The notes beneath the pieces are model-generated. The model saw nothing but the letters and a program-made list of their open reading frames with translations, searched no databases and was not told the origin of the DNA. Of a stretch of 64,000 nt of DNA, positions 1 to 64,000 are shown piece by piece. A program made the translations under genes and the position numbers. The number at the start of each line of letters is the position of its first letter. Position 1 is the stretch's first letter. The DNA is from Novosphingobium sp. (lineage in GTDB: Bacteria; Pseudomonadota; Alphaproteobacteria; Sphingomonadales; Sphingomonadaceae), in the NCBI GenBank assembly GCA_024236215.1, contig JACKKX010000004.1, forward strand, positions 276,089 through 340,088, read 5' to 3'.

Positions 1-1654
1 TCGCAAACCAGACGTTGAACTTGCCGAGGAACCGGCCAGCGAACCCGCGCGCGCGGACAAGCTGGCCGCGCCAGCCCCGCTGCGGCGGAGCGGGTTCGGC
101 GATGCTGTCTGCTGGGGCCTCGTCGCCATGCCCGCCCCCATGCCCCTCGCCCGCAATCGGCTTGAGGAATGTGGCACACAGCGCCGGCGTGAGCGACAGC
201 GCGAGAAACGCCGAAAAGAAGATCGCGATCGCCAGCGTTACCGAGAACTGGCGATAGATTCCGCCCGTAGAGCCGGGGAAGAACGCCATCGGCACGAAGA
301 CCGCGATCAGCACCAGCGTGATGCCGATGATCGCCGTGGTGATCTGGTCCATCGCCTTGCGTGTCGCCTCGAGCGGCGAGAGGCCTTCTTCGCGCATGAT
401 CCGCTCGACATTCTCGATCACGACGATGGCGTCGTCCACCAGGATGCCGATCGCCAGCACCATGCCGAACAGCGAAAGCACATTGATCGAAAAGCCGAAC
501 AGCCACAGGCCCAGACACGCACCCGCTAGGGCGATGGGGACGACCAGCGTCGGGATCAGCGTCGCGCGCCAGTTCTGGAGGAACAGATACATGACGAGGA
601 ACACCAGCACCATCGCCTCGATCAGGGTCTTGACCACCTCGTCGACTGAGGCCTGCACGAAGGGCGTGGTGTCGTAAGGGATCGACCAGCTCACACCGTT
701 CGGCAGACCGGATTCGAGCTCGGCCATGCGCGCCTTCACGCCCTGTGCGGCGGCGAGCGCATTGGCGCCGGTGCCCAGCTGCACCGCCATCCCGGCCATC
801 GGCGCGCCGTTCAGGGTGGTGGACGTGGCATAGGACTGCGCGCCGATCTCGATCCGCGCGACCTCGCCCAGCCGGACGACCGCGGCGCCGGTATTGGCGC
901 GCAGGATGATGTTCTCGAACTCCTCGACCGTCCGGAACCGGCCTTCGCTGGTGATCGTCGCGGTGATCTGCTGCCCGGGTTCGAGCGGCTTGGCGCCGAT
1001 CGATCCGCCCGCGATCTGCGCATTCTGTTCGCGGATCGCGCCCAGCACGGCGCTGGGCGAGAGGTTGTAGGAGGCGAGCGCGTCGGGATCGAGCCAGATG
1101 CGCATCGCATAGGGCGAGCCGAACAAGGTCACATCGCCCACGCCCTGCACACGCCGAAGCTCGTCGATCACTTGACTGGAAGCAATGTTGCCGAGATCGG
1201 TGCTGGTCAGATCGCCGTCGTCGGAGGTGAGCGCGACGATGAGCAGGAATCCGGCATTGGCCTGCCGCACGGTGATGCCCTGCTGGCGAACCTCCTCGGG
1301 AAGACGCGCTTCGACCGTGCTGAGGCGGTTCTGCACCTCGGTCTGCGCGATGTCGATATCGGTCCCCGCCTCGAAGGTCAGGGTGATGCTCGCGGTCCCG
1401 TTCGATGCGCTCGACGAGGCCATGTAGAGGAAACCCTCGACCCCGTTGAGTTGCTGCTCGATCACCTGCGTGACGTTCTGTTCGAGCGTTTCGGCATCGG
1501 CGCCTGGATAGACCACGCTGATCGTCAGCGAGGGCGGGGCGACCTCGGGATATTGCTCGATCGGCAAGGCCCGCAGGGCAATGACACCGGCGAGCAGAAT
1601 GCCGAGCGCCACCACCCATGCAAAGATGGGGCGATCAATGAAAAAGCGTGCCAT
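1..1654 (-). CDS. RND efflux pump inner-membrane subunit (AcrB/HAE1 family), 3' end outside window
   Basis: Proton-driven trimeric inner-membrane pump that exports hydrophobic or amphipathic compounds through a periplasmic adaptor and an outer-membrane channel. The gene is read right to left and starts at the ATG at 1652-1654 with the classical N-terminus MARFFIDRPIFAWV. The porter domain shows SLTISVVYPGA and the EQNVTQVIEQ stretch. After about residue 335 there are membrane helices with the family motif GILVDDAIVVIENVER, which carries the proton-relay Asp pair region. About 550 of roughly 1,050 residues are visible. It starts 3 bases after the adaptor stop, so the two are one operon. The substrate cannot be told from sequence. 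Confidence 0.95.
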   Translation of the reverse strand, partial: MARFFIDRPIFAWVVALGILLAGVIALRALPIEQYPEVAPPSLTISVVYPGADAETLEQNVTQVIEQQLNGVEGFLYMASSSASNGTASITLTFEAGTDIDIAQTEVQNRLSTVEARLPEEVRQQGITVRQANAGFLLIVALTSDDGDLTSTDLGNIASSQVIDELRRVQGVGDVTLFGSPYAMRIWLDPDALASYNLSPSAVLGAIREQNAQIAGGSIGAKPLEPGQQITATITSEGRFRTVEEFENIILRANTGAAVVRLGEVARIEIGAQSYATSTTLNGAPMAGMAVQLGTGANALAAAQGVKARMAELESGLPNGVSWSIPYDTTPFVQASVDEVVKTLIEAMVLVFLVMYLFLQNWRATLIPTLVVPIALAGACLGLWLFGFSINVLSLFGMVLAIGILVDDAIVVIENVERIMREEGLSPLEATRKAMDQITTAIIGITLVLIAVFVPMAFFPGSTGGIYRQFSVTLAIAIFFSAFLALSLTPALCATFLKPIAGEGHGGGHGDEAPADSIAEPAPPQRGWRGQLVRARGFAGRFLGKFNVWFA

Positions 1655-1657
1655 GGA

Positions 1658-2824
1658 TCAACGCGCCCCGGCGGCTTGCGCAGGCTTGGGCGCGGCGGCC
1701 GGTTTAGCCTTCGCAGCGGCATCGACCGGCTTCACCGGCACGCCGGGCCGCAATTTTTGGAGGTTGCTGGTGATCACCACGTCGCCAGCCTTTAGGCCGC
1801 TTTCAACAATCCAGTTGCCATCGACGAGCGCGCCGAGCTTCACCGGGCGCGGCGCAACCAGCCCCTTGGAATCGATCACGAAGACCGATCCGCCCTGATC
1901 GGACAGGGTCACCGCACGCTGCGGCACGAGGATACCTTGCTTCAGCTCGCCGACGAACATCTTGGCGCGCACGAATTCGCCCGGCAGCAGCAGCCCGGTG
2001 GGATTGGGAAACTCGGCGCGCAGGCCGACGGTCCCTGTTTCCTCGTCGACCGAGAGGGCGAGGAAGTTGATGTAGCCGGGAATGGGATATTCGCTGCCAT
2101 CGGTGAAGGTGAGACGAACCTCGACCCTGTCGTTGCCATCGAGCACCACCTCGCCCGCACTGATTGCCCGGCGGAGCTCCAGAAGCTGTCTGGCCGACTG
2201 CGCGAAATTGACATAGACTGGCGCGGTCTGCTCGATCCGCGTCATCAGCGTTCCCTCGGCCTGGCTGACGAGCGCACCTTCGGTAACCTCGGCCCGCCCC
2301 GCCCTACCGGCAATCGGCGCGCGCACCGTGGTGTAATTCAACTGAAGGCTGGCCGCCTCCAGTTGGGCGCGGATCTGCGCGACGTTGGCCTCTGCCTCGC
2401 GCGCGCTTGCCAGCGCGGCATCATATTCCTGACTGCTGATGGCGTTTTCTGCGACCAGCGCCTTGTAGCGTTCCACTACAGCCCGCGCGTTGCGCTCGGT
2501 GGCCTGCGCGCGTTCAAGCGCAGCCTTGGTCTGGGCATAGCTGGCGCGCAGCTCGCGCGGATCGATCAGGAACAGGGGCTGGCCCTGAGCGACATTCGCG
2601 CCTTCAGTGTAGAGCCGCTTCTGCACGATTCCCGTAACCCGCGCGCGCACCTCGGCCTGTCGCACCGGCTCGACCCGGCCCGGCAGCTCGATGACGTTGG
2701 GAATGGATTGGCTGACGATGGTGACAGTCTGCACCGGGGTCGGCTGCGGTGGCGGCGGCACCTGCTCACCTGAGCACGCGACGACAAGTAAGCAGGCGGC
2801 AATGCCGGTGCAGATACGCTTCAT
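1658..2824 (-). CDS. RND efflux periplasmic adaptor (membrane fusion protein, AcrA/MexA type), lipoprotein
   Basis: Periplasmic adaptor joining the RND pump to an outer-membrane channel. The 388-residue protein begins with a lipoprotein signal peptide ending in a lipobox (LLVVAC, lipidated Cys17). A barrel-sandwich domain follows (VTGIVQKRLYTEGANVAQGQPLF), then an alpha-hairpin rich in Ala, Glu and Arg (about residues 95-165), a beta-barrel (residues 200-290) and the membrane-proximal domain. The Ala/Lys/Pro-rich C-terminus is a typical disordered tail. It is first in the operon with the pump and divergent from a TetR regulator. Confidence 0.95.
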   Translation of the reverse strand: MKRICTGIAACLLVVACSGEQVPPPPQPTPVQTVTIVSQSIPNVIELPGRVEPVRQAEVRARVTGIVQKRLYTEGANVAQGQPLFLIDPRELRASYAQTKAALERAQATERNARAVVERYKALVAENAISSQEYDAALASAREAEANVAQIRAQLEAASLQLNYTTVRAPIAGRAGRAEVTEGALVSQAEGTLMTRIEQTAPVYVNFAQSARQLLELRRAISAGEVVLDGNDRVEVRLTFTDGSEYPIPGYINFLALSVDEETGTVGLRAEFPNPTGLLLPGEFVRAKMFVGELKQGILVPQRAVTLSDQGGSVFVIDSKGLVAPRPVKLGALVDGNWIVESGLKAGDVVITSNLQKLRPGVPVKPVDAAAKAKPAAAPKPAQAAGAR

Positions 2825-2867
2825 CGAGAGAGGTCTTCCAATTATGAGCTTATTAGAAGTTATGATA

Positions 2868-2885
2868 GTGTAATGCCCGTTACAC
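2868..2885. promoter_or_regulatory. Palindromic operator between efflux operon and TetR regulator
   Basis: A perfect inverted repeat, GTGTAA-6-TTACAC, sits in the 101-base space between the divergent adaptor and TetR genes. TetR-family repressors usually bind such palindromes and control both themselves and the neighbouring pump. The assignment to this regulator is inferred from position only. Confidence 0.6.
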
Positions 2886-2925
2886 CTTTGTCAATCACCC
2901 ACCGCCAGCGGAGTTTGCGTTCGCC

Positions 2926-3540
2926 ATGGAGATAACGTCCGACACCCTGCGAATCGACAGACGCAGGGCCGCGATTGTCCGTGAGGCTCGCCAGCTTTTC
3001 CTGGAACAAGGCTATGACCGCACGACACTCGCTGAAATCGTAGCCCGCGCGGGCGGCTCACTGGCGACAATCTACAAGCTGTTTGGCAACAAAGATGGCT
3101 TGCTTGAGGCAGTGATTGTCGAGACTGCGCCATTGGGCGAAGCGCTCGTCCGGGACGCCGAGGCCAAACGCCTTTCGCCGGCCGATACCCTGCGCCTGAT
3201 CGCAGAAGGGCTTTACCAGCATTTCATGGCACCCGAGGTGATCGCTCTGGTCCGGATCGTGATCGCTCGCAGCATCAACGAGCCGCTTTTCGCACGGCAA
3301 TTCTTTGACCGCACTGCCTACCGGACCCGTGATGCGATCGCGGCGCTGTTTGCCAGGTGGGATGTTGAGGGTGTGTCGATGCAGGGCGCACCTGACTTTC
3401 TTGCCGACATGTTCATGGGGCTTTTCGTCAGAGACCTCCAAACGCAGGCCATAAGCCATGGTTCAGCAAACAGCATGCTGCCCGAGCAACTCCGAGAGCG
3501 CACTGATTTTTTCCTCAAGGGAGCGGGCCTTTCAGCCTAG
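2926..3540 (+). CDS. TetR/AcrR-family transcriptional regulator, probable efflux repressor
   Basis: One-component repressor of 204 residues. The N-terminal helix-turn-helix is clear: ARQLFLEQGYDRTTLAEIVARAG followed by SLATIYKLFGNKDGLLEAV, the usual TetR recognition helix and Y-x-x-F-x-x-K signature. The C-terminal ligand-binding half (residues 75-204) contains a short hydrophobic helical core of the AefR-like type. It is divergent from the RND adaptor, and a palindrome lies between them, so repression of the pump with release by a pump substrate is the likely role. The ligand is unknown. Confidence 0.9.
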   Translation: MEITSDTLRIDRRRAAIVREARQLFLEQGYDRTTLAEIVARAGGSLATIYKLFGNKDGLLEAVIVETAPLGEALVRDAEAKRLSPADTLRLIAEGLYQHFMAPEVIALVRIVIARSINEPLFARQFFDRTAYRTRDAIAALFARWDVEGVSMQGAPDFLADMFMGLFVRDLQTQAISHGSANSMLPEQLRERTDFFLKGAGLSA

Positions 3541-3626
3541 TGCGAAAACTGTTGCGGCAATACAGCGGCAAGGCATTACGTTGGCTTTTGCACGCTAGGC
3601 CTCCGCGTTCCGGGAGAGGAGTTGTT

Positions 3627-4949
3627 ATGCGATTTTCACACCGTGGGGTTCCGCAAGCTCGCCGATTTCGTTTGGCAGTGGCAGGCGCCAGCTTTTCGGC
3701 ATTCGCTTCTGCGACCGGCTATGCGCTCCCTTTGTCCGATTTCAAGGACCAAGGGGTCGATCACATCTTTGGCAGCTATGCGCCAGGCGGCGACTGCTCG
3801 AAGGAACCACGGGTCGTCATCGACCAGAATGGTATGCTGTTTCGCGCCAAGGGCCGCGAGGTGAGGCCGCAGAGGGTAGAGTATGCGCTCACCTTTCTGG
3901 GCGCGAGTTACGATGGAATGACGGCTGTCTTCTTCCCCTTCCCGGTCAGCAACGACGACTATGGGCGGGTGATCATGTTTGTGAACGATGACGAGAAGCC
4001 TGGCGTCATCCGCTTCGATGCCGATCTTCCGCCGGGCGGACGCCCCGATCCGTTCCATGCCGCTTTCACCAACGGCGGCCCTTTCATCCTGTGCAAGGGC
4101 AGCGCCCCTGCCGGCGCGCCCCCACCACCGCGGCCAGAGGTGGCAGTCGCGGTTCCAGGCATTCCGGCAGAATGGAATAACCTTGCCGGACTGGTCGGGA
4201 AATACCCGGGAGAGTATTCGAAGGATAACATAGACATCTTCGACAAAGGCGCCGTGGCAGCCGCCCTGAAGACACTGCTCGGGCCGAAAATGGCTGCATT
4301 TCAGACAAACCTGTCGGCTGTCTCGCCACTCCAGCGCGCGGGACGCTATTTTTACCTCACCGGCAACGCCCCGCATCAGGGGGGCGTGGAGCAAGCCTAT
4401 CTCATGATCGATCCCGCCCGCCGGGAAGTGCAGGTGGGGCTTTGGCAGCGAGGCAAGCTGACCGTCTATCCTCCGGCCAGCGGGATACGACTGCCCGTGG
4501 CACCGGAGATCAAGAAGATGTTGGACGATAGTCCACCCGAAACTGCGGTCGCCTTGCCTGGCACCCCGTGGGAGGTCGTGCCTGTGCCGGGGCGCGCTCC
4601 CATTGCCTATGTCAGTGCTGCCGCCTCGCCCAACATCGAGGCGCTCAGCCTCTACTGCGAAGGCGGCAAGCCGTTCATGGCGATGCTGCTCAACAAGCCC
4701 GCTCCTGTAGCCACAATGACAATGACCTGGAATTTTTCCGGCCGCTTGGTCAACATTCCCGTCCAGCGCGCCAATTCGGGCGGGACGCAATGGATTGGCG
4801 GATTGTCTGGCACAGAGCTCGTTCCGCTTTTGATCCAGCAAAGTGGGACAGTGATGCTCCGCATCAACGGCCGCTTGGAAGGCGAGGCCTCACTCGACAA
4901 TTCTGCTGCCGTGCTGCGAAGCACTCTTCGAGGTTGCGCCAAGCCTTAA
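3627..4949 (+). CDS. Exported protein of unknown function
   Basis: The reading frame is open from 3540, but the ATG at 3627 is preferred because a purine-rich ribosome site (GGGAGAGGAG) lies 7 bases upstream and the protein then starts with a signal peptide (Arg-rich n-region, hydrophobic core to about residue 30, cleavage near GYALP). The mature protein of about 405 residues has scattered cysteines (DCSKEP, ILCKG, LYCEGG, RGCAKP) suited to disulfides and no membrane segment. A Pro-rich linker (about 175-190) separates two parts. I do not recognise the family. It follows tetR, but the 86-base gap does not prove co-transcription. Confidence 0.75.
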   Translation: MRFSHRGVPQARRFRLAVAGASFSAFASATGYALPLSDFKDQGVDHIFGSYAPGGDCSKEPRVVIDQNGMLFRAKGREVRPQRVEYALTFLGASYDGMTAVFFPFPVSNDDYGRVIMFVNDDEKPGVIRFDADLPPGGRPDPFHAAFTNGGPFILCKGSAPAGAPPPPRPEVAVAVPGIPAEWNNLAGLVGKYPGEYSKDNIDIFDKGAVAAALKTLLGPKMAAFQTNLSAVSPLQRAGRYFYLTGNAPHQGGVEQAYLMIDPARREVQVGLWQRGKLTVYPPASGIRLPVAPEIKKMLDDSPPETAVALPGTPWEVVPVPGRAPIAYVSAAASPNIEALSLYCEGGKPFMAMLLNKPAPVATMTMTWNFSGRLVNIPVQRANSGGTQWIGGLSGTELVPLLIQQSGTVMLRINGRLEGEASLDNSAAVLRSTLRGCAKP

Positions 4950-5161
4950 TGCAGGAGACTGCGGTAAATGTTCCACCTTTGGCTAGCACATCAGCCCGCC
5001 CACAATTTTTGATGGTGAGGCTCAAGCACGACGGTGAAATCGGCATGGCGACGGCCGACGGAAGCAGATGTCCATTACACTCCTCGGACACCCTTTGCAT
5101 CTGAGTGCTATACTACCTGAACACCGTAACATTTGCGGCACGAGTTTTCAGCTTTACACAC

Positions 5162-5413
5162 CCTTGGTTGGGCAAGGAGGGAACGCCGGTCACTGGGATC
5201 TGCCACAAGGTGGGTTGCAGCTAGGCAACCTAATTTTGCTGGAATACGAAATACGACTGGCTGATGCCGTCGGAGATGCGGCAGTTGCGTAGTCTGGAGG
5301 ATGAGAACATCTTGCTCAAAAAGATCCTTTTCTCCCGTCCTAGTACGTCCATAGATAATGCCTTCACCAAGGCGTTCAAAAGCGAGCCGCGAGGCGAGTA
5401 CCTAGGCCCTTGA
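5162..5413 (+). pseudogene. IS3-family transposase remnant (orfA C-terminus joined to orfB C-terminal piece)
   Basis: Reading the frame of base 5198 and ignoring stops gives EGTPVTGICHKVGCS-stop-AT-stop-FCWNTKYDWLMPSEMRQL then RSLEDENILLKK. This matches the well-known IS3 OrfA pattern (EAGTPV..ICRKVGIS.ATFY.WKKKYGGLMPSEMKRL..LEDENAKLKK), with in-frame stops at 5222 and 5231. From about 5350 the same frame reads SIDNAFTKAFKSE, close to the OrfB tail (DNAFIEAFNS..R.ECL). The middle of the element is missing, so this is an old internally deleted insertion sequence. No intact terminal repeats were found. The flanking 4950-5160 and 5414-5476 hold nothing I can name. Confidence 0.75.
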
Positions 5414-5476
5414 TCGCAGCTGAAACTCAGAACTCCCAAGGGCATGGCCACACTGTTGCGTAACAAAGAAGGCTGG

Positions 5477-8203
5477 TCAGCCTCCTGTCGTTAGAGCTAA
5501 TACTTCGAGACGTCTTTGGACTATAATGTCGTCAGTCTCTTTAAGCGTTGACGCAGCCGACCGAGTTTTTCTAAGGGCCACCTGACGATCACCCTGGGCT
5601 AGGGCAATTTCGGCCAGCGCCAGATCGACCCTGCCTGCGAAATCGGTCTGACCCGTCAGATCCTGCACCTTTTGCCGGTCCAGACCGGTCAGCAGCTGTC
5701 CGGCTTCGGCATGATTGCTATTGGCGATCAGGCACTCCGCGGTGAAATAGCGGATCGCATGGGTCAGCGGATAATCGGCGCCGAACGCCTGCCGCACGCT
5801 GCCCAACGCCTCGCGCGCGATCCGGAGGCCCTCCGCCCGCTCCGCCGTCAGGCAGCGCGCCGCAGCATAATCGATCTGTCCGACCAGCGCTTGATGCGAT
5901 GTCGGCCCGGCAAGCTGCGCCGCGCCCTGCCATACCTGCTTTGCCTCTTCGGCTGCCTCGTCATGGCGGCCGAGGGCGGCAAAGCTTTCAAACCGGGTTG
6001 AACGCAAGGCCAGCGTAAAGCGGTGTTGCGGACCCAGGCGTCGCTCCATCGCCGCCAGCAAGGGCGCACTGTCGCGTATCACCACATCGTGCTTGCCCAT
6101 CATCGAGAGCGCGTTCAGCAGATGCTGGCGCGTGACAAGCGTATCGGGATGGTCCTCGCCGCGCAGCTTGACGGACTCCGCTATCGCCGCGCGCGCAACC
6201 GGCTCTGCTTCGGGTGCCCGGCCGAGGCGCATCAAGGTTACCACGAGCGAGGATTTGGCCTTGAGCGCCTGCGTCGGTGACGTGGCCGCAGGATCGGCAG
6301 CGGCGATCGCCACAGCGCGGCGGAATGCCTTTTCGGCCAGCGCCGGATCGGCCATGTAGCCATAGGCTCCCTCGGCCTGCGCGAGGGCGAAACCGAGCCG
6401 ACCGCTGTCCGCCTTCGGGCCAAGCCGCTTTCGCTCGGCAGCCAGCTGGCGCCCGGCTTCTTCGAGGCGATCCGGCTGGCCCGATACGCTGTTCATGTGG
6501 ATCAGCGCCAGACGCCCGAGGGCGGCATCCTCGCTGCCGCTTTCACTGGCCTTGGCGAACAGGGCCTGGCTGCGCGCGAATTCGGCGCGAGCGGTATCGA
6601 AATCGGCCCGGCCATAGAATGCCCGCGCCAGCGAGAGGTGAAGGCGCGCAGCAATGCCCGGCTCGTCCGGATAGCGGCGGTCGATATTCGCGCTGGCGCG
6701 CTTGATCGCCTCGACAACGGTTTCATCGGCTCCACCAGCGCGGGCGGGATCGACACTCCCCAGAACGTCTTCGGCAACGAAGCTGTAGCTGGTATCAGCC
6801 AGCGCGCGTGCGGCGATAGCCTGATTGCGCTGGGACCATGCATAGACGCCAAAGGCAGTACTGGCGACAAGGCCGATGACCAGACTGCCGACCGCCGCCT
6901 GCACCCAAGGCCGCCGTTGTTGCCTCCGAGCCTCGGCTTCCTGCTGCTTTGCAAGATGTGCAGCCTGACGCTGCGCGGCAGCGGCCGCCTCACGTCGCTC
7001 GGCCAAGCGTTCGAGCCGCAGCGCCAGTTCATCCGCGCTCGCAAACCGAAGCTGCGGATCGCCCCTTGCTGCGCCCGCGACATCTTCGCGCAGGAGCGGA
7101 TCGGGCACGTCGGCTTCCCAACCCGGCGCCAGCGCACGGTCGAAGTCGCCGACCACGAGCTGATAAAGGATCAGGCCCAGCGCGTAGATATCACTCCGGA
7201 TCGTCGGCGTAGCATCGCCGACAAGCTCGGGCGCCCGATAGGCCAGAGTGCCCGACCGCGCACTGTCGGTATCGAGGCCGACCTCCAGCATCCCCGGATT
7301 GGTGATCCCGAACTGGTCCAGCACCGCCCCGTGGAGCAGGCGCCCGCTGCCGAAATCGGCAAGCCTCACGATCATGCCGGTCCCCCCGGCGTCGATCAGG
7401 ATGTTGGCAGGTTTGAGATCCTTGTGCAGCACCCCCAGGGCATGCACCGCGGCCAGTGCGCGCGCGATCCGCGCCGCCACTGCAATGCGCCGGTCAAGAG
7501 CGATGGCCGTCAGCCCGCCTGCATCCTGGGCCCACTGCAACAAATCCCGCCCCCCATGAGCGTATTCGAGAAAATAGGGTGAGGATTCGAAATTCCATTC
7601 GAGCAGCGCCGGAAGCGGCGCGGCAGAGCCGAGGCCGGCCAAGACCACGCGCGAAAGCGCAGCCTCCCGCTTCAGCGCGCGTAGCCGGTCGGGCGCATCG
7701 GCGAACTTGAATACGCGCTGCTCGCGGGTCTTGTCATGGCCGGCAAGCCACACATCCTCCCCGCCGCTGTCGCCCAGTGCGCGCACCAGGCGCCATTGCC
7801 GGCGTCCCGGCACCGCGCCGCCCGGGGCAAAGTTGAAGCGCGGCAACAGCGGGGCATCGATGCTCTCGACCTCGACCTTCGCGATCAGGCGATAACCCAC
7901 GCGGGGAACTGTCTCGATAACGCTGCTCTCGCGTTCGCCGAACGCCTTGCGGAGTTTGGAGATTGCAGTCGCCAGCGATCCTTCGACGACTGTGACCTCG
8001 GGCCAGACGGCGTCGAGCAATTCGTCCTTGGTGACAACCTCGCCTGCGCGCAGCAGCAGCTCGTGGAGGACTTCGAGCGGTTTGCTCTCGAGCGTTACCG
8101 GCCGCCCTTCGATCCGCAGCTCCCAGCCCGCCTCGTCGAACTCGGCACCGGAAAACTTCCACAGTCGCCGGCGGCGCCGTGATGAAGAACGGCTTGCTGC
8201 CAT
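5477..8203 (-). CDS. Membrane-bound winged-helix regulator with Ser/Thr kinase and TPR-like domains
   Basis: A 908-residue protein. The start is set at the ATG at 8201-8203, preceded by AGGGGGG; an upstream in-frame ATG at 8257 has no such site. Domains in order: an OmpR/CadC-type winged helix (about 15-112, with VTKDELLDAVWP and IETVPRVGYRL); a protein kinase domain (about 138-395) with ATP lysine in VFKF (K166), catalytic HKDLKPANIL, DFG and an APE equivalent (YRAPELVG); an Ala/Arg/Gln-rich linker; one membrane segment (about 434-456); and a helical TPR-like C-terminus of about 450 residues that should be periplasmic. The kinase looks catalytically complete. It is divergent from an operon of exported proteins that it may regulate. 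Ligand and targets are unknown. Confidence 0.9.
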   Translation of the reverse strand: MAASRSSSRRRRRLWKFSGAEFDEAGWELRIEGRPVTLESKPLEVLHELLLRAGEVVTKDELLDAVWPEVTVVEGSLATAISKLRKAFGERESSVIETVPRVGYRLIAKVEVESIDAPLLPRFNFAPGGAVPGRRQWRLVRALGDSGGEDVWLAGHDKTREQRVFKFADAPDRLRALKREAALSRVVLAGLGSAAPLPALLEWNFESSPYFLEYAHGGRDLLQWAQDAGGLTAIALDRRIAVAARIARALAAVHALGVLHKDLKPANILIDAGGTGMIVRLADFGSGRLLHGAVLDQFGITNPGMLEVGLDTDSARSGTLAYRAPELVGDATPTIRSDIYALGLILYQLVVGDFDRALAPGWEADVPDPLLREDVAGAARGDPQLRFASADELALRLERLAERREAAAAAQRQAAHLAKQQEAEARRQQRRPWVQAAVGSLVIGLVASTAFGVYAWSQRNQAIAARALADTSYSFVAEDVLGSVDPARAGGADETVVEAIKRASANIDRRYPDEPGIAARLHLSLARAFYGRADFDTARAEFARSQALFAKASESGSEDAALGRLALIHMNSVSGQPDRLEEAGRQLAAERKRLGPKADSGRLGFALAQAEGAYGYMADPALAEKAFRRAVAIAAADPAATSPTQALKAKSSLVVTLMRLGRAPEAEPVARAAIAESVKLRGEDHPDTLVTRQHLLNALSMMGKHDVVIRDSAPLLAAMERRLGPQHRFTLALRSTRFESFAALGRHDEAAEEAKQVWQGAAQLAGPTSHQALVGQIDYAAARCLTAERAEGLRIAREALGSVRQAFGADYPLTHAIRYFTAECLIANSNHAEAGQLLTGLDRQKVQDLTGQTDFAGRVDLALAEIALAQGDRQVALRKTRSAASTLKETDDIIVQRRLEVLALTTGG

Positions 8204-8327
8204 GCGCTTCCCCCCTGTGTCCCGGCCGACTTTAGAAATTCTTGAGATGCCCTTCAAGACCCGCTCGCCGCTCGCCCCTATCCGTCAATCCGGATGGCGC
8301 GGGATGCAAGACGAAGGAGCCAAGACC

Positions 8328-8708
8328 ATGACAATCGCTGGTCGAAGGATACTCGCAATGTTCGGGATCGGCGCAAGTTGCCTTGCGCTTGGCGCTTGCG
8401 GGCAATCCGAATTTGCCGTGATGATCGAGAAGGAATGTCGCGCAAGCGGCCAGCAGGGCGATTGCGCATGCATCGCCAGAACGCTCGATGAAGGGCTGCC
8501 CGATCACCTCAAGACCGCGTTCCCGGCGCTGCGCTGGGAGCTGAAGCCTGCGCCCGAGGATCGTGAGGCCGTCAACGGCGCCATGCTGCGCGCCGCCGGC
8601 GTCGATCCGGCCGACCGGCAGGCGGTGAGGTCGATCCGGCAGGAATTCAGGGAAACCATGCAGCCGCTGAACGAACGGACCCGCCAGCAATGCGGCGGAC
8701 GGCTGTGA
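8328..8708 (+). CDS. Small putative lipoprotein, first gene of a six-gene exported-protein operon
   Basis: A 126-residue protein starting at 8328 behind GAAGGAG. It has a signal peptide ending in LALGAC, a lipobox, followed by GQSEF. The mature part carries two conserved-looking Cys pairs (KECRASGQQGDCACIARTLDEGL) resembling small Cys-rich periplasmic proteins, then a charged helical C-terminus ending QQCGGRL. Family not recognised. It is divergent from the receptor-like kinase and 34 bases upstream of the next gene. Confidence 0.7.
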   Translation: MTIAGRRILAMFGIGASCLALGACGQSEFAVMIEKECRASGQQGDCACIARTLDEGLPDHLKTAFPALRWELKPAPEDREAVNGAMLRAAGVDPADRQAVRSIRQEFRETMQPLNERTRQQCGGRL

Positions 8709-8742
8709 TCTCACGCAACGAAAACGAGGGGCTGACACCATG

Positions 8743-9483
8743 ATGGGCAAGATACTCGGGTTCAACCAGACGGAAGGGTCCGGCGCCATCGCCGCAGAAG
8801 ATGGCTCCCGGCACCGGTTCCTGACCGAGGATTGGCGCGGCGACAAACCGCCGGTGGCCGGGATGACGGTCGACTTCGACAGCGACGGCGGCACGGCCAA
8901 GGATATCTATCCGGTCAGCGGCGTCGCGCTGGACAGCTTCAAGGTCGACCTTTCGGGCATCACGGCGAGCGCGGAGGGGACCAGGGTTGTCGCCCTGTTC
9001 ACCCGCTCGCTGTCAACGCCGCTGGCGCTCGGAGTGCTGCTCGCCTGCTTCATGACCGCGCTTTCGTCGCCCGTGCAAAGCGCCACGCTGCTGGGGCTGG
9101 GACAAATCGTGGACCAGCTTTCGATGGCGTCGGCCGCAGGCGGGATGATGGGTGCCGATACATCGGGGATGGGGACGATGCAGGCCCTGCTGTTCCTGCG
9201 CTTTGCAGCACCAATTGCGGCTTTGTGGCTGATGAGTGCCGCATGGCGGGGCAAAAGCGAGAAGCTGCCGCTGCTCGCGACCGGCGCTGCGGCGATCCTT
9301 GCTGCGCTGCTGGTCGTGGGACTGCGATCGGCAATCCTGTCGATGGCGCCCGATTTCCTGCGCGAACAGCTCGCCGCAGGGATCAGCCTGGGCTTCGGTG
9401 TGTGGCTGCTCTTCCTGCTCGGCGGCGCGCTCATGGCCGCAGGTTTCGGCAAGCTCCGCAATCCACTCGCGAAAGGGGAATGA
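8743..9483 (+). CDS. Membrane protein with cold-shock-like N-terminal domain, unknown function
   Basis: About 246 residues; ATG codons at 8740 and 8743 are adjacent and either could serve. Residues 1-60 (GKILGFNQTEGSGAIAAEDGSRHRF...GMTVDFD) follow the pattern of an OB-fold cold-shock-like domain: G-K-I, a gly-rich turn, I-x-x-x-D-G, F, and V-x-F. From about residue 85 there are four hydrophobic segments (85-107, 145-165, 180-200, 212-235). Cold-shock-like domains fused to membrane helices are known in other bacterial families, but this one is not assigned. It ends in an overlap with the next gene's start region. Confidence 0.75.
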   Translation: MGKILGFNQTEGSGAIAAEDGSRHRFLTEDWRGDKPPVAGMTVDFDSDGGTAKDIYPVSGVALDSFKVDLSGITASAEGTRVVALFTRSLSTPLALGVLLACFMTALSSPVQSATLLGLGQIVDQLSMASAAGGMMGADTSGMGTMQALLFLRFAAPIAALWLMSAAWRGKSEKLPLLATGAAAILAALLVVGLRSAILSMAPDFLREQLAAGISLGFGVWLLFLLGGALMAAGFGKLRNPLAKGE

Positions 9484-9485
9484 CC

Positions 9486-10409
9486 ATGGTGCGCAGACAC
9501 CTTTTATCCGCCGTCATGCTCGGCACGCTTTGCGCCTGCAACAACGCAAGCTCCGATCCCGCGGCGCCGCCGCCGGAGCGCGATCTGGCCGCCGACGAGG
9601 GGCCGAACGGCGCGATGACCTATTACGGCAAGAAGATCGAGGTCGATTGCGGCGACGTTGCCATTCCGCCTCGCCCTGATGGAAGGCCGGTCGATGACCT
9701 GCGCGGATTGCGCCTCGGCGTTGCGCTCGAAACCGCAATCCGTTTTGCCCAGTGTCCCAAGGGCGACGAGGCCGACAGCGTAATGCTGGAAGGCGACGGC
9801 CCGACCCTGCGCCGCGATCAGGCCGGGTTGAAGATCCGCAACTTCGTTCGCATCGCAACCGGGACGCACAAGCCGCGCTGGGGTGCGACCGACGTGCTCA
9901 ACTTCGATCCGCGTACGAAGCTCGAGACCGTCGATGCGCAGTGGAGCCTCTACGCCGACGGCATGCCCGGGCAGGAGAAGGTCTATGCCTTGTGGCTCAT
10001 TCAGCCCTTTGCACAGGGCGAACAGCCGACGATCGCCTCGCAGGTCGCCGCGCTCGAAGGCAAGTACGGCAAGCCGAGCCTCACCGGGGATCGCGGCGAG
10101 ATGTTCTGGCTCTATGGGCCCGACGGCAAGCCCCTTCCCGAGTTCGACCGCGAAAAACTGCGACAGTGCAGCAATGGCATCGCCATTTACGGCACGCAGA
10201 TGAACTGGCGACCAGATTGCGGTCTGACGATCGTCGCGCAGGTCGATGTCGCCTATGACAATCCGCAGCTGGCCCAGTCGGTGCAGGTCGCGATGATCGA
10301 TGCGGCGGCCTATTACGACTACGAGGTCAACCGCTTCCCGGCAGAACGCGATGCCTTGCGGGCCGGACAGGCGGGTCAGGCCGGTGCCAACAAGGGGGCC
10401 GAGCTATGA
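9486..10409 (+). CDS. Putative lipoprotein of unknown function
   Basis: A 307-residue lipoprotein. ATGs occur at 9480 (overlapping the previous stop) and 9486; the second is better spaced from AAAGGGGAA. The signal peptide MVRRHLLSAVMLGTLCAC ends in a lipobox, followed by a Pro/Asp/Glu-rich linker. The body has Cys residues (VDCGDV, AQCPKG, QCSNG, PDCGL) and a segment reading LRLGVALETAIRF ... AALEGKYGKPS, which is echoed in the gene two places downstream. No enzyme motif seen. Translationally coupled to the next gene by ATGA overlap. Confidence 0.7.
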   Translation: MVRRHLLSAVMLGTLCACNNASSDPAAPPPERDLAADEGPNGAMTYYGKKIEVDCGDVAIPPRPDGRPVDDLRGLRLGVALETAIRFAQCPKGDEADSVMLEGDGPTLRRDQAGLKIRNFVRIATGTHKPRWGATDVLNFDPRTKLETVDAQWSLYADGMPGQEKVYALWLIQPFAQGEQPTIASQVAALEGKYGKPSLTGDRGEMFWLYGPDGKPLPEFDREKLRQCSNGIAIYGTQMNWRPDCGLTIVAQVDVAYDNPQLAQSVQVAMIDAAAYYDYEVNRFPAERDALRAGQAGQAGANKGAEL

Positions 10410-11140
10410 GCGTCTCGGCGATCAGGGCGTCCGGGCTGGCGCTGATGGCAGGCGCAATGCTGCTTGCCTCCTGCAACGATGCGGCCCCCGCTGGCGAAGG
10501 CGAACCCGCCGGAACGCAGGCGGCGGCGACGACAGCCACCGCTGGAACCGGCACCGCGGTACCCCCCGCCGCCGCACCGGTGAACTGCGATAACTACGCC
10601 GATGGGCTCACTCCGCGCGATTGGGCAGTGGTCTATTACGCGATGACCGGTCTTACCCCTCCGCGCGAACAATGGGCGGATGAGGCCCTGGTCTCGATGG
10701 ATCGCTCGCTGGGAGCGGAAGAGGCGTGGAAGCGCGCCAATGCGCAGGTCGATGCGCAGTGGATTGCCATGCAGGGCACCCGCTGCATCAAGCTGCGAAC
10801 CAGCGCCAATCCGGGCGCGTATGATCCGGGTCTGGGCGGCATCCCGTTCGGTGCCTTTGCTCCCGATGCCTATTATCCGCTCGGCGAGAATACCACGCCG
10901 GTCAGCCTCACCTTCCGCAATGCGGGTGCCGCGCGGGTGTGGAAGATGTCGCCCGATCGCGCCGCCGCGCTGCGCGCCGACAGTTGGTGGAGCAGCGCCA
11001 GCCTGATCATCCGCGCCCGCCTCATCGCAGCCCGGCCAAGCGGGAATGGCGGGGCCATCGAAGCCGAAATCGTCAGCTTCGATCTCGAGCCGCCCGAATA
11101 CAGCCGCGCCGCGCGCGAAACCTTCACGGTGTCGCCATGA
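10406..11140 (+). CDS. Putative lipoprotein of unknown function
   Basis: A 244-residue protein whose ATG overlaps the previous stop. The signal peptide is followed by lipobox LLASC and an Ala/Thr/Gly-rich linker to about residue 55. The mature domain has few motifs (NCDNYADGLTPRDWAVVYYAMTG, then PDAYYPLGENTTPVSLTFRNAG) and ends PEYSRAARETFTVSP. No relation to a known family is evident. It lies in the middle of the operon, and its stop overlaps the start of the next gene (ATGA). Confidence 0.7.
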   Translation: MSVSAIRASGLALMAGAMLLASCNDAAPAGEGEPAGTQAAATTATAGTGTAVPPAAAPVNCDNYADGLTPRDWAVVYYAMTGLTPPREQWADEALVSMDRSLGAEEAWKRANAQVDAQWIAMQGTRCIKLRTSANPGAYDPGLGGIPFGAFAPDAYYPLGENTTPVSLTFRNAGAARVWKMSPDRAAALRADSWWSSASLIIRARLIAARPSGNGGAIEAEIVSFDLEPPEYSRAARETFTVSP

Positions 11141-12012
11141 GCCGGGCAAAGTTCGCGATGCTTGCGATCGGCGCGGCCTTGCTCACCGGCGCAGCCTCGG
11201 GCAGCAAGCCCATCGAGCTGCTGGGCGTTCCCATGGGCGCAGACCTTACCGCCACGGAGGCGATTCTGGCCGCGCGTGGCTATGCGCGGCAGGGGCGGCC
11301 AAACTATTGCGACAACGGCCGGTTCTGCGAGTGGCCCATCACGATCGAAAACCTTCCCGGAACCCGGTTTGTCAGCGCGGTGCATGGCTGGCGCGAGCAG
11401 CCTGACCATGAGGAGAACTTCAACTTCCACATGACCGCGCCGCCCAACGAGACGCGGGTCTGGGCCGCGGGGCTGGAACAGCGGTTCGGCAAATGGTTTG
11501 CACCCAGCCCTGCCGCACCGCTTGCGTCGGATGTCCTCGCCGAGATCCGCGCGCGATATGGCCCTTCGACGTATGAATCCGGCGATCTTGTGAACCCATC
11601 CAGCAATGGTTCGACCCTGTCGATGCGTTGGGTGTGGGACAGCAACGGCAGCCTCTATCGCTATCCCGATGTCGCGCGAAAGCAATGGCCCAAGGGCTTG
11701 CTCGCATCGCGGGACAACTGCGTGACAGCCTTTGCCAAGGCGGCAGTTCCGCCCGGGAACGGATCGGGCGGCGGCGGCAGCAATGCGGCGGCGATCAGGC
11801 CGGAACCGTTCCTGCTGGCGCGGCAAGGCAATTGCGCGCTGATGATGGAAGCGGAACTCTCGCAGACCCGTGGCAAGCTCTACCGGCTTTACATCCGGGT
11901 GGTCGATTTCAAGGCGGGGCACGACGCCCTGTTCCACACCACGCGGCTCGTCACCGCCGAGCGCGGCAAGGCAGACGCGCAGCGATCTCGCGAAAACCGG
12001 CCGGATTTCTGA
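11137..12012 (+). CDS. Exported protein of unknown function, related in layout to the lipoprotein at 9486
   Basis: A 291-residue protein starting at the ATG that overlaps the preceding stop. The N-terminal signal peptide (MSRAKFAMLAIGAALLTGAAS) has no lipobox. IELLGVPMGADLTATEAILAARGYA and later LAEIRARYGPSTYESG parallel the LGVALE..A and L..KYGKPS segments of the 9486 product, suggesting a shared fold repeated in the operon. Cys residues (NYCDNGRFCEWP, DNCV, GNCALMM) and a Gly-rich loop (GNGSGGGGSN) are present. Function unknown. Confidence 0.7.
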   Translation: MSRAKFAMLAIGAALLTGAASGSKPIELLGVPMGADLTATEAILAARGYARQGRPNYCDNGRFCEWPITIENLPGTRFVSAVHGWREQPDHEENFNFHMTAPPNETRVWAAGLEQRFGKWFAPSPAAPLASDVLAEIRARYGPSTYESGDLVNPSSNGSTLSMRWVWDSNGSLYRYPDVARKQWPKGLLASRDNCVTAFAKAAVPPGNGSGGGGSNAAAIRPEPFLLARQGNCALMMEAELSQTRGKLYRLYIRVVDFKAGHDALFHTTRLVTAERGKADAQRSRENRPDF

Positions 12013-12044
12013 GCAACCGAACCGCAATCAAGGAGCCGCACGCG

Positions 12045-13496
12045 ATGATCCGTCACCCCGCCATGGCGATTTTGCCTTTCATCCTGCCTCTCGGGGTGCT
12101 GGCCCAGACGGCCCCTGTCGCCCCCTCCTGGCCAAAGGAGGTTCAGGCGATTTTTGAAGGATACAAGGCGCAATGCCAGCAGGCAGGCGGCAAGTTTGTG
12201 CCCGACCGCGCGAATTTCGCGCGTCAGATCGAGGTGACGGGCGACGGCAAGCCGGACTGGGTGGTCGAACACAGTGCCTTCGCTTGCAAGGTCACGCAGG
12301 CGCAAATGGACGCGGGGATCGTTCCGGACACCGGATCGGGATTCTGCGGCACGGCGGGTTGCCAGATTACCATTCTGGGCTCGGGCCGGAAGGGCCTTGC
12401 CCCGATTTTCGATGGAATCCTGCGCGATCTGACGCCCGTTGATCTTGGCGGCGGGCGCAAGGGAATCGAAACGACGGTTCACGGCACCGCGTGCGGCGGG
12501 GTGGGCGCGGAAGTCTGCATCGAAACCCTCGCATGGAACGGCAAGAAGTGGGCGCTCATCAAGCGCTACCGCTGGACCGACGCCGACTATGAAGCCGATC
12601 AGCGCCGACAGGCCGCGCTGCCCCCGATCGACGAGGTCCGCGGCCACGAAGCAAAATGGGCGTTCAGCGGGCGCGCAAGCAGCGCCGTCGCCGAAGTCAG
12701 CGGTCACCCTGAACTCGGACATCTGCGCCTGACATGCCGGGCAGGCGGCGGGATCGATCTGGCCATATCGCCGGACCGCACCATGGTACCAATGCCGCCC
12801 GCCGGACGACCTCTGCGGCTATGGTTCGAAGGTTCGATGGACGGAGCGGGTGCCGACCAGTCCGTGACACAGGTGGAGGGGCAGGCCGACTGGAGCGGCC
12901 CGCTCGCTCCGGAATTGGAAAGCTTGCTCGGGGGCCGCGATGACGGACTCACTCTCCTCGTCAGCGGGGATGACGGGGCTGAGTGGCGCGAGCTGGCCTA
13001 TTTCTCGCTCGCGGGATCGACCAAGGCGTTGCGATCGCTGCAGGCGCAATGCCCGGCATCGGAACCATCCGTTGTCGCTGCGGCACCACCTGCCGGTGCT
13101 GCGAATGCACAACGCATCCCACTGGCGGCGGGCTACTATGCCTATGTCGAGGGTACATTCTCGACCTGCGCCAATCCGGTGATCACACCGTGGTACTTCG
13201 ATGGCACGCGCTTCTGGGAGGAAACTGACGTCACCGACCCGAAGCACGAATACTCGAGCCAGGCCGTCTCGTGGGAGATGGCCGCCCGTGACCGCTTCCG
13301 CATTTCCTATCGTAGCCGCGATGAGGACGGCCGATGGAGTCCGGGCGTCTCAACCAACGAATACGTCATCACCGGCCCGCAATCGTTCATATTTGTGGGC
13401 GTAGTTGGCAGCTCCATGCGAGCAAGCGAGAAGCACCAGCTTTGCCCTGTGGCGCAATTGCCCGCTAAATCGCGTTGGTACAAGGCGGGCAAGTGA
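12045..13496 (+). CDS. Exported protein of unknown function, last gene of the operon
   Basis: A 483-residue secreted protein starting at 12045 behind AAGGAG. A signal peptide runs to about LAQTAP. The first half has an FG-GAP/EF-hand-like repeat phrase (IEVTGDGKPDWVVE) and Cys-containing turns (GFCGTAGCQITIL, GTACGGVGAEVC). The second half (from about residue 205) looks like a separate beta-rich domain, and the final domain (about 360-483) carries further aromatic strands. It follows the previous gene by 32 bases. No catalytic motif seen. Confidence 0.7.
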   Translation: MIRHPAMAILPFILPLGVLAQTAPVAPSWPKEVQAIFEGYKAQCQQAGGKFVPDRANFARQIEVTGDGKPDWVVEHSAFACKVTQAQMDAGIVPDTGSGFCGTAGCQITILGSGRKGLAPIFDGILRDLTPVDLGGGRKGIETTVHGTACGGVGAEVCIETLAWNGKKWALIKRYRWTDADYEADQRRQAALPPIDEVRGHEAKWAFSGRASSAVAEVSGHPELGHLRLTCRAGGGIDLAISPDRTMVPMPPAGRPLRLWFEGSMDGAGADQSVTQVEGQADWSGPLAPELESLLGGRDDGLTLLVSGDDGAEWRELAYFSLAGSTKALRSLQAQCPASEPSVVAAAPPAGAANAQRIPLAAGYYAYVEGTFSTCANPVITPWYFDGTRFWEETDVTDPKHEYSSQAVSWEMAARDRFRISYRSRDEDGRWSPGVSTNEYVITGPQSFIFVGVVGSSMRASEKHQLCPVAQLPAKSRWYKAGK

Positions 13497-13914
13497 GGCA
13501 AGATCCGCGCAAGCGACGTTATCGATGAGGAGCTTGGCATGTGCAGCCGGTATAAGCTGCCATAAGCCTGTTCTTAGCTACGGAAGATCGTACCAAAATC
13601 GCAAAGATGCGGATGTAATGAAAGAAGTATCATGAACGACTATCTCCCAAACGGCCTCGGTGGACGCCCATCGCATGCAAGCGGTAATTTCGAGTATGTT
13701 GGCGCGTAGCCGGATGTTAGTATCTGTCCGGCCTCGATTAGCAACGCCATAGCTGCAGGCCGGTATGGCAGTTCGCGGACCAGATCCATTTAAGCTTTGC
13801 ACGCTTTGACCGCGCCCTCCTATTCCCTGGTTTTTCCAACCCCGTCTCGCCGATTGTAGTGGCATGCCCTCCTTAGATCCCCTACGTCCCCCCGCGTCTG
13901 ACCGCCTTCTCAAT
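13497..13914. other. Gene-poor stretch before the IS110 remnant
   Basis: About 420 bases downstream of the exported-protein operon. Only short frames without ribosome sites occur, and I recognise no RNA gene, terminator or repeat. Its lower GC content compared with the flanking operon suggests eroded mobile DNA, like the remnant that follows. Confidence 0.4.
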
Positions 13915-14464
13915 TTACGCCGAGACCGCGGCCGGAGCTGTGTAATCTTCCTTCGTGGTCGCTAGTGCAAAGACCAGACGTGCAATCTTGCTGACGAGCG
14001 CGCCCGAGAAGAGCATGCTCGGGGTATACGTCAGCGTGCGCGCAAGCCATAAACCACGTTGAGCTTCGCGCGTGGTGGCCTACAGCACCACCGAGCTTGC
14101 ACCAATGATGAGCGGGCGCCTGAACATACGGTCGCCCATCTTGGTTATGCTGCCGAGCCCTTGGTTGCCGCCAGTTGAGTGCTGACGCGATACAAGGAAA
14201 GCCATGCGGCGGAGTCACGGCCCTTGCAGATTGGCTCGATTGGAAGTGCCAGCGCAACGAACGCGGTTGCTGCGATCGGACCACTGCCCGGGATTATCAT
14301 CAACCGCCGGGTCGCCTCATCCTCTTTGGCCCGCGGCGCGATCTCCCGGTCAAGCTTGGCGATCTGCACATCGAGCTCAGCTACATGCCTGAACACCCGC
14401 CGCGCTACCTCAGCAAGCTGCCAGCCATATCCCCATCTTCCAGCAAGTCAGCCAACGTCGTCAT
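13915..14464 (-). pseudogene. IS110-family transposase remnant
   Basis: Minus-strand frames joined across a frameshift read DREIAPRAKEDEATRRLMIIPGSGP..AT, then KGRDSAAWLSLYR, then (shifted) TGGNQGLGSITKMGDRMFRR, LIIGASSVVL-stop-ATTREAQRG, LARTLTYTPSMLFSGALVSKIA and ALATTKEDYTAPAAVSA-stop. These are the C-terminal Transposase_20 landmarks of IS110/IS1111 elements (IPGIGP, RDFAAWLGL, KMGDR..RRLL). At least one frameshift near 14165 and two stops kill the gene, and the N-terminal DEDD half is absent. Confidence 0.8.
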
Positions 14465-14893
14465 GGACACTGTGCCTCGCGGCGCCATCCTTCCTTTGAG
14501 GAGTTAGGGACTCCGGCAATCTGGTGGCGATCCAGATTGCCGCGACAAGTTTCTTCTGATTGAGCGACTTTTCGCCCAAACGCGAGGGATTAGAACGCAC
14601 AACCAGATCGAAGGCGCATTATCCGACATCGTTCAAGCCTTGTGCGATTGTCTGGTCATAGGACAAAGTAACTGACAAATATCACGAACAATTCGATGGC
14701 AATTGCGCGATCATCTACAAAAATATCATAATTCAAAAGCAATATAGGCGTCAGCGAACGTAGTGCATCGCTCACCGGACACTTTGCAGGCGCCAGAGGT
14801 CAGACCCCCCTGCCCTCCGCAAATCCGGCTTGCCCGCGCTCTCATTAAGGTGGTACGCTTTATTTTCTCACACAGGGGCCTCATCCGTTACAC
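14465..14893. other. Gene-poor, comparatively AT-rich stretch before the resolvase gene
   Basis: About 430 bases. Part of it (14640-14770) is clearly AT-richer than the rest of the window. No credible gene is visible. It must hold the resolvase promoter and may hold the resolution site, but I could not define subsites by eye. Confidence 0.4.
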
Positions 14894-15505
14894 ATGACCG
14901 ACACTCTCATCGGATATGCCCGCTGCTCGACCGACAAGCAGGACCTCACTGCCCAGCGCCGCGCGCTCATCGAGCTTGGGGTGCCCGAGGACCGCATCTA
15001 CACCGACCACGGACTGACCGGCCGCAACCGCGATCGTCCCGGCCTCGCCCAGGCTCTGGCTGCGGTCCGCGCGGGCGAGACATTGGTCGTACCCAAGCTG
15101 GATCGCCTCGCCCGATCGGTGCCCGACGCCCGCGCGATCGCCGATGAGCTGGAGAAGCGCGGCGTGAGCCTCGCACTGGGCAAGCAGGTCTACGACCCCA
15201 ACGATCCAATAGGCCGGATGTTCTTCAACATCCTCGCCACCTTCGCCGAGTTCGAGAGCGACCTCATCCGCCTGCGCACCCGCGAGGGCATGAAGATCGC
15301 CCGGGACAAGGGCAAGCTCCGCGGCAAGCCGCCCAAGCTGTCCGACCTCCAGCAGCGCGAGCTCCTCAAGATGCACGCCACCGGGGAATACTCGATCAGT
15401 GACCTTGGGAAGCTGTTCAAGGTTTCTCGGCCGACTGTCTATCGGACGATCCGGCGCGGGGAGAGCGTGGCGACCGTTGAGGGGCCCCAAAATGAAGCCG
15501 ACTGA
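14894..15505 (+). CDS. Serine recombinase, resolvase/invertase family
   Basis: Small serine recombinase of 203 residues. The N-terminal catalytic domain has YARCSTDKQDLTAQRRAL with the nucleophilic Ser (about S12), then DHGLTGRNRDRPGL, LVVPKLDRLARSVPDA, the EFESDLIRLRTREGM E-helix and a C-terminal helix-turn-helix (YSISDLGKLFKVSRPTVYRTI). Length and layout match Tn3-type resolvases and Hin/Gin invertases. It probably resolves cointegrates or plasmid multimers. The large-serine-integrase zinc and coiled-coil domains are absent, so it is unlikely to integrate the island. It stands at the left end of the candidate defence genes. Confidence 0.95.
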   Translation: MTDTLIGYARCSTDKQDLTAQRRALIELGVPEDRIYTDHGLTGRNRDRPGLAQALAAVRAGETLVVPKLDRLARSVPDARAIADELEKRGVSLALGKQVYDPNDPIGRMFFNILATFAEFESDLIRLRTREGMKIARDKGKLRGKPPKLSDLQQRELLKMHATGEYSISDLGKLFKVSRPTVYRTIRRGESVATVEGPQNEAD

Positions 15506-15609
15506 ATGCAGATAATGCAGCCATATGCACTCGGCTGCGATAGATTAGCCTGCGCGTTCGTATGGGGATCGGTCCCGAGGTCGACACTGCTGCTGACAAA
15601 GGAAGCCTT

Positions 15610-16350
15610 ATGGAGAATTCGATTGCCTTCGAGATCGCTCAACGAGCACTCGATGGAAAGTCGAAGATACCCGTTTACCAGCGACGGAATGAAGAGATCA
15701 TTCGAAGGGAACTCAGCCTCCTCTTTCAATTATCAGCAAGAGTTGGGCGTGATCTGTTCCCGTGTAAGTGCGAACTTGAAATAGAATATCAGAGAGAATT
15801 TCAAGAGCCTGAGACGCGCCAGATCACAGCTGAGAGCGTTTTTATGTTTTCCCGCCAGGCATATCTGGAGGCATTTTGCCACTACCGGCAGAAAAGACGC
15901 ACTTTCAAATTGGATCGAATGTTGAGCACTCGAGTTGTAGGGGAGAGCAAATATGTAAGCTATCCGCTCACCGTTCTCGAGGTTAGTGACTTTTTCGTTC
16001 ATCCCAAGACTTGGGGAGATTACCGCAGACCCTGTTCGATCTTGGTTCGAAAGATGATGGATGTTTCCGTTCCTAAAGCTGAGCGATTTCGTTTCATCTT
16101 CGAATTTGCGGCACGAAGCCTGAGCAGGGGTGTCTGGGCAGATTCCTTCACCGACGGCAAGGCGGCGGGGGTGGCTTTTCTGGCTCTGAACACGGATGTT
16201 ATAAACTTCAACTGGCAGGCTGAAGTCGGTCGGATTAGGGGTGGTCGCTTCGATCAGGCTGCATTCACCGAGACGCTGAAATCAATTGACCATTTCGGCT
16301 TGCGAGGTCGCTTCCGTCCCATAAACGGGGCTGATCCAAGTTCAGTATGA
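15610..16350 (+). CDS. WYL-like domain protein of unknown function beside a restriction system
   Basis: The start is placed at 15610 (MENSIAFEIAQR), 5 bases after AAAGGAAG, giving 246 residues. Residues about 55-110 fit a WYL-type pattern: CELEIEY, RQITAESVF, AYLEAFCHYRQKRRTFKLDRM, comparable to the usual 'R.i.P....WYL.AYC...R.FRLDRI' (with Ala for Trp). WYL proteins often sense nucleic-acid ligands and regulate phage-defence genes. No winged helix precedes the domain here, so DNA binding is not shown. The C-terminal 130 residues are not recognised. Codon use is less GC-biased than in the surrounding genes, suggesting acquisition. It is in the same orientation as the methyltransferase, 81 bases upstream of it. 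Confidence 0.65.
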   Translation: MENSIAFEIAQRALDGKSKIPVYQRRNEEIIRRELSLLFQLSARVGRDLFPCKCELEIEYQREFQEPETRQITAESVFMFSRQAYLEAFCHYRQKRRTFKLDRMLSTRVVGESKYVSYPLTVLEVSDFFVHPKTWGDYRRPCSILVRKMMDVSVPKAERFRFIFEFAARSLSRGVWADSFTDGKAAGVAFLALNTDVINFNWQAEVGRIRGGRFDQAAFTETLKSIDHFGLRGRFRPINGADPSSV

Positions 16351-16431
16351 CGAGGCCTGATTACGCGCCTACCCCTTACCTGCTCGAGCGCTCATCCGAC
16401 ATTCGTTGCCTGCCGTTGGTGCCTGTGCTTT

Positions 16432-19400
16432 ATGCTACGCCGCATGCTCGAAGCCGATCAAATTGAAAGCTTTATAGCCGAATGGCGCGGCACCGGCGGC
16501 AGCGAACTCGCAAACACCCAGTCCTTCATCAACGGGCTGGCCCGGCTCCTCGGCGTCGATCCCCCGCGCGGCGCCAAGGCTGACGACACCGCCAACGATT
16601 ACGTCTTCGAACGCCGCGTCTTTCAGGACAATGGCGACGGCACCGAAAGCTTCGGCCGGATCGACTGCTACAAGCGCAGCTGCTTCATCCTTGAAGCCAA
16701 GCAAGGCAGCGAGGCTGACCGGGCCGCAGCGGACAAGGGCGAGGATGATCTCGACATCTTCGGCCAGACGGCAAAAGCCCGCGTCGCCCGCGGCACCGCC
16801 CGGCGCGGCACACCCGGATGGGCCAAGGCGATGGTGCAGGCCAAGGGCCAGGCCGAACGCTACGCCAAGGCGCTGCCCATCGATCATGGCTGGCCGCCGT
16901 TCCTGCTCGTCGCCGACATCGGCTATTGCATCGAGGTCTATGCCGACTTCACCGGCACCGGCAAAGCCTACGCCCAGTTCCCCGACCGGGCGCGGTACCG
17001 GATCATGCTTGAGGACCTGCGCGACGAAGATGTGCGTGACCGCCTGCGCGCCATCTGGACCGATCCCAAGAGCCTCGATCCCACCGCCCGCGCCGCCCGT
17101 GTTACCCGCGACATTGCCGATCTGCTCGCCACCGTCGCCCGCCGGCTAGAAAAGCGTGGCTATGATGCCGAGACCACCAGCGGCTTCCTCATGCGCGTGC
17201 TGTTCACGATGTTCGCCGAGGACAGCAAGCTGATCCCCGAGGGCAGCTTCACCCAGCTCCTCAAGAACCAGCGCGCCCACCCGGAGCATCTCGAACACCA
17301 GCTTTCCGCGCTGTGGGCAGCAATGGACAAGGGCGAGTTCTCCCCTGCGCTCGGAGTGCCGCTTCGGAAGTTCAACGGCTACCTCTTCAAGGAGCGCACC
17401 GCGCTGCCCCTCGATGCCGAGGAGCTCGAGGTGCTGATTCAGGCCGCTGAGCATGTTTGGACCGAGGTCGAACCTGCGATCTTCGGCACCCTGCTCGAAC
17501 GCGCGCTCAACCCCAAGGAGCGGGCCAAGCTCGGCGCGCATTACACCCCCCGCGCCTATGTCGAGCGGCTGATCGGCCCCACCATCATGGAACCGCTGCG
17601 CGCCGATTGGGACGGGGTGCGCGGCGCGGCTGCCACCCTGATCGAAGAGGGCAAGGCGGGCGAGGCCAAGGCCTTTGTCGAGGCGTTCCATTCCCGGCTC
17701 GCCCAGACCAGGGTGCTCGATCCCGCCTGCGGCACCGGCAACTTCCTCTATGTCGCCATGGCGCGTATGAAGGAGCTGGAGGGCGAGGTGCTCGATCTGC
17801 TGGTCGAACTCGGTGACGACCAGTATGTCGCCGAGCTCACCGGGCACACCATCACGCCCGAAAACTTCCTCGGTATCGAGATCAACCCGCGCGCCGCGGC
17901 GATTGCGCAGCTGGTGCTGTGGATCGGCTACCTGCAATGGCATTTCCGGGTGAACGGCGCGGATCGCACCCCGCCCGAGCCGATCCTGCGCGACGTCAAG
18001 ACCATCGAAAACCGCGATGCCCTGATCGAGTGGGACGAGAAGGTTGCGGAGCTGGACGAGGCTGGAAACCCGGTCACCCGCTGGGACGGCGAAACGATGA
18101 AGGAGCACCCCGTCACCGGCAAGCTGGTGCCCGACGAAACGGCACAGGTTAGCGTATTCCGCTATGTCAAACCGCGCGCGACGAAGTGGCCAAAGGCGGA
18201 TTTCATTGTCGGCAACCCGCCGTTCATTGGCGGCAAGGATGTGCGCGACCGTCTGGGTGATGGCTATTTCAAGGCGCTATTCGCTACCACCGACGTGCCC
18301 GAGAGCGCTGATTTCGTCATGCATTGGTGGGACAAGGCAGCAACCGCCGTGCGCAAGTCAGGCACGCGCCGGTTCGGCTTCGTCACCACCAATTCGATTA
18401 CGCAGGTGTTTAGCCGCCGGGTGATTGCCAAGCATCTGGATGCCAAGGACCGGGTGAGCCTGCTGTTCGCTATCCCGAACCACCCCTGGGTGGACGAGAA
18501 GGATGGAGCCGCCGTGCGCATCGCCATGACGGTCGCCGCGCCGGGCAAGGCGGCGGGCTATCACTGGAATGTTGCCGACGAAAGCGGCGCGCCCGATCAT
18601 CTCGTTTACACCGAGAGGGTCGGCCAGATCAGTTCCGACCTGAGGATCGGGGCTGATGTGACTTCCACAGTCGCTCTCAGAGCTAATGAAAAACTGGCGT
18701 CGCGCGGCGTTCAATTGATGGGCGATGGATTCATCTTGGCACCGGAAGAGGCTGCCAGCCATGCGAAGGTTCGAATCCTCCCGCCCCAGCCATCCGCGCT
18801 ACCTGACTGCCCCTCCCCGAATAGGATTCGAACTGACGGCCAAGAATCTGCTGTAATCTTTGACTATCGAAATGGCCGTGACCTCGCCTCACGCCCTCGC
18901 GGTGTGAAGGTGATTGACCTCTATGGGATGAGCGAAGCCGAGGTGCGTGAGCGGCATCCAACGGTGTACCAACATGTGCTGGCGACCGTAAAACCCCATC
19001 GCGACCAGAACAACCGCGCCAGCTATCGAGACAACTGGTGGTTGTTTGGCGAGCAGCGTTCAGAGCTGCGTAAAGCTCTTCGTGGGGTAAGCAGGTACAT
19101 CGCCACCATCGAAACGGCCAAGCACCGGGTTTTCCAGTTTTTGCCGATGTCGATCCTGCCCGACAACAAACTGGCCTGTATTGCCCTCGACGACGCATAT
19201 GCATTGGGTGTCCTATCAAGCCGCCTACATGTGGCGTGGGCGATAGCGAGCGGCGGGCGGCTCGGCATGGGCGATGACCCTGTGTACGTGAAATCGCGCT
19301 GCTTCGACCCTTTCCCATTCCCCGCTGACGTTCCCGAACCGCTGAAAGACAAGATCCGGGCCGAGGCCGAGGCGCTCGATGCGCTGCGCAAGCGGGTGCT

Positions 19401-19956
19401 CGAAAGCCATGAGGACCTGACCCTCACCAAGCTTTACAACGTGCTCGAAGCGCTGCGGGAGGGCCGCGCGCTGACCGATGCCGAGCGCGACATGCATGAT
19501 CGCGGGCTCGTGACCCTGATCCGCCAGCACCACGACGCCATCGATGCGCTGGTCGCCGAAGCTTATGGCTGGCCCGCTGACCTATCCGACGAGGAAATCC
19601 TCACACGCCTCGTCGCCCTCAACAAGGAGCGCGCCGCCGAGGAAGCCCGCGGCCTGATCCGCTGGCTGCGTCCCGAATATCAGGCACCGGACTACAAGGC
19701 CCCCGTCACCCAGGCGCTCGACCTTGGCGAAACAGCCGCCGCGCTGCCCGACAACGTCATCCCCTGGCCCGGCTCGCTCCCCGAACAGGTCAGCGCCGTC
19801 CAATCCATCCTCACCGCCGCCGCCACGCCCCTAGCGCCGCAGGATGTCGCCCGAGCCTTCAAAGGCAAACGCGCCGCCACCGTCCGCCCGGTGCTGGACG
19901 CGCTCGCCGGCATCGGCATGGCAAGGCGGTTGAAGGACGGACGATACGCGGCGTGA
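16432..19956 (+). CDS. Type IIG/IIL restriction-methyltransferase (MmeI-like), single polypeptide
   Basis: A 1,174-residue protein that probably both methylates adenine and cuts DNA. The N-terminus (FIAEWRGTGGSELANTQSFINGLARLLGV) is the MmeI N-domain pattern. A PD-(D/E)XK-like nuclease signature follows: GRID (D78) and ILEAK (E88, K90). A helical linker leads to the gamma-class N6-adenine methyltransferase with SAM motif I DPACGTGNFLY (about D430) and catalytic NPPF (about N595). The region from about residue 730 to 950 is the expected target-recognition domain and is visibly less GC-rich. A winged-helix-like C-terminus (DVARAFKGKRAATVRPVL) ends the protein. It is longer than MmeI (about 920). 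No separate restriction or specificity subunit is nearby. The first of two Met codons, 16432 or 16444, may be the start. Confidence 0.88.
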   Translation: MLRRMLEADQIESFIAEWRGTGGSELANTQSFINGLARLLGVDPPRGAKADDTANDYVFERRVFQDNGDGTESFGRIDCYKRSCFILEAKQGSEADRAAADKGEDDLDIFGQTAKARVARGTARRGTPGWAKAMVQAKGQAERYAKALPIDHGWPPFLLVADIGYCIEVYADFTGTGKAYAQFPDRARYRIMLEDLRDEDVRDRLRAIWTDPKSLDPTARAARVTRDIADLLATVARRLEKRGYDAETTSGFLMRVLFTMFAEDSKLIPEGSFTQLLKNQRAHPEHLEHQLSALWAAMDKGEFSPALGVPLRKFNGYLFKERTALPLDAEELEVLIQAAEHVWTEVEPAIFGTLLERALNPKERAKLGAHYTPRAYVERLIGPTIMEPLRADWDGVRGAAATLIEEGKAGEAKAFVEAFHSRLAQTRVLDPACGTGNFLYVAMARMKELEGEVLDLLVELGDDQYVAELTGHTITPENFLGIEINPRAAAIAQLVLWIGYLQWHFRVNGADRTPPEPILRDVKTIENRDALIEWDEKVAELDEAGNPVTRWDGETMKEHPVTGKLVPDETAQVSVFRYVKPRATKWPKADFIVGNPPFIGGKDVRDRLGDGYFKALFATTDVPESADFVMHWWDKAATAVRKSGTRRFGFVTTNSITQVFSRRVIAKHLDAKDRVSLLFAIPNHPWVDEKDGAAVRIAMTVAAPGKAAGYHWNVADESGAPDHLVYTERVGQISSDLRIGADVTSTVALRANEKLASRGVQLMGDGFILAPEEAASHAKVRILPPQPSALPDCPSPNRIRTDGQESAVIFDYRNGRDLASRPRGVKVIDLYGMSEAEVRERHPTVYQHVLATVKPHRDQNNRASYRDNWWLFGEQRSELRKALRGVSRYIATIETAKHRVFQFLPMSILPDNKLACIALDDAYALGVLSSRLHVAWAIASGGRLGMGDDPVYVKSRCFDPFPFPADVPEPLKDKIRAEAEALDALRKRVLESHEDLTLTKLYNVLEALREGRALTDAERDMHDRGLVTLIRQHHDAIDALVAEAYGWPADLSDEEILTRLVALNKERAAEEARGLIRWLRPEYQAPDYKAPVTQALDLGETAAALPDNVIPWPGSLPEQVSAVQSILTAAATPLAPQDVARAFKGKRAATVRPVLDALAGIGMARRLKDGRYAA

Positions 19957-19959
19957 GCT

Positions 19960-21336
19960 ATGGCGAATAGGAAGGATCAACTCCACGCAGACGTTTCGTT
20001 TATCTTTGAGGAATGCGTGCGCCTGAACCAATTGGTGAAGGAAGGGAAATTCAGTTCGCTCCCCCGTGAAGACGCGTTTTGCGACCTCCCTCACCCCACC
20101 TACAATTGGCCGAACGGGAAAATGCTCTGCAGCCGCGCAGGATATGACCGGTTAGGGTCTCTTACGCGCACAGCATTAGCGCGCGCCAACTTGGAGCGGC
20201 GCGTGTCCCTTTCATCGGCGCGGAAGGTGCTCGCCGAAATTTTGGTTCGAAAGTTCCTGCGCGAAAAGCGTCCGATCGACATCATGAATGTCGATCGGGC
20301 TTTGTCGGAAACGGCGAGGCGATGCGGCAGAAGCTGCGAGGATATCACACACTTTATCCCTTGCCACCTCATGGCACCACAGAGCCCCGCCTCATTTGAG
20401 ATCGGACCGATCAGGTTCCTGAACCAGTCAACATTCCGGAGCGCCCTCGCAGCATCAATCCGATCAAACCGTCGGCTTGGCCACCAGATGACGCGGCGCT
20501 CGATCTCGCAGGCCATAGAATACTACCGCAATTTCGGATGGGTCGCCGAAGTGAAGGTGATCGGCTGTGACAAGAAGATCTCAGAGATGACAGCTGCCAG
20601 AGCTGCCTTGGCGGCACTTAACTGTCTTCATGTCCTGATCGGAGCGGGGCACTCGACAGAAATGCAGGTGGGTGGCCCGGGATTGGCGAATGATCGCAGA
20701 GCGGGCTTCAGCGTCGAAGCTGATGGCAGCCTATCCTACATGGTTACCTACGGTGGGCAAGGCAACGTCGGCTTCGATGACGATTGGATGGACCTCTTCT
20801 CCGGAGCGGACGCCCAGGAAATCATCGCCAACCTTGGCATCGCCCTCGAACAAGCTGTCAATCCGGCATTGCAGCGCCCGCTCAGCGAAAGGCTACTCGA
20901 TGCAATGCAGTGGTATGGTGAAGCCGTGAGAGAACCGTCCCAAGGCGCCAAGGCAGTGAAATATGTAACCGCCCTTGAACGGATGGTGATGACGGACGAG
21001 AAGGATGACATCGCAAGCCTCGTGTCATCGCGAGTTGCTGCGCTCTGCCTGGACGAACCGACTGTTGAATGCCGGGATCGGTGGCAAAACGAAGTCCGAA
21101 GAGCGTATGATATACGTTCGAGGCTCGTGCACGGTTCAGTTTCGCCCACATCAGTGATTGTTTTCGACGGCGTTCGGCTTGGATCGCACCTCGCTCGCAG
21201 TACTTTGCTCAGCGCAGCCAAGCTGCTCGGTGAAAGGGGACTGCGTGACGAGAAAGCTGCCAATCGGGATCTGGCGCGCTATTACGATCAAATTGTTCAT
21301 CACGTTGACGCGGTAATAATGCAACACGCTGCCTAG
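19960..21336 (+). CDS. HEPN-domain (Apea-like) protein coupled to the restriction-methyltransferase
   Basis: A 458-residue protein beginning 3 bases after the methyltransferase stop, so almost certainly co-transcribed with it. Residues about 325-400 (AVKYVTALERMVM ... RRAYDIRSRLVHG) match the Apea-like HEPN pattern, and R386-SRLV-H391 is a well-formed R-x4-H ribonuclease motif. HEPN proteins are RNases in toxin-antitoxin and abortive-infection systems. The N-terminal 300 residues are not recognised. I infer a defence accessory or back-up role from position, not from a known pairing. Codon use is less biased than in the neighbouring chromosome-type genes. Confidence 0.7.
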   Translation: MANRKDQLHADVSFIFEECVRLNQLVKEGKFSSLPREDAFCDLPHPTYNWPNGKMLCSRAGYDRLGSLTRTALARANLERRVSLSSARKVLAEILVRKFLREKRPIDIMNVDRALSETARRCGRSCEDITHFIPCHLMAPQSPASFEIGPIRFLNQSTFRSALAASIRSNRRLGHQMTRRSISQAIEYYRNFGWVAEVKVIGCDKKISEMTAARAALAALNCLHVLIGAGHSTEMQVGGPGLANDRRAGFSVEADGSLSYMVTYGGQGNVGFDDDWMDLFSGADAQEIIANLGIALEQAVNPALQRPLSERLLDAMQWYGEAVREPSQGAKAVKYVTALERMVMTDEKDDIASLVSSRVAALCLDEPTVECRDRWQNEVRRAYDIRSRLVHGSVSPTSVIVFDGVRLGSHLARSTLLSAAKLLGERGLRDEKAANRDLARYYDQIVHHVDAVIMQHAA

Positions 21337-21564
21337 GAGTCGGGTGCTACAACGCGGGCGAACCAAGCTTCCTCATGCGCGGACCAGGTACATTGAACCG
21401 CATTCACATGTTGCTGCCGGGACGTGATACTTTCGGCAAGCGCGCTTTGACCGCCCTTACATGCCTAGAACATTTATCCAGTTCTAGCGAAATAGCTAGA
21501 CAGGCATAAGGCTTTTGGAACGCGCCCGTGGATTGTGAAATGCGACCCCGCCTCCCAACCGAAA

Positions 21565-22089
21565 TCACTGAAACGGCGCCAGCTGCGCGATCGACCTGTT
21601 CTGCTCGGCCCGTGCTGCTTGTCCCCACAGCTGCTTTCGATAGGCCCGCTCCCCATGGAGCTGCCGCACCTCGCGGAACATCATGGCAAGCTGGAATACG
21701 GTCATCGGCGCGCGCCAATATCGGTTTGAGAGCCGCCCCTCGATCTCAGCGAGCAAGTGTGGCCGTTCCCGGTCGGTTGCAGCGACCAAAGCTGCGGCGA
21801 TATCGCGGCCGCTGGCAATGCTGTGCATGCGCGCGACAAGTGGGAAGATGACTGCACCGATCGCGGTCAGGCTGATCGCAGCAACACCGGGGATGAACAC
21901 CTCCCTGCGTTCGGGCGTGACGCCGAGGACGAACGCGGCGAGGGTTGCGACCCCGAATGCAATGATGGCGGCCAGAGGAACTGAGACCGCGATCGGGTGG
22001 CGGCTTGCGAAGAACCGGGCGCGGCTGATGAGGCCGGGGTGCGGCAATCCAGCGATAGGCTGGGCATTTGCGGTATGTTTGTCGGTCAT
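21565..22089 (-). CDS. Small membrane protein of the mobile-element backbone, unknown function
   Basis: A 174-residue protein with two hydrophobic segments (about 33-55 and 65-85) and a soluble Arg/Glu-rich C-terminal half ending in a Gln/Ala-rich tail. Reading direction and position place it at the far end of the parA-His-rich-protein series of the plasmid-like element. Nothing identifies its role. The upstream gap 21337-21564 holds no gene I can support. Confidence 0.55.
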   Translation of the reverse strand: MTDKHTANAQPIAGLPHPGLISRARFFASRHPIAVSVPLAAIIAFGVATLAAFVLGVTPERREVFIPGVAAISLTAIGAVIFPLVARMHSIASGRDIAAALVAATDRERPHLLAEIEGRLSNRYWRAPMTVFQLAMMFREVRQLHGERAYRKQLWGQAARAEQNRSIAQLAPFQ

Positions 22090-22155
22090 GGTGATTTCCT
22101 TGTTTGAAGCACGAGGGAGGCGGTGCTGTTCATGCGCACTGGGGAGCGGCGGGCA

Positions 22156-22479
22156 TCAATCGCTGCGCGTGTGATCGAACCCGCCGGCGCCAGTGCCCGA
22201 CCAGTGATCGAAGCTGCTGCCGGTCGACCCGAAATCATGGTGGTGATGGTCATGACGGTGATGATGGTCGTGGTGGCTGTGGCTGTGGTGAGTGTGGTGG
22301 TCGTCCCGGCGGTCCAGATTCACGCCGAAGGGGTTGCCACCGACATCGACACCGCCGATGCCGGGGGTGATCATGGGAAGGCCGGTGGCGGGGTTGATTC
22401 TGGGCCCCTCGTCGATGGGGGCGCATGGCGGGGTGCTCGAGCTGGTGAACAGGCCGGTCAACCATTGGAACAGTCGCAT
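22156..22479 (-). CDS. Small His-rich protein of the mobile-element backbone
   Basis: A 107-residue protein with a short amphipathic N-terminus (MRLFQWLTGLF), the phrase INPATGLPMI..IGGVDVGGNPFG and a tail with about 20 histidines in short clusters separated by Asp and Ser. The INPATGLPM segment occurs in small proteins in many proteobacteria, from memory. The His tail could bind metals such as Ni or Zn, but that is inference. It is read in the same direction as the partition genes upstream. Confidence 0.6.
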   Translation of the reverse strand: MRLFQWLTGLFTSSSTPPCAPIDEGPRINPATGLPMITPGIGGVDVGGNPFGVNLDRRDDHHTHHSHSHHDHHHRHDHHHHDFGSTGSSFDHWSGTGAGGFDHTRSD

Positions 22480-22530
22480 GGGTATCTCCTGTCATTGAAG
22501 GGCTGTCGGTGCACGGCCCTTGGGGTGGTG

Positions 22531-22575
22531 CCCACATGTTCACACGTTCACATGGGCATAGTCTCACATTCTCAC
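22531..22575. repeat. TTCACA/CACATG repeat cluster downstream of the partition genes
   Basis: CCCACATGTTCACACGTTCACATGGG carries two TTCACA units 9 bases apart flanked by CCCACATG and CATGGG, followed by two further CTCAC units. The words recur in the palindromes at 22949 and 23611, so this is probably a third, more diverged member of the same set of partition-protein sites. Confidence 0.5.
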
Positions 22576-22627
22576 TTCAACTCATACCCCTCAAAATCCT
22601 GCCTTTTCTCTTGTTCCCTGGGATCGA

Positions 22628-22894
22628 CTAGCGGCCAATGGGGCTCTCGCCGTACTTGCGCAGGACGTCGTCGAAGGCTTCGGCCATCAGATCCTGAAGG
22701 CTGAGGCCATGGCGGCGCGCGCAGGTGTGGAGCGCCAGCGACAGCTCGGGTGCGAAGTAGCCGGAGATTGCCTTGCGGCCGACGCGGCTCGGCGGGGTGG
22801 GAACCTGAGCGACGACAGGTGCGGATCCGGTTGGCGCAGGTGCCGCTCCGTCATCCTTGGGTTTCCGATCGGCAAGGTTAGCGAAGCGGTTCAT
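22628..22894 (-). CDS. Ribbon-helix-helix partner of ParA (small ParB/ParG-type centromere-binding protein)
   Basis: An 88-residue protein with a Pro/Ala-rich flexible N-terminus and a C-terminal ribbon-helix-helix-like fold ([44 protein letters not shown]). It overlaps the ParA stop by ATGA, the usual layout of type Ib partition cassettes where the small RHH protein binds the centromere and represses the operon. Candidate binding palindromes flank and lie inside parA. Confidence 0.75.
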
Positions 22895-23592
22895 GCGGAT
22901 TTCCTCTTGTGCGCCTGAGACTGTGAGCGTGTGGACATGTGGAGCTGTTCACATGCCCACATGTGCAGCTGTTCAATCTCGCCCGCTGCTTTGCCGTCGG
23001 GATCGAACTCGAACACGGTCTGCCCACCTGCAACGGCATGGCGATAGGCCGCGCGGTCCGGCAGGATGATGGGGCAGGTCTGGCCGCCGAACCCGGTCAC
23101 CAGTTCGCGGGCATCGGCATAGATGTGCGGGGCATGGGGCGGTCCGGCAGTGAACACGACGAAGGCAGGGCGCGCGAGCAGCTCGACCAAGCGGATGGTC
23201 GTGCGCATCGCCGCAAGGTCGAAGGCGCTGGGGCGGCACGGGATCAGCACCACATCGGCGCATTCGGCTGCTTTGCTGGCCGCAAAATCGGCGTGTGGCG
23301 GCGTGTCGATCACGATCAGCTCGGCGCCCTGTGCGGCGGCGACCGCGATCTTCGCCGGGATGCGCAGCGGGGCACTGTCGATCACCTCCGGCGGCGCGCC
23401 TTGCCGCCACTCAGCCCATTGCGAGGCGCTGGCCTGCGGGTCGGTGTCGATCAGCAGGCTGATGTGCCCTGCACGGGCGGCCGCGGCAGCGAGATGGATG
23501 GCCAGCGTGGTCTTCCCGGCACCGCCCTTCTGACTGATGATCGCGACTGTCCGCGCTGATGTATGGGTGTGGGGATGTGAGGGCGTGGTCAT
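22891..23592 (-). CDS. parA: ParA-family partition ATPase
   Basis: A 233-residue Walker-type ATPase that segregates plasmid or element copies. The deviant Walker A motif KGGAGKTT (residues 22-29) includes the signature lysine, followed by [11 protein letters not shown] (Walker A') and LIVIDTPPH (Walker B). There is no N-terminal helix-turn-helix, so it is the short type Ib form. The ATG at 23590-23592 follows ATGAGGA. The C-terminus contains an in-phase duplication ([15 protein letters not shown]) created by DNA repeats that match a palindrome upstream of the gene. Confidence 0.93.
22949..22966. repeat. Partition-site-like palindrome inside the parA 3' end
   Basis: TCACATGCCCACATGTG followed by C is, with one mismatch at the final base, the reverse complement of the perfect palindrome at 23611-23628. 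It lies in the last codons of parA. A shared binding site for the RHH protein is the simplest reading. Confidence 0.6.
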
Positions 23593-23610
23593 GTGCGGTG
23601 GTCCTCATGT

Positions 23611-23628
23611 TCACATGTGGGCATGTGA
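23611..23628. repeat. Partition-site-like palindrome upstream of parA
   Basis: TCACATG-TGGG-CATGTGA is a perfect 7-base inverted repeat 18 bases before the parA start, surrounded by degenerate GTG-rich copies (23560-23650). Its position allows both centromere function and autorepression of parA. Confidence 0.65.
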
Positions 23629-23674
23629 GGCTGTGCGGGTGTGCGGACGTAGGGATCCGGGGGCATCATCGCGG

Positions 23675-26641
23675 TCACATCCCGAAGTCGTAATCGCGGT
23701 CGCGCGACAGATCTGGCCCGCTGGATCCGCGCCCCGGTTCGCTGCGCTCGGGTGTCCGCTCCAAGGCCAGTTCACGGTCCTTCTTCTCCGTCGCGGAGGG
23801 CAGAGCGTGGCCATTTTCCCGGGCGGTCTCGATCGCGCTGCTTTTCTCGCCGGTTCGACTCTCCACCTGCCGCTCGACGCGCGAGGGATTGTCGGTCACC
23901 AGCGTCGCGTTCTCCGCGATCCGGGTCACGGCAACCAGGAACGAGGCCGAGGTGTTGAGCATCCGCTCGCGCTCTGACATCATGATGATGCCGTCTTTGG
24001 CCGTCATTCCTTGCGCGACGTGAACGTTGATGGCGTAGGCAAGGTCGAGCCGCTCGAGCATGGGATCGCCGCGTGGCAGATCGTGGAGCTGGCCGTCGCT
24101 GGCCTTCACGGTAATCGTGTCACCGTCGATACGGGCAACATGGGCAATATCGCCGTTGAGCAAGCCGCGTTCCCCATCCTTGGCGGTCCAGCGGATGCGG
24201 TCACCCTCGTGCAGGTCGATCTGCTTGGGCTCGAAGATGGTGACCGCGTCGTGCTTCAGGTTGCGCGGCAAGCGGTCGGGATCGAAGCGGCGGATCTCGC
24301 CGTTGGGCATGGTAAGGTCGACCTTGCCGTCCCTGACTCCGATAACGGTTCCGCGCTCGCCACGCGCAAAGCCCTGTTTGGTCAGGTTAGTCTCGAAGGC
24401 GACGACACGCCCCTCCTGATAGCCCTTCAACTGCCGCGCACCCTCGCGGGTGACGGTGACCCGGTCGAGCACCTCGAGTCTGATCCCCCGCGCGCTGATC
24501 TGGCCGCGATCAATCAGCGAAGCCTGCGCGGCAGCATTGCCCGCGCTGCGCATCGCGCGCCCCGCGGCCAGAAGGATGGTGTTGTCGCGCTGCTCCTTGG
24601 GCAGGTCGGCCCACATATCGGCGGCAATGCCTGCGATCTTGCCCGGCGCAACTTCGATGGTCGCAGGTTTCAGCGCGGCAAAGGCCTGGGCGACATCGCC
24701 CTGTTCGAGCGCGCGGTTGATGGCCTGCATCTGCGGGGTCTGCGCGCGCAGGTTCTCGGTGATCTGGCTCTGCCTGAGATCATGCTGCTGCAATTGCGCA
24801 AAGGGCTTGCCCGCCTCGATGGCCGGCAGTTGTTTCACATCGCCGGCGAGCACCAGCTTACCCACGTCCATCTGGTTGGCGAGGGTGATGAGCCGCGCGA
24901 GCCGATCCGTGCCGATCTGACTGGCCTCATCCACCATCACCAGCGCACCGGACAGCTCCGCCCTTGCCGTTGCCACCTTATCCGCGCTGGCACTGCCATC
25001 AATGACACGCCCATACCGTGCCAAAAACGCATCCACGGTCGATGCTGGACTGGCCGTTTTCTCCCCAAACTCCCGCGCGATCCGACCCACGTGGGACAGC
25101 GCCACCACCTGCCGCCCCTCCTCACGCGCAATGGCCGCAACCGGAGCCAGCGCCGCCGACTTCCCCACACCCGCGCCGCCCTGAACCAGATGCACGCGGT
25201 CTTTGGAGGTAAGGATCGCGACGCCCGCCTGCTCCTGCCCGGGATTGAGGCGGCGAAGGCCGATGGCCCGCGCCTGTTCCTGCAGTCGCGCAACGATGCC
25301 GTCCTTGTCTGCGATGGGTTGAACGCTGTCCTTGCCCGCCTGCGCCAGGGCAATGACCTTGGTCTCCATGGCCAGCGCCTGTTCGGTGGTGAGCATCCGG
25401 TCGCGATCCGCCGGACAGCTGCCGATCAGCAAGCCGCGCTGCTGCAACAGATCGATCCGGGCTTCGATCATGGTGACGGTGACCGGCCCCTGCCGTTCAA
25501 GCGCTGTCCGGATCAGGTCGTTGCGGGAGAAGGCTGCCTCGCGTTCGCCCAGCTCCCGCGCTGCCGAGGCAACTGCCTGTGCCGCAGCAAAGGCCTTGGG
25601 CTCGAGCCGCCCGAGCCGCTCTGGCACCAGCGGGTCAGAATCACGCGGGGTCAGTCCCATGGCACCGGCAATCGCCATGCCGCGCTCGCCGATCCCGCGA
25701 ATGCCGTCGACGACGCGCGACCAGACCGTCTGTTCACCTGCCGCGCGTGCCATGGCATTCTCGATCAGCCGGGCCGGATCGAAGCCGATGGCGCGGGCGG
25801 TCTCTTTCCAAGCGGCGACCTGCCGCGCCGCATCGGGCTCCAGTTCCTTCCCGCGCCGTGTCGATAGCGCCGCCAATTCGCGCTCGCGTGCACTGCCCCG
25901 ATCCCCCTTGGCCAGCTCGGCGAGAATTTCGGCGCGTCGGGTTGAGAACGCTTCGACCGCTTCCCGCGTCACACCTTTGATCTCGAAAGCACCGTCGATG
26001 GCATTGCGGGCAGGGACGGTTTCGTAGCCCAAGGCTTCGACGCGGTTGCGCAGTTCGGCATTGTGGACTGCCGACAACACGTGCTGCGCGCGGTAGAGCT
26101 CGTCATTGCGCACCGCATGCCATTTGCCGTCCGAGGCCATGGTCGCGTTGGCAACGACGGCGTGGATGTGCAGTTGCGGTTCGCCGTTCCTGTTCACGTC
26201 ATGCAGGAAGGTCGCGGCGATGAGGTTGCCGGTGCGTTCGGGCACCTGTCTCCCTAGCGCTGCATCCCAGACCCGCGCTTCGACAACGTTCTTCTCCGCC
26301 CATCGCAGGGTTGCCGCGACGGAATCCTTCAAGGCTTCGACCAGACGCTTGTCGCCGCCGAGCATCGCCACCAGCGAAACGGACTTCGACGCCGAGAAGG
26401 TGAGATCAACGCCGGGGCGGTGCACGCCGTCCTTCCCGGCAATCACTGACCCATCGGGAAGCCTGCCCTCGAGCACGGCGACGAAGGCCGCTTCCTCGAC
26501 CTTGCCTGACAGACCTAGTACCTCGGCGCCCTCACCGAACCACGAGCTTGCATCCTGTGTCTGGTCGGCGGTGTAGTAGTTGTCGGCCGAGTAATACTCC
26601 GCCGCCGATGAGGCTGAGCCGACCGAGGCGAGCGTAATCAT
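23675..26641 (-). CDS. MobF-family conjugative relaxase-helicase (TrwC/TraA type)
   Basis: A 988-residue protein that nicks the transfer origin and unwinds DNA for conjugation. The relaxase domain has N-terminal tyrosines (YYSADNYYTAD, Y16/17 and Y22/23), TFSASKSVS and the three-His metal site H147, H158 and H160 (LHDVNR, HIHAVV). The helicase domain follows: Walker A GGAGVGKS (about residue 488), VMVDEASQIG, ITENLRAQ and the late motif AYAINVHVAQGMTAKDG ... VAVTRI. The C-terminus is Arg/Glu/Ser-rich. It overlaps the gene upstream by ATGA. No type IV secretion genes are in the window, so the element may be mobilisable rather than self-transmissible. Confidence 0.95.
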   Translation of the reverse strand: MITLASVGSASSAAEYYSADNYYTADQTQDASSWFGEGAEVLGLSGKVEEAAFVAVLEGRLPDGSVIAGKDGVHRPGVDLTFSASKSVSLVAMLGGDKRLVEALKDSVAATLRWAEKNVVEARVWDAALGRQVPERTGNLIAATFLHDVNRNGEPQLHIHAVVANATMASDGKWHAVRNDELYRAQHVLSAVHNAELRNRVEALGYETVPARNAIDGAFEIKGVTREAVEAFSTRRAEILAELAKGDRGSARERELAALSTRRGKELEPDAARQVAAWKETARAIGFDPARLIENAMARAAGEQTVWSRVVDGIRGIGERGMAIAGAMGLTPRDSDPLVPERLGRLEPKAFAAAQAVASAARELGEREAAFSRNDLIRTALERQGPVTVTMIEARIDLLQQRGLLIGSCPADRDRMLTTEQALAMETKVIALAQAGKDSVQPIADKDGIVARLQEQARAIGLRRLNPGQEQAGVAILTSKDRVHLVQGGAGVGKSAALAPVAAIAREEGRQVVALSHVGRIAREFGEKTASPASTVDAFLARYGRVIDGSASADKVATARAELSGALVMVDEASQIGTDRLARLITLANQMDVGKLVLAGDVKQLPAIEAGKPFAQLQQHDLRQSQITENLRAQTPQMQAINRALEQGDVAQAFAALKPATIEVAPGKIAGIAADMWADLPKEQRDNTILLAAGRAMRSAGNAAAQASLIDRGQISARGIRLEVLDRVTVTREGARQLKGYQEGRVVAFETNLTKQGFARGERGTVIGVRDGKVDLTMPNGEIRRFDPDRLPRNLKHDAVTIFEPKQIDLHEGDRIRWTAKDGERGLLNGDIAHVARIDGDTITVKASDGQLHDLPRGDPMLERLDLAYAINVHVAQGMTAKDGIIMMSERERMLNTSASFLVAVTRIAENATLVTDNPSRVERQVESRTGEKSSAIETARENGHALPSATEKKDRELALERTPERSEPGRGSSGPDLSRDRDYDFGM

Positions 26642-27420
26642 CGCCGGTCCTCATGGGCGATAACGCGCAACCCCAGTTCGCGCTCCTGCTGGGGAACGGT
26701 GCAATCGGTGGTGGCGTATTCCGCTTCGATGAGGCGACACATCTCTGCCGGGCTATCGATCAGCTTGGCAGCCTGCCAAACAGACCAGCTGTCCCACAGG
26801 TTCGGTGCCATGAGGCCGACAAGAAAACCGAAGACAATCACCAAGCCTCCGCACGCTGACAGAAACCTGAGCGACAGCATGCGATCATCGCCAAGGTAGA
26901 CTGCGCGTATCTGGCGGGGCTCGCTGGCGAGTGCGATCGACTTGTCGAGCTGTTCGGAGATCTTCGCGAGGTGCGGTTCGAGCGCCTCGATGAGTCTGGG
27001 CTCCAGCGCTTCGAAACCGGCAAGCAGCTTCTCGACCTGCTGGTAGAAGGCCGAGTAAGCCTCGGAGTTGCGTTGCCGGATTTGGTTGGCAATGTTCTCA
27101 TGGGCACGTTGGCTAGCTGCTTCGCCGCCATTCCAGTCCGCCACGAGCTTCCCGAACAGCCGAGCGTTCTCGTTCTGCGCCCGGTCGAGCTCGACCACGA
27201 GGTCACGCAGCTCATGAACAAGAAAGCTGACTGTGGTGTCGAGGCGCGGTGCAGCCTCCTTCTGGAAAAGGGCACGGCCAGCATCGGCGGCCTCAATGAA
27301 TTCGACGGCCAGATCCCTGAGCAGGGCCGCGTTCGACAGACTCCGTTCGGCCGCGATGGCGCTGAACCGGGTGTAGATGTCAGATGAGACGCTGGTGTTG
27401 AGCTGTTCAAGCTTGGCCAC
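26638..27420 (-). CDS. Mobilisation accessory protein with coiled coil and membrane segments, unknown family
   Basis: Start chosen at the GTG at 27418-27420, 5 bases after a strong AAGGAGG, rather than the ATG at 27447, which has no such site; this gives 260 residues. An RHH-like N-terminus (LEQLNTSVSSDIYTRFSAIAAERSLSNAALLRDL) is followed by a long helical, coiled-coil-like stretch (about 55-165), a hydrophobic membrane segment (about 185-205) and a short C-terminus. It overlaps the relaxase start, so the two are translationally coupled. It resembles accessory proteins that present oriT DNA to MobF relaxases, but I cannot name the family. Confidence 0.7.
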   Translation of the reverse strand: MAKLEQLNTSVSSDIYTRFSAIAAERSLSNAALLRDLAVEFIEAADAGRALFQKEAAPRLDTTVSFLVHELRDLVVELDRAQNENARLFGKLVADWNGGEAASQRAHENIANQIRQRNSEAYSAFYQQVEKLLAGFEALEPRLIEALEPHLAKISEQLDKSIALASEPRQIRAVYLGDDRMLSLRFLSACGGLVIVFGFLVGLMAPNLWDSWSVWQAAKLIDSPAEMCRLIEAEYATTDCTVPQQERELGLRVIAHEDRR

Positions 27421-27747
27421 TGGAACCTCCTTTGATTTCAGAGGCAAGAGGCGACCGCCTAGAGATCAACCTGTTGAAATATGGCGGTTCTATAGACTGG
27501 CTATAGACCGATTGTGCTGCTGGGGCAGCTTTCGCGGCGCGATTATGAACCTGTCTAGAGCCTAGAATGCCGGATTTCTGCGGGTCTACGCCCGCCCAGA
27601 TCACACCGCCACGTAGCGTGGAGTGTGTAATTCTATTTTCCCCGCCGAGCCCTTGTGCCGTCCTGGTTTCCACCTGCCATATCGGACTGGATTTCCCGTT
27701 GAGACCGCCCCGGCAGGGGGCGCAACAGGCTGATAAGCGGCACCTGG
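27421..27747. promoter_or_regulatory. Intergenic region between repC and the mobilisation operon, with direct repeats
   Basis: A gene-free stretch of 327 bases that must hold the mobilisation operon promoter. At 27490-27510 there is a near-perfect direct repeat (CTATAGACTGG then CTATAGACCG), which may be a regulator site. No oriT could be identified by eye, though this is the expected place for one. Confidence 0.45.
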
Positions 27748-28962
27748 TCATTGCTCGGCCCCCGTCATGCGATGTCCACGATCTTCTCCGACAAAGGTCC
27801 GGAGAGCTGCCTGACAGGCCATCGCGAAGCTCTGCCCGGCGTCCTGGCGGGATGGAGCGACTTCGAACGGACGGTCAGGCACGCTCCCACCCGCAAAGCC
27901 CTTTGCAGCCGCGATCATGGGCGCGAGGCTCGCGGTATTGCGCATCAGCCCGGCCAGACATTTCCTGCCTGATCGGGCGCGGTATCGGTGCTCTGCCGGA
28001 AGCCGCGCGTTGCGGTCGATGATGAGCACCGACAGCGCCGCTCGCTCGCGCCCCATCCGGTCGCAGGCTGCAGCCCACGCGGGTTGGGAGATGCCATGCC
28101 AGAGGCACGCGATGGCCGACGCTTCGACAATGTCTGGCCAGCCCGGTGGCTGCGCGGATGGCAGCAGAGCCCGATAATCGTCGCTCGCAAGGCTGGCGGC
28201 CATAGCTGGCGTGATCTCGGCTGACCGATCAGCGTCGCTTTGCGCGGCGGGCGCGCGGGTACAGTTTTTCGATGAGTCTTGGATAGGTATATTGGGTGCG
28301 AAGATTTCTTCCGTCCGGACGGAAGATTTCGTGTCACCAGACGGAAGATCCAGCTGCACCAGCAGCGCCTCCAGCGACGCTTTCAGGGCCTCCAGTTTCT
28401 CGATGGACTCGATGCGGGACACGCGGCCCCGGGGCAGAATGCGATCTGCTTGCTCGACGGCCTCCACCGCCTCGCTTGCCCTGATCTGACGACCGAGCAT
28501 GACCACCTCATGCCGCAGTGAAGCCACCGCACGCTCATGCAGCTCCATGGCGTCAAGCCGAGCCTTCCAACGGCCATAGCCATCGATGACCGGACGAAGG
28601 CTGATCCCCGCAAGGCTGACGATGACGCCGTCACTACGCTGGCCGCTGCGGCGCGCATGCGGAACATGGGTCCGCTCAATGAACCCGCCGCGCTTCAGCT
28701 CGGCTTCGGCGTTGTGTAGGACCTTCGTTGAAATCCGCAGCGTCTGCGCTGTGGTCTGCGGTTGCTCCCATACGCCGCAAATCTTGCCAGGCTCAAAGTC
28801 GGACGACCGGCAGCCGAGCAGGTAATGCTTCAGGACGCGCACCGCGGTCGCCGACAAACGTTCCTCGCGGCGAGACCCCGGCGCGATCTTTTCGATCAGA
28901 TCAGCGAGGCTGAAGTGGGTAACGCCTGGCGGCAAGCCACCATGGGCCAATGAGGCGCTCAT
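27748..28962 (-). CDS. repC: Plasmid replication initiator, RepC family
   Basis: A 404-residue initiator like that of alphaproteobacterial repABC plasmids. It starts at 28962 behind GGAGG. The N-terminal half has winged-helix-like DNA-binding character (SATAVRVLKHYLLGCRSSDF, ISTKVLHNAEAELKRGGFIERTHVPHARR). A charged coiled-coil region (about 130-195) leads to a C-terminal domain with the family-like pattern RERAALSVLIIDRN..LPAEHRYRARSGRKCLAGLMRNT. RepA and RepB are not upstream; a distant short ParA/RHH pair serves this element. The gene suggests that the element can or could replicate as a plasmid. Confidence 0.88.
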   Translation of the reverse strand: MSASLAHGGLPPGVTHFSLADLIEKIAPGSRREERLSATAVRVLKHYLLGCRSSDFEPGKICGVWEQPQTTAQTLRISTKVLHNAEAELKRGGFIERTHVPHARRSGQRSDGVIVSLAGISLRPVIDGYGRWKARLDAMELHERAVASLRHEVVMLGRQIRASEAVEAVEQADRILPRGRVSRIESIEKLEALKASLEALLVQLDLPSGDTKSSVRTEEIFAPNIPIQDSSKNCTRAPAAQSDADRSAEITPAMAASLASDDYRALLPSAQPPGWPDIVEASAIACLWHGISQPAWAAACDRMGRERAALSVLIIDRNARLPAEHRYRARSGRKCLAGLMRNTASLAPMIAAAKGFAGGSVPDRPFEVAPSRQDAGQSFAMACQAALRTFVGEDRGHRMTGAEQ

Positions 28963-29011
28963 TTTGCACCTCCGGCAAGGTTTGCCCTTGCACCCGATTC
29001 TTCGGTCGCGT

Positions 29012-29082
29012 AAATGAGAGAAATAGCCGCAACGCTATTGAAATGACCGCTGTGAAGGGTGCCAGCCCTTCCGGCGGTTTTT
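29012..29082 (+). ncRNA. Candidate antisense counter-transcript RNA (ctRNA) controlling repC
   Basis: On the strand opposite repC, in its leader, lie two hairpins: AATAGC-6-GCTATT (29022-29039) and a 12-pair stem CCGCTG-T-GAAGGG with CCCTTC-CGGCGG (29047-29077), followed at once by TTTTT. This is the layout of repABC ctRNAs, which end in a strong intrinsic terminator and block repC expression. A weak promoter (TTGCAC, 17 bases, TAAATG) precedes it. The 5' end is estimated. Confidence 0.5.
29047..29082 (+). terminator. Strong intrinsic terminator on the strand opposite the repC leader
   Basis: Twelve base pairs with one bulged T and one wobble, a six-base loop (TGCCAG) and five T immediately after the stem. 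There is no protein gene upstream of it on this strand that would need a terminator, which is why a short RNA is proposed. Confidence 0.7.
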
Positions 29083-29172
29083 CGTAGGCGGTCTGGCGGC
29101 CTGCCTACCGGCTTCCCAACGCGGTAATTCCGACCAGACATGCGCGTTTCCGAGGGCCTCAAAGTGCCCGCT

Positions 29173-29203
29173 CGTACAAATCGCGTACAGTCAGCCCCGT
29201 ACA
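29173..29203. repeat. Three CGTACA repeats beside the attachment site
   Basis: CGTACA occurs at 29173, 29184 and 29198, spaced 11 and 14 bases, about 50 bases from the tRNA fragment. They could be recombinase arm sites or replication iterons. The motif is short, so the evidence is modest. Confidence 0.35.
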
Positions 29204-29250
29204 AAAGGCAAATTCTACAAAGAAAACATCTGACTATCTGATTTGGCTGG

Positions 29251-29300
29251 CTCCCTTCACACGGGTGGGGTCACAGGTTCAATCCCTGTCGCGCCCACCA
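29251..29300 (+). repeat. tRNA-Val(CAC) 3' fragment, probable attachment site (island right end)
   Basis: The sequence reads as the 3' part of a tRNA: anticodon stem-loop CTCCC-TTCACAC-GGGTG with anticodon CAC, variable loop, perfect T arm ACAGG-TTCAATC-CCTGT, acceptor strand CGCGCCC and ACCA. The 5' acceptor GGGCGCG and the D arm are absent upstream, where the sequence is AT-rich instead. Such 3' fragments arise when an element integrates into a tRNA gene and leaves the intact copy at its other end. No second copy is in the window. Confidence 0.7.
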
Positions 29301-29348
29301 CTTCCTTTCCTTGAAAGCATGGCGATTGGCGGGCATAGGCCGCTCACC

Positions 29349-30626
29349 ATGCACGACATCAAGTTCATCCGCGAGAATCCCGCCGCTTTCGACGCTGCCC
29401 TGGCCCGGCGCGGTCTTGAGCCGCAGTCTGCCACACTGCTTGCCCTCGATGCCGATCGCCGCGCGGTCGCGACGCAGATGCAGGAGGCGCAGAACCGCCG
29501 CAATGAGGCGAGCAAGCTGATCGGCGCGGCGATCGGCCGGGGTAACAAGGACGAGGCCGAGCGGCTCAAGGCCGAGGTTGCCGCGCTCAAGGACACGCTC
29601 CCCGCGCTCGAGGCGCAGGATCGCGATCTGCTGGCCCGGCTGACCGACACGCTCGCGCGCATCCCCAACCTGCCCGCCGCCGACGTGCCCGATGGCACCG
29701 ACGAGGCGGACAATGTCGAGCTGCTGCGCTGGGGCACCCCGCGCAGCTTCGATTTCATCCCGCTGGAACATGCCGACCTCGGCCCGGCGCTGGGGATGGA
29801 TTTCGAGACCGGCGCGGCGATCAGCGGCGCGCGGTTTACCTTCCTGCGCGGTGCGATGGCGCGGCTGCACCGGGCGATCGGCCAGTTCATGCTCGATACC
29901 AATACCCTCCAGGGCGGCTACAGCGAGTGCAACACCCCGGTGCTGGTGCGCGACGAGGCGATGTACGGCACCGACAAGCTGCCCAAATTCGCCGAGGATT
30001 CGTTCCGAACCACCGATGGGCGCTGGCTGATCCCGACCAGCGAGGTCAGCCTGACCAGCTCGGTGATAGACCGGATCCTCGAAGATGCCGCACTGCCCAT
30101 GCGGATGACCGCGCTGACGCTGTGCTTCCGCAGCGAGGCCGGGGCGGCGGGCAAGGATACCCGCGGTTTCATCCGCCAGCACCAGTTCGAGAAGTGCGAG
30201 CTGGTCAGCATCGTCCGCCCCGAAGAGAGCGAGGCCGAGCACGAACGCATGACCGGCTGCGCCGAGGCGATCCTTCGGGCGCTGGAGCTGCCTTATCGCA
30301 AGATCGCGCTGTGCACCGGCGATATGGGTTTCGGCGCGCGCAAGACCTATGATCTGGAAGTGTGGCTGCCCGGCCAGAACGCCTACCGTGAGATCAGCTC
30401 GTGCTCCAACTGCGGCGATTTCCAGGCCCGGCGGATGAACGCGCGCTATCGCCCCGAGGGGCAGAAGGGCACGCAGTTCGTCCACACCCTGAACGGTTCG
30501 GGGCTGGCAGTGGGCCGCACCCTGGTGGCGGTGCTGGAAAACTACCAGCAGGCCGACGGATCGGTGACTGTGCCCGCAGCGCTGCGTCCCTACATGGGCG
30601 GGCTTGAGGCGCTGGCGGCGGCCTGA
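29349..30626 (+). CDS. serS: Seryl-tRNA synthetase
   Basis: Class II aminoacyl-tRNA synthetase of 425 residues that charges tRNA-Ser and tRNA-Sec. It starts at [22 protein letters not shown], the standard N-terminus; the frame is open further upstream into the tRNA fragment, but that part is not coding. The long N-terminal coiled coil (about 25-110) binds tRNA. Motif 2 is [21 protein letters not shown] and motif 3 [16 protein letters not shown]. Its TGA overlaps the surE ATG. It is the first core gene to the right of the accessory region. Confidence 0.98.
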
Positions 30627-31390
30627 TGCGCATTCTCCTCACCAACGACGATGGCATCTTCGCCCCCGGGCTTGAGGTGCTGGAGCGGATCGCGCGGCAG
30701 TTTTCCGATGACCTGTGGATCGTCGCCCCGGCCGAGGAGCAATCGGGCGCGGGCCACTCGCTCACGCTCAGCCGTCCGGTGCGGCTGCGCCAGCACGCTG
30801 AGCGGCGCTTTTCGGTTTCCGGCACGCCGACCGACGCGGTGATGATGGCGCTGCGCACGGTGCTGCCCGGCAAGCCCGATCTGGTGCTCTCGGGCGTCAA
30901 CCGCGGCGCCAACCTGGGCGATGACGTGACCTATTCGGGCACCGTTTCCGCCGCGATCGAAGGCGCGCTGGCCGGAATCCGCTCGATCGCGCTGAGCCAG
31001 GTCTATGAGAAGGAGGGCATGGGCGACATGGTGCCCTTCGCCGCCGCAGAGGCATGGGGGGCAAAGGTTGTCGCTCCGCTGCTCGACGCGCCTTTTGCCG
31101 AACGCACGCTGATCAACGTCAACTTCCCGCCGCTTGCGGCAGAGGCCGTGCAAGGGATTCGTGTGGTCCGTCAGGGCTTTCACGATTATGCGCGCGGCTC
31201 GGTGGTTGAAGGGACCGATCCCAGGGGCTATCGCTATTTCTGGTTCGGACTTCACGGGATCGAGCATACCCCGGGCCACGCAAGCGACCTTGAAGCGATA
31301 CAGGACGGATACGTCTCGGTGACACCGCTGCAACTCGATCTGACCCACGATGCCTCGCTCGCCGGGCTGAAGGAACGCTTCGGGCAATGA
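30626..31390 (+). CDS. surE: 5'/3'-nucleotidase SurE
   Basis: A 254-residue metal-dependent phosphatase acting on nucleoside monophosphates. N-terminal [11 protein letters not shown] carries the Asp pair that binds the metal, with EEQSGAGHS and SGVNRGANLGDDVTYSGTV completing the active site. Length matches the family. It shares one base with the serS stop and overlaps the next gene by ATGA; surE followed by an nlpD-type gene is a widely conserved order. Confidence 0.98.
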   Translation: MRILLTNDDGIFAPGLEVLERIARQFSDDLWIVAPAEEQSGAGHSLTLSRPVRLRQHAERRFSVSGTPTDAVMMALRTVLPGKPDLVLSGVNRGANLGDDVTYSGTVSAAIEGALAGIRSIALSQVYEKEGMGDMVPFAAAEAWGAKVVAPLLDAPFAERTLINVNFPPLAAEAVQGIRVVRQGFHDYARGSVVEGTDPRGYRYFWFGLHGIEHTPGHASDLEAIQDGYVSVTPLQLDLTHDASLAGLKERFGQ

Positions 31391-32247
31391 GGCGCGCACT
31401 CGCCCTGGCCACGGCGCTGGCGGTGCTCGCCGCTCCACCACTGCTGGCCAAGGACGAGGAAAGCGATCCGCTGACCGAGACGGTCCACGTGGTCAAACCG
31501 GGCGAGACGCTGGGTGGAATCGCGGTGCGGGCCGAAGTGCCCCGGGTGCTGATTATCGAGGCCAACGGCCTGAAGCCGCCCTACCTGATCAAGGCCGGGC
31601 AGAAACTGACCATCCCGCGCCGCCGCAGCCACACGGTCAAGGAAGGCGAGACCACCTTCTCAATCGCGATGGAGGAAGGCGTGCCGTGGAAGGCCATCGC
31701 CGCCGCCAACGGGATCGATCCCAAGGCCGAACCCAAAACGGGGCAAGTTCTGGCGATCCCGACCATCGCCGCCGCCAGCGGCGCGCCGGTCGCCCCAGCC
31801 AGCGAGGCTGCACCCACCCCTGCCCCGACCGCCAGCGAAACACCGCTTCCCGATACCAAGGCGCCGCGGCTCGCCTGGCCGCTCAAGGGCGCGGTGCGGC
31901 GCGGTTTCGCCCCGCGCAGCGAGAGGAACTGGCACGACGGGATCGACATCACCGCGCGCAAGGGCGAAGCGGTCCGCGCAGCGGCGGCGGGCAAGGTGAT
32001 CTTCGCCGGGCAGGGTCCGAAGGAATACGGGCTGACGGTGATTGTCTATCACCAGGGCCGCTGGACCACGACCTATTCCTTCCTCGACAAGATCACGGTC
32101 AAGAACGGCGATCAGGTCAAGCAGGGCGAGCGGATCGGCCTGGCGGGCGAAACCGGGCTTGCCAAGGGCCCCGAGCTGCATTTCGAGGTACGTCGCAACC
32201 GGCAGGCGCTCGATCCTGCCGACTACCTGCCTGCTCAGACCAGGTAG
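31387..32247 (+). CDS. LysM-M23 (LytM) protein, NlpD-like murein hydrolase activator
   Basis: A 286-residue exported protein with a signal peptide to about residue 21, two LysM repeats (HVVKPGETLGGIAVRAEV and HTVKEGETTFSIAMEEGV), a Pro/Ala-rich linker and a C-terminal M23 domain (about 160-280). HDGIDI keeps the first metal ligands, but the usual HxH at the end is ELHFEVR, so one zinc ligand is missing. Loss of ligands is typical of NlpD, which activates amidases rather than cutting murein itself. Position after surE supports the NlpD reading. Confidence 0.88.
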   Translation: MRRALALATALAVLAAPPLLAKDEESDPLTETVHVVKPGETLGGIAVRAEVPRVLIIEANGLKPPYLIKAGQKLTIPRRRSHTVKEGETTFSIAMEEGVPWKAIAAANGIDPKAEPKTGQVLAIPTIAAASGAPVAPASEAAPTPAPTASETPLPDTKAPRLAWPLKGAVRRGFAPRSERNWHDGIDITARKGEAVRAAAAGKVIFAGQGPKEYGLTVIVYHQGRWTTTYSFLDKITVKNGDQVKQGERIGLAGETGLAKGPELHFEVRRNRQALDPADYLPAQTR

Positions 32248-32582
32248 AACGCCAGCCCCATCGCCAGAAAGGCCAGCAGCCACATCGCGCTTTCGCGCAG
32301 CGCCACCGCGCTTCTGCCGTGCTGCGACAGGCTGACCCAGATCGCCGGAATCACGAAGGCGATGGCAAGCCCGCCCGACTGCATGAAGTAGAGCCACCAC
32401 TTCACCGCCAGCTTTTCCGGCCCGATCCGGGCCAGCGCGTGGCCCAGCATCGCCGCCGAGACCAGCATCGCCAGCAGCACCCAGCCGCCATGGGCCGCCC
32501 CGCCCCGGCGCTGGAACCCCAGCACCACCGCGCTCGCCGCCAACGCCGCGGCCACCACGCCCAACCAGTCTACTGGACCCAT
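32235..32582 (-). CDS. Small four-helix membrane protein, unknown function
   Basis: A 115-residue protein read towards the 3' end of the LysM-M23 gene, overlapping it by 13 bases. Start at 32582 (MGPVDWLG) after GGGGAGG. Four hydrophobic segments at about 6-22, 33-55, 63-87 and 97-114. No motif identifies a family; it is divergent from rimO. Confidence 0.65.
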
Positions 32583-32643
32583 CGCAAAGCCTCCCCGGCA
32601 CGGCAGTAGCGCTTTGCCGCGCCGCAGTGTAGGGGGCGCGGCG

Positions 32644-34014
32644 ATGGCCACCACAATTCCCGATCAGAAACGCGTCGGCATGGTCAGCCTTGGCTGCCCC
32701 AAGGCGCTGGTCGACAGCGAACGCATCCTCACCCGGCTGCGCGCCGATGGCTATGCCATGAGCGCCGACTATGCCGGGGCCGACGTGGTGCTGGTCAACA
32801 CCTGCGGCTTTCTTGACAGCGCCAAGGAAGAAAGCCTGGCCGCGATCGGCGAGGCGATCGCCGAGAACGGGCGGGTGATCGTCACCGGCTGCATGGGCAA
32901 TGAGGCCGAGGCGATCCGCGCGCGCTTTCCCGACGTTCTCGCCGTCACCGGCGCCCACCAGTACGAGGCCGTGGTCGAGGCGGTGCACGAAGCCGCCCCG
33001 CCCGCACAGGGCCCCTTCGTCGATCTGGTCCCCCAGGGCGACGTCAAGCTGACCCCGCGCCATTACAGCTACCTCAAGATCAGCGAGGGCTGCAACCACG
33101 CCTGCGCGTTCTGCATCATCCCCCAGCTGCGCGGTCCCCTGGCCAGCCGCCGGATCGACGCGGTGCTGCGCGAGGCGGAAAAGCTGGTCGCGGCGGGCAC
33201 CCGTGAGCTGCTGGTGATCAGCCAGGATACCTCGGCCTACGGGGTCGACGTGCGGCACGAGGAGCGGGTTTGGAAAGACCGCGCCCTGCGCACCCACATG
33301 ACCGACCTCGCCCGCGAGCTGGGGCAGCTGCGCACCGCAGAGGGCGAAACGCCGTGGGTGCGGCTGCACTATGTCTACCCCTACCCCCATGTCGAGGCGG
33401 TGATCCCGCTGATGGCCGAGGGCCTGCTCACCCCCTATCTCGACATTCCCTTCCAGCACGCCGCCCCTTCGGTGCTGAGGGCGATGAAACGCCCCGCGAA
33501 CGAGGCCAAGGTGCTTGAGCGGCTGCGCGCATGGCGCGAAATCTGCCCCGAGATCGCGATCCGCAGCAGCTTCGTGGTCGGCTTTCCGGGCGAGAGCGAG
33601 GCCGATTTCCAGTACCTGCTTGACTGGCTGGACGAGGCCCAGCTCGACCGCGTCGGCGCCTTCCGCTTCGAACCCGTCGCCGGCGCCGCCGCCAACGATC
33701 TGCCCGGCGCGGTGCCCGAAGCGGTCAAGGAAGAACGCTACGCGCGGATCATGGAGCGGACCGAGGCGATCAGCGCCGCCAAGCTTTCCGCCAGGATCGG
33801 CCGCACGATCCGCGTGATCGTCGACGAGGTGGGCGAGCCGGACGAGGACGGCGACATTGGCGCCACCGCCCGCAGCCAGGCCGACGCGCCCGAGATCGAC
33901 GGCCAGGTATTCCTGCGCAACGTCCCGGCCAGCCTCAAACCCGGCGACTTCGCCGACGTGCGGATCGAGGATGCCGACGCCCACGACCTGTTCGGGGTGA
34001 TCGCGCCAGGGTGA
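32644..34014 (+). CDS. rimO: Ribosomal protein S12 methylthiotransferase RimO
   Basis: Radical-SAM enzyme that adds a methylthio group to an Asp of ribosomal protein S12. 456 residues from the ATG at 32644. The UPF0004 domain shows its three cluster cysteines ([26 protein letters not shown]), the radical-SAM domain shows [15 protein letters not shown], and a TRAM domain (about 390-455) ends the protein. The SLGCPKA and CNHACAF wording separates it from MiaB. Confidence 0.96.
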
Positions 34015-34464
34015 CAGGCCGGATGAAAAGGTGACACATCGGGCAAATGTGTAACCCCGGTTTTCCCTTTCTCCGGCAATGTCTTAGTGCAAATTCGGGT
34101 GACACATCGCGCATTTCCAGGCCGCAGCGCGTAGAGCTGCCACGGGGACCAACAATTGCAAAGAGCCGCCGGGAGTTTAGCAGGTGGTCGGGGTGTAGGA
34201 AAATGGTGTGGGCGCCGCTTTGTAGGCATGGGGCAGGTGTTTGGCGGTTTCGGGCCGATTGCGTTTGCGGGATAGCTGGCGGTTTCCGCTGACATGGCTG
34301 CGTTCACGACGCCTTGCTCGGACGTCGAAACCAGCCACCCGTTCACACGGCGAATTGCGACGCCTCCCATGCCGGTTCAGGAATAGCTCGAGCCGAAGAT
34401 ACCCATCCTCCAAGAACATGCCGGAAGGCTACGAAAGGCGACAGCGTGAAACCGGCCCGCCCGA
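34015..34464. other. Intergenic stretch between rimO and SDR gene, with short repeats
   Basis: No gene I can support in 450 bases. GTGACACATCG occurs twice (34031 and 34099), and the first copy forms the inverted repeat ACACAT-7-ATGTGT (34034-34052), which may act as rimO terminator or be a repeat-element scar. The rest reads like degraded coding sequence on the minus strand but matches nothing I know. Confidence 0.45.
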
Positions 34465-35259
34465 TCAGAAGATCGAACGGTGCTGGCCGCCGTCGATGAC
34501 GATGTTCTGACCAACGATGAAGCGCGCCAGTTCACTGCACAGGAATGCAGCCATCGCGGCAAGATCGTCCGCCTCGCCGATGAAGCCGGTCGGCACGTAA
34601 TTGCTTTCCAGGAAATGCTTCCGCACGACCGCAGGATCGGGCACCAGGTTGAAAGCCTTGGCATAGGAAACCATGACCTCCTGTGCTCCCTCGGTTGCGA
34701 ACAGGCCGGGGAGCAGGTTGTTCATTACAACACCGTGAGGAGCCACCTCTCGCGCGACACATCCGGTGTAGTTGAGCAGAGCGGAGCGCGCCGGGCCGGA
34801 CATCAGCCGCCAGATCATCAGGTTCTTGGCAGAGAATGTCGCAATGTTGACGATCCGCCCCCACTTTCTGTCCTTCATTCCGGGAATGTAGTGACGCATG
34901 ATCTCGATCGGTCCGATCAGCGCAGTTTCGATCGACGCGCGCCACATCTCGGGGGTCAGCTCAAGGAAGTTGCCGTTGGGTTCGGGCGGCTTGATGGTGA
35001 TCGAAAGGATGTCCGGGTCAGGGCAGGCCGCGAACAGGGCGGATCGCCCTTCTTCCGTTGAGGAGTCCGCCACGACAGGGGTCACCTTGGTCCCGTATTT
35101 GTCGGCAATCTCCCTCGCAGCATTGACCAGACGCTCTTCGCGCCGTGCGGTGATGAAAAGCTCGACACCGGCCTCGGCCAGTCGCTCTGCGGTTGCCCGG
35201 CCCATTCCCGCGCTGCCACCGGCCATGATGGCCTTCTTGCCTGCAATTCGAAGATCCAT
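34465..35259 (-). CDS. Divergent short-chain dehydrogenase/reductase-like protein
   Basis: A 264-residue Rossmann protein. The N-terminal cofactor loop is GGSAGMG, followed by ITARREERL. The region where an SDR normally has Ser then YxxxK reads NIATFSAKNLMIWRLMSGPARSALLNYTG, without the YxxxK pair; a group of SDR-like proteins with GAR/PAR in place of YSAxK exists. It may therefore bind NAD(P) with altered chemistry. It is read in the same direction as the isomerase-like and GMC genes upstream, about 56 bases after the former. Confidence 0.85.
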   Translation of the reverse strand: MDLRIAGKKAIMAGGSAGMGRATAERLAEAGVELFITARREERLVNAAREIADKYGTKVTPVVADSSTEEGRSALFAACPDPDILSITIKPPEPNGNFLELTPEMWRASIETALIGPIEIMRHYIPGMKDRKWGRIVNIATFSAKNLMIWRLMSGPARSALLNYTGCVAREVAPHGVVMNNLLPGLFATEGAQEVMVSYAKAFNLVPDPAVVRKHFLESNYVPTGFIGEADDLAAMAAFLCSELARFIVGQNIVIDGGQHRSIF

Positions 35260-35315
35260 CTGTTTTCTCCTCTCCGATCAAAAGGTTCTGTTCCTGTCCG
35301 TTGGCGGCGCTGTGC

Positions 35316-35960
35316 CTATCGTTTCAGCACGCCGGATTGATCGAGCCGCCAGCGCAGGGTTTCGATGCGGTCCTGTCCGAAGAACGGCTCACCCCTGAAC
35401 ACCATGGTCGGCACGCCCCAATGGCCTGCGGCCTCAAGCAAATCGTGGTTGCGCTGAATCTCCGCACGCACCTGTTCCATGTCGATGGCCGCTTCGAGTT
35501 CGGTCAGATCGAGCCCGGCCTGTTCGGTTGCGCGGGCGAGCAGGTCGCCCTCGTTCCAGCCGCGCGTCCCGCGCCACAGCAGCGCCGCCACGTGAAAGGC
35601 AAAGTCGATCCCGCGTCCGCGCCTTTCCGCCTCGATGCCCAGCGCGGACAAGCGCCAGATATGGGGCTGCTCGTCAGCGACCTGGAAAGTCGCAAAATCC
35701 TGCACCACCGGATCAGGCTGCGGCCAGGCATAAGGCAATCCCAGCATCTGCGCCCTGCGCGCCGAATCCATCACGATATAGCGCGGCGACTTGCGATCAG
35801 CGGCGTTGAACACGGTGCCGCTTGCTCGCAGGGCGATCGGCAGGACCGGACGCAGCACGACGGCAACCTCATAGTCTGCCCGCAACTGCAGAAGATCGGG
35901 CGTTACCAGATAGGAATAGGGACTTCTGAACGACCAGAAGACGTCAATTTGTGCCGACAT
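35316..35960 (-). CDS. DsbA-fold protein, 2-hydroxychromene-2-carboxylate isomerase-like
   Basis: A 214-residue kappa-class GST/DsbA-fold protein. The ATG at 35960 is preferred, 7 bases after GGGAG. IDVFWSFRSPYSYLVTPDL is the typical HCCA isomerase start where Ser replaces the CxxC cysteines, and the C-terminal WGVPTMVFRGEPFFGQDRIETLRWRL is the family's cis-Pro and substrate region. Such enzymes act in aromatic-compound breakdown with glutathione. The grouping with the GMC oxidoreductase and SDR suggests a small catabolic operon. Confidence 0.88.
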   Translation of the reverse strand: MSAQIDVFWSFRSPYSYLVTPDLLQLRADYEVAVVLRPVLPIALRASGTVFNAADRKSPRYIVMDSARRAQMLGLPYAWPQPDPVVQDFATFQVADEQPHIWRLSALGIEAERRGRGIDFAFHVAALLWRGTRGWNEGDLLARATEQAGLDLTELEAAIDMEQVRAEIQRNHDLLEAAGHWGVPTMVFRGEPFFGQDRIETLRWRLDQSGVLKR

Positions 35961-35980
35961 CGTCAAACTCCCAATCGCCG

Positions 35981-37456
35981 TCAGGCGTTCATCTTGCGCG
36001 CCACGCGCTCGGCGATCATCACGCAGCCGAGATAGGTGTTGCCCGAAGGAATGGTCGGCATGACGGAGGCATCGACCACACGCAGTCCTTCAATGCCGAG
36101 CACCCGGCAATCGGCGTCAAGCACTGTCCCCATCGGGCAGGTGCTGGTCATATGGCCATAGCTCGTCAACCCGCGCGCGATGGCCGCCGGGATCGCGCTT
36201 TCTTCGGACAGGTCGCAAGGGAAGACCGGCACGCAGCCCGATTGGGCAAAGGCTTCGGTCTTTTCCCATTGCGCTATCCGCTGGAAAGCATGGCGCAACC
36301 GATCAATCCCATCGTCGGGCAGCGGCGGCGCGGTTACAATCGGCTCGGCATCGGGAGCATCACCCAGCCGGACGCTGCCTTGCCCGGAAGACCGTAGCAG
36401 AAAGGCGGCCATGGCGAACATGGTCGGCCCCTCAGCCGCCGGTGCTGCTGCGATCGGAAACAGGTGGTAATCGACATCCTTGCCGTTCGACGCGCCGATG
36501 TACAGCGACTGGGCAGGCCCGGCAATGCCGCCGCGCAGCCCCTCCTGGCGATAGGGAACGGTTGGGCCGAGATGATCATGCAGGCTCTCGCCAACAGGAA
36601 GATCGACCACCGCGCGGATTCCGTATTCGGCCAGATGTGCGGCCGGGCCAATGCCCGAACGCATCAGCAGCACGGGCGACCACAACGCACCGATGGAAAC
36701 CACCACCTCATCGGCGGCCAGCTCTTCCCCATTTTCAAGGACCACGCCTGTCGCGCGATTGCCCTCAAGCTGGATTCGAGCAACGGCGCTATCGGTCCTG
36801 ATTGACAGGTTTTCGCGCTGCCGCACTTCGCTGGTAAGATAGGCCATGCTGGTTGTCAGCCGCTCACCATTGTCCTGGATCGTGACCGGAAATACGCCGA
36901 TGCCGGGCAGCTGGCTGGGATCGTTGATGTCCGAAACGGCGCGCTCGCCAATCTCGGTCATCGCATCCTGAAACGCAATCTGGGCACGGCTCATCTCGCC
37001 GCGGGTCCAGCGCCGGACGGTGAGCGGGCCGGTTGCGCCGTGGATGGGACTGTCTGGAAAGTCCAGATCGGTTTCAGCGGCCTTGAAGTTGTCGATCACG
37101 TCGGCCCAGCTCCAGCCCGCAAGGCCCGATGCTGCCCACCCGTCGTAGTCCTCCGGCAGCCCGCGCAACGTTGCCAGCCCGTTTGCCGCCGAGGTGCCAC
37201 CCAGCATCCGGCCCTGCAGGATGGGAATGATTCCGCCTTCGTACCGCATCATGGTTGTCGCGACCGGGCACAGCCCCTGCCATGCCTCAGGTGCGCGGGC
37301 GGGTTCGAGAACCGAGGCATTGTAAGCCGTTTCGTCCGGCCCGGCTTCAAGCAGGGTTACACGCTTGGCCTCATCTTCGCTCAGCCGAGCTGCCAGCACC
37401 GAGCCTGCGGTGCCGCCGCCGATGATGACGATATGCCTCTGCCCACGCCCTGCCAT
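35981..37456 (-). CDS. GMC-family FAD-dependent oxidoreductase
   Basis: Flavoprotein of 491 residues oxidising an alcohol or related substrate. GGGTAGSVLAARLSE near the N-terminus binds FAD, LLEAGP is the second ribose strand, GRMLGGTSAANGLATLRG is the family signature (usual G.G..LGGSS..N.M...RG), and the C-terminus has the catalytic-His region GHMTSTCPMGTVLDADCRVLG..GLRVVDASVMPTIPSGNTY. Substrate unknown. The start at 37456 follows AGAAGGA. It is divergent from a TetR regulator with palindromes between them. Confidence 0.94.
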   Translation of the reverse strand: MAGRGQRHIVIIGGGTAGSVLAARLSEDEAKRVTLLEAGPDETAYNASVLEPARAPEAWQGLCPVATTMMRYEGGIIPILQGRMLGGTSAANGLATLRGLPEDYDGWAASGLAGWSWADVIDNFKAAETDLDFPDSPIHGATGPLTVRRWTRGEMSRAQIAFQDAMTEIGERAVSDINDPSQLPGIGVFPVTIQDNGERLTTSMAYLTSEVRQRENLSIRTDSAVARIQLEGNRATGVVLENGEELAADEVVVSIGALWSPVLLMRSGIGPAAHLAEYGIRAVVDLPVGESLHDHLGPTVPYRQEGLRGGIAGPAQSLYIGASNGKDVDYHLFPIAAAPAAEGPTMFAMAAFLLRSSGQGSVRLGDAPDAEPIVTAPPLPDDGIDRLRHAFQRIAQWEKTEAFAQSGCVPVFPCDLSEESAIPAAIARGLTSYGHMTSTCPMGTVLDADCRVLGIEGLRVVDASVMPTIPSGNTYLGCVMIAERVARKMNA

Positions 37457-37488
37457 CACCCAATCCTTCTCTCTCGAATCGTTTTTGT

Positions 37489-37524
37489 TAGGTAGCGAAA
37501 CCTATTTCTAGGATATATATCCTA
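37489..37524. promoter_or_regulatory. Paired operator-like palindromes between GMC and TetR genes
   Basis: Two inverted repeats share the half-site TAGG: TAGGT-6-ACCTA (37489-37504) and the perfect 16-base palindrome TAGGATATATATCCTA (37509-37524). They lie in the only promoter region of the divergent pair, 33 bases from the oxidoreductase start, and are likely TetR-family operator sites. Confidence 0.6.
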
Positions 37525-37579
37525 ATACGCAAGCCCGTCTTTGCTGCGAGGCGCTCAGGAGAGGATCAGACCCATCCCG

Positions 37580-38278
37580 ATGAAAAGGCGTTCCGCCACC
37601 GCCAACCGGATCGTCGAGGCCGGTCGAAAGGCCTTCAATCTGAAAGGCTATGTCGCCGCATCGGTGACGGAAATCGCGGCATCGCTGAACATTTCGCAGG
37701 GCAATCTGACCTATCATTTCCCAACCAAGCGCGAACTGGCGATGGCGATTGAGGACGACGCCCTGCAAATCATGAAGGAACGGCGGAACCGGCCGGGCTC
37801 GGGCGCACTCGCCGATGATTATGCCGAACATCTGCTGTTCTGGATGGACCTGACCTGGCGGTACCGCTTCATCATGCGCGACCGCGTGCAATACGCGGAC
37901 CAACCGCTTGGCAAGCGGCCGGATTCGCGGCTGCTTTCAAGTTACGATGAACTGCTGGGCCTGCTGCACCGCGCCGGGAAGCAAGGCATCCTTATCGAGA
38001 ATCACGGTCTCGAAATCGATGTTCTGGCCCGATCCTTGTGGATCGTCAGTCGGCACTGGGTCGATTCGCTGCGCGAACTGGAAGGACTTGATGAGCCGGA
38101 CTGGTCTGATCAGGAGCGCGGCATCCGGCACCACATGGCGATCCTTTCGCCTTGCCTCAAAGCCAAGGCTAGACGGGAATTCGAGGCGGCCCTGAAAGCC
38201 GCAATGTTGAGGCCAGGCCTTCAGGATCCAGCAGATGGATCCGTTGCCCAGACCGGGCATGGTCCTTGGCGGTCGTGA
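37580..38278 (+). CDS. TetR-family transcriptional regulator
   Basis: A 232-residue regulator starting at MKRRSATANRI. The helix-turn-helix (AGRKAFNLKGYVAASVTEIAASLNISQGNLTYHFPTKRELAMAI) is canonical. The ligand domain is short of known signatures. It is divergent from the GMC oxidoreductase, so it probably controls the GMC-isomerase-SDR group through the palindromes in between. No ribosome site is convincing directly before 37580; GGAGAGG lies further upstream. Confidence 0.88.
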   Translation: MKRRSATANRIVEAGRKAFNLKGYVAASVTEIAASLNISQGNLTYHFPTKRELAMAIEDDALQIMKERRNRPGSGALADDYAEHLLFWMDLTWRYRFIMRDRVQYADQPLGKRPDSRLLSSYDELLGLLHRAGKQGILIENHGLEIDVLARSLWIVSRHWVDSLRELEGLDEPDWSDQERGIRHHMAILSPCLKAKARREFEAALKAAMLRPGLQDPADGSVAQTGHGPWRS

Positions 38279-38644
38279 TGAGGTCGCGTTGCGGAAACCT
38301 GTGAAGGTCAATCGCGAGAATTGACCGATACTCGGTCGGCTATCCGCATTGGGATTCTCAACGGCGGACCTTCTGGACTGTCCAATGAGCCAGACGCAAT
38401 TTCCTTGCTTTTTTCCGCAATGCAGCATAAAGGGCGCGCAACACCGATTGGCCCGGCGGATTTTCGCCCGGCAATCCGGCGCAGCGTGAGGGCTCTTGGG
38501 AACCATCCTTGAGGCCCGCCCCGGATGCTCGATCGGTATCGTTTGACGCTTCCTTCCTCACGCAGGGTTGCTTCGTGGAAGAACCCTTGCCCGCCGTCCG
38601 GCTGTGTCCGCGCGGCGCGGCGGAAGCTTATTGAAAGAGATCCA
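38279..38644. other. Intergenic leader before the DEAD-box helicase gene
   Basis: 366 bases without a supported gene. GGGTT-12-AACCC (38566-38587) forms a small hairpin near the middle of the probable 5' leader. Long leaders are common for cold-inducible RNA helicase genes, but nothing here proves cold control. Confidence 0.4.
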
Positions 38645-40327
38645 ATGTCCTATTTTACCGACCTCGGCCTGGCCGAGCCCCTGATTCGCGCGCTTGATGC
38701 CAAGGGCTATGCCGATCCCACCCCGATCCAGCGCCAGGCGATCCCCGCGCTGCTGGAAGGGCGCGACCTGCTGGGCATCGCCCAGACCGGCACCGGCAAG
38801 ACCGCCGCGTTCTCGCTCCCCTCGCTCCACCGCCTTGCCGCCGATCCCCAGCCGCGCCGCAGCGCCTCGTGCCGAATGCTGGTGCTGAGCCCCACGCGCG
38901 AGCTGGCGGCGCAGATCGCCGAGAACATGCGCGGCTATGCCAAGTTCCTGAACCTCTCGGTGCAATGCGTGTTCGGCGGGATTCCGGTGGGCAAGCAGGC
39001 CCGCGCGCTGGTTCCCGGCTGCGACGTGCTGGTCGCCACCCCAGGGCGCCTGCTCGACCTGATCGACCAGCGCGCGCTGACGCTGCGCAATGTCGAGATC
39101 TTCGTGCTCGACGAGGCCGACCAGATGATGGACCTGGGCTTTATCCAGCCGCTCACCCGGATCGCCGCGCTGCTGCCCGAACAGCGCCAGAGCCTGTTCT
39201 TTTCCGCCACCATGCCCAAGGCGATCGCCGATCTGGGCAAGCGCTTCATCAAGAACCCGGTGCGGGTTGAGGTGACCCCCCAGGCAACCACCGCCGAGCG
39301 GGTCGAGCAGTATGTCTGCTTCCTCAACCAGGGCGAAAAGCAGGCGCTTTTGAGCATGAGCCTGAAGAAGGGTCTGGCGAGCGGTGAGATCACCTGCGCG
39401 CTGGTCTTCACCCGCACCAAGCACGGCGCCGACCGGGTGGTGCGCCACCTCAATGCCGCCGGGGTCAACGCCGCGGCGATCCACGGCAACAAGAGCCAGG
39501 CCCAGCGCACCGCCGCGCTGGGCGCGTTCCGCAAGGGCACCACTCCGGTGCTGGTGGCAACCGACATCGCCGCGCGCGGCATCGACGTGCAGGGCGTGAG
39601 CCACGTGTTCAATTTCGAGCTGCCCAACGTGGCCGAGCAATATGTCCACCGCATCGGCCGCACCGCGCGCGCCGGGGCCGATGGCGTGGCCCTGAGCTTC
39701 TGCGCGCCCGACGAAAAGGCCTATCTGCGCGACATCGAACGGCTGACCGGGGTCAAGCTGGGGACGGTGCCGCTGCCCGAGAACTTCACCCAGGAAGCCG
39801 CGCGCCTGCCCGCGCCCGCGCGCCGCACTCCGGCCGAAATGGAGCAGGACGCCCGCCGCGAGGAACGTGATGCGCGCGGGCTGCGCGGGGCCCAGGCGCG
39901 CCCGCCGCGCCGCAACAACAACCGCGCCAACGGCGGGCAATCGCGCGACGGGCAATCGCGCGATCAGTATATTCGCAACGAACGGATGGCCGATGGCCGC
40001 CGCGCCACCGCGCCGCGCGGGCCGGTGTTCGATCCCCTCGCCGGGGAAGACCGCGAAGCCCGCAGCCACGCACCGCGCCGCGACGGGCGCCAGGATGGGC
40101 GCCGGGATGAGCGCCGGGATGGGCGTCAGGCCCCGCACGGTGAATTCCGCCGCGCACCGCAGGGCGAACGCCCGCGCGGTGAGCGGGCCGAACGTCCGGT
40201 CGCCGTCCACCGCGACGCCGTCCGTCCCGCTGGCGGCAAGCCCCAGCGCGATGGCCAGCATGCCCCCAAGCCGCACCGCAAGGGCGGCGCCAAGAAGCCC
40301 AACGGCACCCAGCGCCGCTGGGGTTAG
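38645..40327 (+). CDS. DEAD-box ATP-dependent RNA helicase (RhlE/CsdA-like)
   Basis: RNA helicase of 560 residues acting in ribosome assembly or RNA decay. Start at MSYFTDLGLAEPLIRAL after GAAAGAGA. All core motifs are present: Q motif (YADPTPIQRQAIP), AQTGTGKT, PTRELAAQ, VLDEADQMMD, SAT, and in the second RecA domain VATDIAARGIDV and HRIGRTARAG. From about residue 400 the tail is disordered and rich in Arg, Gly, Asp and Gln with short repeats of the type RRDGRQDGRRDER, an RNA-binding extension typical of RhlE proteins. Confidence 0.95.
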   Translation: MSYFTDLGLAEPLIRALDAKGYADPTPIQRQAIPALLEGRDLLGIAQTGTGKTAAFSLPSLHRLAADPQPRRSASCRMLVLSPTRELAAQIAENMRGYAKFLNLSVQCVFGGIPVGKQARALVPGCDVLVATPGRLLDLIDQRALTLRNVEIFVLDEADQMMDLGFIQPLTRIAALLPEQRQSLFFSATMPKAIADLGKRFIKNPVRVEVTPQATTAERVEQYVCFLNQGEKQALLSMSLKKGLASGEITCALVFTRTKHGADRVVRHLNAAGVNAAAIHGNKSQAQRTAALGAFRKGTTPVLVATDIAARGIDVQGVSHVFNFELPNVAEQYVHRIGRTARAGADGVALSFCAPDEKAYLRDIERLTGVKLGTVPLPENFTQEAARLPAPARRTPAEMEQDARREERDARGLRGAQARPPRRNNNRANGGQSRDGQSRDQYIRNERMADGRRATAPRGPVFDPLAGEDREARSHAPRRDGRQDGRRDERRDGRQAPHGEFRRAPQGERPRGERAERPVAVHRDAVRPAGGKPQRDGQHAPKPHRKGGAKKPNGTQRRWG

Positions 40328-40340
40328 CCCCTTGCGCATT

Positions 40341-40373
40341 TCCTCCCGTCCGCCGAAAGTGCGGGCGGGAGGA
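40341..40373 (+). promoter_or_regulatory. Hairpin sequestering the ribosome site of the cytochrome c gene
   Basis: TCCTCCCG-T-CCGC pairs with GCGG-G-CGGGAGGA (40341-40353 with 40361-40373): 13 pairs with one T-G wobble and a 7-base loop. The 3' arm contains GGAGGA, the ribosome site of the ATG at 40379. No T-run follows, so a plain terminator is less likely than translational control or partial termination after the helicase gene. Confidence 0.5.
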
Positions 40374-40378
40374 ATTGG

Positions 40379-40720
40379 ATGCGCCGTCTGTTTGCCTTTG
40401 CCGCTCTGGCGCTCAGCGCCTGCGAGGCCCCGCCCCAGCCGCTGACCCCGGAGCAGAGCGCCGCGCTCAAGCCCGCCGATCCGCGCCTTGCCCAGCTTTA
40501 CGACAGCTCGTGCCGGGCCTGCCACACGGTCAAGGATTCGGGCGCGCCGCTGAGCGGCGATCGCACCGTATGGGATCCGCGCTGGGCCAAGGGCGAGGAC
40601 GTGCTGCTGACCGAGGCGCAGGTCGGCTTCAACAACATGCCCGCCAACGGGCAATGCTTTGCCTGCACCCCCGATGATCTTGCCGCGCTGATCCGCTTCA
40701 TGGCCGGGCGCGAGAAGTGA
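40379..40720 (+). CDS. Small lipoprotein cytochrome c (c5-like)
   Basis: A 113-residue haem protein. The signal peptide ends in lipobox LALSAC, so it is likely anchored to a membrane facing the periplasm. CRACH binds haem c covalently; Met in FNNMPANG is the probable second axial ligand, and CFAC may form the disulfide seen in cytochrome c5. Its stop overlaps the GTG of the oxidase gene downstream, so it may take electrons from that flavoprotein. Confidence 0.9.
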   Translation: MRRLFAFAALALSACEAPPQPLTPEQSAALKPADPRLAQLYDSSCRACHTVKDSGAPLSGDRTVWDPRWAKGEDVLLTEAQVGFNNMPANGQCFACTPDDLAALIRFMAGREK

Positions 40721-42114
40721 CCACCCGGCGCAAGGTTCTGGCCGGAACTGTCGGCGCGCTGGCGCTGGGCGCGGGCGGCCTCGCCGGGCGGCGGGCATGG
40801 CTCGATCGCGAACCGCCCGCCCCGCCTGCCAGCGATGGCCGGGGCCACGGGGTCTGGGCCAACTGGTCGGGCACCGAACACTGCTATCCAGCCCTGCGCG
40901 CCGCGCCCGCGAGCGAGGCCGAGCTGGCCGAGCTGGTCCGCTCCGCGCCCGCGCCGCTGCGCCCGGTCGGGGCCGGGCATTCGTTCACCGCGCTGGTGCC
41001 GAGCGAGGGCACCCTGCTCTCGCTCGACCGGATCGAGGGGCTGGTGACGCACGACGCCTCTGCCCACACCACAAGGGTCCGGGCCGGAACACGGCTTTCC
41101 GCACTGGGTCCGGCGCTGGCGGCTGTGGGGCAGGAGATGCCCAACCTGCCCGACATCAACAAGCAATCGCTTGCCGGAGCGCTTGCCACCGCCACCCACG
41201 GCACCGGCAAGGGGCTGACCGCGCTGCACGGGCAGGTCACGGCGATGCGGATCGTTTTGCCCTCGGGCGAGGCGGTCGAATGCAGCCGCGATCAGCGCGC
41301 CGAGCTGTTCCACGCTGCCCGCGTCGGGCTGGGCGCCTTCGGGGTGCTGAGCGAGGTGACGCTGCAAAACCAGCCGCTGACCCGCGTGAAGAAAAGCGTC
41401 AGGCTGGTCGATACCGACTGGGTGCTGGGCGAATGGCCCGCGCTGGCGGAGAAGCACCGCAACGCCGAATTCCTGGTGCTGCCCTTCACCGGCAAATCGG
41501 CGCTGATCGTCCACGATCCCAGCGACGAACCGGTCCGCCCGCGCGGCCCCGACAATGACAGCCAGACCCTGATGGACCTCAAGCGGCTGCGCGATCTGTT
41601 CGAATTCGCGCCCGGCCTGCGTCGCCGCGCCGCGCGGATGGCGATGAGGAACCTGCCCGAGGAGATCGCGATCGACGAGGGCTGGAAGCTGCTCTCCAAC
41701 GAACGCCCGGTGCGGTTCAAGGAAATGGAGTACCATGTGCCGATCGAGCGCCAGGTCGAGGCACTGCGCGAGATCATCCGCCGCATCGAAAGCGAAGCCC
41801 GCGACGTGTTCTTCCCGATCGAGGCCCGGATCATCGCCGCCGACGATGCCTGGCTTTCGCCGTTTCATGGCCGGGAGAGCGGTTCGATCGCGGTCCACGC
41901 CTGGTACAAGGAAGACAACGCCTGGATGTACCGGCTGGTCGAGCCGGTGCTGCGCGAGGCTGGTGGAAGGCCGCACTGGGGCAAGCTGCACTCGCTGGGG
42001 CGCAAAGAGCTGGCTGCGCTCTACCCGATGTTTGCCGAGGCCGATGCGGTGCGCAGGTCGGTCGATCCGGCGGGGCGGATGATGAACCCGTTCCTGCACA
42101 GGATCTTCGGATGA
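40717..42114 (+). CDS. FAD-linked sugar-1,4-lactone oxidase family protein (ALO/GULO type), Tat-exported
   Basis: Flavoprotein of 465 residues starting at a GTG that overlaps the cytochrome c stop (GTGA). The N-terminus TTRRKVLAGTVGALALGAGG is a twin-arginine signal. The FAD domain shows PLRPVGAGHSFTAL, LPDINKQSLAGALATATHGTG and GAFGVLSEVTLQ; the C-terminus has RPHWGKLHSL, a lactone-oxidase family signature. It belongs with L-gulono/D-arabinono-lactone oxidases, but the substrate is not established. Export with a lipoprotein cytochrome suggests a periplasmic oxidation chain. Confidence 0.9.
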   Translation: MTTRRKVLAGTVGALALGAGGLAGRRAWLDREPPAPPASDGRGHGVWANWSGTEHCYPALRAAPASEAELAELVRSAPAPLRPVGAGHSFTALVPSEGTLLSLDRIEGLVTHDASAHTTRVRAGTRLSALGPALAAVGQEMPNLPDINKQSLAGALATATHGTGKGLTALHGQVTAMRIVLPSGEAVECSRDQRAELFHAARVGLGAFGVLSEVTLQNQPLTRVKKSVRLVDTDWVLGEWPALAEKHRNAEFLVLPFTGKSALIVHDPSDEPVRPRGPDNDSQTLMDLKRLRDLFEFAPGLRRRAARMAMRNLPEEIAIDEGWKLLSNERPVRFKEMEYHVPIERQVEALREIIRRIESEARDVFFPIEARIIAADDAWLSPFHGRESGSIAVHAWYKEDNAWMYRLVEPVLREAGGRPHWGKLHSLGRKELAALYPMFAEADAVRRSVDPAGRMMNPFLHRIFG

Positions 42115-43355
42115 AGCGGCGGCATCTGCTGCTGGGCGGAATGGCACTGGCCGGGGCGGGAGCACTTGCGCTGCGCCCGGCGGAAAGGGGCGCAATGCAC
42201 GGCAGCTATTTTCAGGGGCTTTCGGCTGCGCTGAAGCGCGCCGGACTGATGCGCCCGGTACTGGTGGTGGACAAGGCGCGGCTCGAGGCCAACATTGCCG
42301 CGATCCGCTCGCGCGTCGACGCAGCGCGGCTGCCGCTGAGGGTGGTGGCGAAATCGCTGCCCTCGCCCGAACTGCTGGGCGCGGTGATGGCGGGCATGGG
42401 CAGCGAGCGGCTGATGGTGTTCAGTGCCGAGATGCTGTTGCAGCTGCTGGATCTGCACCCTGAGGCGAGCTACCTCTTGGGAAAGCCCTTGCCTGCGAGC
42501 GAATTCGCGCGAGTAATCGACCGCGCCGGGGCCGAGGCCGCGACCCGGATCGAATGGCTGGTCGATACGCCGCAGCGCCTTGCCGCCTATGGCGAGGTGG
42601 CCCGCGCCCGCAACTTTGCCTGGCGCGCCAATTTCGAGATCGACGTCGGGCTGCACCGCGGCGGCTTTGCCGATCCGGCCGCGCTTGCTGACAGCGTGCG
42701 CAGACTCGCCAACCACCACGCCAGCCTTTCCGGCCTGATGGGTTACGATCCGCACGTCCCCAAGATGCCCAGCCCCGACAAGACCTTTGCCAAGGCTCAG
42801 GCGGCCTACAAGGCGATGCTCGATGTGGTCCAGGCAAGCGATCACGATCCCGCGACGCTCACGCTCAACTCCGCGGGCAGCCCCACCTTCACCCGCCACT
42901 GCACCGGAACCGTCGCCAACGAGGTTTCGGTCGGTTCGGCCTTCGTCAAGCCGGGCGATTTCGAGCTGGATGACCTTGCCGCGCTGCAACCCGCCGCCTT
43001 CATCGCCACTCCGGTGATCAAGGCGAGCGAGGATCAGGCACTCCCCGGGATCGAGGCCCTGTCCGGCGCGCTGCACTGGTGGGACCGCAACACCCAGCGC
43101 GGCTTCTTCATCCACGGCGGGCACTGGCTGGCAAAACCGGTCTCGCCTCCTGGGCTGGAATACTCGAAGCTGTTCGGCCGCAGCTCTAACCAGGAGCTGC
43201 TGACCGGATCGAAGCGGATCGACCTGAGGCCCGATGACCACGTCTTCCTGCGTCCCGACCAGAGCGAGGCATTGTTCCTTCAATTCGGCGATCTGGCGGT
43301 CTACCAAGGCGGCGAAATTGCCGCGATGTGGCCCAGCCTGCCGGTGAGCGCCTAG
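42111..43355 (+). CDS. Exported PLP enzyme, DSD1/D-threonine aldolase-type alanine-racemase fold
   Basis: A 414-residue protein overlapping the oxidase stop by ATGA. MKRRHLLLGGMALAGAGAL is a Tat-like signal. The alanine-racemase N-domain (about 45-270) shows PVLVVDKARLEANIAAIRSRV and RVVAKSLPSPELLGAVMA, whose Lys is the expected PLP site, then EIDVGLHRGGF. The C-terminal domain has the metal-dependent DSD1 pattern (GSAFVKPGDFE; DDHVFLRPDQSEALFLQFGDL). A D-amino-acid lyase or aldolase is likely, substrate unknown. Tat export suits a cofactor-loaded periplasmic enzyme. Confidence 0.85.
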   Translation: MKRRHLLLGGMALAGAGALALRPAERGAMHGSYFQGLSAALKRAGLMRPVLVVDKARLEANIAAIRSRVDAARLPLRVVAKSLPSPELLGAVMAGMGSERLMVFSAEMLLQLLDLHPEASYLLGKPLPASEFARVIDRAGAEAATRIEWLVDTPQRLAAYGEVARARNFAWRANFEIDVGLHRGGFADPAALADSVRRLANHHASLSGLMGYDPHVPKMPSPDKTFAKAQAAYKAMLDVVQASDHDPATLTLNSAGSPTFTRHCTGTVANEVSVGSAFVKPGDFELDDLAALQPAAFIATPVIKASEDQALPGIEALSGALHWWDRNTQRGFFIHGGHWLAKPVSPPGLEYSKLFGRSSNQELLTGSKRIDLRPDDHVFLRPDQSEALFLQFGDLAVYQGGEIAAMWPSLPVSA

Positions 43356-43393
43356 GCACGATTGACCATCCACCTGCGAGAAGAGGAAACCCG

Positions 43394-45115
43394 ATGCACC
43401 GTATCAAGGCCGCACTCACCGCGCTGATCGCGCTGGCGCTGGGATTGCAGGGCGTGCAGGCGGCGGTGCCGCTGCCGCAGGGAGCCGAACACGGGATGGT
43501 GGTTTCCGCCCACCGCGAGGCCAGCGCCGCGGGGGTCACGGTGCTGAGACAAGGCGGCAATGCGGTCGATGCAGCGGTGGCGGTGGCCTATGCCCTGGCG
43601 GTGACCTTTCCCGAGGCCGGCAACATTGGCGGGGGCGGCTTCATGCTGGTGCGCATGGCCGACGGGCGCCAGGCCTTCATCGACTTTCGCGAAATGGCCC
43701 CAGGCGCGGCCCACGCAAAGATGTATCAGGACAAGAACGGCGATGTGATCCCCGCGCTGTCCACCCGCGGCTACCTTGCGGTGGGGGTTCCGGGCACCGT
43801 CGCGGGACTTGAACTGGCGCTTGGCAAGTACGGCACGATGAAGCGCAAGGCGCTGATGGCCCCGGCGATCCGGCTGGCGAGCAAGGGCTTCGTGCTCGAT
43901 CAGGGCGATGCCGAGATGCTCGCCGAAGGGGCCGAGGACTTTGCCAAGGACGCACCGAGCGCCGCTGTGTTCCTCAACCGGGGCCAGCACTGGCAGGCCG
44001 GGCAGCGGCTGGTCCAGGCCGATCTGGGCCGGATGCTCGCACAGATCGCAGCGCGCGGCCCCGATGCCTTCTACAAGGGCGAGGCCGCGCAGCGGATTGT
44101 CGCCGCCAGCAAGGCACACGGCGGGATCCTGACGCTGGAAGACTTTGCCGCCTACAAGGCGGTCGAGCGCAAGCCGATCGAATGCGACTATCGCGGCTAT
44201 CACGTGATCAGCGCGCCTCCGCCAAGCTCGGGCGGGGTGGTGGTGTGCGAAACGCTCAACATCCTTTCTGGCTATCCACTGGGCGAGCTCGGTTTTCACT
44301 CGGCCCAGGGGGTGCACTACACCGTCGAGGCGCTGCGCCGGGCCTTCCATGATCGCAACGTCAACCTGGGCGATCCCGATTTCGTGAGCGCCGATATCGG
44401 CAAGTTCGTCTCCCCCGCCTATGCCGCCGAGCTGCGCCAGGGCATTGCGGCCGACAAGGCCACGCCATCGGCCAGCCTGGGCGGGATTACGATCGGCAAG
44501 GAAGGGGCGAGCACCACCCACTTCTCGATCGTCGATGCTGCGGGCAACGCGGTCTCGCTGACCTACACCCTCAATGACTGGTTCGGCGCCCGGGTTACCG
44601 CGGACGGAACCGGAATTCTGCTTAACGACGAGATGGACGATTTCTCCTCCAAGCCGGGTTTTCCCAACATGTACGGGCTGGTCGAGGGGACCAACAATGC
44701 GATTGCGCCAGGCAAGCGCCCGCTTTCCTCGATGAGCCCGACCATCGTGCTCAAGGATGGCCAGCTGTTCATGGTCGTGGGCACACCGGGCGGCAGCCAC
44801 ATCCCTACTGGCGTGCTGCAGGTGATGATCAACGCGATCGACTACCGGATGACCCTGACCGAGGCGGTCGACGCGCCGCGCATCCATGCCCAGTGGATGC
44901 CCGACGTGATCTTCCATGAGGCCGACGCGCTTTCCGCCGATACCCGCGCCGCGCTGATCGCCAAGGGGCACAAGCTCGAGCAGATGGATTACTGGAACCA
45001 GGTGGCGGTGATCATGGTTGGCGCGCCCGCGCTGGGCCGCGAGCCGCGTGGCAAGATGCGGCTCTATGGCGCGATCGACCCGCGTCTGCCGGTGGGCACG
45101 GTCGATGGTTACTGA
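43394..45115 (+). CDS. ggt: Gamma-glutamyltransferase
   Basis: Periplasmic enzyme of 573 residues that cleaves glutathione gamma-glutamyl bonds by self-processing. Start at MHRIKAALTAL behind AAGAGGAAA, with a signal peptide to about residue 25. Family landmarks: VSAHREASAAGVTVLRQGGNAVDAAVA, GNIGGGGFMLVR, and the autoprocessing site with the nucleophilic Thr in STTHFSIVDAAGNAVSLT (about residue 374), then LNDEMDDFS and GTPGGSHIPTGVLQV. It follows the PLP gene by 38 bases and may add to periplasmic amino-acid supply. Confidence 0.95.
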   Translation: MHRIKAALTALIALALGLQGVQAAVPLPQGAEHGMVVSAHREASAAGVTVLRQGGNAVDAAVAVAYALAVTFPEAGNIGGGGFMLVRMADGRQAFIDFREMAPGAAHAKMYQDKNGDVIPALSTRGYLAVGVPGTVAGLELALGKYGTMKRKALMAPAIRLASKGFVLDQGDAEMLAEGAEDFAKDAPSAAVFLNRGQHWQAGQRLVQADLGRMLAQIAARGPDAFYKGEAAQRIVAASKAHGGILTLEDFAAYKAVERKPIECDYRGYHVISAPPPSSGGVVVCETLNILSGYPLGELGFHSAQGVHYTVEALRRAFHDRNVNLGDPDFVSADIGKFVSPAYAAELRQGIAADKATPSASLGGITIGKEGASTTHFSIVDAAGNAVSLTYTLNDWFGARVTADGTGILLNDEMDDFSSKPGFPNMYGLVEGTNNAIAPGKRPLSSMSPTIVLKDGQLFMVVGTPGGSHIPTGVLQVMINAIDYRMTLTEAVDAPRIHAQWMPDVIFHEADALSADTRAALIAKGHKLEQMDYWNQVAVIMVGAPALGREPRGKMRLYGAIDPRLPVGTVDGY

Positions 45116-45638
45116 CCACCGGCTTGCCACCGAGGAGGATCTGCCCGCGCTGCGCGCGCTGATGCAGCGATCGATCGAGCGCCTGCAGGACGAATTCCTC
45201 ACTCCCCAGCAGGTCCGCGCCAGCCACAAGGTGATGGGGCTCGATACCCAGCTGGTTGCCGACCGGACCTATATCCTGGTCGAGCTGGACGGGCGGATCG
45301 CGGGGTGCGGCGGCTGGTCGTGGCGCGCGACACTCTATGGCGGGGATGACAGCGTGGTCGCGCGCGAACCGGCCCCGCTCGACCCGGCGAAAGACGCCGC
45401 CAAGATCCGCGCGATGTACACCGATCCCGATTTCGCCCGGCGCGGGATCGGGCGCAGGGTGCTGACGCTGTGCGAGGAAGCGGCCCGCGCCGCCGGGTTC
45501 GGTCGCACCGAGATGATGGCCACGCTTTCGGGCGAACCGCTCTACCGCGCTTGCGGCTATCTTCCGGTAGAGGCAATCGAATCCGCCCCGATCGACGGCG
45601 TGCGGGTGCCCTTGCTGCGGATGGAAAAGCGCCTCTGA
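45105..45638 (+). CDS. GNAT-family N-acetyltransferase
   Basis: A 177-residue acyl-CoA-dependent acetyltransferase. The ATG at 45105 lies inside the ggt end (11-base overlap). The GNAT core is visible: ATEEDLPALRALMQRS at the start, LVELDGRIAGCGGWSW (beta 2-3), and the CoA-binding motif A IRAMYTDPDFARRGIGRRVLTLCEEAARAAGF, then SGEPLYRACGYLPVE. Substrate unknown. Confidence 0.92.
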   Translation: MVTDHRLATEEDLPALRALMQRSIERLQDEFLTPQQVRASHKVMGLDTQLVADRTYILVELDGRIAGCGGWSWRATLYGGDDSVVAREPAPLDPAKDAAKIRAMYTDPDFARRGIGRRVLTLCEEAARAAGFGRTEMMATLSGEPLYRACGYLPVEAIESAPIDGVRVPLLRMEKRL

Positions 45639-45642
45639 GCGC

Positions 45643-46641
45643 TCAGAACATCCGCGTCAGCACATAGAACACCGCGCCGACCGCCGCGCTCATCGGGATG
45701 GTGATGAACCAGGCCGTCACCACCCGCCCCGCCACGCCCCAGCGCACCGCGCTGGCCTTGCGCGCGGCGCCGGTGCCGATGACCGAACCAGTGATCGCGT
45801 GGGTGGTCGAGACCGGGATGCCCATCGCGCTGGCGCTGAACACCACGATCGAACCCGCCGTGCTGGCGCAGAATCCGGTGTGATGGTTGAGCGGGGTGAT
45901 CTTGGTCCCCATGGTCTTGATGATCCGCCATCCGCCCGAAAGCGTGCCGAGCGAGATTGCCAGATAGCATGCGATCACCACCCATTCGGGCGGGGTGAAC
46001 TCACCCTGGAGGTTGCCGGTGGAATAGAGCAGGACGGTGATGATCCCCATCGTCTTCTGGGCATCGTTGCCGCCGTGGCTGATCGAATAGGCGGCGCTGG
46101 AGACCAGATGCAGACTCTTGAACACGCCCTCCGCGCGGCGCGGCTGAAATCCTCGGAACAGCCACGAAGTGATCAGCACCATCAGCATGGCCAGCGCGAA
46201 GCCGATCATCGGCGAAGCGAAGATCGCGATCACCGTCTCGACGGTCTTCTTCGATTCAACCGCCGCGAAGCCGCCGTGCGCGATCCCCGCCCCCAGCAAA
46301 CCGCCGAGCAGCGCGTGGCTCGAGCTGGAAGGGATTCCGCGCAGCCAGGTCACCACGTTCCAGAACATCGCCCCGACCAGCGCGCCAAAGACCACTCCGG
46401 GGGTGACCATGTCCTTGTTGATGATGCCCTTGCCGATGGTATCGGCCACATGCAGGCCCATGATCCAATAGGCGGCGAAGTTGCCTAGGGCAGCAAATCC
46501 CACGGCCATAACCGGGGAAAGCAGCCGGGTGGAAACCACCGTGGCGATCGAGTTGGCCGCATCGTGCAGGCCGTTGAGAAAGTCGAACGCCAGCGCGACC
46601 AGGATCAGGCCGACCAGCAGGGGATAGGCAAGCTCGTGCAT
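45643..46641 (-). CDS. Low-affinity inorganic phosphate transporter, PiT family
   Basis: A 332-residue membrane protein with about ten helices. The duplicated family signature is present: FDFLNGLHDAANSIATVVSTRLLSP near the N-terminus and SISHGGNDAQKTMGIITVLLYSTG in the second half. It moves metal-phosphate with protons. It lies 25 bases downstream of a DUF47 gene, the usual Pit accessory. Confidence 0.95.
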   Translation of the reverse strand: MHELAYPLLVGLILVALAFDFLNGLHDAANSIATVVSTRLLSPVMAVGFAALGNFAAYWIMGLHVADTIGKGIINKDMVTPGVVFGALVGAMFWNVVTWLRGIPSSSSHALLGGLLGAGIAHGGFAAVESKKTVETVIAIFASPMIGFALAMLMVLITSWLFRGFQPRRAEGVFKSLHLVSSAAYSISHGGNDAQKTMGIITVLLYSTGNLQGEFTPPEWVVIACYLAISLGTLSGGWRIIKTMGTKITPLNHHTGFCASTAGSIVVFSASAMGIPVSTTHAITGSVIGTGAARKASAVRWGVAGRVVTAWFITIPMSAAVGAVFYVLTRMF

Positions 46642-46666
46642 TGCCGGATTCCTTTTCGCTGCGGCC

Positions 46667-47314
46667 TCAGCCGTGGTCGATCACCAGGCTGTCGATCTCG
46701 TTGGCGACGTCCTCGAAGGCATCGGCGATCCGCTCAAGGTGCTTGTAGATCTCGCGGCTGACCATGAAGCCAAGCGGATCGGGACTGGCCTTCTGTGCCT
46801 GGAATACCGCCTTCATGCCGGTATCGTGAAGCACGTCGACCTCGCCCTCGAGCTTGACCAGCCGCGCGGTCAGCTCGTGCAGGCGGCGGCCGTTGCGTTC
46901 GATATCGCGCAGCTGCGGCATCGCCTCGGCGATCAGGCGGCAGGCATCGAGCACCAGTTGGGCGATCTGCGCCATCTGCGAATCGAATTCGCGCACTTCG
47001 AACAGCTCGATCGCGCTTGCGGTCTTGTTCATTTCGTCGATGGTATCGTCCATCGAGCCGATCAGCGAGGTAATCGCGCCGCGATCGAACGGGGCAAGGA
47101 AGGTCTGGCGAACTTCGTGCAGGGTCTCGCGGATCACCTCGTCGGCGGCGTGCTCCTGATCGCGGATGGTGCGCAGGTGCGCTGCGCGTTCGCCCTCGCC
47201 CCCGGTCAGCGAGACCAGCGCCTCGGCCGCGCCGATCAGACTGGCGGAATGCCGCTCGAACAGCACGTAGAAATCGCCCGAGTGCGGCAGCAGGCGCTGA
47301 AACCAACCGAACAT
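46667..47314 (-). CDS. DUF47/PhoU-like accessory protein of the Pit transporter
   Basis: A 215-residue all-helical protein starting MFGWFQRLLPHSGDFYVLFERHSAS. It has the PhoU-like features of DUF47 proteins: DQEHAADEVIRETLHEVRQTFLAPFDRGAITSLIGSMDDTIDEM and EIYKHLERIADAFEDVANEIDSLVIDHG near the C-terminus. It is upstream of and co-directional with the Pit gene and probably tunes phosphate uptake. Confidence 0.93.
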   Translation of the reverse strand: MFGWFQRLLPHSGDFYVLFERHSASLIGAAEALVSLTGGEGERAAHLRTIRDQEHAADEVIRETLHEVRQTFLAPFDRGAITSLIGSMDDTIDEMNKTASAIELFEVREFDSQMAQIAQLVLDACRLIAEAMPQLRDIERNGRRLHELTARLVKLEGEVDVLHDTGMKAVFQAQKASPDPLGFMVSREIYKHLERIADAFEDVANEIDSLVIDHG

Positions 47315-47411
47315 CGAAATCCCCCCTTCAGGAACGCGAAACGCCTATGACACCGGCGTCGCAAATTTGCCATCGCCGCTGCCTCGGGCACGGCATATGT
47401 CCACAGCTTCC

Positions 47412-48326
47412 CTATACCATGGTCCTGTCAAGCGGCCGGACATAGACGCGGGTAACCACCGGAAACTGCCCTGCCACCGCCGTCTCGATATCGCGAACGG
47501 TCTGCTCAACCGCTTGTGCAGTGATCGTGTCCTCGAAATCGGCGCTGATCACGCTGATCACCATGTCGGGCGCCTGGTGCACGGTCAGCACCTCGTGCAC
47601 CGCCACCACCCCGGCATGACCCTCGGCGCAGGCGCGGATCGCCGCCACCAGCGCCGGATCGGCGCTTTCTCCGATCAGCAGGCCCTTGGCCTCGATCAGC
47701 AGCATGACCGCAGTGGCCCCCAGCACCAACCCGATCAGCACCGAGGCGACCCCGTCCCACAGCGGATTGCCGGTGGCCCAGGACAGCGCGATACCCGCCG
47801 CCGCGATTGCCAGGCCGGCCAGTGCCCCGGCGTTTTCCAGCAGCACGATCAGGGTTGGCGCGTCCTTGGTATCCTGCAGCGCGCGCAGGATCGGCGTATC
47901 GCCGCGCGCGCGGTTGAATTCGCGCAGCGCCTCGATCGTCGACCAGCCTTCGAGCGCGGCCGCCGTGCCCAGCACCGCGAAGGCGATGCCCAGATCGCTG
48001 GTCGGCTCGGGATGAAGCAGGTGCAGCACCCCTTCGTAGAGCGAAACCCCCGCGCCCAGCGAAAAGACCAGCATCGCGACCACGAACGACCAGAAATAGA
48101 GTTCGCGCCCATAGCCCAGCGGATGGCGTACATCGGGGCCCTTGCGGCTGCGCTTGCCGCCGTAGAGCAACAGCACGTGGTTGGTCGAATCGACTAGGCT
48201 GTGCACCCCCTCGGTCAACATCGCGGACGAGCCGGTGATCGCCGCAGCGGCGAATTTCGCCACCGCGATCCCGACATTGGCCGCCAGCGCGGTAAGGATA
48301 ACCCGGTTGGAGCCGTGTCCGGCCAT
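47412..48326 (-). CDS. Cation diffusion facilitator (CDF) metal exporter
   Basis: A 304-residue membrane protein from the ATG at 48326. Six membrane segments and the metal site HSLVDSTNHVLLLYG (HxxxD in helix 2) with the connected HPLGYGRELYFWSF signature define the family. The C-terminal cytoplasmic domain (about 210-300) has the ferredoxin-like fold with VVAVHEVLTVHQAPDMVISV. Zn, Fe or Mn could be the substrate. Confidence 0.93.
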   Translation of the reverse strand: MAGHGSNRVILTALAANVGIAVAKFAAAAITGSSAMLTEGVHSLVDSTNHVLLLYGGKRSRKGPDVRHPLGYGRELYFWSFVVAMLVFSLGAGVSLYEGVLHLLHPEPTSDLGIAFAVLGTAAALEGWSTIEALREFNRARGDTPILRALQDTKDAPTLIVLLENAGALAGLAIAAAGIALSWATGNPLWDGVASVLIGLVLGATAVMLLIEAKGLLIGESADPALVAAIRACAEGHAGVVAVHEVLTVHQAPDMVISVISADFEDTITAQAVEQTVRDIETAVAGQFPVVTRVYVRPLDRTMV

Positions 48327-48399
48327 GTCTGACTTCCCCGCAGTTGCAGAGCGATCCCTAGCCGCTTGCGCGGCGCCCGCAAGGGCGTAGCATGGCGCC

Positions 48400-49794
48400 A
48401 TGAGAAACCTGCTTTCGATTGCCGCTGCACTGGCGCTGGCCGTACCCGGCGCCAGCGCCCAGCCGATCCATCCCGATGAACTTGCCCAGATCGACGCGCT
48501 GGTCACCAAAACGCTCAAGGAAACCGGCGTGCCATCGGCCGAAATCGCGGTGGTGCGCGGCGGCGAGCTGGTGCTCGACCGGGCCTGGGGCAAGCCCTCG
48601 GAAACGATTCTGGCACCCGATTCGGCCCTGCCCTATCAGATCGCCTCCAATTCCAAGCAGTTCCTGGCCGCCTTGCTGCTGATCCTTGAGGACGACGGAA
48701 AGCTCAGCCTCGACGATCCGGTTTCAAAGTGGGTTCCCGGGGTTACCGATGCCGACAAGATGACCGTGCGCCAGCTGCTGTCGCACACTTCGGGGCTGCA
48801 GGATTTCTGGCCGCAGGACTATTCCTTCGCCGCGATGGAGCAGCCGGTGGCGCCCGAAGGGATCGTTTCGCGCTGGGGCACCCGCCCGCTCGACTATGCA
48901 CCGGGCACGCGCTGGCAATATTCCAACACCGGCTATGTCGTTGCCGGAATGATCGCCGAAAAAGCCGGCGGTGCCCCGCTGTGGCAACAGTTCGAGCAGC
49001 GGATTTTCAGGCCGCTGGGGATCAAGCCCTACCGGCTCGACGATACCAACGGCCCGGCCTTTCCGCAGGGCTATCATCGCTTCGCGCTGGGCCCGGTACG
49101 CGCCGCAACCCCGCCCGCGCAGGGCTGGCTGTGGGCGGCGGGCGAACTTTCGATGACCGCCGCCGAGCTGGCCGAATGGGACATCGCCCGGATCGAGCGG
49201 ACCCTGCTTCCCCCCTCCGATTGGGACGAGATGGAACGCCCGGTGCGCCTGACCGACGGGACCAGCAATGGCTACGGCCTGGGAGTCTACAACCGGATCG
49301 TCGGCGGGCGCCGGGTGATCGATCATGGCGGCGAATCGGTCGGTTTTCTTTCGCAGAATACCATCTGGCCGGACGACCAGGTGGCGATCGTGGTGCTGAC
49401 CAACGCCGATTTCGGCGGAGTCCAGACCAAGCTGACCAGCGGCATCGCCGAAATCGTCTTGCCCAAGGCGGAGCAGGCCAAGGTCGACGAAAAGGACCGC
49501 ACCGCCGATGCAAGGGCCGGAGTGGCGTCGCTGGCCGCGGGCCGGTTCGATCCCGCGCTGTTCACCGACAACGCCCGCTATTTCTTCGCCGCCGAAGTCC
49601 GCGCCGACTATCGCGCCAGCCTGGCACCGCTCGGGCCGCTCAAGGCGATCGAACCGACCCGCCCGCCCCGGCTGCGCGGCGGCTTCGTCAACCGGGTGTT
49701 CAAGCTGACCTTCGCCAAGCGCACCCTGTATCTTTCAACCTACGCCGAGCCGGGCGAACACGGCCGCTGGGAACAGTTCATGATCGGGGATTAG
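48400..49794 (+). CDS. Serine beta-lactamase-like hydrolase (class C/EstB family), exported
   Basis: A 464-residue protein with a signal peptide (to about GASA). The penicillin-binding-like catalytic set is present: SxxK as SNSK in YQIASNSKQFLAA, YxN in YSNTGYVVAGM, and HGG in VIDHGGESVGF. Such proteins include esterases and D-aminopeptidases, and true beta-lactamase activity is not implied. The C-terminal 120 residues form an extra domain. Divergent from the CDF gene. Confidence 0.92.
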   Translation: MRNLLSIAAALALAVPGASAQPIHPDELAQIDALVTKTLKETGVPSAEIAVVRGGELVLDRAWGKPSETILAPDSALPYQIASNSKQFLAALLLILEDDGKLSLDDPVSKWVPGVTDADKMTVRQLLSHTSGLQDFWPQDYSFAAMEQPVAPEGIVSRWGTRPLDYAPGTRWQYSNTGYVVAGMIAEKAGGAPLWQQFEQRIFRPLGIKPYRLDDTNGPAFPQGYHRFALGPVRAATPPAQGWLWAAGELSMTAAELAEWDIARIERTLLPPSDWDEMERPVRLTDGTSNGYGLGVYNRIVGGRRVIDHGGESVGFLSQNTIWPDDQVAIVVLTNADFGGVQTKLTSGIAEIVLPKAEQAKVDEKDRTADARAGVASLAAGRFDPALFTDNARYFFAAEVRADYRASLAPLGPLKAIEPTRPPRLRGGFVNRVFKLTFAKRTLYLSTYAEPGEHGRWEQFMIGD

Positions 49795-49840
49795 AGCAAA
49801 TCGGATTTTCCGAGGTCTGCCTGTGGACCGCCCTTGGGAG

Positions 49841-50395
49841 TCAGCGATCCCGATACTTCTGAATTGCCAACCAAGCGTACACCGCGCTGACCGTGCCACT
49901 GCCGAAGAGCCACAACCATTCGCCAGTGGTATCGAGCGGCCCGCTGACGATGAACAAAAAAATTGCGCTTCCGACCAGGACGGCCAGAACTATCATGGGC
50001 CACGGGACCATCGATCTGGCTAGCTCCTTCCGAATCGCAAGCGGAAGTGGTGGAGCGGCATCTGGCCTTCCCTTGACCAGTCGGCGCGGCGCAGTGCTTG
50101 CCCAGACCAAACGAACCACAAGAATGGTGACAACCCCTCCGAAGATGGCATTGTCGATCCACGCTCCGTCTCTGACCAACCCATTGCTGAACAAGCTCAC
50201 TGCAACTCCAAGCACAAGAATCGCAACGGCGATCCGTCTGCCCTTGCGACCGACAATTGACCGCCAAGTGGCCTTCAGCTCCTGATATTCGGACTCAGTG
50301 ACAAGCTTTCCACCAGCGCTACGTCTTGGATAGTAGAGATAGCCACCGTCGTGGGGTACGAACTGTCTCGCGAATAGCGCTTCTACATCGAACAA
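49841..50395 (-). CDS. Membrane protein of unknown function
   Basis: A 184-residue protein with a polar N-terminus (about 50 residues, rich in Tyr and Arg) and four hydrophobic segments (about 56-72, 80-100, 128-150, 155-175). The DNA is less GC-rich than its neighbours and codon use differs, which suggests recent acquisition. It lies between convergent genes (hydrolase and corA-type) and shows no known motif. Confidence 0.6.
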   Translation of the reverse strand: MFDVEALFARQFVPHDGGYLYYPRRSAGGKLVTESEYQELKATWRSIVGRKGRRIAVAILVLGVAVSLFSNGLVRDGAWIDNAIFGGVVTILVVRLVWASTAPRRLVKGRPDAAPPLPLAIRKELARSMVPWPMIVLAVLVGSAIFLFIVSGPLDTTGEWLWLFGSGTVSAVYAWLAIQKYRDR

Positions 50396-50438
50396 GATGC
50401 CGCTCCCAATCCCGAAGTCCGTTTTGTCCAGATGCAGC

Positions 50439-51437
50439 CTAGAGCCAGCCGATCCGGCGAAACCGGACCCACAGGCCGCCGCACACCGCCGCCATTGCGC
50501 CGACCACCGCCGGATAGCCCCAGCGCAAGTGCAGTTCGGGCATGAACTGGAAATTCATTCCGTAGATGCCGGCGATCGCGGTCGGCACCGCGAGGATAGC
50601 GGCCCAGGCGGCGAGCTGGCGGGTGATGTCGCCCTGGCGGTGCTGTTCGAGCAGGCCGGCGGTTTCCACCACGCTGGCCAGTGTCTCGGTCAGCCCGCCA
50701 ATGCGGCGCAGCGTGCGGCGGACATGATCGAGCACATCGCGAAACCAGATCCGCGCCGACGGATCGACGATCGGCAAATCGGTGGTGGCGAGCCGCTCGC
50801 AGACCTCCTCCATCGGCCCCACGATCCGCACGAAACGGCGGAACTGGCGGCGCAGGCGGAAAATCCGCCGGATCGTCGAGGGCTGGGGAAAGGCATCGAT
50901 CGCGCTTTCCTCGATTGCCTGGACCGCCTCTTCCATCCGCTCAAGGATCGGCTGGTAGCCATCGACCACGAAATCGAGGATCGCATGGGCGACATAGTCA
51001 GGCCCTTCGGCAAGGTGCTCGGCATCAAGCTCAAGCCGCTGGCGCAGCGCGCTGTGCGCGCGGGTCGATCCCATCCTGACGGTGACCACGAAATCGGCGC
51101 CGAGGAAGATCGCGGTCTGCCCATAGCCGATCACATCGCCGCCTTCGATCGCAGCGGTGCGGGCAACGATGAACAATTGCGCGCCGTAAACCTCGATCTT
51201 GGGGATCTGGTTGGGGTTGAGCGCATCCTCGACCGCGAGCACATGCAGGCCGAACTGACCGCGGACCAGCTCCATTTCCTCGGGCGAGGGATCGGCAAGG
51301 CCGACCCAGTCGAAATCCCGCCCGGACAGCGCAAGGCGCGCCTTCCCGTCCACGACAAGGCTGTGGGCCGAAGGCTTCCCTCCCGAATAACGGCGCGCGG
51401 CGATCACAGGCATTGCCCTGACCTGCCAAAGTCGCAT
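50439..51437 (-). CDS. CorA-family magnesium/metal ion channel
   Basis: A 332-residue protein with the diagnostic YGMN motif (GIYGMNFQFMPEL) after the first of two C-terminal membrane helices. The long N-terminal cytoplasmic part has the CorA alpha/beta and stalk pattern (ELVRGQFGLHVLAVEDALN, YVAHAILDFVVDGYQPILERMEEAVQAIEE). It pentamerises to import Mg or other divalent cations. Confidence 0.93.
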   Translation of the reverse strand: MRLWQVRAMPVIAARRYSGGKPSAHSLVVDGKARLALSGRDFDWVGLADPSPEEMELVRGQFGLHVLAVEDALNPNQIPKIEVYGAQLFIVARTAAIEGGDVIGYGQTAIFLGADFVVTVRMGSTRAHSALRQRLELDAEHLAEGPDYVAHAILDFVVDGYQPILERMEEAVQAIEESAIDAFPQPSTIRRIFRLRRQFRRFVRIVGPMEEVCERLATTDLPIVDPSARIWFRDVLDHVRRTLRRIGGLTETLASVVETAGLLEQHRQGDITRQLAAWAAILAVPTAIAGIYGMNFQFMPELHLRWGYPAVVGAMAAVCGGLWVRFRRIGWL

Positions 51438-51517
51438 GATGCTGGCAATCCCGGATCGAATCGGTTAGGTGCGACGGGAAAACTTACAACAATGTCAATT
51501 GACCGGGAGAATGCGGC

Positions 51518-53008
51518 ATGAATGCCCAGACGCCAATCGACGAGACCGTCGACATGATCATCGTCGGCGCGGGAATTTCGGGCATCGGCATGGCCGTGCA
51601 CCTTTCCCGCGACTGCCCCGGCAAGAGCTTTGCGATCCTTGACCGGCGCGACCGGATCGGCGGCACCTGGGATCTGTTCCGCTATCCCGGGATCCGCTCG
51701 GACAGCGACATGCACACGCTGGGCTTTTCCTTCGCTCCCTGGACGCATGAAAAGTCGATCGCCGATGGTCCCTCGATCCTCGATTATCTCGAGAAAATTG
51801 CCGACGAGCACGACCTGCGCCGCCACATGCGTTTCGGCCAGAAGGTTGTCTCGGCCGACTGGGACGGCGCCAGCGCGCTGTGGACCGTGACGATCGAGAC
51901 CGATCAAGGCGAGCGTCGCCGGATCAAAGGCCGGTTCCTGTTCCTCGGTTCGGGCTATTACGATTACGACGATCCCTATGACGCCGGCTTCAAGGGGCGT
52001 GACAAGTTCAAGGGCACGATCATCCATCCGCAGTTCTGGCCCAAGGATTTCGACTATTCCGGCAAGAAGGTGGTGGTGATCGGATCGGGGGCAACCGCGG
52101 TTACCATCGTTCCCGCGATGGCCCATTCGGGCGCGGGCCACGTCACCCAGTTGCAGCGCACCCCCACCTGGATGGTCAGCCGCCCGGCCCGCGACGGGCT
52201 GAACAATTTCCTGCGCAAGTTCCTGCCCGAAAAGATCGCCTATGCCTTCACCCGGGCGAAGAACATCTTCCTCCAGGATCTGATGTTCAAGCGCGCCCGC
52301 AACGCGCCCGAGAAGGTCAAGGATTTCCTCACCACCCAGCTCAAGGGGCACCTGGGCGAAAACTATTCCGCAGCCGATTTCACCCCGCCCTACGATCCCT
52401 GGGATCAGCGGCTGTGCCTGGTGCCCGATGCCGATTTTTTCGAGGCGATCAACCAGGGCAAGGCTTCGGTGGTGACCGACCAGATCGACAGCTTCGACGC
52501 GAGCGGCATCAAGCTCAAGTCGGGCAAGCACCTCGATGCCGACGTGATCGTGACCGCCACGGGATTGAAGATGGTTTTCGCCGGCAAGATCGCGGTCAGC
52601 GTCGATGGCAAGCCGGTCGATTTCGGCAAGCACTATTTCTACCGCAACTGCATGTTCTCGAACGTGCCCAACATGGCCGGTGTGTTCGGCTATCTCAACG
52701 CCAGCTGGACGCTCAGGGTCGATATCGTCGCCGAATACATCACCCGCCTGCTCGCGCAGATGGATTATAACCACGTCCAGATCGCCACCCCGGCGCTGGC
52801 CGAGGGGCAGGAGCCGCCGGTGGACGACATCTTCGATTTCTCCTCGGGCTATATCCAGCGCGGCAAGGATCTGATGCCCAAGAACGCGGCCAGCCTGCCC
52901 TGGCGGCTCAACCAGGATTACCGCAAGGACCGCGTCGACATGCGCCAGTCCCCGATCGACGATGGGGTGATGCAGTTCTCCAGGGTGCGCGCGGCGGTGG
53001 AGGCCTGA
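51518..53008 (+). CDS. Flavin-dependent monooxygenase, Baeyer-Villiger type
   Basis: A 496-residue NADPH/FAD enzyme inserting oxygen next to a ketone carbonyl or on N/S. FAD-binding GAGISGIG (about residue 18) and NADPH-binding GSGATAVT (about residue 190) flank the Baeyer-Villiger fingerprint FKGTIIHPQFWP. An aromatic-rich central domain follows. Such proteins oxidise hydrophobic ketones in environmental alphaproteobacteria. Substrate unknown. Confidence 0.92.
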   Translation: MNAQTPIDETVDMIIVGAGISGIGMAVHLSRDCPGKSFAILDRRDRIGGTWDLFRYPGIRSDSDMHTLGFSFAPWTHEKSIADGPSILDYLEKIADEHDLRRHMRFGQKVVSADWDGASALWTVTIETDQGERRRIKGRFLFLGSGYYDYDDPYDAGFKGRDKFKGTIIHPQFWPKDFDYSGKKVVVIGSGATAVTIVPAMAHSGAGHVTQLQRTPTWMVSRPARDGLNNFLRKFLPEKIAYAFTRAKNIFLQDLMFKRARNAPEKVKDFLTTQLKGHLGENYSAADFTPPYDPWDQRLCLVPDADFFEAINQGKASVVTDQIDSFDASGIKLKSGKHLDADVIVTATGLKMVFAGKIAVSVDGKPVDFGKHYFYRNCMFSNVPNMAGVFGYLNASWTLRVDIVAEYITRLLAQMDYNHVQIATPALAEGQEPPVDDIFDFSSGYIQRGKDLMPKNAASLPWRLNQDYRKDRVDMRQSPIDDGVMQFSRVRAAVEA

Positions 53009-53049
53009 CCGGTCTTTCGCCCGGCCGCGCCTCGGGCTAACGCTGGGCC

Positions 53050-53811
53050 ATGAACGAATCCCCCCGCATCTGGAAAGCCGCGCTGCTGGTCATCGGCGAT
53101 GAAATCCTTTCGGGCCGCACCCAGGACAAGAATGTCGCGCAGGTCGCGGCATGGCTCAACGTCCAGGGCATTCGCCTAAGCGAGGTGCGGGTGGTGGCCG
53201 ACGATACCGCCGCGATCGTCGCCGCGGTCAACGCGCTTCGCGCCGCCAACGACTATCTCTTCACCACCGGCGGGATCGGCCCGACCCACGACGACATCAC
53301 CGTCGATGCCGTGGCCGAGGCGCTGGGCGTGGGGGTGGTGATCCATCCCGATGCCCGCGCAATCCTTGAGCGCTATTACGCCACGCGTGGCGGGCTGACC
53401 GAGGCACGGCTGCGCATGGCCCGCGTGCCCGATGGGGCCGAACTGATCCCCAACCGCATGTCGGGCGCGCCCGGAATCCAGATCGGCAATGTCTTCCTGA
53501 TGGCCGGTGTGCCCTCGATCACTGCGGGCATGCTCGATGCGCTGACCGGCACGCTCGAAGGCGGGCTGCCGGTTCTGAGCGAAACGATCGGCGCCTGGGT
53601 TCAGGAAAGCGAGATCGCCGAACTGCTGCGCGAAACCGAGCACGGCCACGAGGGCTGCGCGATCGGTTCCTATCCGTTCTTCCGCGAGGGCCGCGTCGGT
53701 GCCAACTTCGTGATCCGATCGACCGACCCGGCGGTGATCGAAGCCGCCAGCGAGGCTCTTGTTACTGGCCTGCGCGCAATGGGTCGCGAGGCGGTGCAGG
53801 GTGGTATATAG
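53050..53811 (+). CDS. Molybdopterin-binding-domain protein, CinA N-terminal type (competence/damage-inducible)
   Basis: A 253-residue protein with the MoCF_biosynth fold: ALLVIGDEILSGRTQDKN, ADDTAAIVAAVNAL and FTTGGIGPTHDDITVDAVAEALG, all standard for CinA/MoaB-like proteins. The C-terminal nicotinamide-nucleotide amidase domain of full CinA is missing, so it is the short stand-alone form common in alphaproteobacteria. Function not settled. Confidence 0.9.
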   Translation: MNESPRIWKAALLVIGDEILSGRTQDKNVAQVAAWLNVQGIRLSEVRVVADDTAAIVAAVNALRAANDYLFTTGGIGPTHDDITVDAVAEALGVGVVIHPDARAILERYYATRGGLTEARLRMARVPDGAELIPNRMSGAPGIQIGNVFLMAGVPSITAGMLDALTGTLEGGLPVLSETIGAWVQESEIAELLRETEHGHEGCAIGSYPFFREGRVGANFVIRSTDPAVIEAASEALVTGLRAMGREAVQGGI

Positions 53812-54370
53812 GCGCTTCGCGATGACCCTTGCCGTTACCTCGCTGGCCCTGTCCGCCTGCGCCCATGACCGTCACGACGAAGTGCTCGATGCCTTCGAAG
53901 CGAACCTTGCCGCCAATGCCAGCGCCACCGAAGCGCTGCGCCAGTGGTGCGAAGCGCGCGGCATCGCCAGCCCGGCAAGAATCCATGTCGACTTTGTTCG
54001 CGGCCAGGACGAGGCGCCTCCGCCGGGGCTGCGCGAGACGCTGGGCGTTTCCGCCGATGAGCCGCTGGGCTACCGCCACGTCAAGCTGGTCTGCGGTCCG
54101 GCGGTACTGTCGCAGGCGCACAACTGGTTTGTGCCTGCACGCCTTTCGCCGGAGATGAACCGCCAGTTGGCCGAAACCGACACGCCCTTCGGCAAGGTTG
54201 CCGCCGCGCTGGGCTTTTCCCGCGAACCGATCGCTTCGGCCCGGCGCGGCGATCCGGGTTGCCCGGAGGGGGCGATTTCCACCCACCGTGCGCTGCTGCG
54301 TCTGCCGGACGGGCAGCCGCTGGCGCTGGTGGTGGAATGCTATACCGCCGCCAATCTGCCCGCCCGGTAA
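53801..54370 (+). CDS. Putative lipoprotein of unknown function
   Basis: A 189-residue protein. The GTG at 53801 gives the better signal peptide ([20 protein letters not shown] with two arginines before the core); an ATG at 53822 is the alternative. Cys20 would be the lipidated residue. The mature part has conserved-looking Cys ([29 protein letters not shown]) and a helical middle. The gene begins inside the end of the CinA-type gene. No family recognised. Confidence 0.65.
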
Positions 54371-54372
54371 GC

Positions 54373-54403
54373 AAAAGGGCCGGAGGTTTCCCCCCGGCCC
54401 CTT
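54373..54403. terminator. Bidirectional intrinsic terminator between the lipoprotein gene and rplA
   Basis: AAAAGGGCCGGAGG and CCCCCGGCCCCTT pair around TTTCC; on the minus strand the stem ends GCCCTTTT. It can stop both the plus-strand lipoprotein gene and the minus-strand ribosomal operon, which converge here. Confidence 0.7.
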
Positions 54404-54425
54404 GGATTGGCGTATTCTGGCCCGA

Positions 54426-55127
54426 TCAGGCGCTGTGCACCTGGGCCACGTCGATCTTGAGGCCCGGCCCCATCGAGGACGAGAGGCCCACCTTGCGCAG
54501 GTACTTGCCCTTGGCGCCCGAGGGCTTGGCCTTGACGATGGCATCGACGAAGGCGTCGAAATTGGCCTTGAGCGCCTCGTCCGAGAACGAGAGCTTGCCG
54601 ATCCCGCCGTGGATGATCCCGGCTTTTTCGACGCGGAACTCGATCTGGCCGCCCTTGGCTGCCTTGACCGCTTCGGCGACATTCGGAGTAACGGTGCCCA
54701 GCTTCGGGTTCGGCATCAGGCCCTTGGGGCCCAGCACCTTGCCGAGACGGCCGACCAGACCCATCATGTCGGGCGTGGCGATCACGCGGCCATAGTCCAG
54801 ATTGCCGTTCTGCATGTCTTCCAGCAGGTCTTCGGCGCCAACCTTGTCGGCCCCGGCGGCAAGCGCCGCTTCGGCCTTGTCGCCGCGCGCGAAGACCGCA
54901 ACCTTGACGTCCTTGCCGGTACCCGAAGGCAGCACGACCATGCCGCGCACCATCTGGTCGGCGTGGCGCGGATCGACGCCCAGGTTGAGCGAGACTTCAA
55001 GCGTCTCGTCGAACTTGGCCGACTTGAGATCCTTGAGCAGCGCGATGGCTTCATCGACGCCGTAGAGCTTCTGGTTGTCGCCCAGCTTTTCGGTCAGGGC
55101 CTTCTGCTTCTTGGTCTGCGTTGCCAT
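54426..55127 (-). CDS. rplA: 50S ribosomal protein L1
   Basis: A 233-residue L1-stalk protein starting at [14 protein letters not shown]. Family phrases: [32 protein letters not shown], and the rRNA-binding region [36 protein letters not shown]. It lies 4 bases after rplK; L1 usually represses this operon by binding the leader mRNA. Confidence 0.98.
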
Positions 55128-55131
55128 GTCC

Positions 55132-55563
55132 TCAGCCCTCCACAACCTGCAGGCCCATCGAACGGGCGCTGCCTTCGATGATCTTCGCGGCCTGCTCGAT
55201 CGAGTTGGCGTTGAGATCCTTCATCTTGGCTTCGGCGATTTCGGCAAGCTGCGAACGCTTGATCGTTCCGGCGGAAACCTTGCCCGGCTCCTTCGAACCC
55301 GACTTGAGGTTCAGGGCCTTCTTGATGAAGAAGGTCGCCGGCGGGGTCTTGGTGACGAACGTGAAGCTGCGATCGGCATAGACGGTGATGATCGTGGGCA
55401 GCGGGGTGCCCTTGTCGATCTCCTGCGTGGCGGCATTGAACGCCTTGCAGAATTCCATGATGTTGACGCCGCGCTGACCCAGCGCCGGACCGATCGGCGG
55501 AGCGGGCTTGGCATCGCCAGCCGGCACCTGCAGCTTGATATAGCCTTCAATCTTCTTGGCCAC
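55132..55563 (-). CDS. rplK: 50S ribosomal protein L11
   Basis: A 143-residue protein of the GTPase-associated centre. [33 protein letters not shown] is the standard N-terminal signature and [17 protein letters not shown] the C-terminal one. It is first in the rplK-rplA pair. In most relatives nusG is directly upstream, while here two other genes intervene. Confidence 0.98.
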
Positions 55564-55758
55564 GACATGGCCTCCTTTCTTCCTGTTGCCCCGCGGGGCT
55601 CAGAGTGAGCGGTCAAATGGAGGCCCGGGGGCCGCCTTCCGCACGGAACACCGGGCAAGAGCCCGAGTGAACGCGCGCGCCTAGCCGTTGATCGGAGGAA
55701 ATGCAACCTTTGACGAGCAGGGTTGGCCAAATTCCGGGTTGAGCCGAAGACAGTTCCC

Positions 55759-56823
55759 ATGATCGTGAATCGTCTGCTCCCGTCCATTCCTGGCCGCGCC
55801 CTGGGTGTGTTCGCGATCGTGCTGCTGTCGGCGAGCGCAAGCGACGCGCGCGAACGCAAGCCGATCGATCCCGCGGCCAGGATGGCCCCGCTCAGGCCTG
55901 CAGTGATCGACGAAACCCTGGCGATTGGTGGCGAGGAGCTTGAGGCGCGCAAGCTGCGCTCGCGCCTGACCGTCGAGGTCGGGGTCAACGATACCGGCCC
56001 TTACCGCTTCGTGGTCGATAGCGGAGCCGATACCTCGGTGATCGGCGAGCGGCTGGCCAAGGCGCTCCAGCTTCCCGCAGCCGGGTCGGCGCTGCTCAAC
56101 GGCGTCACCGAATCGCGCCGGGTTGACCGGGTTCTGGTATCGTCGCTGCGGCTGGGCTCATCGGAATTCAACGATCTCCAGCTGCCGCGCCTGAACGAAA
56201 GTGATCTTGGCGCAACCGGCATGATCGGGCTCGATGCCCTGGTCGAGCAGCGCCTGATGCTCGATTTCGACAAGCGCCGGATCGCCGTCGAGGATGCCAA
56301 GAAGCCTGCCCCGCAGATGGATGGTGAAATCGTGGTCACCGCCCGGCTCAAGCGGGGCCAGCTGATCCTGACCCAGGTCAGGGCCAACGGTCTGTCGCTT
56401 GATGCGGTGATCGATACCGGATCTGAAGTGACGATCGGCAACACCGCGCTGCGCAACCGCATCTTCAAACGCAAGAACCTCCAGGTGCAGAGGGTCGAGG
56501 TGATCGGGGTGACGGGCGCCCCGGCAACGGTCGAACTGGTCGTGGTGGACGAGCTGCGCGTCGGCGCGGTGATCCTCAACAACGTGCCGGTGGCCTTCGC
56601 GGATGTGCCGCCGTTCGAGGTATTCGGGCTGCAGGACCGGCCCGCGTTGCTGCTGGGCACCGACATGCTGGAGAACTTCCGCCGCGTCAGCCTCGATTTC
56701 CGTTCGCGAAAGGTGCGCTTCCAGCTGCGCAATTGTGGCGAACGCGGGATCGTGATTTCCACTACCGGCACGGCGAGCCGCATCTCGGCCGAGCGCGGGC
56801 ACGCCTCGGTCTGCGGGAATTAG
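55759..56823 (+). CDS. Exported aspartic protease-like protein with two retropepsin domains
   Basis: A 354-residue protein with a signal peptide (MIVNRLLPSIPGRALGVFAIVLLSAS). Two retropepsin-like units each have an active-site Asp: VVDSGADTSVIGERLAKAL (about 84) and VIDTGSEVTIGNTALRNRI (about 217). A tandem pair in one chain can form an intramolecular dimer as in pepsin. Each unit ends with an ILG/LLGTDML-type strand (GMIGLDALVE, LLLGTDMLENFR). It is oriented against the ribosomal genes around it. Confidence 0.85.
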   Translation: MIVNRLLPSIPGRALGVFAIVLLSASASDARERKPIDPAARMAPLRPAVIDETLAIGGEELEARKLRSRLTVEVGVNDTGPYRFVVDSGADTSVIGERLAKALQLPAAGSALLNGVTESRRVDRVLVSSLRLGSSEFNDLQLPRLNESDLGATGMIGLDALVEQRLMLDFDKRRIAVEDAKKPAPQMDGEIVVTARLKRGQLILTQVRANGLSLDAVIDTGSEVTIGNTALRNRIFKRKNLQVQRVEVIGVTGAPATVELVVVDELRVGAVILNNVPVAFADVPPFEVFGLQDRPALLLGTDMLENFRRVSLDFRSRKVRFQLRNCGERGIVISTTGTASRISAERGHASVCGN

Positions 56824-56881
56824 CGAAAGAGGCCGAATTGCCGGCCCACCACCGTTCGTCTCGAGCGGGTTGGGGTGATTT

Positions 56882-57256
56882 CTATGGAAACGAGAAGTTG
56901 GGGCAGGCCGCTGCGGCCTCATCCATGATCTCGCGCGGCTGCGAAGTAGCCTGAAAACGCCGCAGCAGCTCCTGCACCATTTCGGCGACGTCCTGCCTGA
57001 TCCGCGCAGGCGGGACATTGGCGGGATCGAGCAGAGCACCGGCAATCTCCATGTCCAGGGCCGAGCTGTGTTCGTGCTGCTTGATCTGCTGCTTGTAGGT
57101 CTTCTTGTCGACCGCACCGAGGATCGATGCGGCAAAATGGTGATAGGCCGCACAGCCGATGTTCTGGCGATATTGCGCCATATCGGCACCGGCGGGCGTA
57201 GCACCCGCCGCAAGGGCGATGGCCGCGATCGCAACAGGGGTTCGCCGTACAGCCAA
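56882..57256 (-). CDS. Small secreted protein of unknown function between nusG and rplK
   Basis: About 124 residues from a TTG at 57256 preceded by GGAG; a longer TTG start at 57295 is possible. Signal peptide to about GATPAGA, then a helical mature part (IGCAAYHHFAASILGAVDKKTYKQQIKQHEH) with Cys pair (GCAAYH, ACPNF). Cys and His spacing is not that of a haem site. Converges with the retropepsin gene. Family not recognised. Confidence 0.6.
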   Translation of the reverse strand: MAVRRTPVAIAAIALAAGATPAGADMAQYRQNIGCAAYHHFAASILGAVDKKTYKQQIKQHEHSSALDMEIAGALLDPANVPPARIRQDVAEMVQELLRRFQATSQPREIMDEAAAACPNFSFP

Positions 57257-57348
57257 TGTGATCGCTCCGCTTTTCAGGCGGAAGCAATAGCCCAATCGGC
57301 AGAGCCTGGATGGTATGAACGCGACAGGGCGCAGAGCCCTGCCCGCTC

Positions 57349-57885
57349 CTACTTGACCAGTTCGACTTCCTCGAAACCCAGCTCGACCGGGGTGGCGCGG
57401 CCGAAGATCGAGACCGAAACCTTGACCCGCTGCTTGTCGAAATCGAGCTCTTCCACCACGCCGGTGAACGAGTTGAACGGGCCGGCATTGACCTTGACCG
57501 AATCGCCGATGTCGAAATCGATCAGCACATCGCGGCGCGGCGCGGCGGCGGCTTGATCGCGGGCACCGAAATAGCGCGCCGCCTCACGCTCGGAAATCGG
57601 TTGGGGCTTGCCATTGGGGCCAAGGAATCCCGTAACCTTGGGGGTGTTCTTGACGAGGTGATAGACATCGTCGTTCAGACCCAGCTTGGCGAGGACGTAG
57701 CCGGGCATGGTCTTGCGCTCGACCTGAACCTTCTTGCCGCGCTTGACCTCGGTCACGGTCTCATGCGGGACCTCGACCGCTTCGACCAGCGCCGAAAGGC
57801 CCATGCGCTCCGCTTCCGAAAGGATCGAATCGCGAACCTTGTTCTCGAAGCCCGAATAGGCGTGAATGATGTACCAGCGAGCCAT
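57349..57885 (-). CDS. nusG: Transcription termination/antitermination protein NusG
   Basis: A 178-residue elongation factor bridging RNA polymerase with Rho or ribosome. MARWYIIHAYSGFENKV starts the NGN domain; KTMPGYVLAKLGLNDDVYHLVKNTPKVTGFLG is its core. The C-terminal KOW domain is FDIGDSVKVNAGPFNSFTGVVEELD. It is 20 bases downstream of secE. Confidence 0.98.
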   Translation of the reverse strand: MARWYIIHAYSGFENKVRDSILSEAERMGLSALVEAVEVPHETVTEVKRGKKVQVERKTMPGYVLAKLGLNDDVYHLVKNTPKVTGFLGPNGKPQPISEREAARYFGARDQAAAAPRRDVLIDFDIGDSVKVNAGPFNSFTGVVEELDFDKQRVKVSVSIFGRATPVELGFEEVELVK

Positions 57886-57905
57886 ATCAGCCTCGTATTT
57901 CCCTT

Positions 57906-58103
57906 CTAGGCGGCGAGCGAGAGAAGCTGGCGCACGATCCAGCCGAACAGCGAATCGACGCCGAGGAAGAACACCGCCAGCACCACCATCATGATTCCCA
58001 CGAAGATCGCCGTGGTCGAGGTTTCGCGCCAGGTGGGCCAGACCACCTTGCTTGCCTCGCTGCGGACCTGGCGCAGGAATTCGCCGGGATTGAACTTGGC
58101 CAT
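57906..58103 (-). CDS. secE: Preprotein translocase subunit SecE
   Basis: A 65-residue single-span subunit of SecYEG. MAKFNPGEFLRQVRSEASKVVWPTWRETSTTAI contains the conserved amphipathic helix and the KVVWP hinge, then one membrane helix. Short form, as in most alphaproteobacteria. Directly upstream of nusG. Confidence 0.96.
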   Translation of the reverse strand: MAKFNPGEFLRQVRSEASKVVWPTWRETSTTAIFVGIMMVVLAVFFLGVDSLFGWIVRQLLSLAA

Positions 58104-58240
58104 GGCCTTCTTGCCTCTTGATCTTCGAAAGGGTTGAACCCGTTGCCTTACGCCTTGGGAGAACAGCGCCGCCCCCGGCGGCTGGTTCAGCGCGTCCGGG
58201 GGGAGCAGGTGTTCTCCATGTACGGAAGACACCGCCGCAC

Positions 58241-59743
58241 TTAGCTATCGCCAACCGGTTTTGCAAGCCGGGCCAGCAGCCAGCCATGCCCGCGCGCGAC
58301 GATTGCCGCCCCAGCGGGCAGCTTGGCTGGTTCCTCCCAGCCGATGTACCACAGCCAGTCGGCCGAGCGGGCGGGGATATAGGTGGAAAGATCGATCGGC
58401 CTGCCGGGGCGGATCAGCAGGCGATGGAACGGATCGCGGAACCGGTCGCCGCCCTCGCGGATGGTCAGCATGTGGACCTTGGGCAGGGCGAAATTGGAAT
58501 TGTTGAGAGCATCCTTGCGCACCACTGCCCAGGCGCCGGTGTGCTCCTGGGTGTTGTAGCCCCACAGCCCGCGCTCGGTCACCACCAGGCTGGCGATCCG
58601 CGCACCCTGCGGAACATGATCGAGCGCCTTGAGAAGTTCGGCGGTCTGGCGCGAGCCGGTTATCCATTGATCGGTGGTCAGCCCAAGTCTGCCCAGGAAG
58701 ATCATCGGCGCGAGCAGCAACAGCCAGCGCGGCGTCTTCCAGCTCAGCGCCAGGCATGAGACCAGCAGCCCCGACGAGATCATCCGCGCATCGACCAGAT
58801 CGCCGCCGAAGATGTGCCGCGGCATGACCAGCGCCAGCAGCAGCATGATCACCCCGGCCCAGCCAAGCCGGCCATCGAAGCGGCGCATCGCGATCGAGCC
58901 GATCAGCACCAGGGCGATCAGCCCCAGGCAGGTGTAATCGAGCCACTGGATCGATCCGCGCATCGCCTGGCGCCAGACCGCCTCCTTGTAGACATCCCAG
59001 TTGCGGCCATAGGAAATGAGCTGCGATGATCCGCCAAAGGCCAGCAGGCCGATGAAGGGGAGCGTCAGCGGCATCGGCTTGAAGAAGGCTTCGATTCCCT
59101 TGTGGCGCTGCCATTCGTAGCCGAAGACCAGGATCCCCAGCACACCCCACCCCGAAACGTGGCACAGCCAGACCACGATCCCGATCGGCATGAACAGCCA
59201 GGACCGCCAGCTCTTGCCTTCCAGTTCGACCCACAGCGCAAAGGCGAACAGCGCCAGGGCGAGACTCAGCCCGAAATTGAGGAATCCCAGGTGCAGCGCG
59301 GGCGACCAGATGAAGATGAAGGCCAGCATCGATCCCAGGCCGATCCGGCGCCGCAGCGCCCATTCGGCCGCGAGGATACCCAGCCCGGTAAGGACCGGTA
59401 TGATCCCCGCGATCAACCTGCCCGCCGCCTCGAACGGCATTACCGCACTGAGCGGACGGATCAGCAGATCGGCCCCGAGATTGCCCATCCAGCGCCATTC
59501 GAAGCCGTAATAGCGCTGCAGGAACGGGCTGTGATCGCGCGTCAGCATGACGTGAAAGCGCGCCATGTGCGCGGGATAGTCGACCATCTGGGGATAGGTG
59601 GCGAGCAGCACCGGCAGCGCCGAGATCAGCGCCAAGGCTATGCCCAGCCACAGCCCTTGGCGCGGGCTGGGCTCTTCGGCGAGCCAGGCGCCGGGAGAAC
59701 GCCTGCGGGTATTGAACTGCTCGAATGGAGGTTCAGCAGACAT
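58241..59743 (-). CDS. Multi-pass membrane protein, GT-C glycosyltransferase-like, unknown substrate
   Basis: A 500-residue protein with about ten membrane helices and a soluble C-terminal portion of about 130 residues. An early luminal loop (YPQMVDYPAHMARFHVML) carries acidic residues and resembles the first loop of ArnT/PMT-type GT-C enzymes, but the D-E pairs that would prove it are not clear. It lies between tRNA-Trp and secE, which are adjacent in many relatives. Confidence 0.6.
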   Translation of the reverse strand: MSAEPPFEQFNTRRRSPGAWLAEEPSPRQGLWLGIALALISALPVLLATYPQMVDYPAHMARFHVMLTRDHSPFLQRYYGFEWRWMGNLGADLLIRPLSAVMPFEAAGRLIAGIIPVLTGLGILAAEWALRRRIGLGSMLAFIFIWSPALHLGFLNFGLSLALALFAFALWVELEGKSWRSWLFMPIGIVVWLCHVSGWGVLGILVFGYEWQRHKGIEAFFKPMPLTLPFIGLLAFGGSSQLISYGRNWDVYKEAVWRQAMRGSIQWLDYTCLGLIALVLIGSIAMRRFDGRLGWAGVIMLLLALVMPRHIFGGDLVDARMISSGLLVSCLALSWKTPRWLLLLAPMIFLGRLGLTTDQWITGSRQTAELLKALDHVPQGARIASLVVTERGLWGYNTQEHTGAWAVVRKDALNNSNFALPKVHMLTIREGGDRFRDPFHRLLIRPGRPIDLSTYIPARSADWLWYIGWEEPAKLPAGAAIVARGHGWLLARLAKPVGDS

Positions 59744-59767
59744 CGACAGACCCTGCGATCGGGAAAG

Positions 59768-59843
59768 TGGCAGGAGTGGCAGGATTCGAACCCGCGGCCC
59801 TCGGTTTTGGAGACCGATGCTCTACCAGCTGAGCTACACTCCT
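59768..59843 (-). tRNA. tRNA-Trp (anticodon CCA)
   Basis: A 76-base cloverleaf on the minus strand: acceptor AGGAGTG with CACTCCT, D arm GCTCAGCTGGTAGAGC, anticodon stem-loop CGGTC-TCCAAAA-CCG with CCA, T arm CGCGGG-TTCGAAT-CCTG, discriminator G and encoded CCA. tRNA-Trp upstream of secE-nusG is typical. Confidence 0.95.
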
Positions 59844-59917
59844 CCAGGCGCCGGTGCCCCTACAGGCTTGACCGGCGGATGACAAGCTGTCTGCACGGGT
59901 GCATAGAAAGAAAAGCC

Positions 59918-60667
59918 GTGCACGCCCCCGCATCAAACCCGCCGATCGATCCCGAGCTGCTGCTGCTGGCCTATCGCAGCGGCGTGTTTCCGATGGCCGA
60001 TGCGCGCGACGATCCCGAACTGTTCTGGGTTGAACCGCGGCGACGTGCGATCCTGCCGCTCGATGCGTTCCATTGCTCGCGCTCGCTGGCGCGGACGCTG
60101 CGCCGAGGAGAATTCGAGGTCAGTTGCAACCGCGCGTTCGGCGAGGTCATCCGGGCCTGCGCCGGACCAAGGCGGGACAGCGGCGAGACCTGGATCAGCG
60201 GGCGGATCGAACAAAGCTACCTCGAATTGCACCGGCTTGGCCATGCCCACTCGATCGAATGCTGGCAGGACGGCGCGCTGGTCGGCGGTCTCTACGGGGT
60301 CGGGTTTGACCGTGTGTTCTGCGGCGAATCGATGTTCAGCCGGGTTGCGGACGCCTCCAAGGTGGCCCTGGCCTGGCTGGTGGCGGCGCTGCGGCTGGGC
60401 GGATGCCGCCTGCTCGATTGCCAGTTCATCACCCCGCATCTGGCTTCGATGGGCGCAATCGAGATAAGCCAGGAGCGCTATCTCAAACTCTTGCGCGCAG
60501 CTCAGTTTGCGGCAGGCGCCGGACTGGCCGAAGCAGCGGCGGACGGCGACGCCGAAGGCGTGGGGCTTGCCGCGGGCTTCGGCGCGCTGCTTGGCGCCGC
60601 GAAATCGGCGGGGTTTTCCTCCTCGCCGGGGAATTTCATCGCGCAGTCCTTCACCCACACGTCATAG
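59918..60667 (+). CDS. aat: Leucyl/phenylalanyl-tRNA-protein transferase
   Basis: About 249 residues from the GTG at 59918 (weak ribosome site). Enzyme of the N-degron pathway that adds Leu or Phe to proteins starting with Lys or Arg so that ClpS-ClpAP degrades them. Signatures: LLLAYRSGVFPMADARDDPELFWVEPRRRAILPLD, ISGRIEQSYLELHRLGHAHSIECWQDGALVGGLYGV and FCGESMFSRVADASKVAL, ending CQFITPHLASMGA. The C-terminus beyond the usual length is Ala-rich and overlaps the convergent DUF2155 gene by 166 bases, so the real stop or the overlap deserves checking. Confidence 0.9.
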   Translation: MHAPASNPPIDPELLLLAYRSGVFPMADARDDPELFWVEPRRRAILPLDAFHCSRSLARTLRRGEFEVSCNRAFGEVIRACAGPRRDSGETWISGRIEQSYLELHRLGHAHSIECWQDGALVGGLYGVGFDRVFCGESMFSRVADASKVALAWLVAALRLGGCRLLDCQFITPHLASMGAIEISQERYLKLLRAAQFAAGAGLAEAAADGDAEGVGLAAGFGALLGAAKSAGFSSSPGNFIAQSFTHTS

Positions 60668-61110
60668 ACCGGGTGCTCGACCACATTGATCGAGGGCGAC
60701 TCCTTGTAGAGCCAGCCCGAAAAGACCTTGTGCCACGCCAGGGGCTGCTGCGCGCTGGCGCGCTCCTCGACGAACACCTGCACGAAGGCCCCGGTCAACG
60801 GCGGATTCTCCCAGGGGGGGGTGCGTTCGCAGGTGGCCAGCTTGACGATCAGGTTACCGATCCGGCGCGATTCGCCCGATTTGAGCACCAGATCCTGTTC
60901 GAGGTTGTTGCGCTTGTTGAGCAGACCCAGCGTGGCTACGCGGTCCTTGACCGGGGTGCCGTATTCGCTTTCCACCACCGGGGCATTGGCCGATTGTCCC
61001 GCCACGGCCTGCGGAATGTCGGTGGCGCGCGCCTCGCCCAGTTCATCCTTGCCCTTGCAGCCGGCAAGTGCCGTGCCCAGCAGCAGGATGAGCGCCAGCG
61101 CCCGCTTCAC
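60502..61110 (-). CDS. DUF2155-domain lipoprotein
   Basis: About 202 residues from the GTG at 61110 (VKRALALILLLGTALAGC, a good lipobox); an ATG at 61140 overlapping the previous gene is the alternative. The DUF2155 core is seen in RRIGNLIVKLATCERTPPWENPPLTGAFVQVFVEE and WHKVFSGWLYKESPSINVVEHPVYDVWVKDC. The C-terminal tail is Pro/Ala/Ser-rich. Gene order with NDUFA12 is widespread in alphaproteobacteria; function unknown. Confidence 0.88.
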   Translation of the reverse strand: MKRALALILLLGTALAGCKGKDELGEARATDIPQAVAGQSANAPVVESEYGTPVKDRVATLGLLNKRNNLEQDLVLKSGESRRIGNLIVKLATCERTPPWENPPLTGAFVQVFVEERASAQQPLAWHKVFSGWLYKESPSINVVEHPVYDVWVKDCAMKFPGEEENPADFAAPSSAPKPAASPTPSASPSAAASASPAPAAN

Positions 61111-61114
61111 CGGA

Positions 61115-61498
61115 TCAGGCGTCCGGCGACCAGGATTCATAATCGCGCACCACGTGCGCCGGGCTGTAGGCCGCGCTGCTGCCGGTGGCATTGGGGCTGT
61201 ATTCGGTTTCCCACTGGCGCGGCGGCGGCAGATTGCTTTCCGGCAGCCCGTCGAACGAGCCGTGCAGCCAGCCATGCCATTCTGCCGGGATGCGGCTGGC
61301 ATCGTTGGCACCGTTGTAGATCACCCAGCGCCGCTCGCGCCCGGCCCAGGGGTGCCCTTTGGGGAAGGGCTTTTTCGCGCGGTAATAGGTGTTGCCCTGG
61401 GCATCGCTGCCCACCTTCTCTCCGGTCACCGCGGAATTGAGCAGGGTGGTGACGGTTGCGTCGTTCCACCAGGTGAAGATCTTGCCGAGGATTCCCAT
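61115..61498 (-). CDS. NDUFA12-family NADH:ubiquinone oxidoreductase accessory subunit
   Basis: A 127-residue homologue of the eukaryotic complex I subunit NDUFA12 (B17.2), present in alphaproteobacteria. MGILGKIFTWWNDATV, YYRAKKP, ERRWVIYNGANDASRIPAEWHGWLHGSFDGLP and the C-terminal PPRQWETEYSPNATGSSAAYSP are the family's successive motifs. It has no membrane span and sits on the peripheral arm of complex I. Confidence 0.95.
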   Translation of the reverse strand: MGILGKIFTWWNDATVTTLLNSAVTGEKVGSDAQGNTYYRAKKPFPKGHPWAGRERRWVIYNGANDASRIPAEWHGWLHGSFDGLPESNLPPPRQWETEYSPNATGSSAAYSPAHVVRDYESWSPDA

Positions 61499-61546
61499 GC
61501 GGCTGCGCCTAGCCCAAATGGCGGCGCTGGGAAAGGGGGTGCGGCC

Positions 61547-62029
61547 TTACCATTCCACCTTGTCGCCCGGGACGATCCCCAGTTCGGCGGCGCGCCCACC
61601 GTTCAGTTCGAGCACCCCCTTGACCAGCCCGACCGAACTCAGCGGCGTCTGATCGTAGGGCACGGCATTGGCGGCAATGTTGCTGATCCGCCCATCGGTG
61701 CCGATGAACACGATGTCGAGCGGAAGCACGGTGTTGCGCATCCAGAAGCTGGCGCCGCGCGGCGGGTCCATCGGAAAGATCATCCCTTCATCGGGGCCCA
61801 TTGCGGTACGGTACATCAGCCCGCGCGCCTGTTCGGGTCCTGAGCGGGCTATCTCCACCCGGAACGAGAACTTCTTTCCCGCATGGGTGACGGTCAGCGG
61901 GATCACCTCAAGCCCCGAAACCGGGTGAACCGCCGGTGCGCTCTGGCGCGCGCGCGCCGCCTCTCCGGGCGCCGGGGCGCAGGCCACCGCGGCCAGCAAC
62001 AATGCCCCCAGCAGGGTCTTGCGTATCAT
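61547..62029 (-). CDS. DUF192 secreted protein
   Basis: A 160-residue protein. The signal peptide contains a lipobox-like AAVAC. The DUF192 body has FRVEIARSGPEQARGLMYRTAMGPDEGMIFPMDPPRGASFWMRNTVLPLDIVFIGTDG, the classical signature, then GLVKGVLELNGGRAAELGIVPGD. Function unknown. It overlaps the recX stop by ATGA. Confidence 0.93.
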   Translation of the reverse strand: MIRKTLLGALLLAAVACAPAPGEAARARQSAPAVHPVSGLEVIPLTVTHAGKKFSFRVEIARSGPEQARGLMYRTAMGPDEGMIFPMDPPRGASFWMRNTVLPLDIVFIGTDGRISNIAANAVPYDQTPLSSVGLVKGVLELNGGRAAELGIVPGDKVEW

Positions 62030-62571
62030 TCGCCGTCGTCCTTCTCGCTGGCCCAGGCCTCGACCGTGGACAGATCCGGGGCATCGACCAATTCGCGCGC
62101 GCTGTCCAGCCGGTGTCCCGCACGCAGCATCGCGGCCAGTTGCTTTTCGCGCTGCGCCCGGTCGGGAAGCTTCTCACCAAACGGACCGAACCCGCGTCGG
62201 CGCGCAAAGGCAAGCGCGGCGCGGCGCTCTTCGGCCTCGCCAGCGCGCTCGGCGGCGCGCACCTCCTCGTCGATCCCTGCTGCGCCGAGTGCCTGGGCGA
62301 TCCGCCGCGGGCCATAGCCGCGCCGCAGCAGGCTGGAGGTGCGCGCGCGGGCATAGGCGGCATCGTCGATATAACCCATCGCCGCGAAGCGCTCGATCAA
62401 GGCGGAAAGCCTTGGCTCTTGCTCATGCTCCCAGCCGCGCTCGCGCAGCTTGCGGGTGAGGTAGGCCTCAAGCTTGGCCGCGCTGGTGGCGAAGCGCGCG
62501 GCATAGCCCAGTGCCAGCTCCTCAAGCCGGGCCGGGTCGAGCGGACGGGGATTGCGGCGGGGGCGGGTCAT
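62026..62571 (-). CDS. recX: RecX-family regulatory protein
   Basis: A 181-residue helical-repeat protein that inhibits RecA filaments. The three-helix repeats show ELALGYAARFATSAAKLEAYLTRKLRERGW, IERFAAMGYIDDAAYARARTSSLLRRGYGPRRIAQALGAAGI and the third near residue 130. Here it is placed with DUF192, not next to recA. Gene start 62571 (MTRPRRNP). Confidence 0.88.
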   Translation of the reverse strand: MTRPRRNPRPLDPARLEELALGYAARFATSAAKLEAYLTRKLRERGWEHEQEPRLSALIERFAAMGYIDDAAYARARTSSLLRRGYGPRRIAQALGAAGIDEEVRAAERAGEAEERRAALAFARRRGFGPFGEKLPDRAQREKQLAAMLRAGHRLDSARELVDAPDLSTVEAWASEKDDGE

Positions 62572-62709
62572 GATCGGCCTTATTCGTGCCACACTGTGCC
62601 GCAAAGGGGAATCCTGGGCGGCGGACAATTGAGGGGCCCGTCGCCGGAACGGCAACTCCGGATGATGCCGAATTCGGCGCATCTCCAAGAAAACAAACGG
62701 GTTTTTTGC

Positions 62710-64000
62710 ATGACAGACACCGCCACAGACGTGACGAGTGCTCCCGCCGCCTTGGTGGCGACCCCCAACGACGATGCGCTTGCGCGCCGCCTGTCGAACT
62801 TTGCCACCTTTGGCGAAGCGCTCGACTATGCCGCACGCGGCAAGCGGGGGATGAATTTCCACGATCCGCGCGGCACGTTGAAGCGCGTCTATCCCTTTTC
62901 CGAGCTGCGCGAGGATGCGCTGGTGATGGCCCGGCGTCTGATCGCCCACGGCGTGGCGAAGGGCGACCGGATCGCCCTGGTGGCCGAGACCGGCCCCGAA
63001 TTCGCCGCGCTGTTCTGCGGCTGTATCTATGCCGGTGCCTGGCCGGTGCCGCTGCCGCTGCCGACCAGCTTCGGCGGCAAGGACAGTTACATCGACCAGC
63101 TTGCGGTCCAGCTCGCATCGAGCGATCCGCTGGCCCTGTTCTATCCGGCGGAGATCGCCGAGATGGCCGGTGCCGCCGCCGCGCGGCAGGGCTGCCAGGG
63201 GATCGTCTGGGAAGAATTTGCGCTCAAGTCGGCCCCGGAATGCACTCTCCCCGAATCCAGCCCCGACGACATCTGCTATCTGCAATATTCCTCGGGCTCG
63301 ACCCGGTTTCCGCACGGCGTCGCGGTAACCCACGCATCGCTGCTCAACAATCTGGCCGGACACGGCGAAGGCATGGAGCTGGTCGATAGCGATCGCTGCA
63401 TTTCCTGGCTGCCTTGGTATCATGACATGGGGCTGGTCGGCTGCTTCCTCTCGATCATCGCCAACCAGGTTTCGACCGACTACCTCAAGACCGAGGATTT
63501 CGCCCGCCGCCCGCTGGCCTGGCTCGACCTGATCAGCCGCAACCCGGGCAATTCGATCTCCTATTCGCCCACCTTCGGCTATGACATCTGCGCCCGGCGC
63601 ATTTCCAGCCAGAGCCACGTCAGCGAGCGCTTCGATCTGTCGCGCTGGCGGATCGCGGGCAACGGGGCCGACATGATCCGGCCCGACGTGATGCAGGGCT
63701 TCGTCAACGCCTTTACCGAAGCGGGATTCAAGGCGAACGCCTTCCTTCCCTCTTACGGTTTGGCCGAGGCAACCCTGGCGGTGACGATCATGCCCCCCGG
63801 CGAGGGGATCCGGGTCGAACTGGTCGAGGAAGAGCGGCTTTCGGGAACCCCGCGCGATCTTTCGCGCCCGGCGCGCTACCGCGCGATCGTCAACTGCGGC
63901 AAAGCGGTCAAGGACATGACGATCGAGATCCGCGGCGAGCATGGCGAAGTCCTCGCCGATCATCACATCGGCAAGGTGTGGTGCAAGGGTCCCTCGGTGA
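62710..64000 (+). CDS. Fatty-acyl-AMP ligase/AMP-dependent synthetase, 3' end outside window
   Basis: About 430 visible residues of an adenylate-forming enzyme that activates long-chain fatty acids, probably for a polyketide or lipid system. ICYLQYSSGSTRFPHGVAVTH is the AMP-binding motif; ISWLPWYHDMGLVGCFLSIIANQV and LPSYGLAEATLAVTIMPPG are typical of fatty-acyl-AMP ligases rather than of plain CoA ligases. The N-terminus has a short Thr/Ala-rich lead. An acyl-carrier or PKS partner would be expected just to the right of the window. Confidence 0.9.
   Translation, partial: MTDTATDVTSAPAALVATPNDDALARRLSNFATFGEALDYAARGKRGMNFHDPRGTLKRVYPFSELREDALVMARRLIAHGVAKGDRIALVAETGPEFAALFCGCIYAGAWPVPLPLPTSFGGKDSYIDQLAVQLASSDPLALFYPAEIAEMAGAAAARQGCQGIVWEEFALKSAPECTLPESSPDDICYLQYSSGSTRFPHGVAVTHASLLNNLAGHGEGMELVDSDRCISWLPWYHDMGLVGCFLSIIANQVSTDYLKTEDFARRPLAWLDLISRNPGNSISYSPTFGYDICARRISSQSHVSERFDLSRWRIAGNGADMIRPDVMQGFVNAFTEAGFKANAFLPSYGLAEATLAVTIMPPGEGIRVELVEEERLSGTPRDLSRPARYRAIVNCGKAVKDMTIEIRGEHGEVLADHHIGKVWCKGPSV

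Follow-up and report, generated by a model that had tools for sequence, protein, structure and literature searches.

A type IIL restriction-modification enzyme and a HEPN protein as a candidate two-gene defence module in Novosphingobium

In the passages of their survey on restriction-modification (R-M) linkage, Anantharaman et al. (2013, PMC3710099) tie no fewer than 16 HEPN clades to R-M gene neighbourhoods, place ApeA inside R-M operons of epsilonproteobacteria and, with PrrC as the analogue, propose that the linked HEPN proteins are back-up toxins which the R-M system inhibits reversibly. HEPN back-up effectors are also described in BREX and related systems, in the relevant sections of a further paper (PMC12839542). 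As for the restriction enzymes, MmeI functions without a separate methyltransferase, and the sections of PMC4081073 devoted to this family mention no HEPN partner and treat changes of specificity in MmeI-family enzymes as well known. Searches of an open-access library found no description of a type IIL enzyme-HEPN pair, and the portions of a Thermus phage paper concerned with HEPN and type IIL genes (PMC11437467) describe no such pair.

The locus considered here lies in a stretch of 64,000 nucleotides from a Novosphingobium sp. genome (hereafter the window). The first-pass annotation had read it as a serine resolvase gene followed by WYL, MmeI-like and HEPN genes; this gene set stands, three of its members being named by Pfam. 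The features are listed below, where L085 and L086 are related loci in a Porphyrobacter and a Hyphomonadaceae MAG, respectively.

14894..15505, plus strand: serine resolvase (PF00239 and PF02796), a mobile-element gene, outside the module
15610..16350, plus strand: WYL-domain protein, 246 aa (PF13280), judged a bystander
16432..19956, plus strand: MmeI-like type IIL/IIG restriction-modification enzyme, 1174 aa (Pfam, PADLOC, motifs, PDB)
18229..19304, plus strand: exchanged target-recognition segment, approximately codons 600-957 of the enzyme, where blastn shows no similarity to L085
19954..19962, plus strand: enzyme/HEPN junction (stop codon, 3 nt, HEPN start codon), alike in L085 and L086
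19960..21336, plus strand: HEPN protein, 458 aa, with an N-terminal domain (1-303) and a C-terminal HEPN domain (304-429), from motif and predicted fold

The WYL gene runs in the same direction as the enzyme gene, 81 nt upstream of it, and the HEPN gene starts 3 nt after the enzyme stop codon, just as had been claimed. The HEPN gene would probably share a transcript with the enzyme gene and be translationally coupled to it. Promoter-like sites numbered 3 (1.8 expected) and terminator-like sites 2 (6.7 expected). The enzyme carries PF20464, PF20465, PF20473 and PF20466 in that order on a single chain, all above the Pfam cut-off; the PADLOC type IIG model PDLC03627 covers its residues 10-1174 (1539 bits), and MmeI (5hr4) is its sole PDB sequence match at E 1e-5 (E 6.6e-36). 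The PD-(D/E)XK nuclease motif (D78-x9-E88-A-K90) and the methylase motifs (DPACGTG at 430 and NPPF at 595) are intact, and the Pfam recognition domain lies at residues 840-964. As a type IIL enzyme on a single chain, the product of the first gene would both methylate its own recognition site and cleave DNA that lacks the methylation; one-strand adenine methylation and cleavage two turns away characterise this class. A second MmeI-like enzyme, with approximately 35-41% identity to the one studied, is encoded outside the window in the same genome (G000:C1:260400-263009).

In the HEPN protein the R-x4-H motif, already noted in the first-pass annotation, is indeed intact (R386-x4-H391), and both residues are invariant in 17/17 aligned rows. 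The predicted model has a mean pLDDT of 83.9, and HEPN structures are the top three aligned to its C-terminal fold, a ranking given by the VIA re-alignment only; in this model the C-terminal domain of the 458-aa protein is a HEPN helical fold, and the protein is a probable RNase. The protein itself matched no model in Pfam, NCBIfam or PADLOC, the Pfam search returning neither HEPN_Apea (PF18739) nor an ABC ATPase of the PrrC/RloC type, and 10 close-family and 10 distant relatives matched no HEPN model in Pfam. Profile searching against PDB was likewise of no use in naming the family, and at E 0.001 Foldseek matched the full model to nothing in PDB or among viral models, and residues 1-303 to nothing in PDB. 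With hhalign, the motif region alone of the family aligned to HEPN_Apea at a probability of 0.1%, the PF18739 side being a 3-row alignment from the order with one row below the cut-off. The N-terminal domain is kept in the ten rows of the family alignment A3, and the gene is under purifying selection (dN/dS of 0.25 versus L085 and 0.10 versus L086).

The first-pass annotation had proposed a three-gene cassette, with co-recurrence in other genomes as the check. The enzyme and HEPN genes do recur together, without the WYL gene. A scan of 84,980 species genomes with two peptide patterns, which detects only relatives holding one of them, gave nine HEPN relatives. The HEPN protein of L085 (92% identity) and that of L086 (82% identity) are each encoded directly downstream of the enzyme with the same 3-nt junction, and at L094 a distant HEPN relative with a GTG start lies 1 nt after a different MmeI-like enzyme, whose MmeI domains were confirmed. 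Since the tandems of L085 and L086 both come without a WYL relative, the pair recurs whereas the trio was not found again; the proposal is thus partly supported, in favour of a two-gene unit and not of a three-gene cassette, and the enzyme-HEPN pair appears to be a genuine, though rare, defence module.

Loci picked by enzyme similarity, on the other hand, weigh against even the pair: none of 38 (21 from the order, 15 plasmid loci and 2 viral contigs, taken with 4-6 kb on either side unless the record was too short) showed a HEPN relative by tblastn, and two HEPN profiles had no match in the first 36 of them either. Enzyme identity to the window at these loci is approximately 42-79%. An enzyme match is present in 71/296 genomes of the order, the own genome included, from which 21 regions were taken and all searched; 58 plasmid records have an enzyme match at E 1e-50, of which 15 were opened. 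Some of these loci carry broken or split enzyme genes (a 410-aa N-terminal match with a stop in L052; split genes in L050, L051 and L053), the sequence searched at plasmid locus L123 extends just 210 nt or so past the enzyme gene, and the viral loci L139 and L140, with identical match values, are probably one sequence, so that the independent complete cases are somewhat fewer than 38. L043 and L045 have four neighbouring genes in common, yet their adjoining MmeI-like enzymes differ (72% and 56% identity to the window).

The WYL protein (PF13280 at 36.2 bits, cut-off 21.8) showed no helix-turn-helix (HTH) domain in Pfam at E up to 1. Relatives of it were found neither at the 38 other enzyme-family loci (by tblastn) nor at L085, L086 and L094, the 10 kb flanks of L085 and L086 being covered. 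Two of 295 other genomes of the order have one: in G281 it and the enzyme relatives are on separate contigs, and in G155 an enzyme match is absent genome-wide. The absence of relatives from the enzyme loci and from the recurring pairs, together with DNA homology to L085 that begins at 16467, within the enzyme gene, places the WYL gene outside the unit, and it was rejected as a component of the module. The resolvase gene, too, is not within the long DNA blocks that link the window to L085 and to L086. A Marinobacter plasmid (L134) carries a gene between resolvase and enzyme that was considered as a possible WYL analogue; it has no Pfam match and no tblastn match to the WYL protein.

Comparison by blastn of window positions 10000-30000 with L085 gave two long blocks, 16467-18228 (91.8%) and 19305-21348 (92.8%), the three remaining matches being just 30-67 nt. 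Homology starts 35 nt into the enzyme gene (codon 12) and ends 12 nt past the HEPN stop codon, and approximately 1.08 kb between the two blocks is without blastn similarity. With L086 the long blocks are 16467-18266 (88.4%) and 19303-21340 (82.6%); an extra 452-nt match of 67% falls in the window relaxase gene. At the protein level, enzyme residues 101-500 are 98-100% and residues 1001-1174 are 94-100% identical to both L085 and L086, whereas the blocks 601-700, 701-800 and 801-900 fall to 41, 19 and 36% versus L085 and to 57, 26 and 37% versus L086, the blocks 501-600 and 901-1000 being intermediate (68-90%). L085 and L086 diverge from each other at the same blocks (41, 21 and 31%), which indicates three versions of one enzyme body with different recognition regions and the HEPN gene kept in all of them. 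The recognition segment has been exchanged while the HEPN gene was retained, and this exchange would alter the specificity of the enzyme; the retained HEPN gene alongside a specificity change is the new element here. Window blocks 601-700 and 801-900 resemble those of two enzymes without HEPN, L040 (83 and 70%) and L041 (91 and 67%), a likeness that may point to the source of the exchanged segments. The synonymous divergence of the two genes is unequal: dS between window and L086 is 0.49 for the N-terminal half of the enzyme and 1.14 for HEPN, and between window and L085 it is 0.33 and 0.18, so that the two genes do not have a common history; the pair is kept and its parts are reshuffled.

Regarding the surroundings, genes for a ParA-like protein, a TrwC relaxase and a replication protein C (Pfam) form a plasmid-like block on the minus strand at window positions 22891-28962, on a 340-kb contig and next to chromosomal genes, among them one that is serS-like by eye. 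A sequence immediately before this last gene, at 29245-29301, resembles by eye a tRNA 3' end (T arm, acceptor and CCA) and was not called by ARAGORN; it may be the attachment scar of the plasmid-like block, and no second exact copy of it was found in the genome. Upstream of the resolvase, at 13910-14400, broken ORFs have by eye the look of an IS110-type transposase. In L085 a TraG gene (Pfam) lies upstream of the module, and an Argonaute gene with a TIR-domain partner (PADLOC, 11422-14891) is convergent with it.

The close HEPN family comprises 15 loci including the window, and in 5 of them a recognised defence gene lies directly upstream: a type IIL enzyme in three of them (the window, L085, L086), the type I R-M genes hsdR-hsdM-hsdS (Pfam) in L087 (HEPN gene at 9992-11365), and the Mokosh genes MkoA and MkoB (PADLOC, 805 and 306 bits) in L092 (9983-11341). 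In L090 the relative follows two genes without a Pfam match, and in nine further loci (L060, L061, L088, L089, L091, L093, L111, L141 and L142) no defence gene was recognised directly upstream in the ORF lists, read mostly by eye. Two of these relatives come directly after thiC (L060, 5989-7380; L091, 429-1823) and one lies near it (L061, 5962-7362), thiC being named by eye; in these three sphingomonads thiC is a possible insertion hot spot. Among 24 loci opened for distant matches (L002-L004, L062-L064, L094-L105, L112-L116 and L143), a Burkholderia replicon (L113, 6914-8077) carries a relative 314 nt behind a nucleotidyltransferase-ThiF-Mov34 operon, an order that we take to be the CBASS layout; a WYL gene and a SAVED gene stand on the opposite strand. 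In L064 a type IIG-like methylase is encoded two genes downstream of the relative. The tree joins L094, L064 and the partnerless L097 in a supported separate clade, so that L094 would, on the simplest view, have come by its R-M link separately from the window; the same tree does not settle several forks within the close family. In the remaining 21 distant loci no such defence operon was recognised, mostly by eye, several being short matches that may not belong to the family; defence-like genes near distant relatives include SIR2 in L003, and Fic and abortive-infection genes in L002. L096 and L098 have HEPN-like genes (approximately 5900-7030) at comparable chromosomal positions, between two large genes that appear by eye to be mutS-like and glnD-like, which suggests a resident branch of the family.

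Counting the own genome, relatives are sparse: 6/296 genomes in the order, 4/119 in the genus, 14/385 in the class (broad profile) and 5/398 in the phylum (narrow profile), where several class and phylum matches are short and possibly not family members and the weak-match genomes G309 (class) and G758 (phylum) were left unopened. Viral contigs gave no match to the window HEPN protein and one match to alignment A3, outside any recognised defence operon. Additionally, a distant relative lies within the head-gene region of Acinetobacter phage vB_AbaSI_5 (L112, 4826-6199). Copies outside recognised defence operons, including those on the viral contig and the phage, argue for autonomy of the HEPN protein.

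Taken with the observed gene order, intact motifs, predicted HEPN-like fold and recurrence, these data favour, at a probability of about 0.5, a mobile two-gene defence module that leaves out the WYL and resolvase genes and in which the HEPN protein would be an autonomous RNase forming a second, abortive layer behind whatever DNA-directed system it accompanies. Its N-terminal domain (1-303) would sense an infection signal or keep the nuclease inactive; on release the HEPN domain would cut RNA and growth would stop. Partnerless copies, differing partners and the N-terminal domain kept in the A3 rows make an autonomous RNase the simplest reading, and because it is found on its own as well as downstream of unrelated systems, the HEPN protein is probably blind to the sequence specificity of the enzyme and would be retained while the recognition domain is exchanged. 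The main rival, which we consider somewhat unlikely, is a guard arrangement as in PrrC, where the conserved body of the enzyme would keep the HEPN protein inactive and a phage that blocks or swamps the enzyme would free it. This would fit with junction and enzyme body having been conserved: three loci have the tight 3-nt coupling although their enzymes differ, chiefly in the recognition region, so that a contact with the conserved body would survive, and both the relative behind the complete type I operon of L087 and the PrrC precedent, as presented in the R-M passages of PMC3710099, point the same way. However, many relatives are not part of R-M operons or follow Mokosh or CBASS-like genes, which implies that a specific enzyme partner is not required, and a guard sits poorly with the lack of an ABC ATPase match in the HEPN protein and with the unequal dS of the two genes. 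A specificity-blind guard, quite unlikely in our estimate, would have the HEPN RNase monitor the conserved type IIL body and not its target, and the same family would serve as an all-purpose suicide effector, attached likewise to operons of the type I R-M, Mokosh and CBASS-like kinds; if so, the host would be free to exchange recognition domains, with one and the same toxin monitoring the presence and function of the enzyme.

Functional linkage may also be absent. Two independent defence genes could have come to lie side by side in a defence island and travel together, and this explanation, unlikely as we judge it, draws on the 38/38 enzyme-picked loci without a HEPN relative, the differing dS, the rarity of the pair and the Argonaute gene with its TIR-domain partner adjoining the L085 module; it is opposed by the identical junction in three hosts, by long window-L085 blocks confined to the two genes and by the second pair, with a different MmeI-like enzyme, in L094. 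The co-directional position of the WYL gene 81 nt ahead of the enzyme gene is what a three-gene cassette, with the WYL protein as regulator or ligand sensor, has in its favour, and we hold it to be very improbable: no WYL relative occurs at the 38 enzyme loci or at L085, L086 and L094, the L085-shared DNA begins after the WYL gene, and the WYL protein has no HTH found. Extremely improbable, finally, is a HEPN protein that restrains self-damage by the enzyme instead of acting on phage. Some such control is plausible because MmeI-family enzymes, in the account given by the family sections of PMC4081073, methylate one strand, so that replication leaves unmethylated daughter sites; nevertheless, all 38 enzyme-picked loci manage without a HEPN relative, and HEPN occurs without the enzyme.

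A HEPN family without a curated model (458 aa in the window) gains a place among likely defence effectors, being found behind three to four different kinds of defence operon. Three natural versions of one type IIL enzyme, differing most in the recognition region and all with the same toxin, are also at hand, a set that suits testing whether a back-up toxin depends on the target of its restriction enzyme. Compared with known systems, the enzyme has the MmeI-family arrangement, in which one chain unites an N-terminal nuclease, a helical spacer, a methylase and a recognition domain, and differs in the HEPN gene directly downstream. The HEPN protein resembles PrrC with the type Ic system PrrI, in the outline given by the R-M passages of PMC3710099, in being a HEPN gene product tied to an R-M system with a second-line role, whereas it lacks an ABC ATPase domain match, has a type IIL partner and is not obligatorily linked to it. 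It is like ApeA and stand-alone HEPN proteins in its length (approximately 460 aa), its large N-terminal part, its C-terminal HEPN domain and its mostly partnerless occurrence, and unlike ApeA in having no HEPN_Apea match (a profile probability of 0.1%, against a 3-row alignment with one row below the cut-off). The R-M-linked HEPN clades of PMC3710099, which may or may not include this family, are described in a text where MmeI occurs 0 times. The concept of HEPN beside R-M has been known since 2013; what is new is a family without a curated model, a type IIL partner and an exchanged recognition segment.
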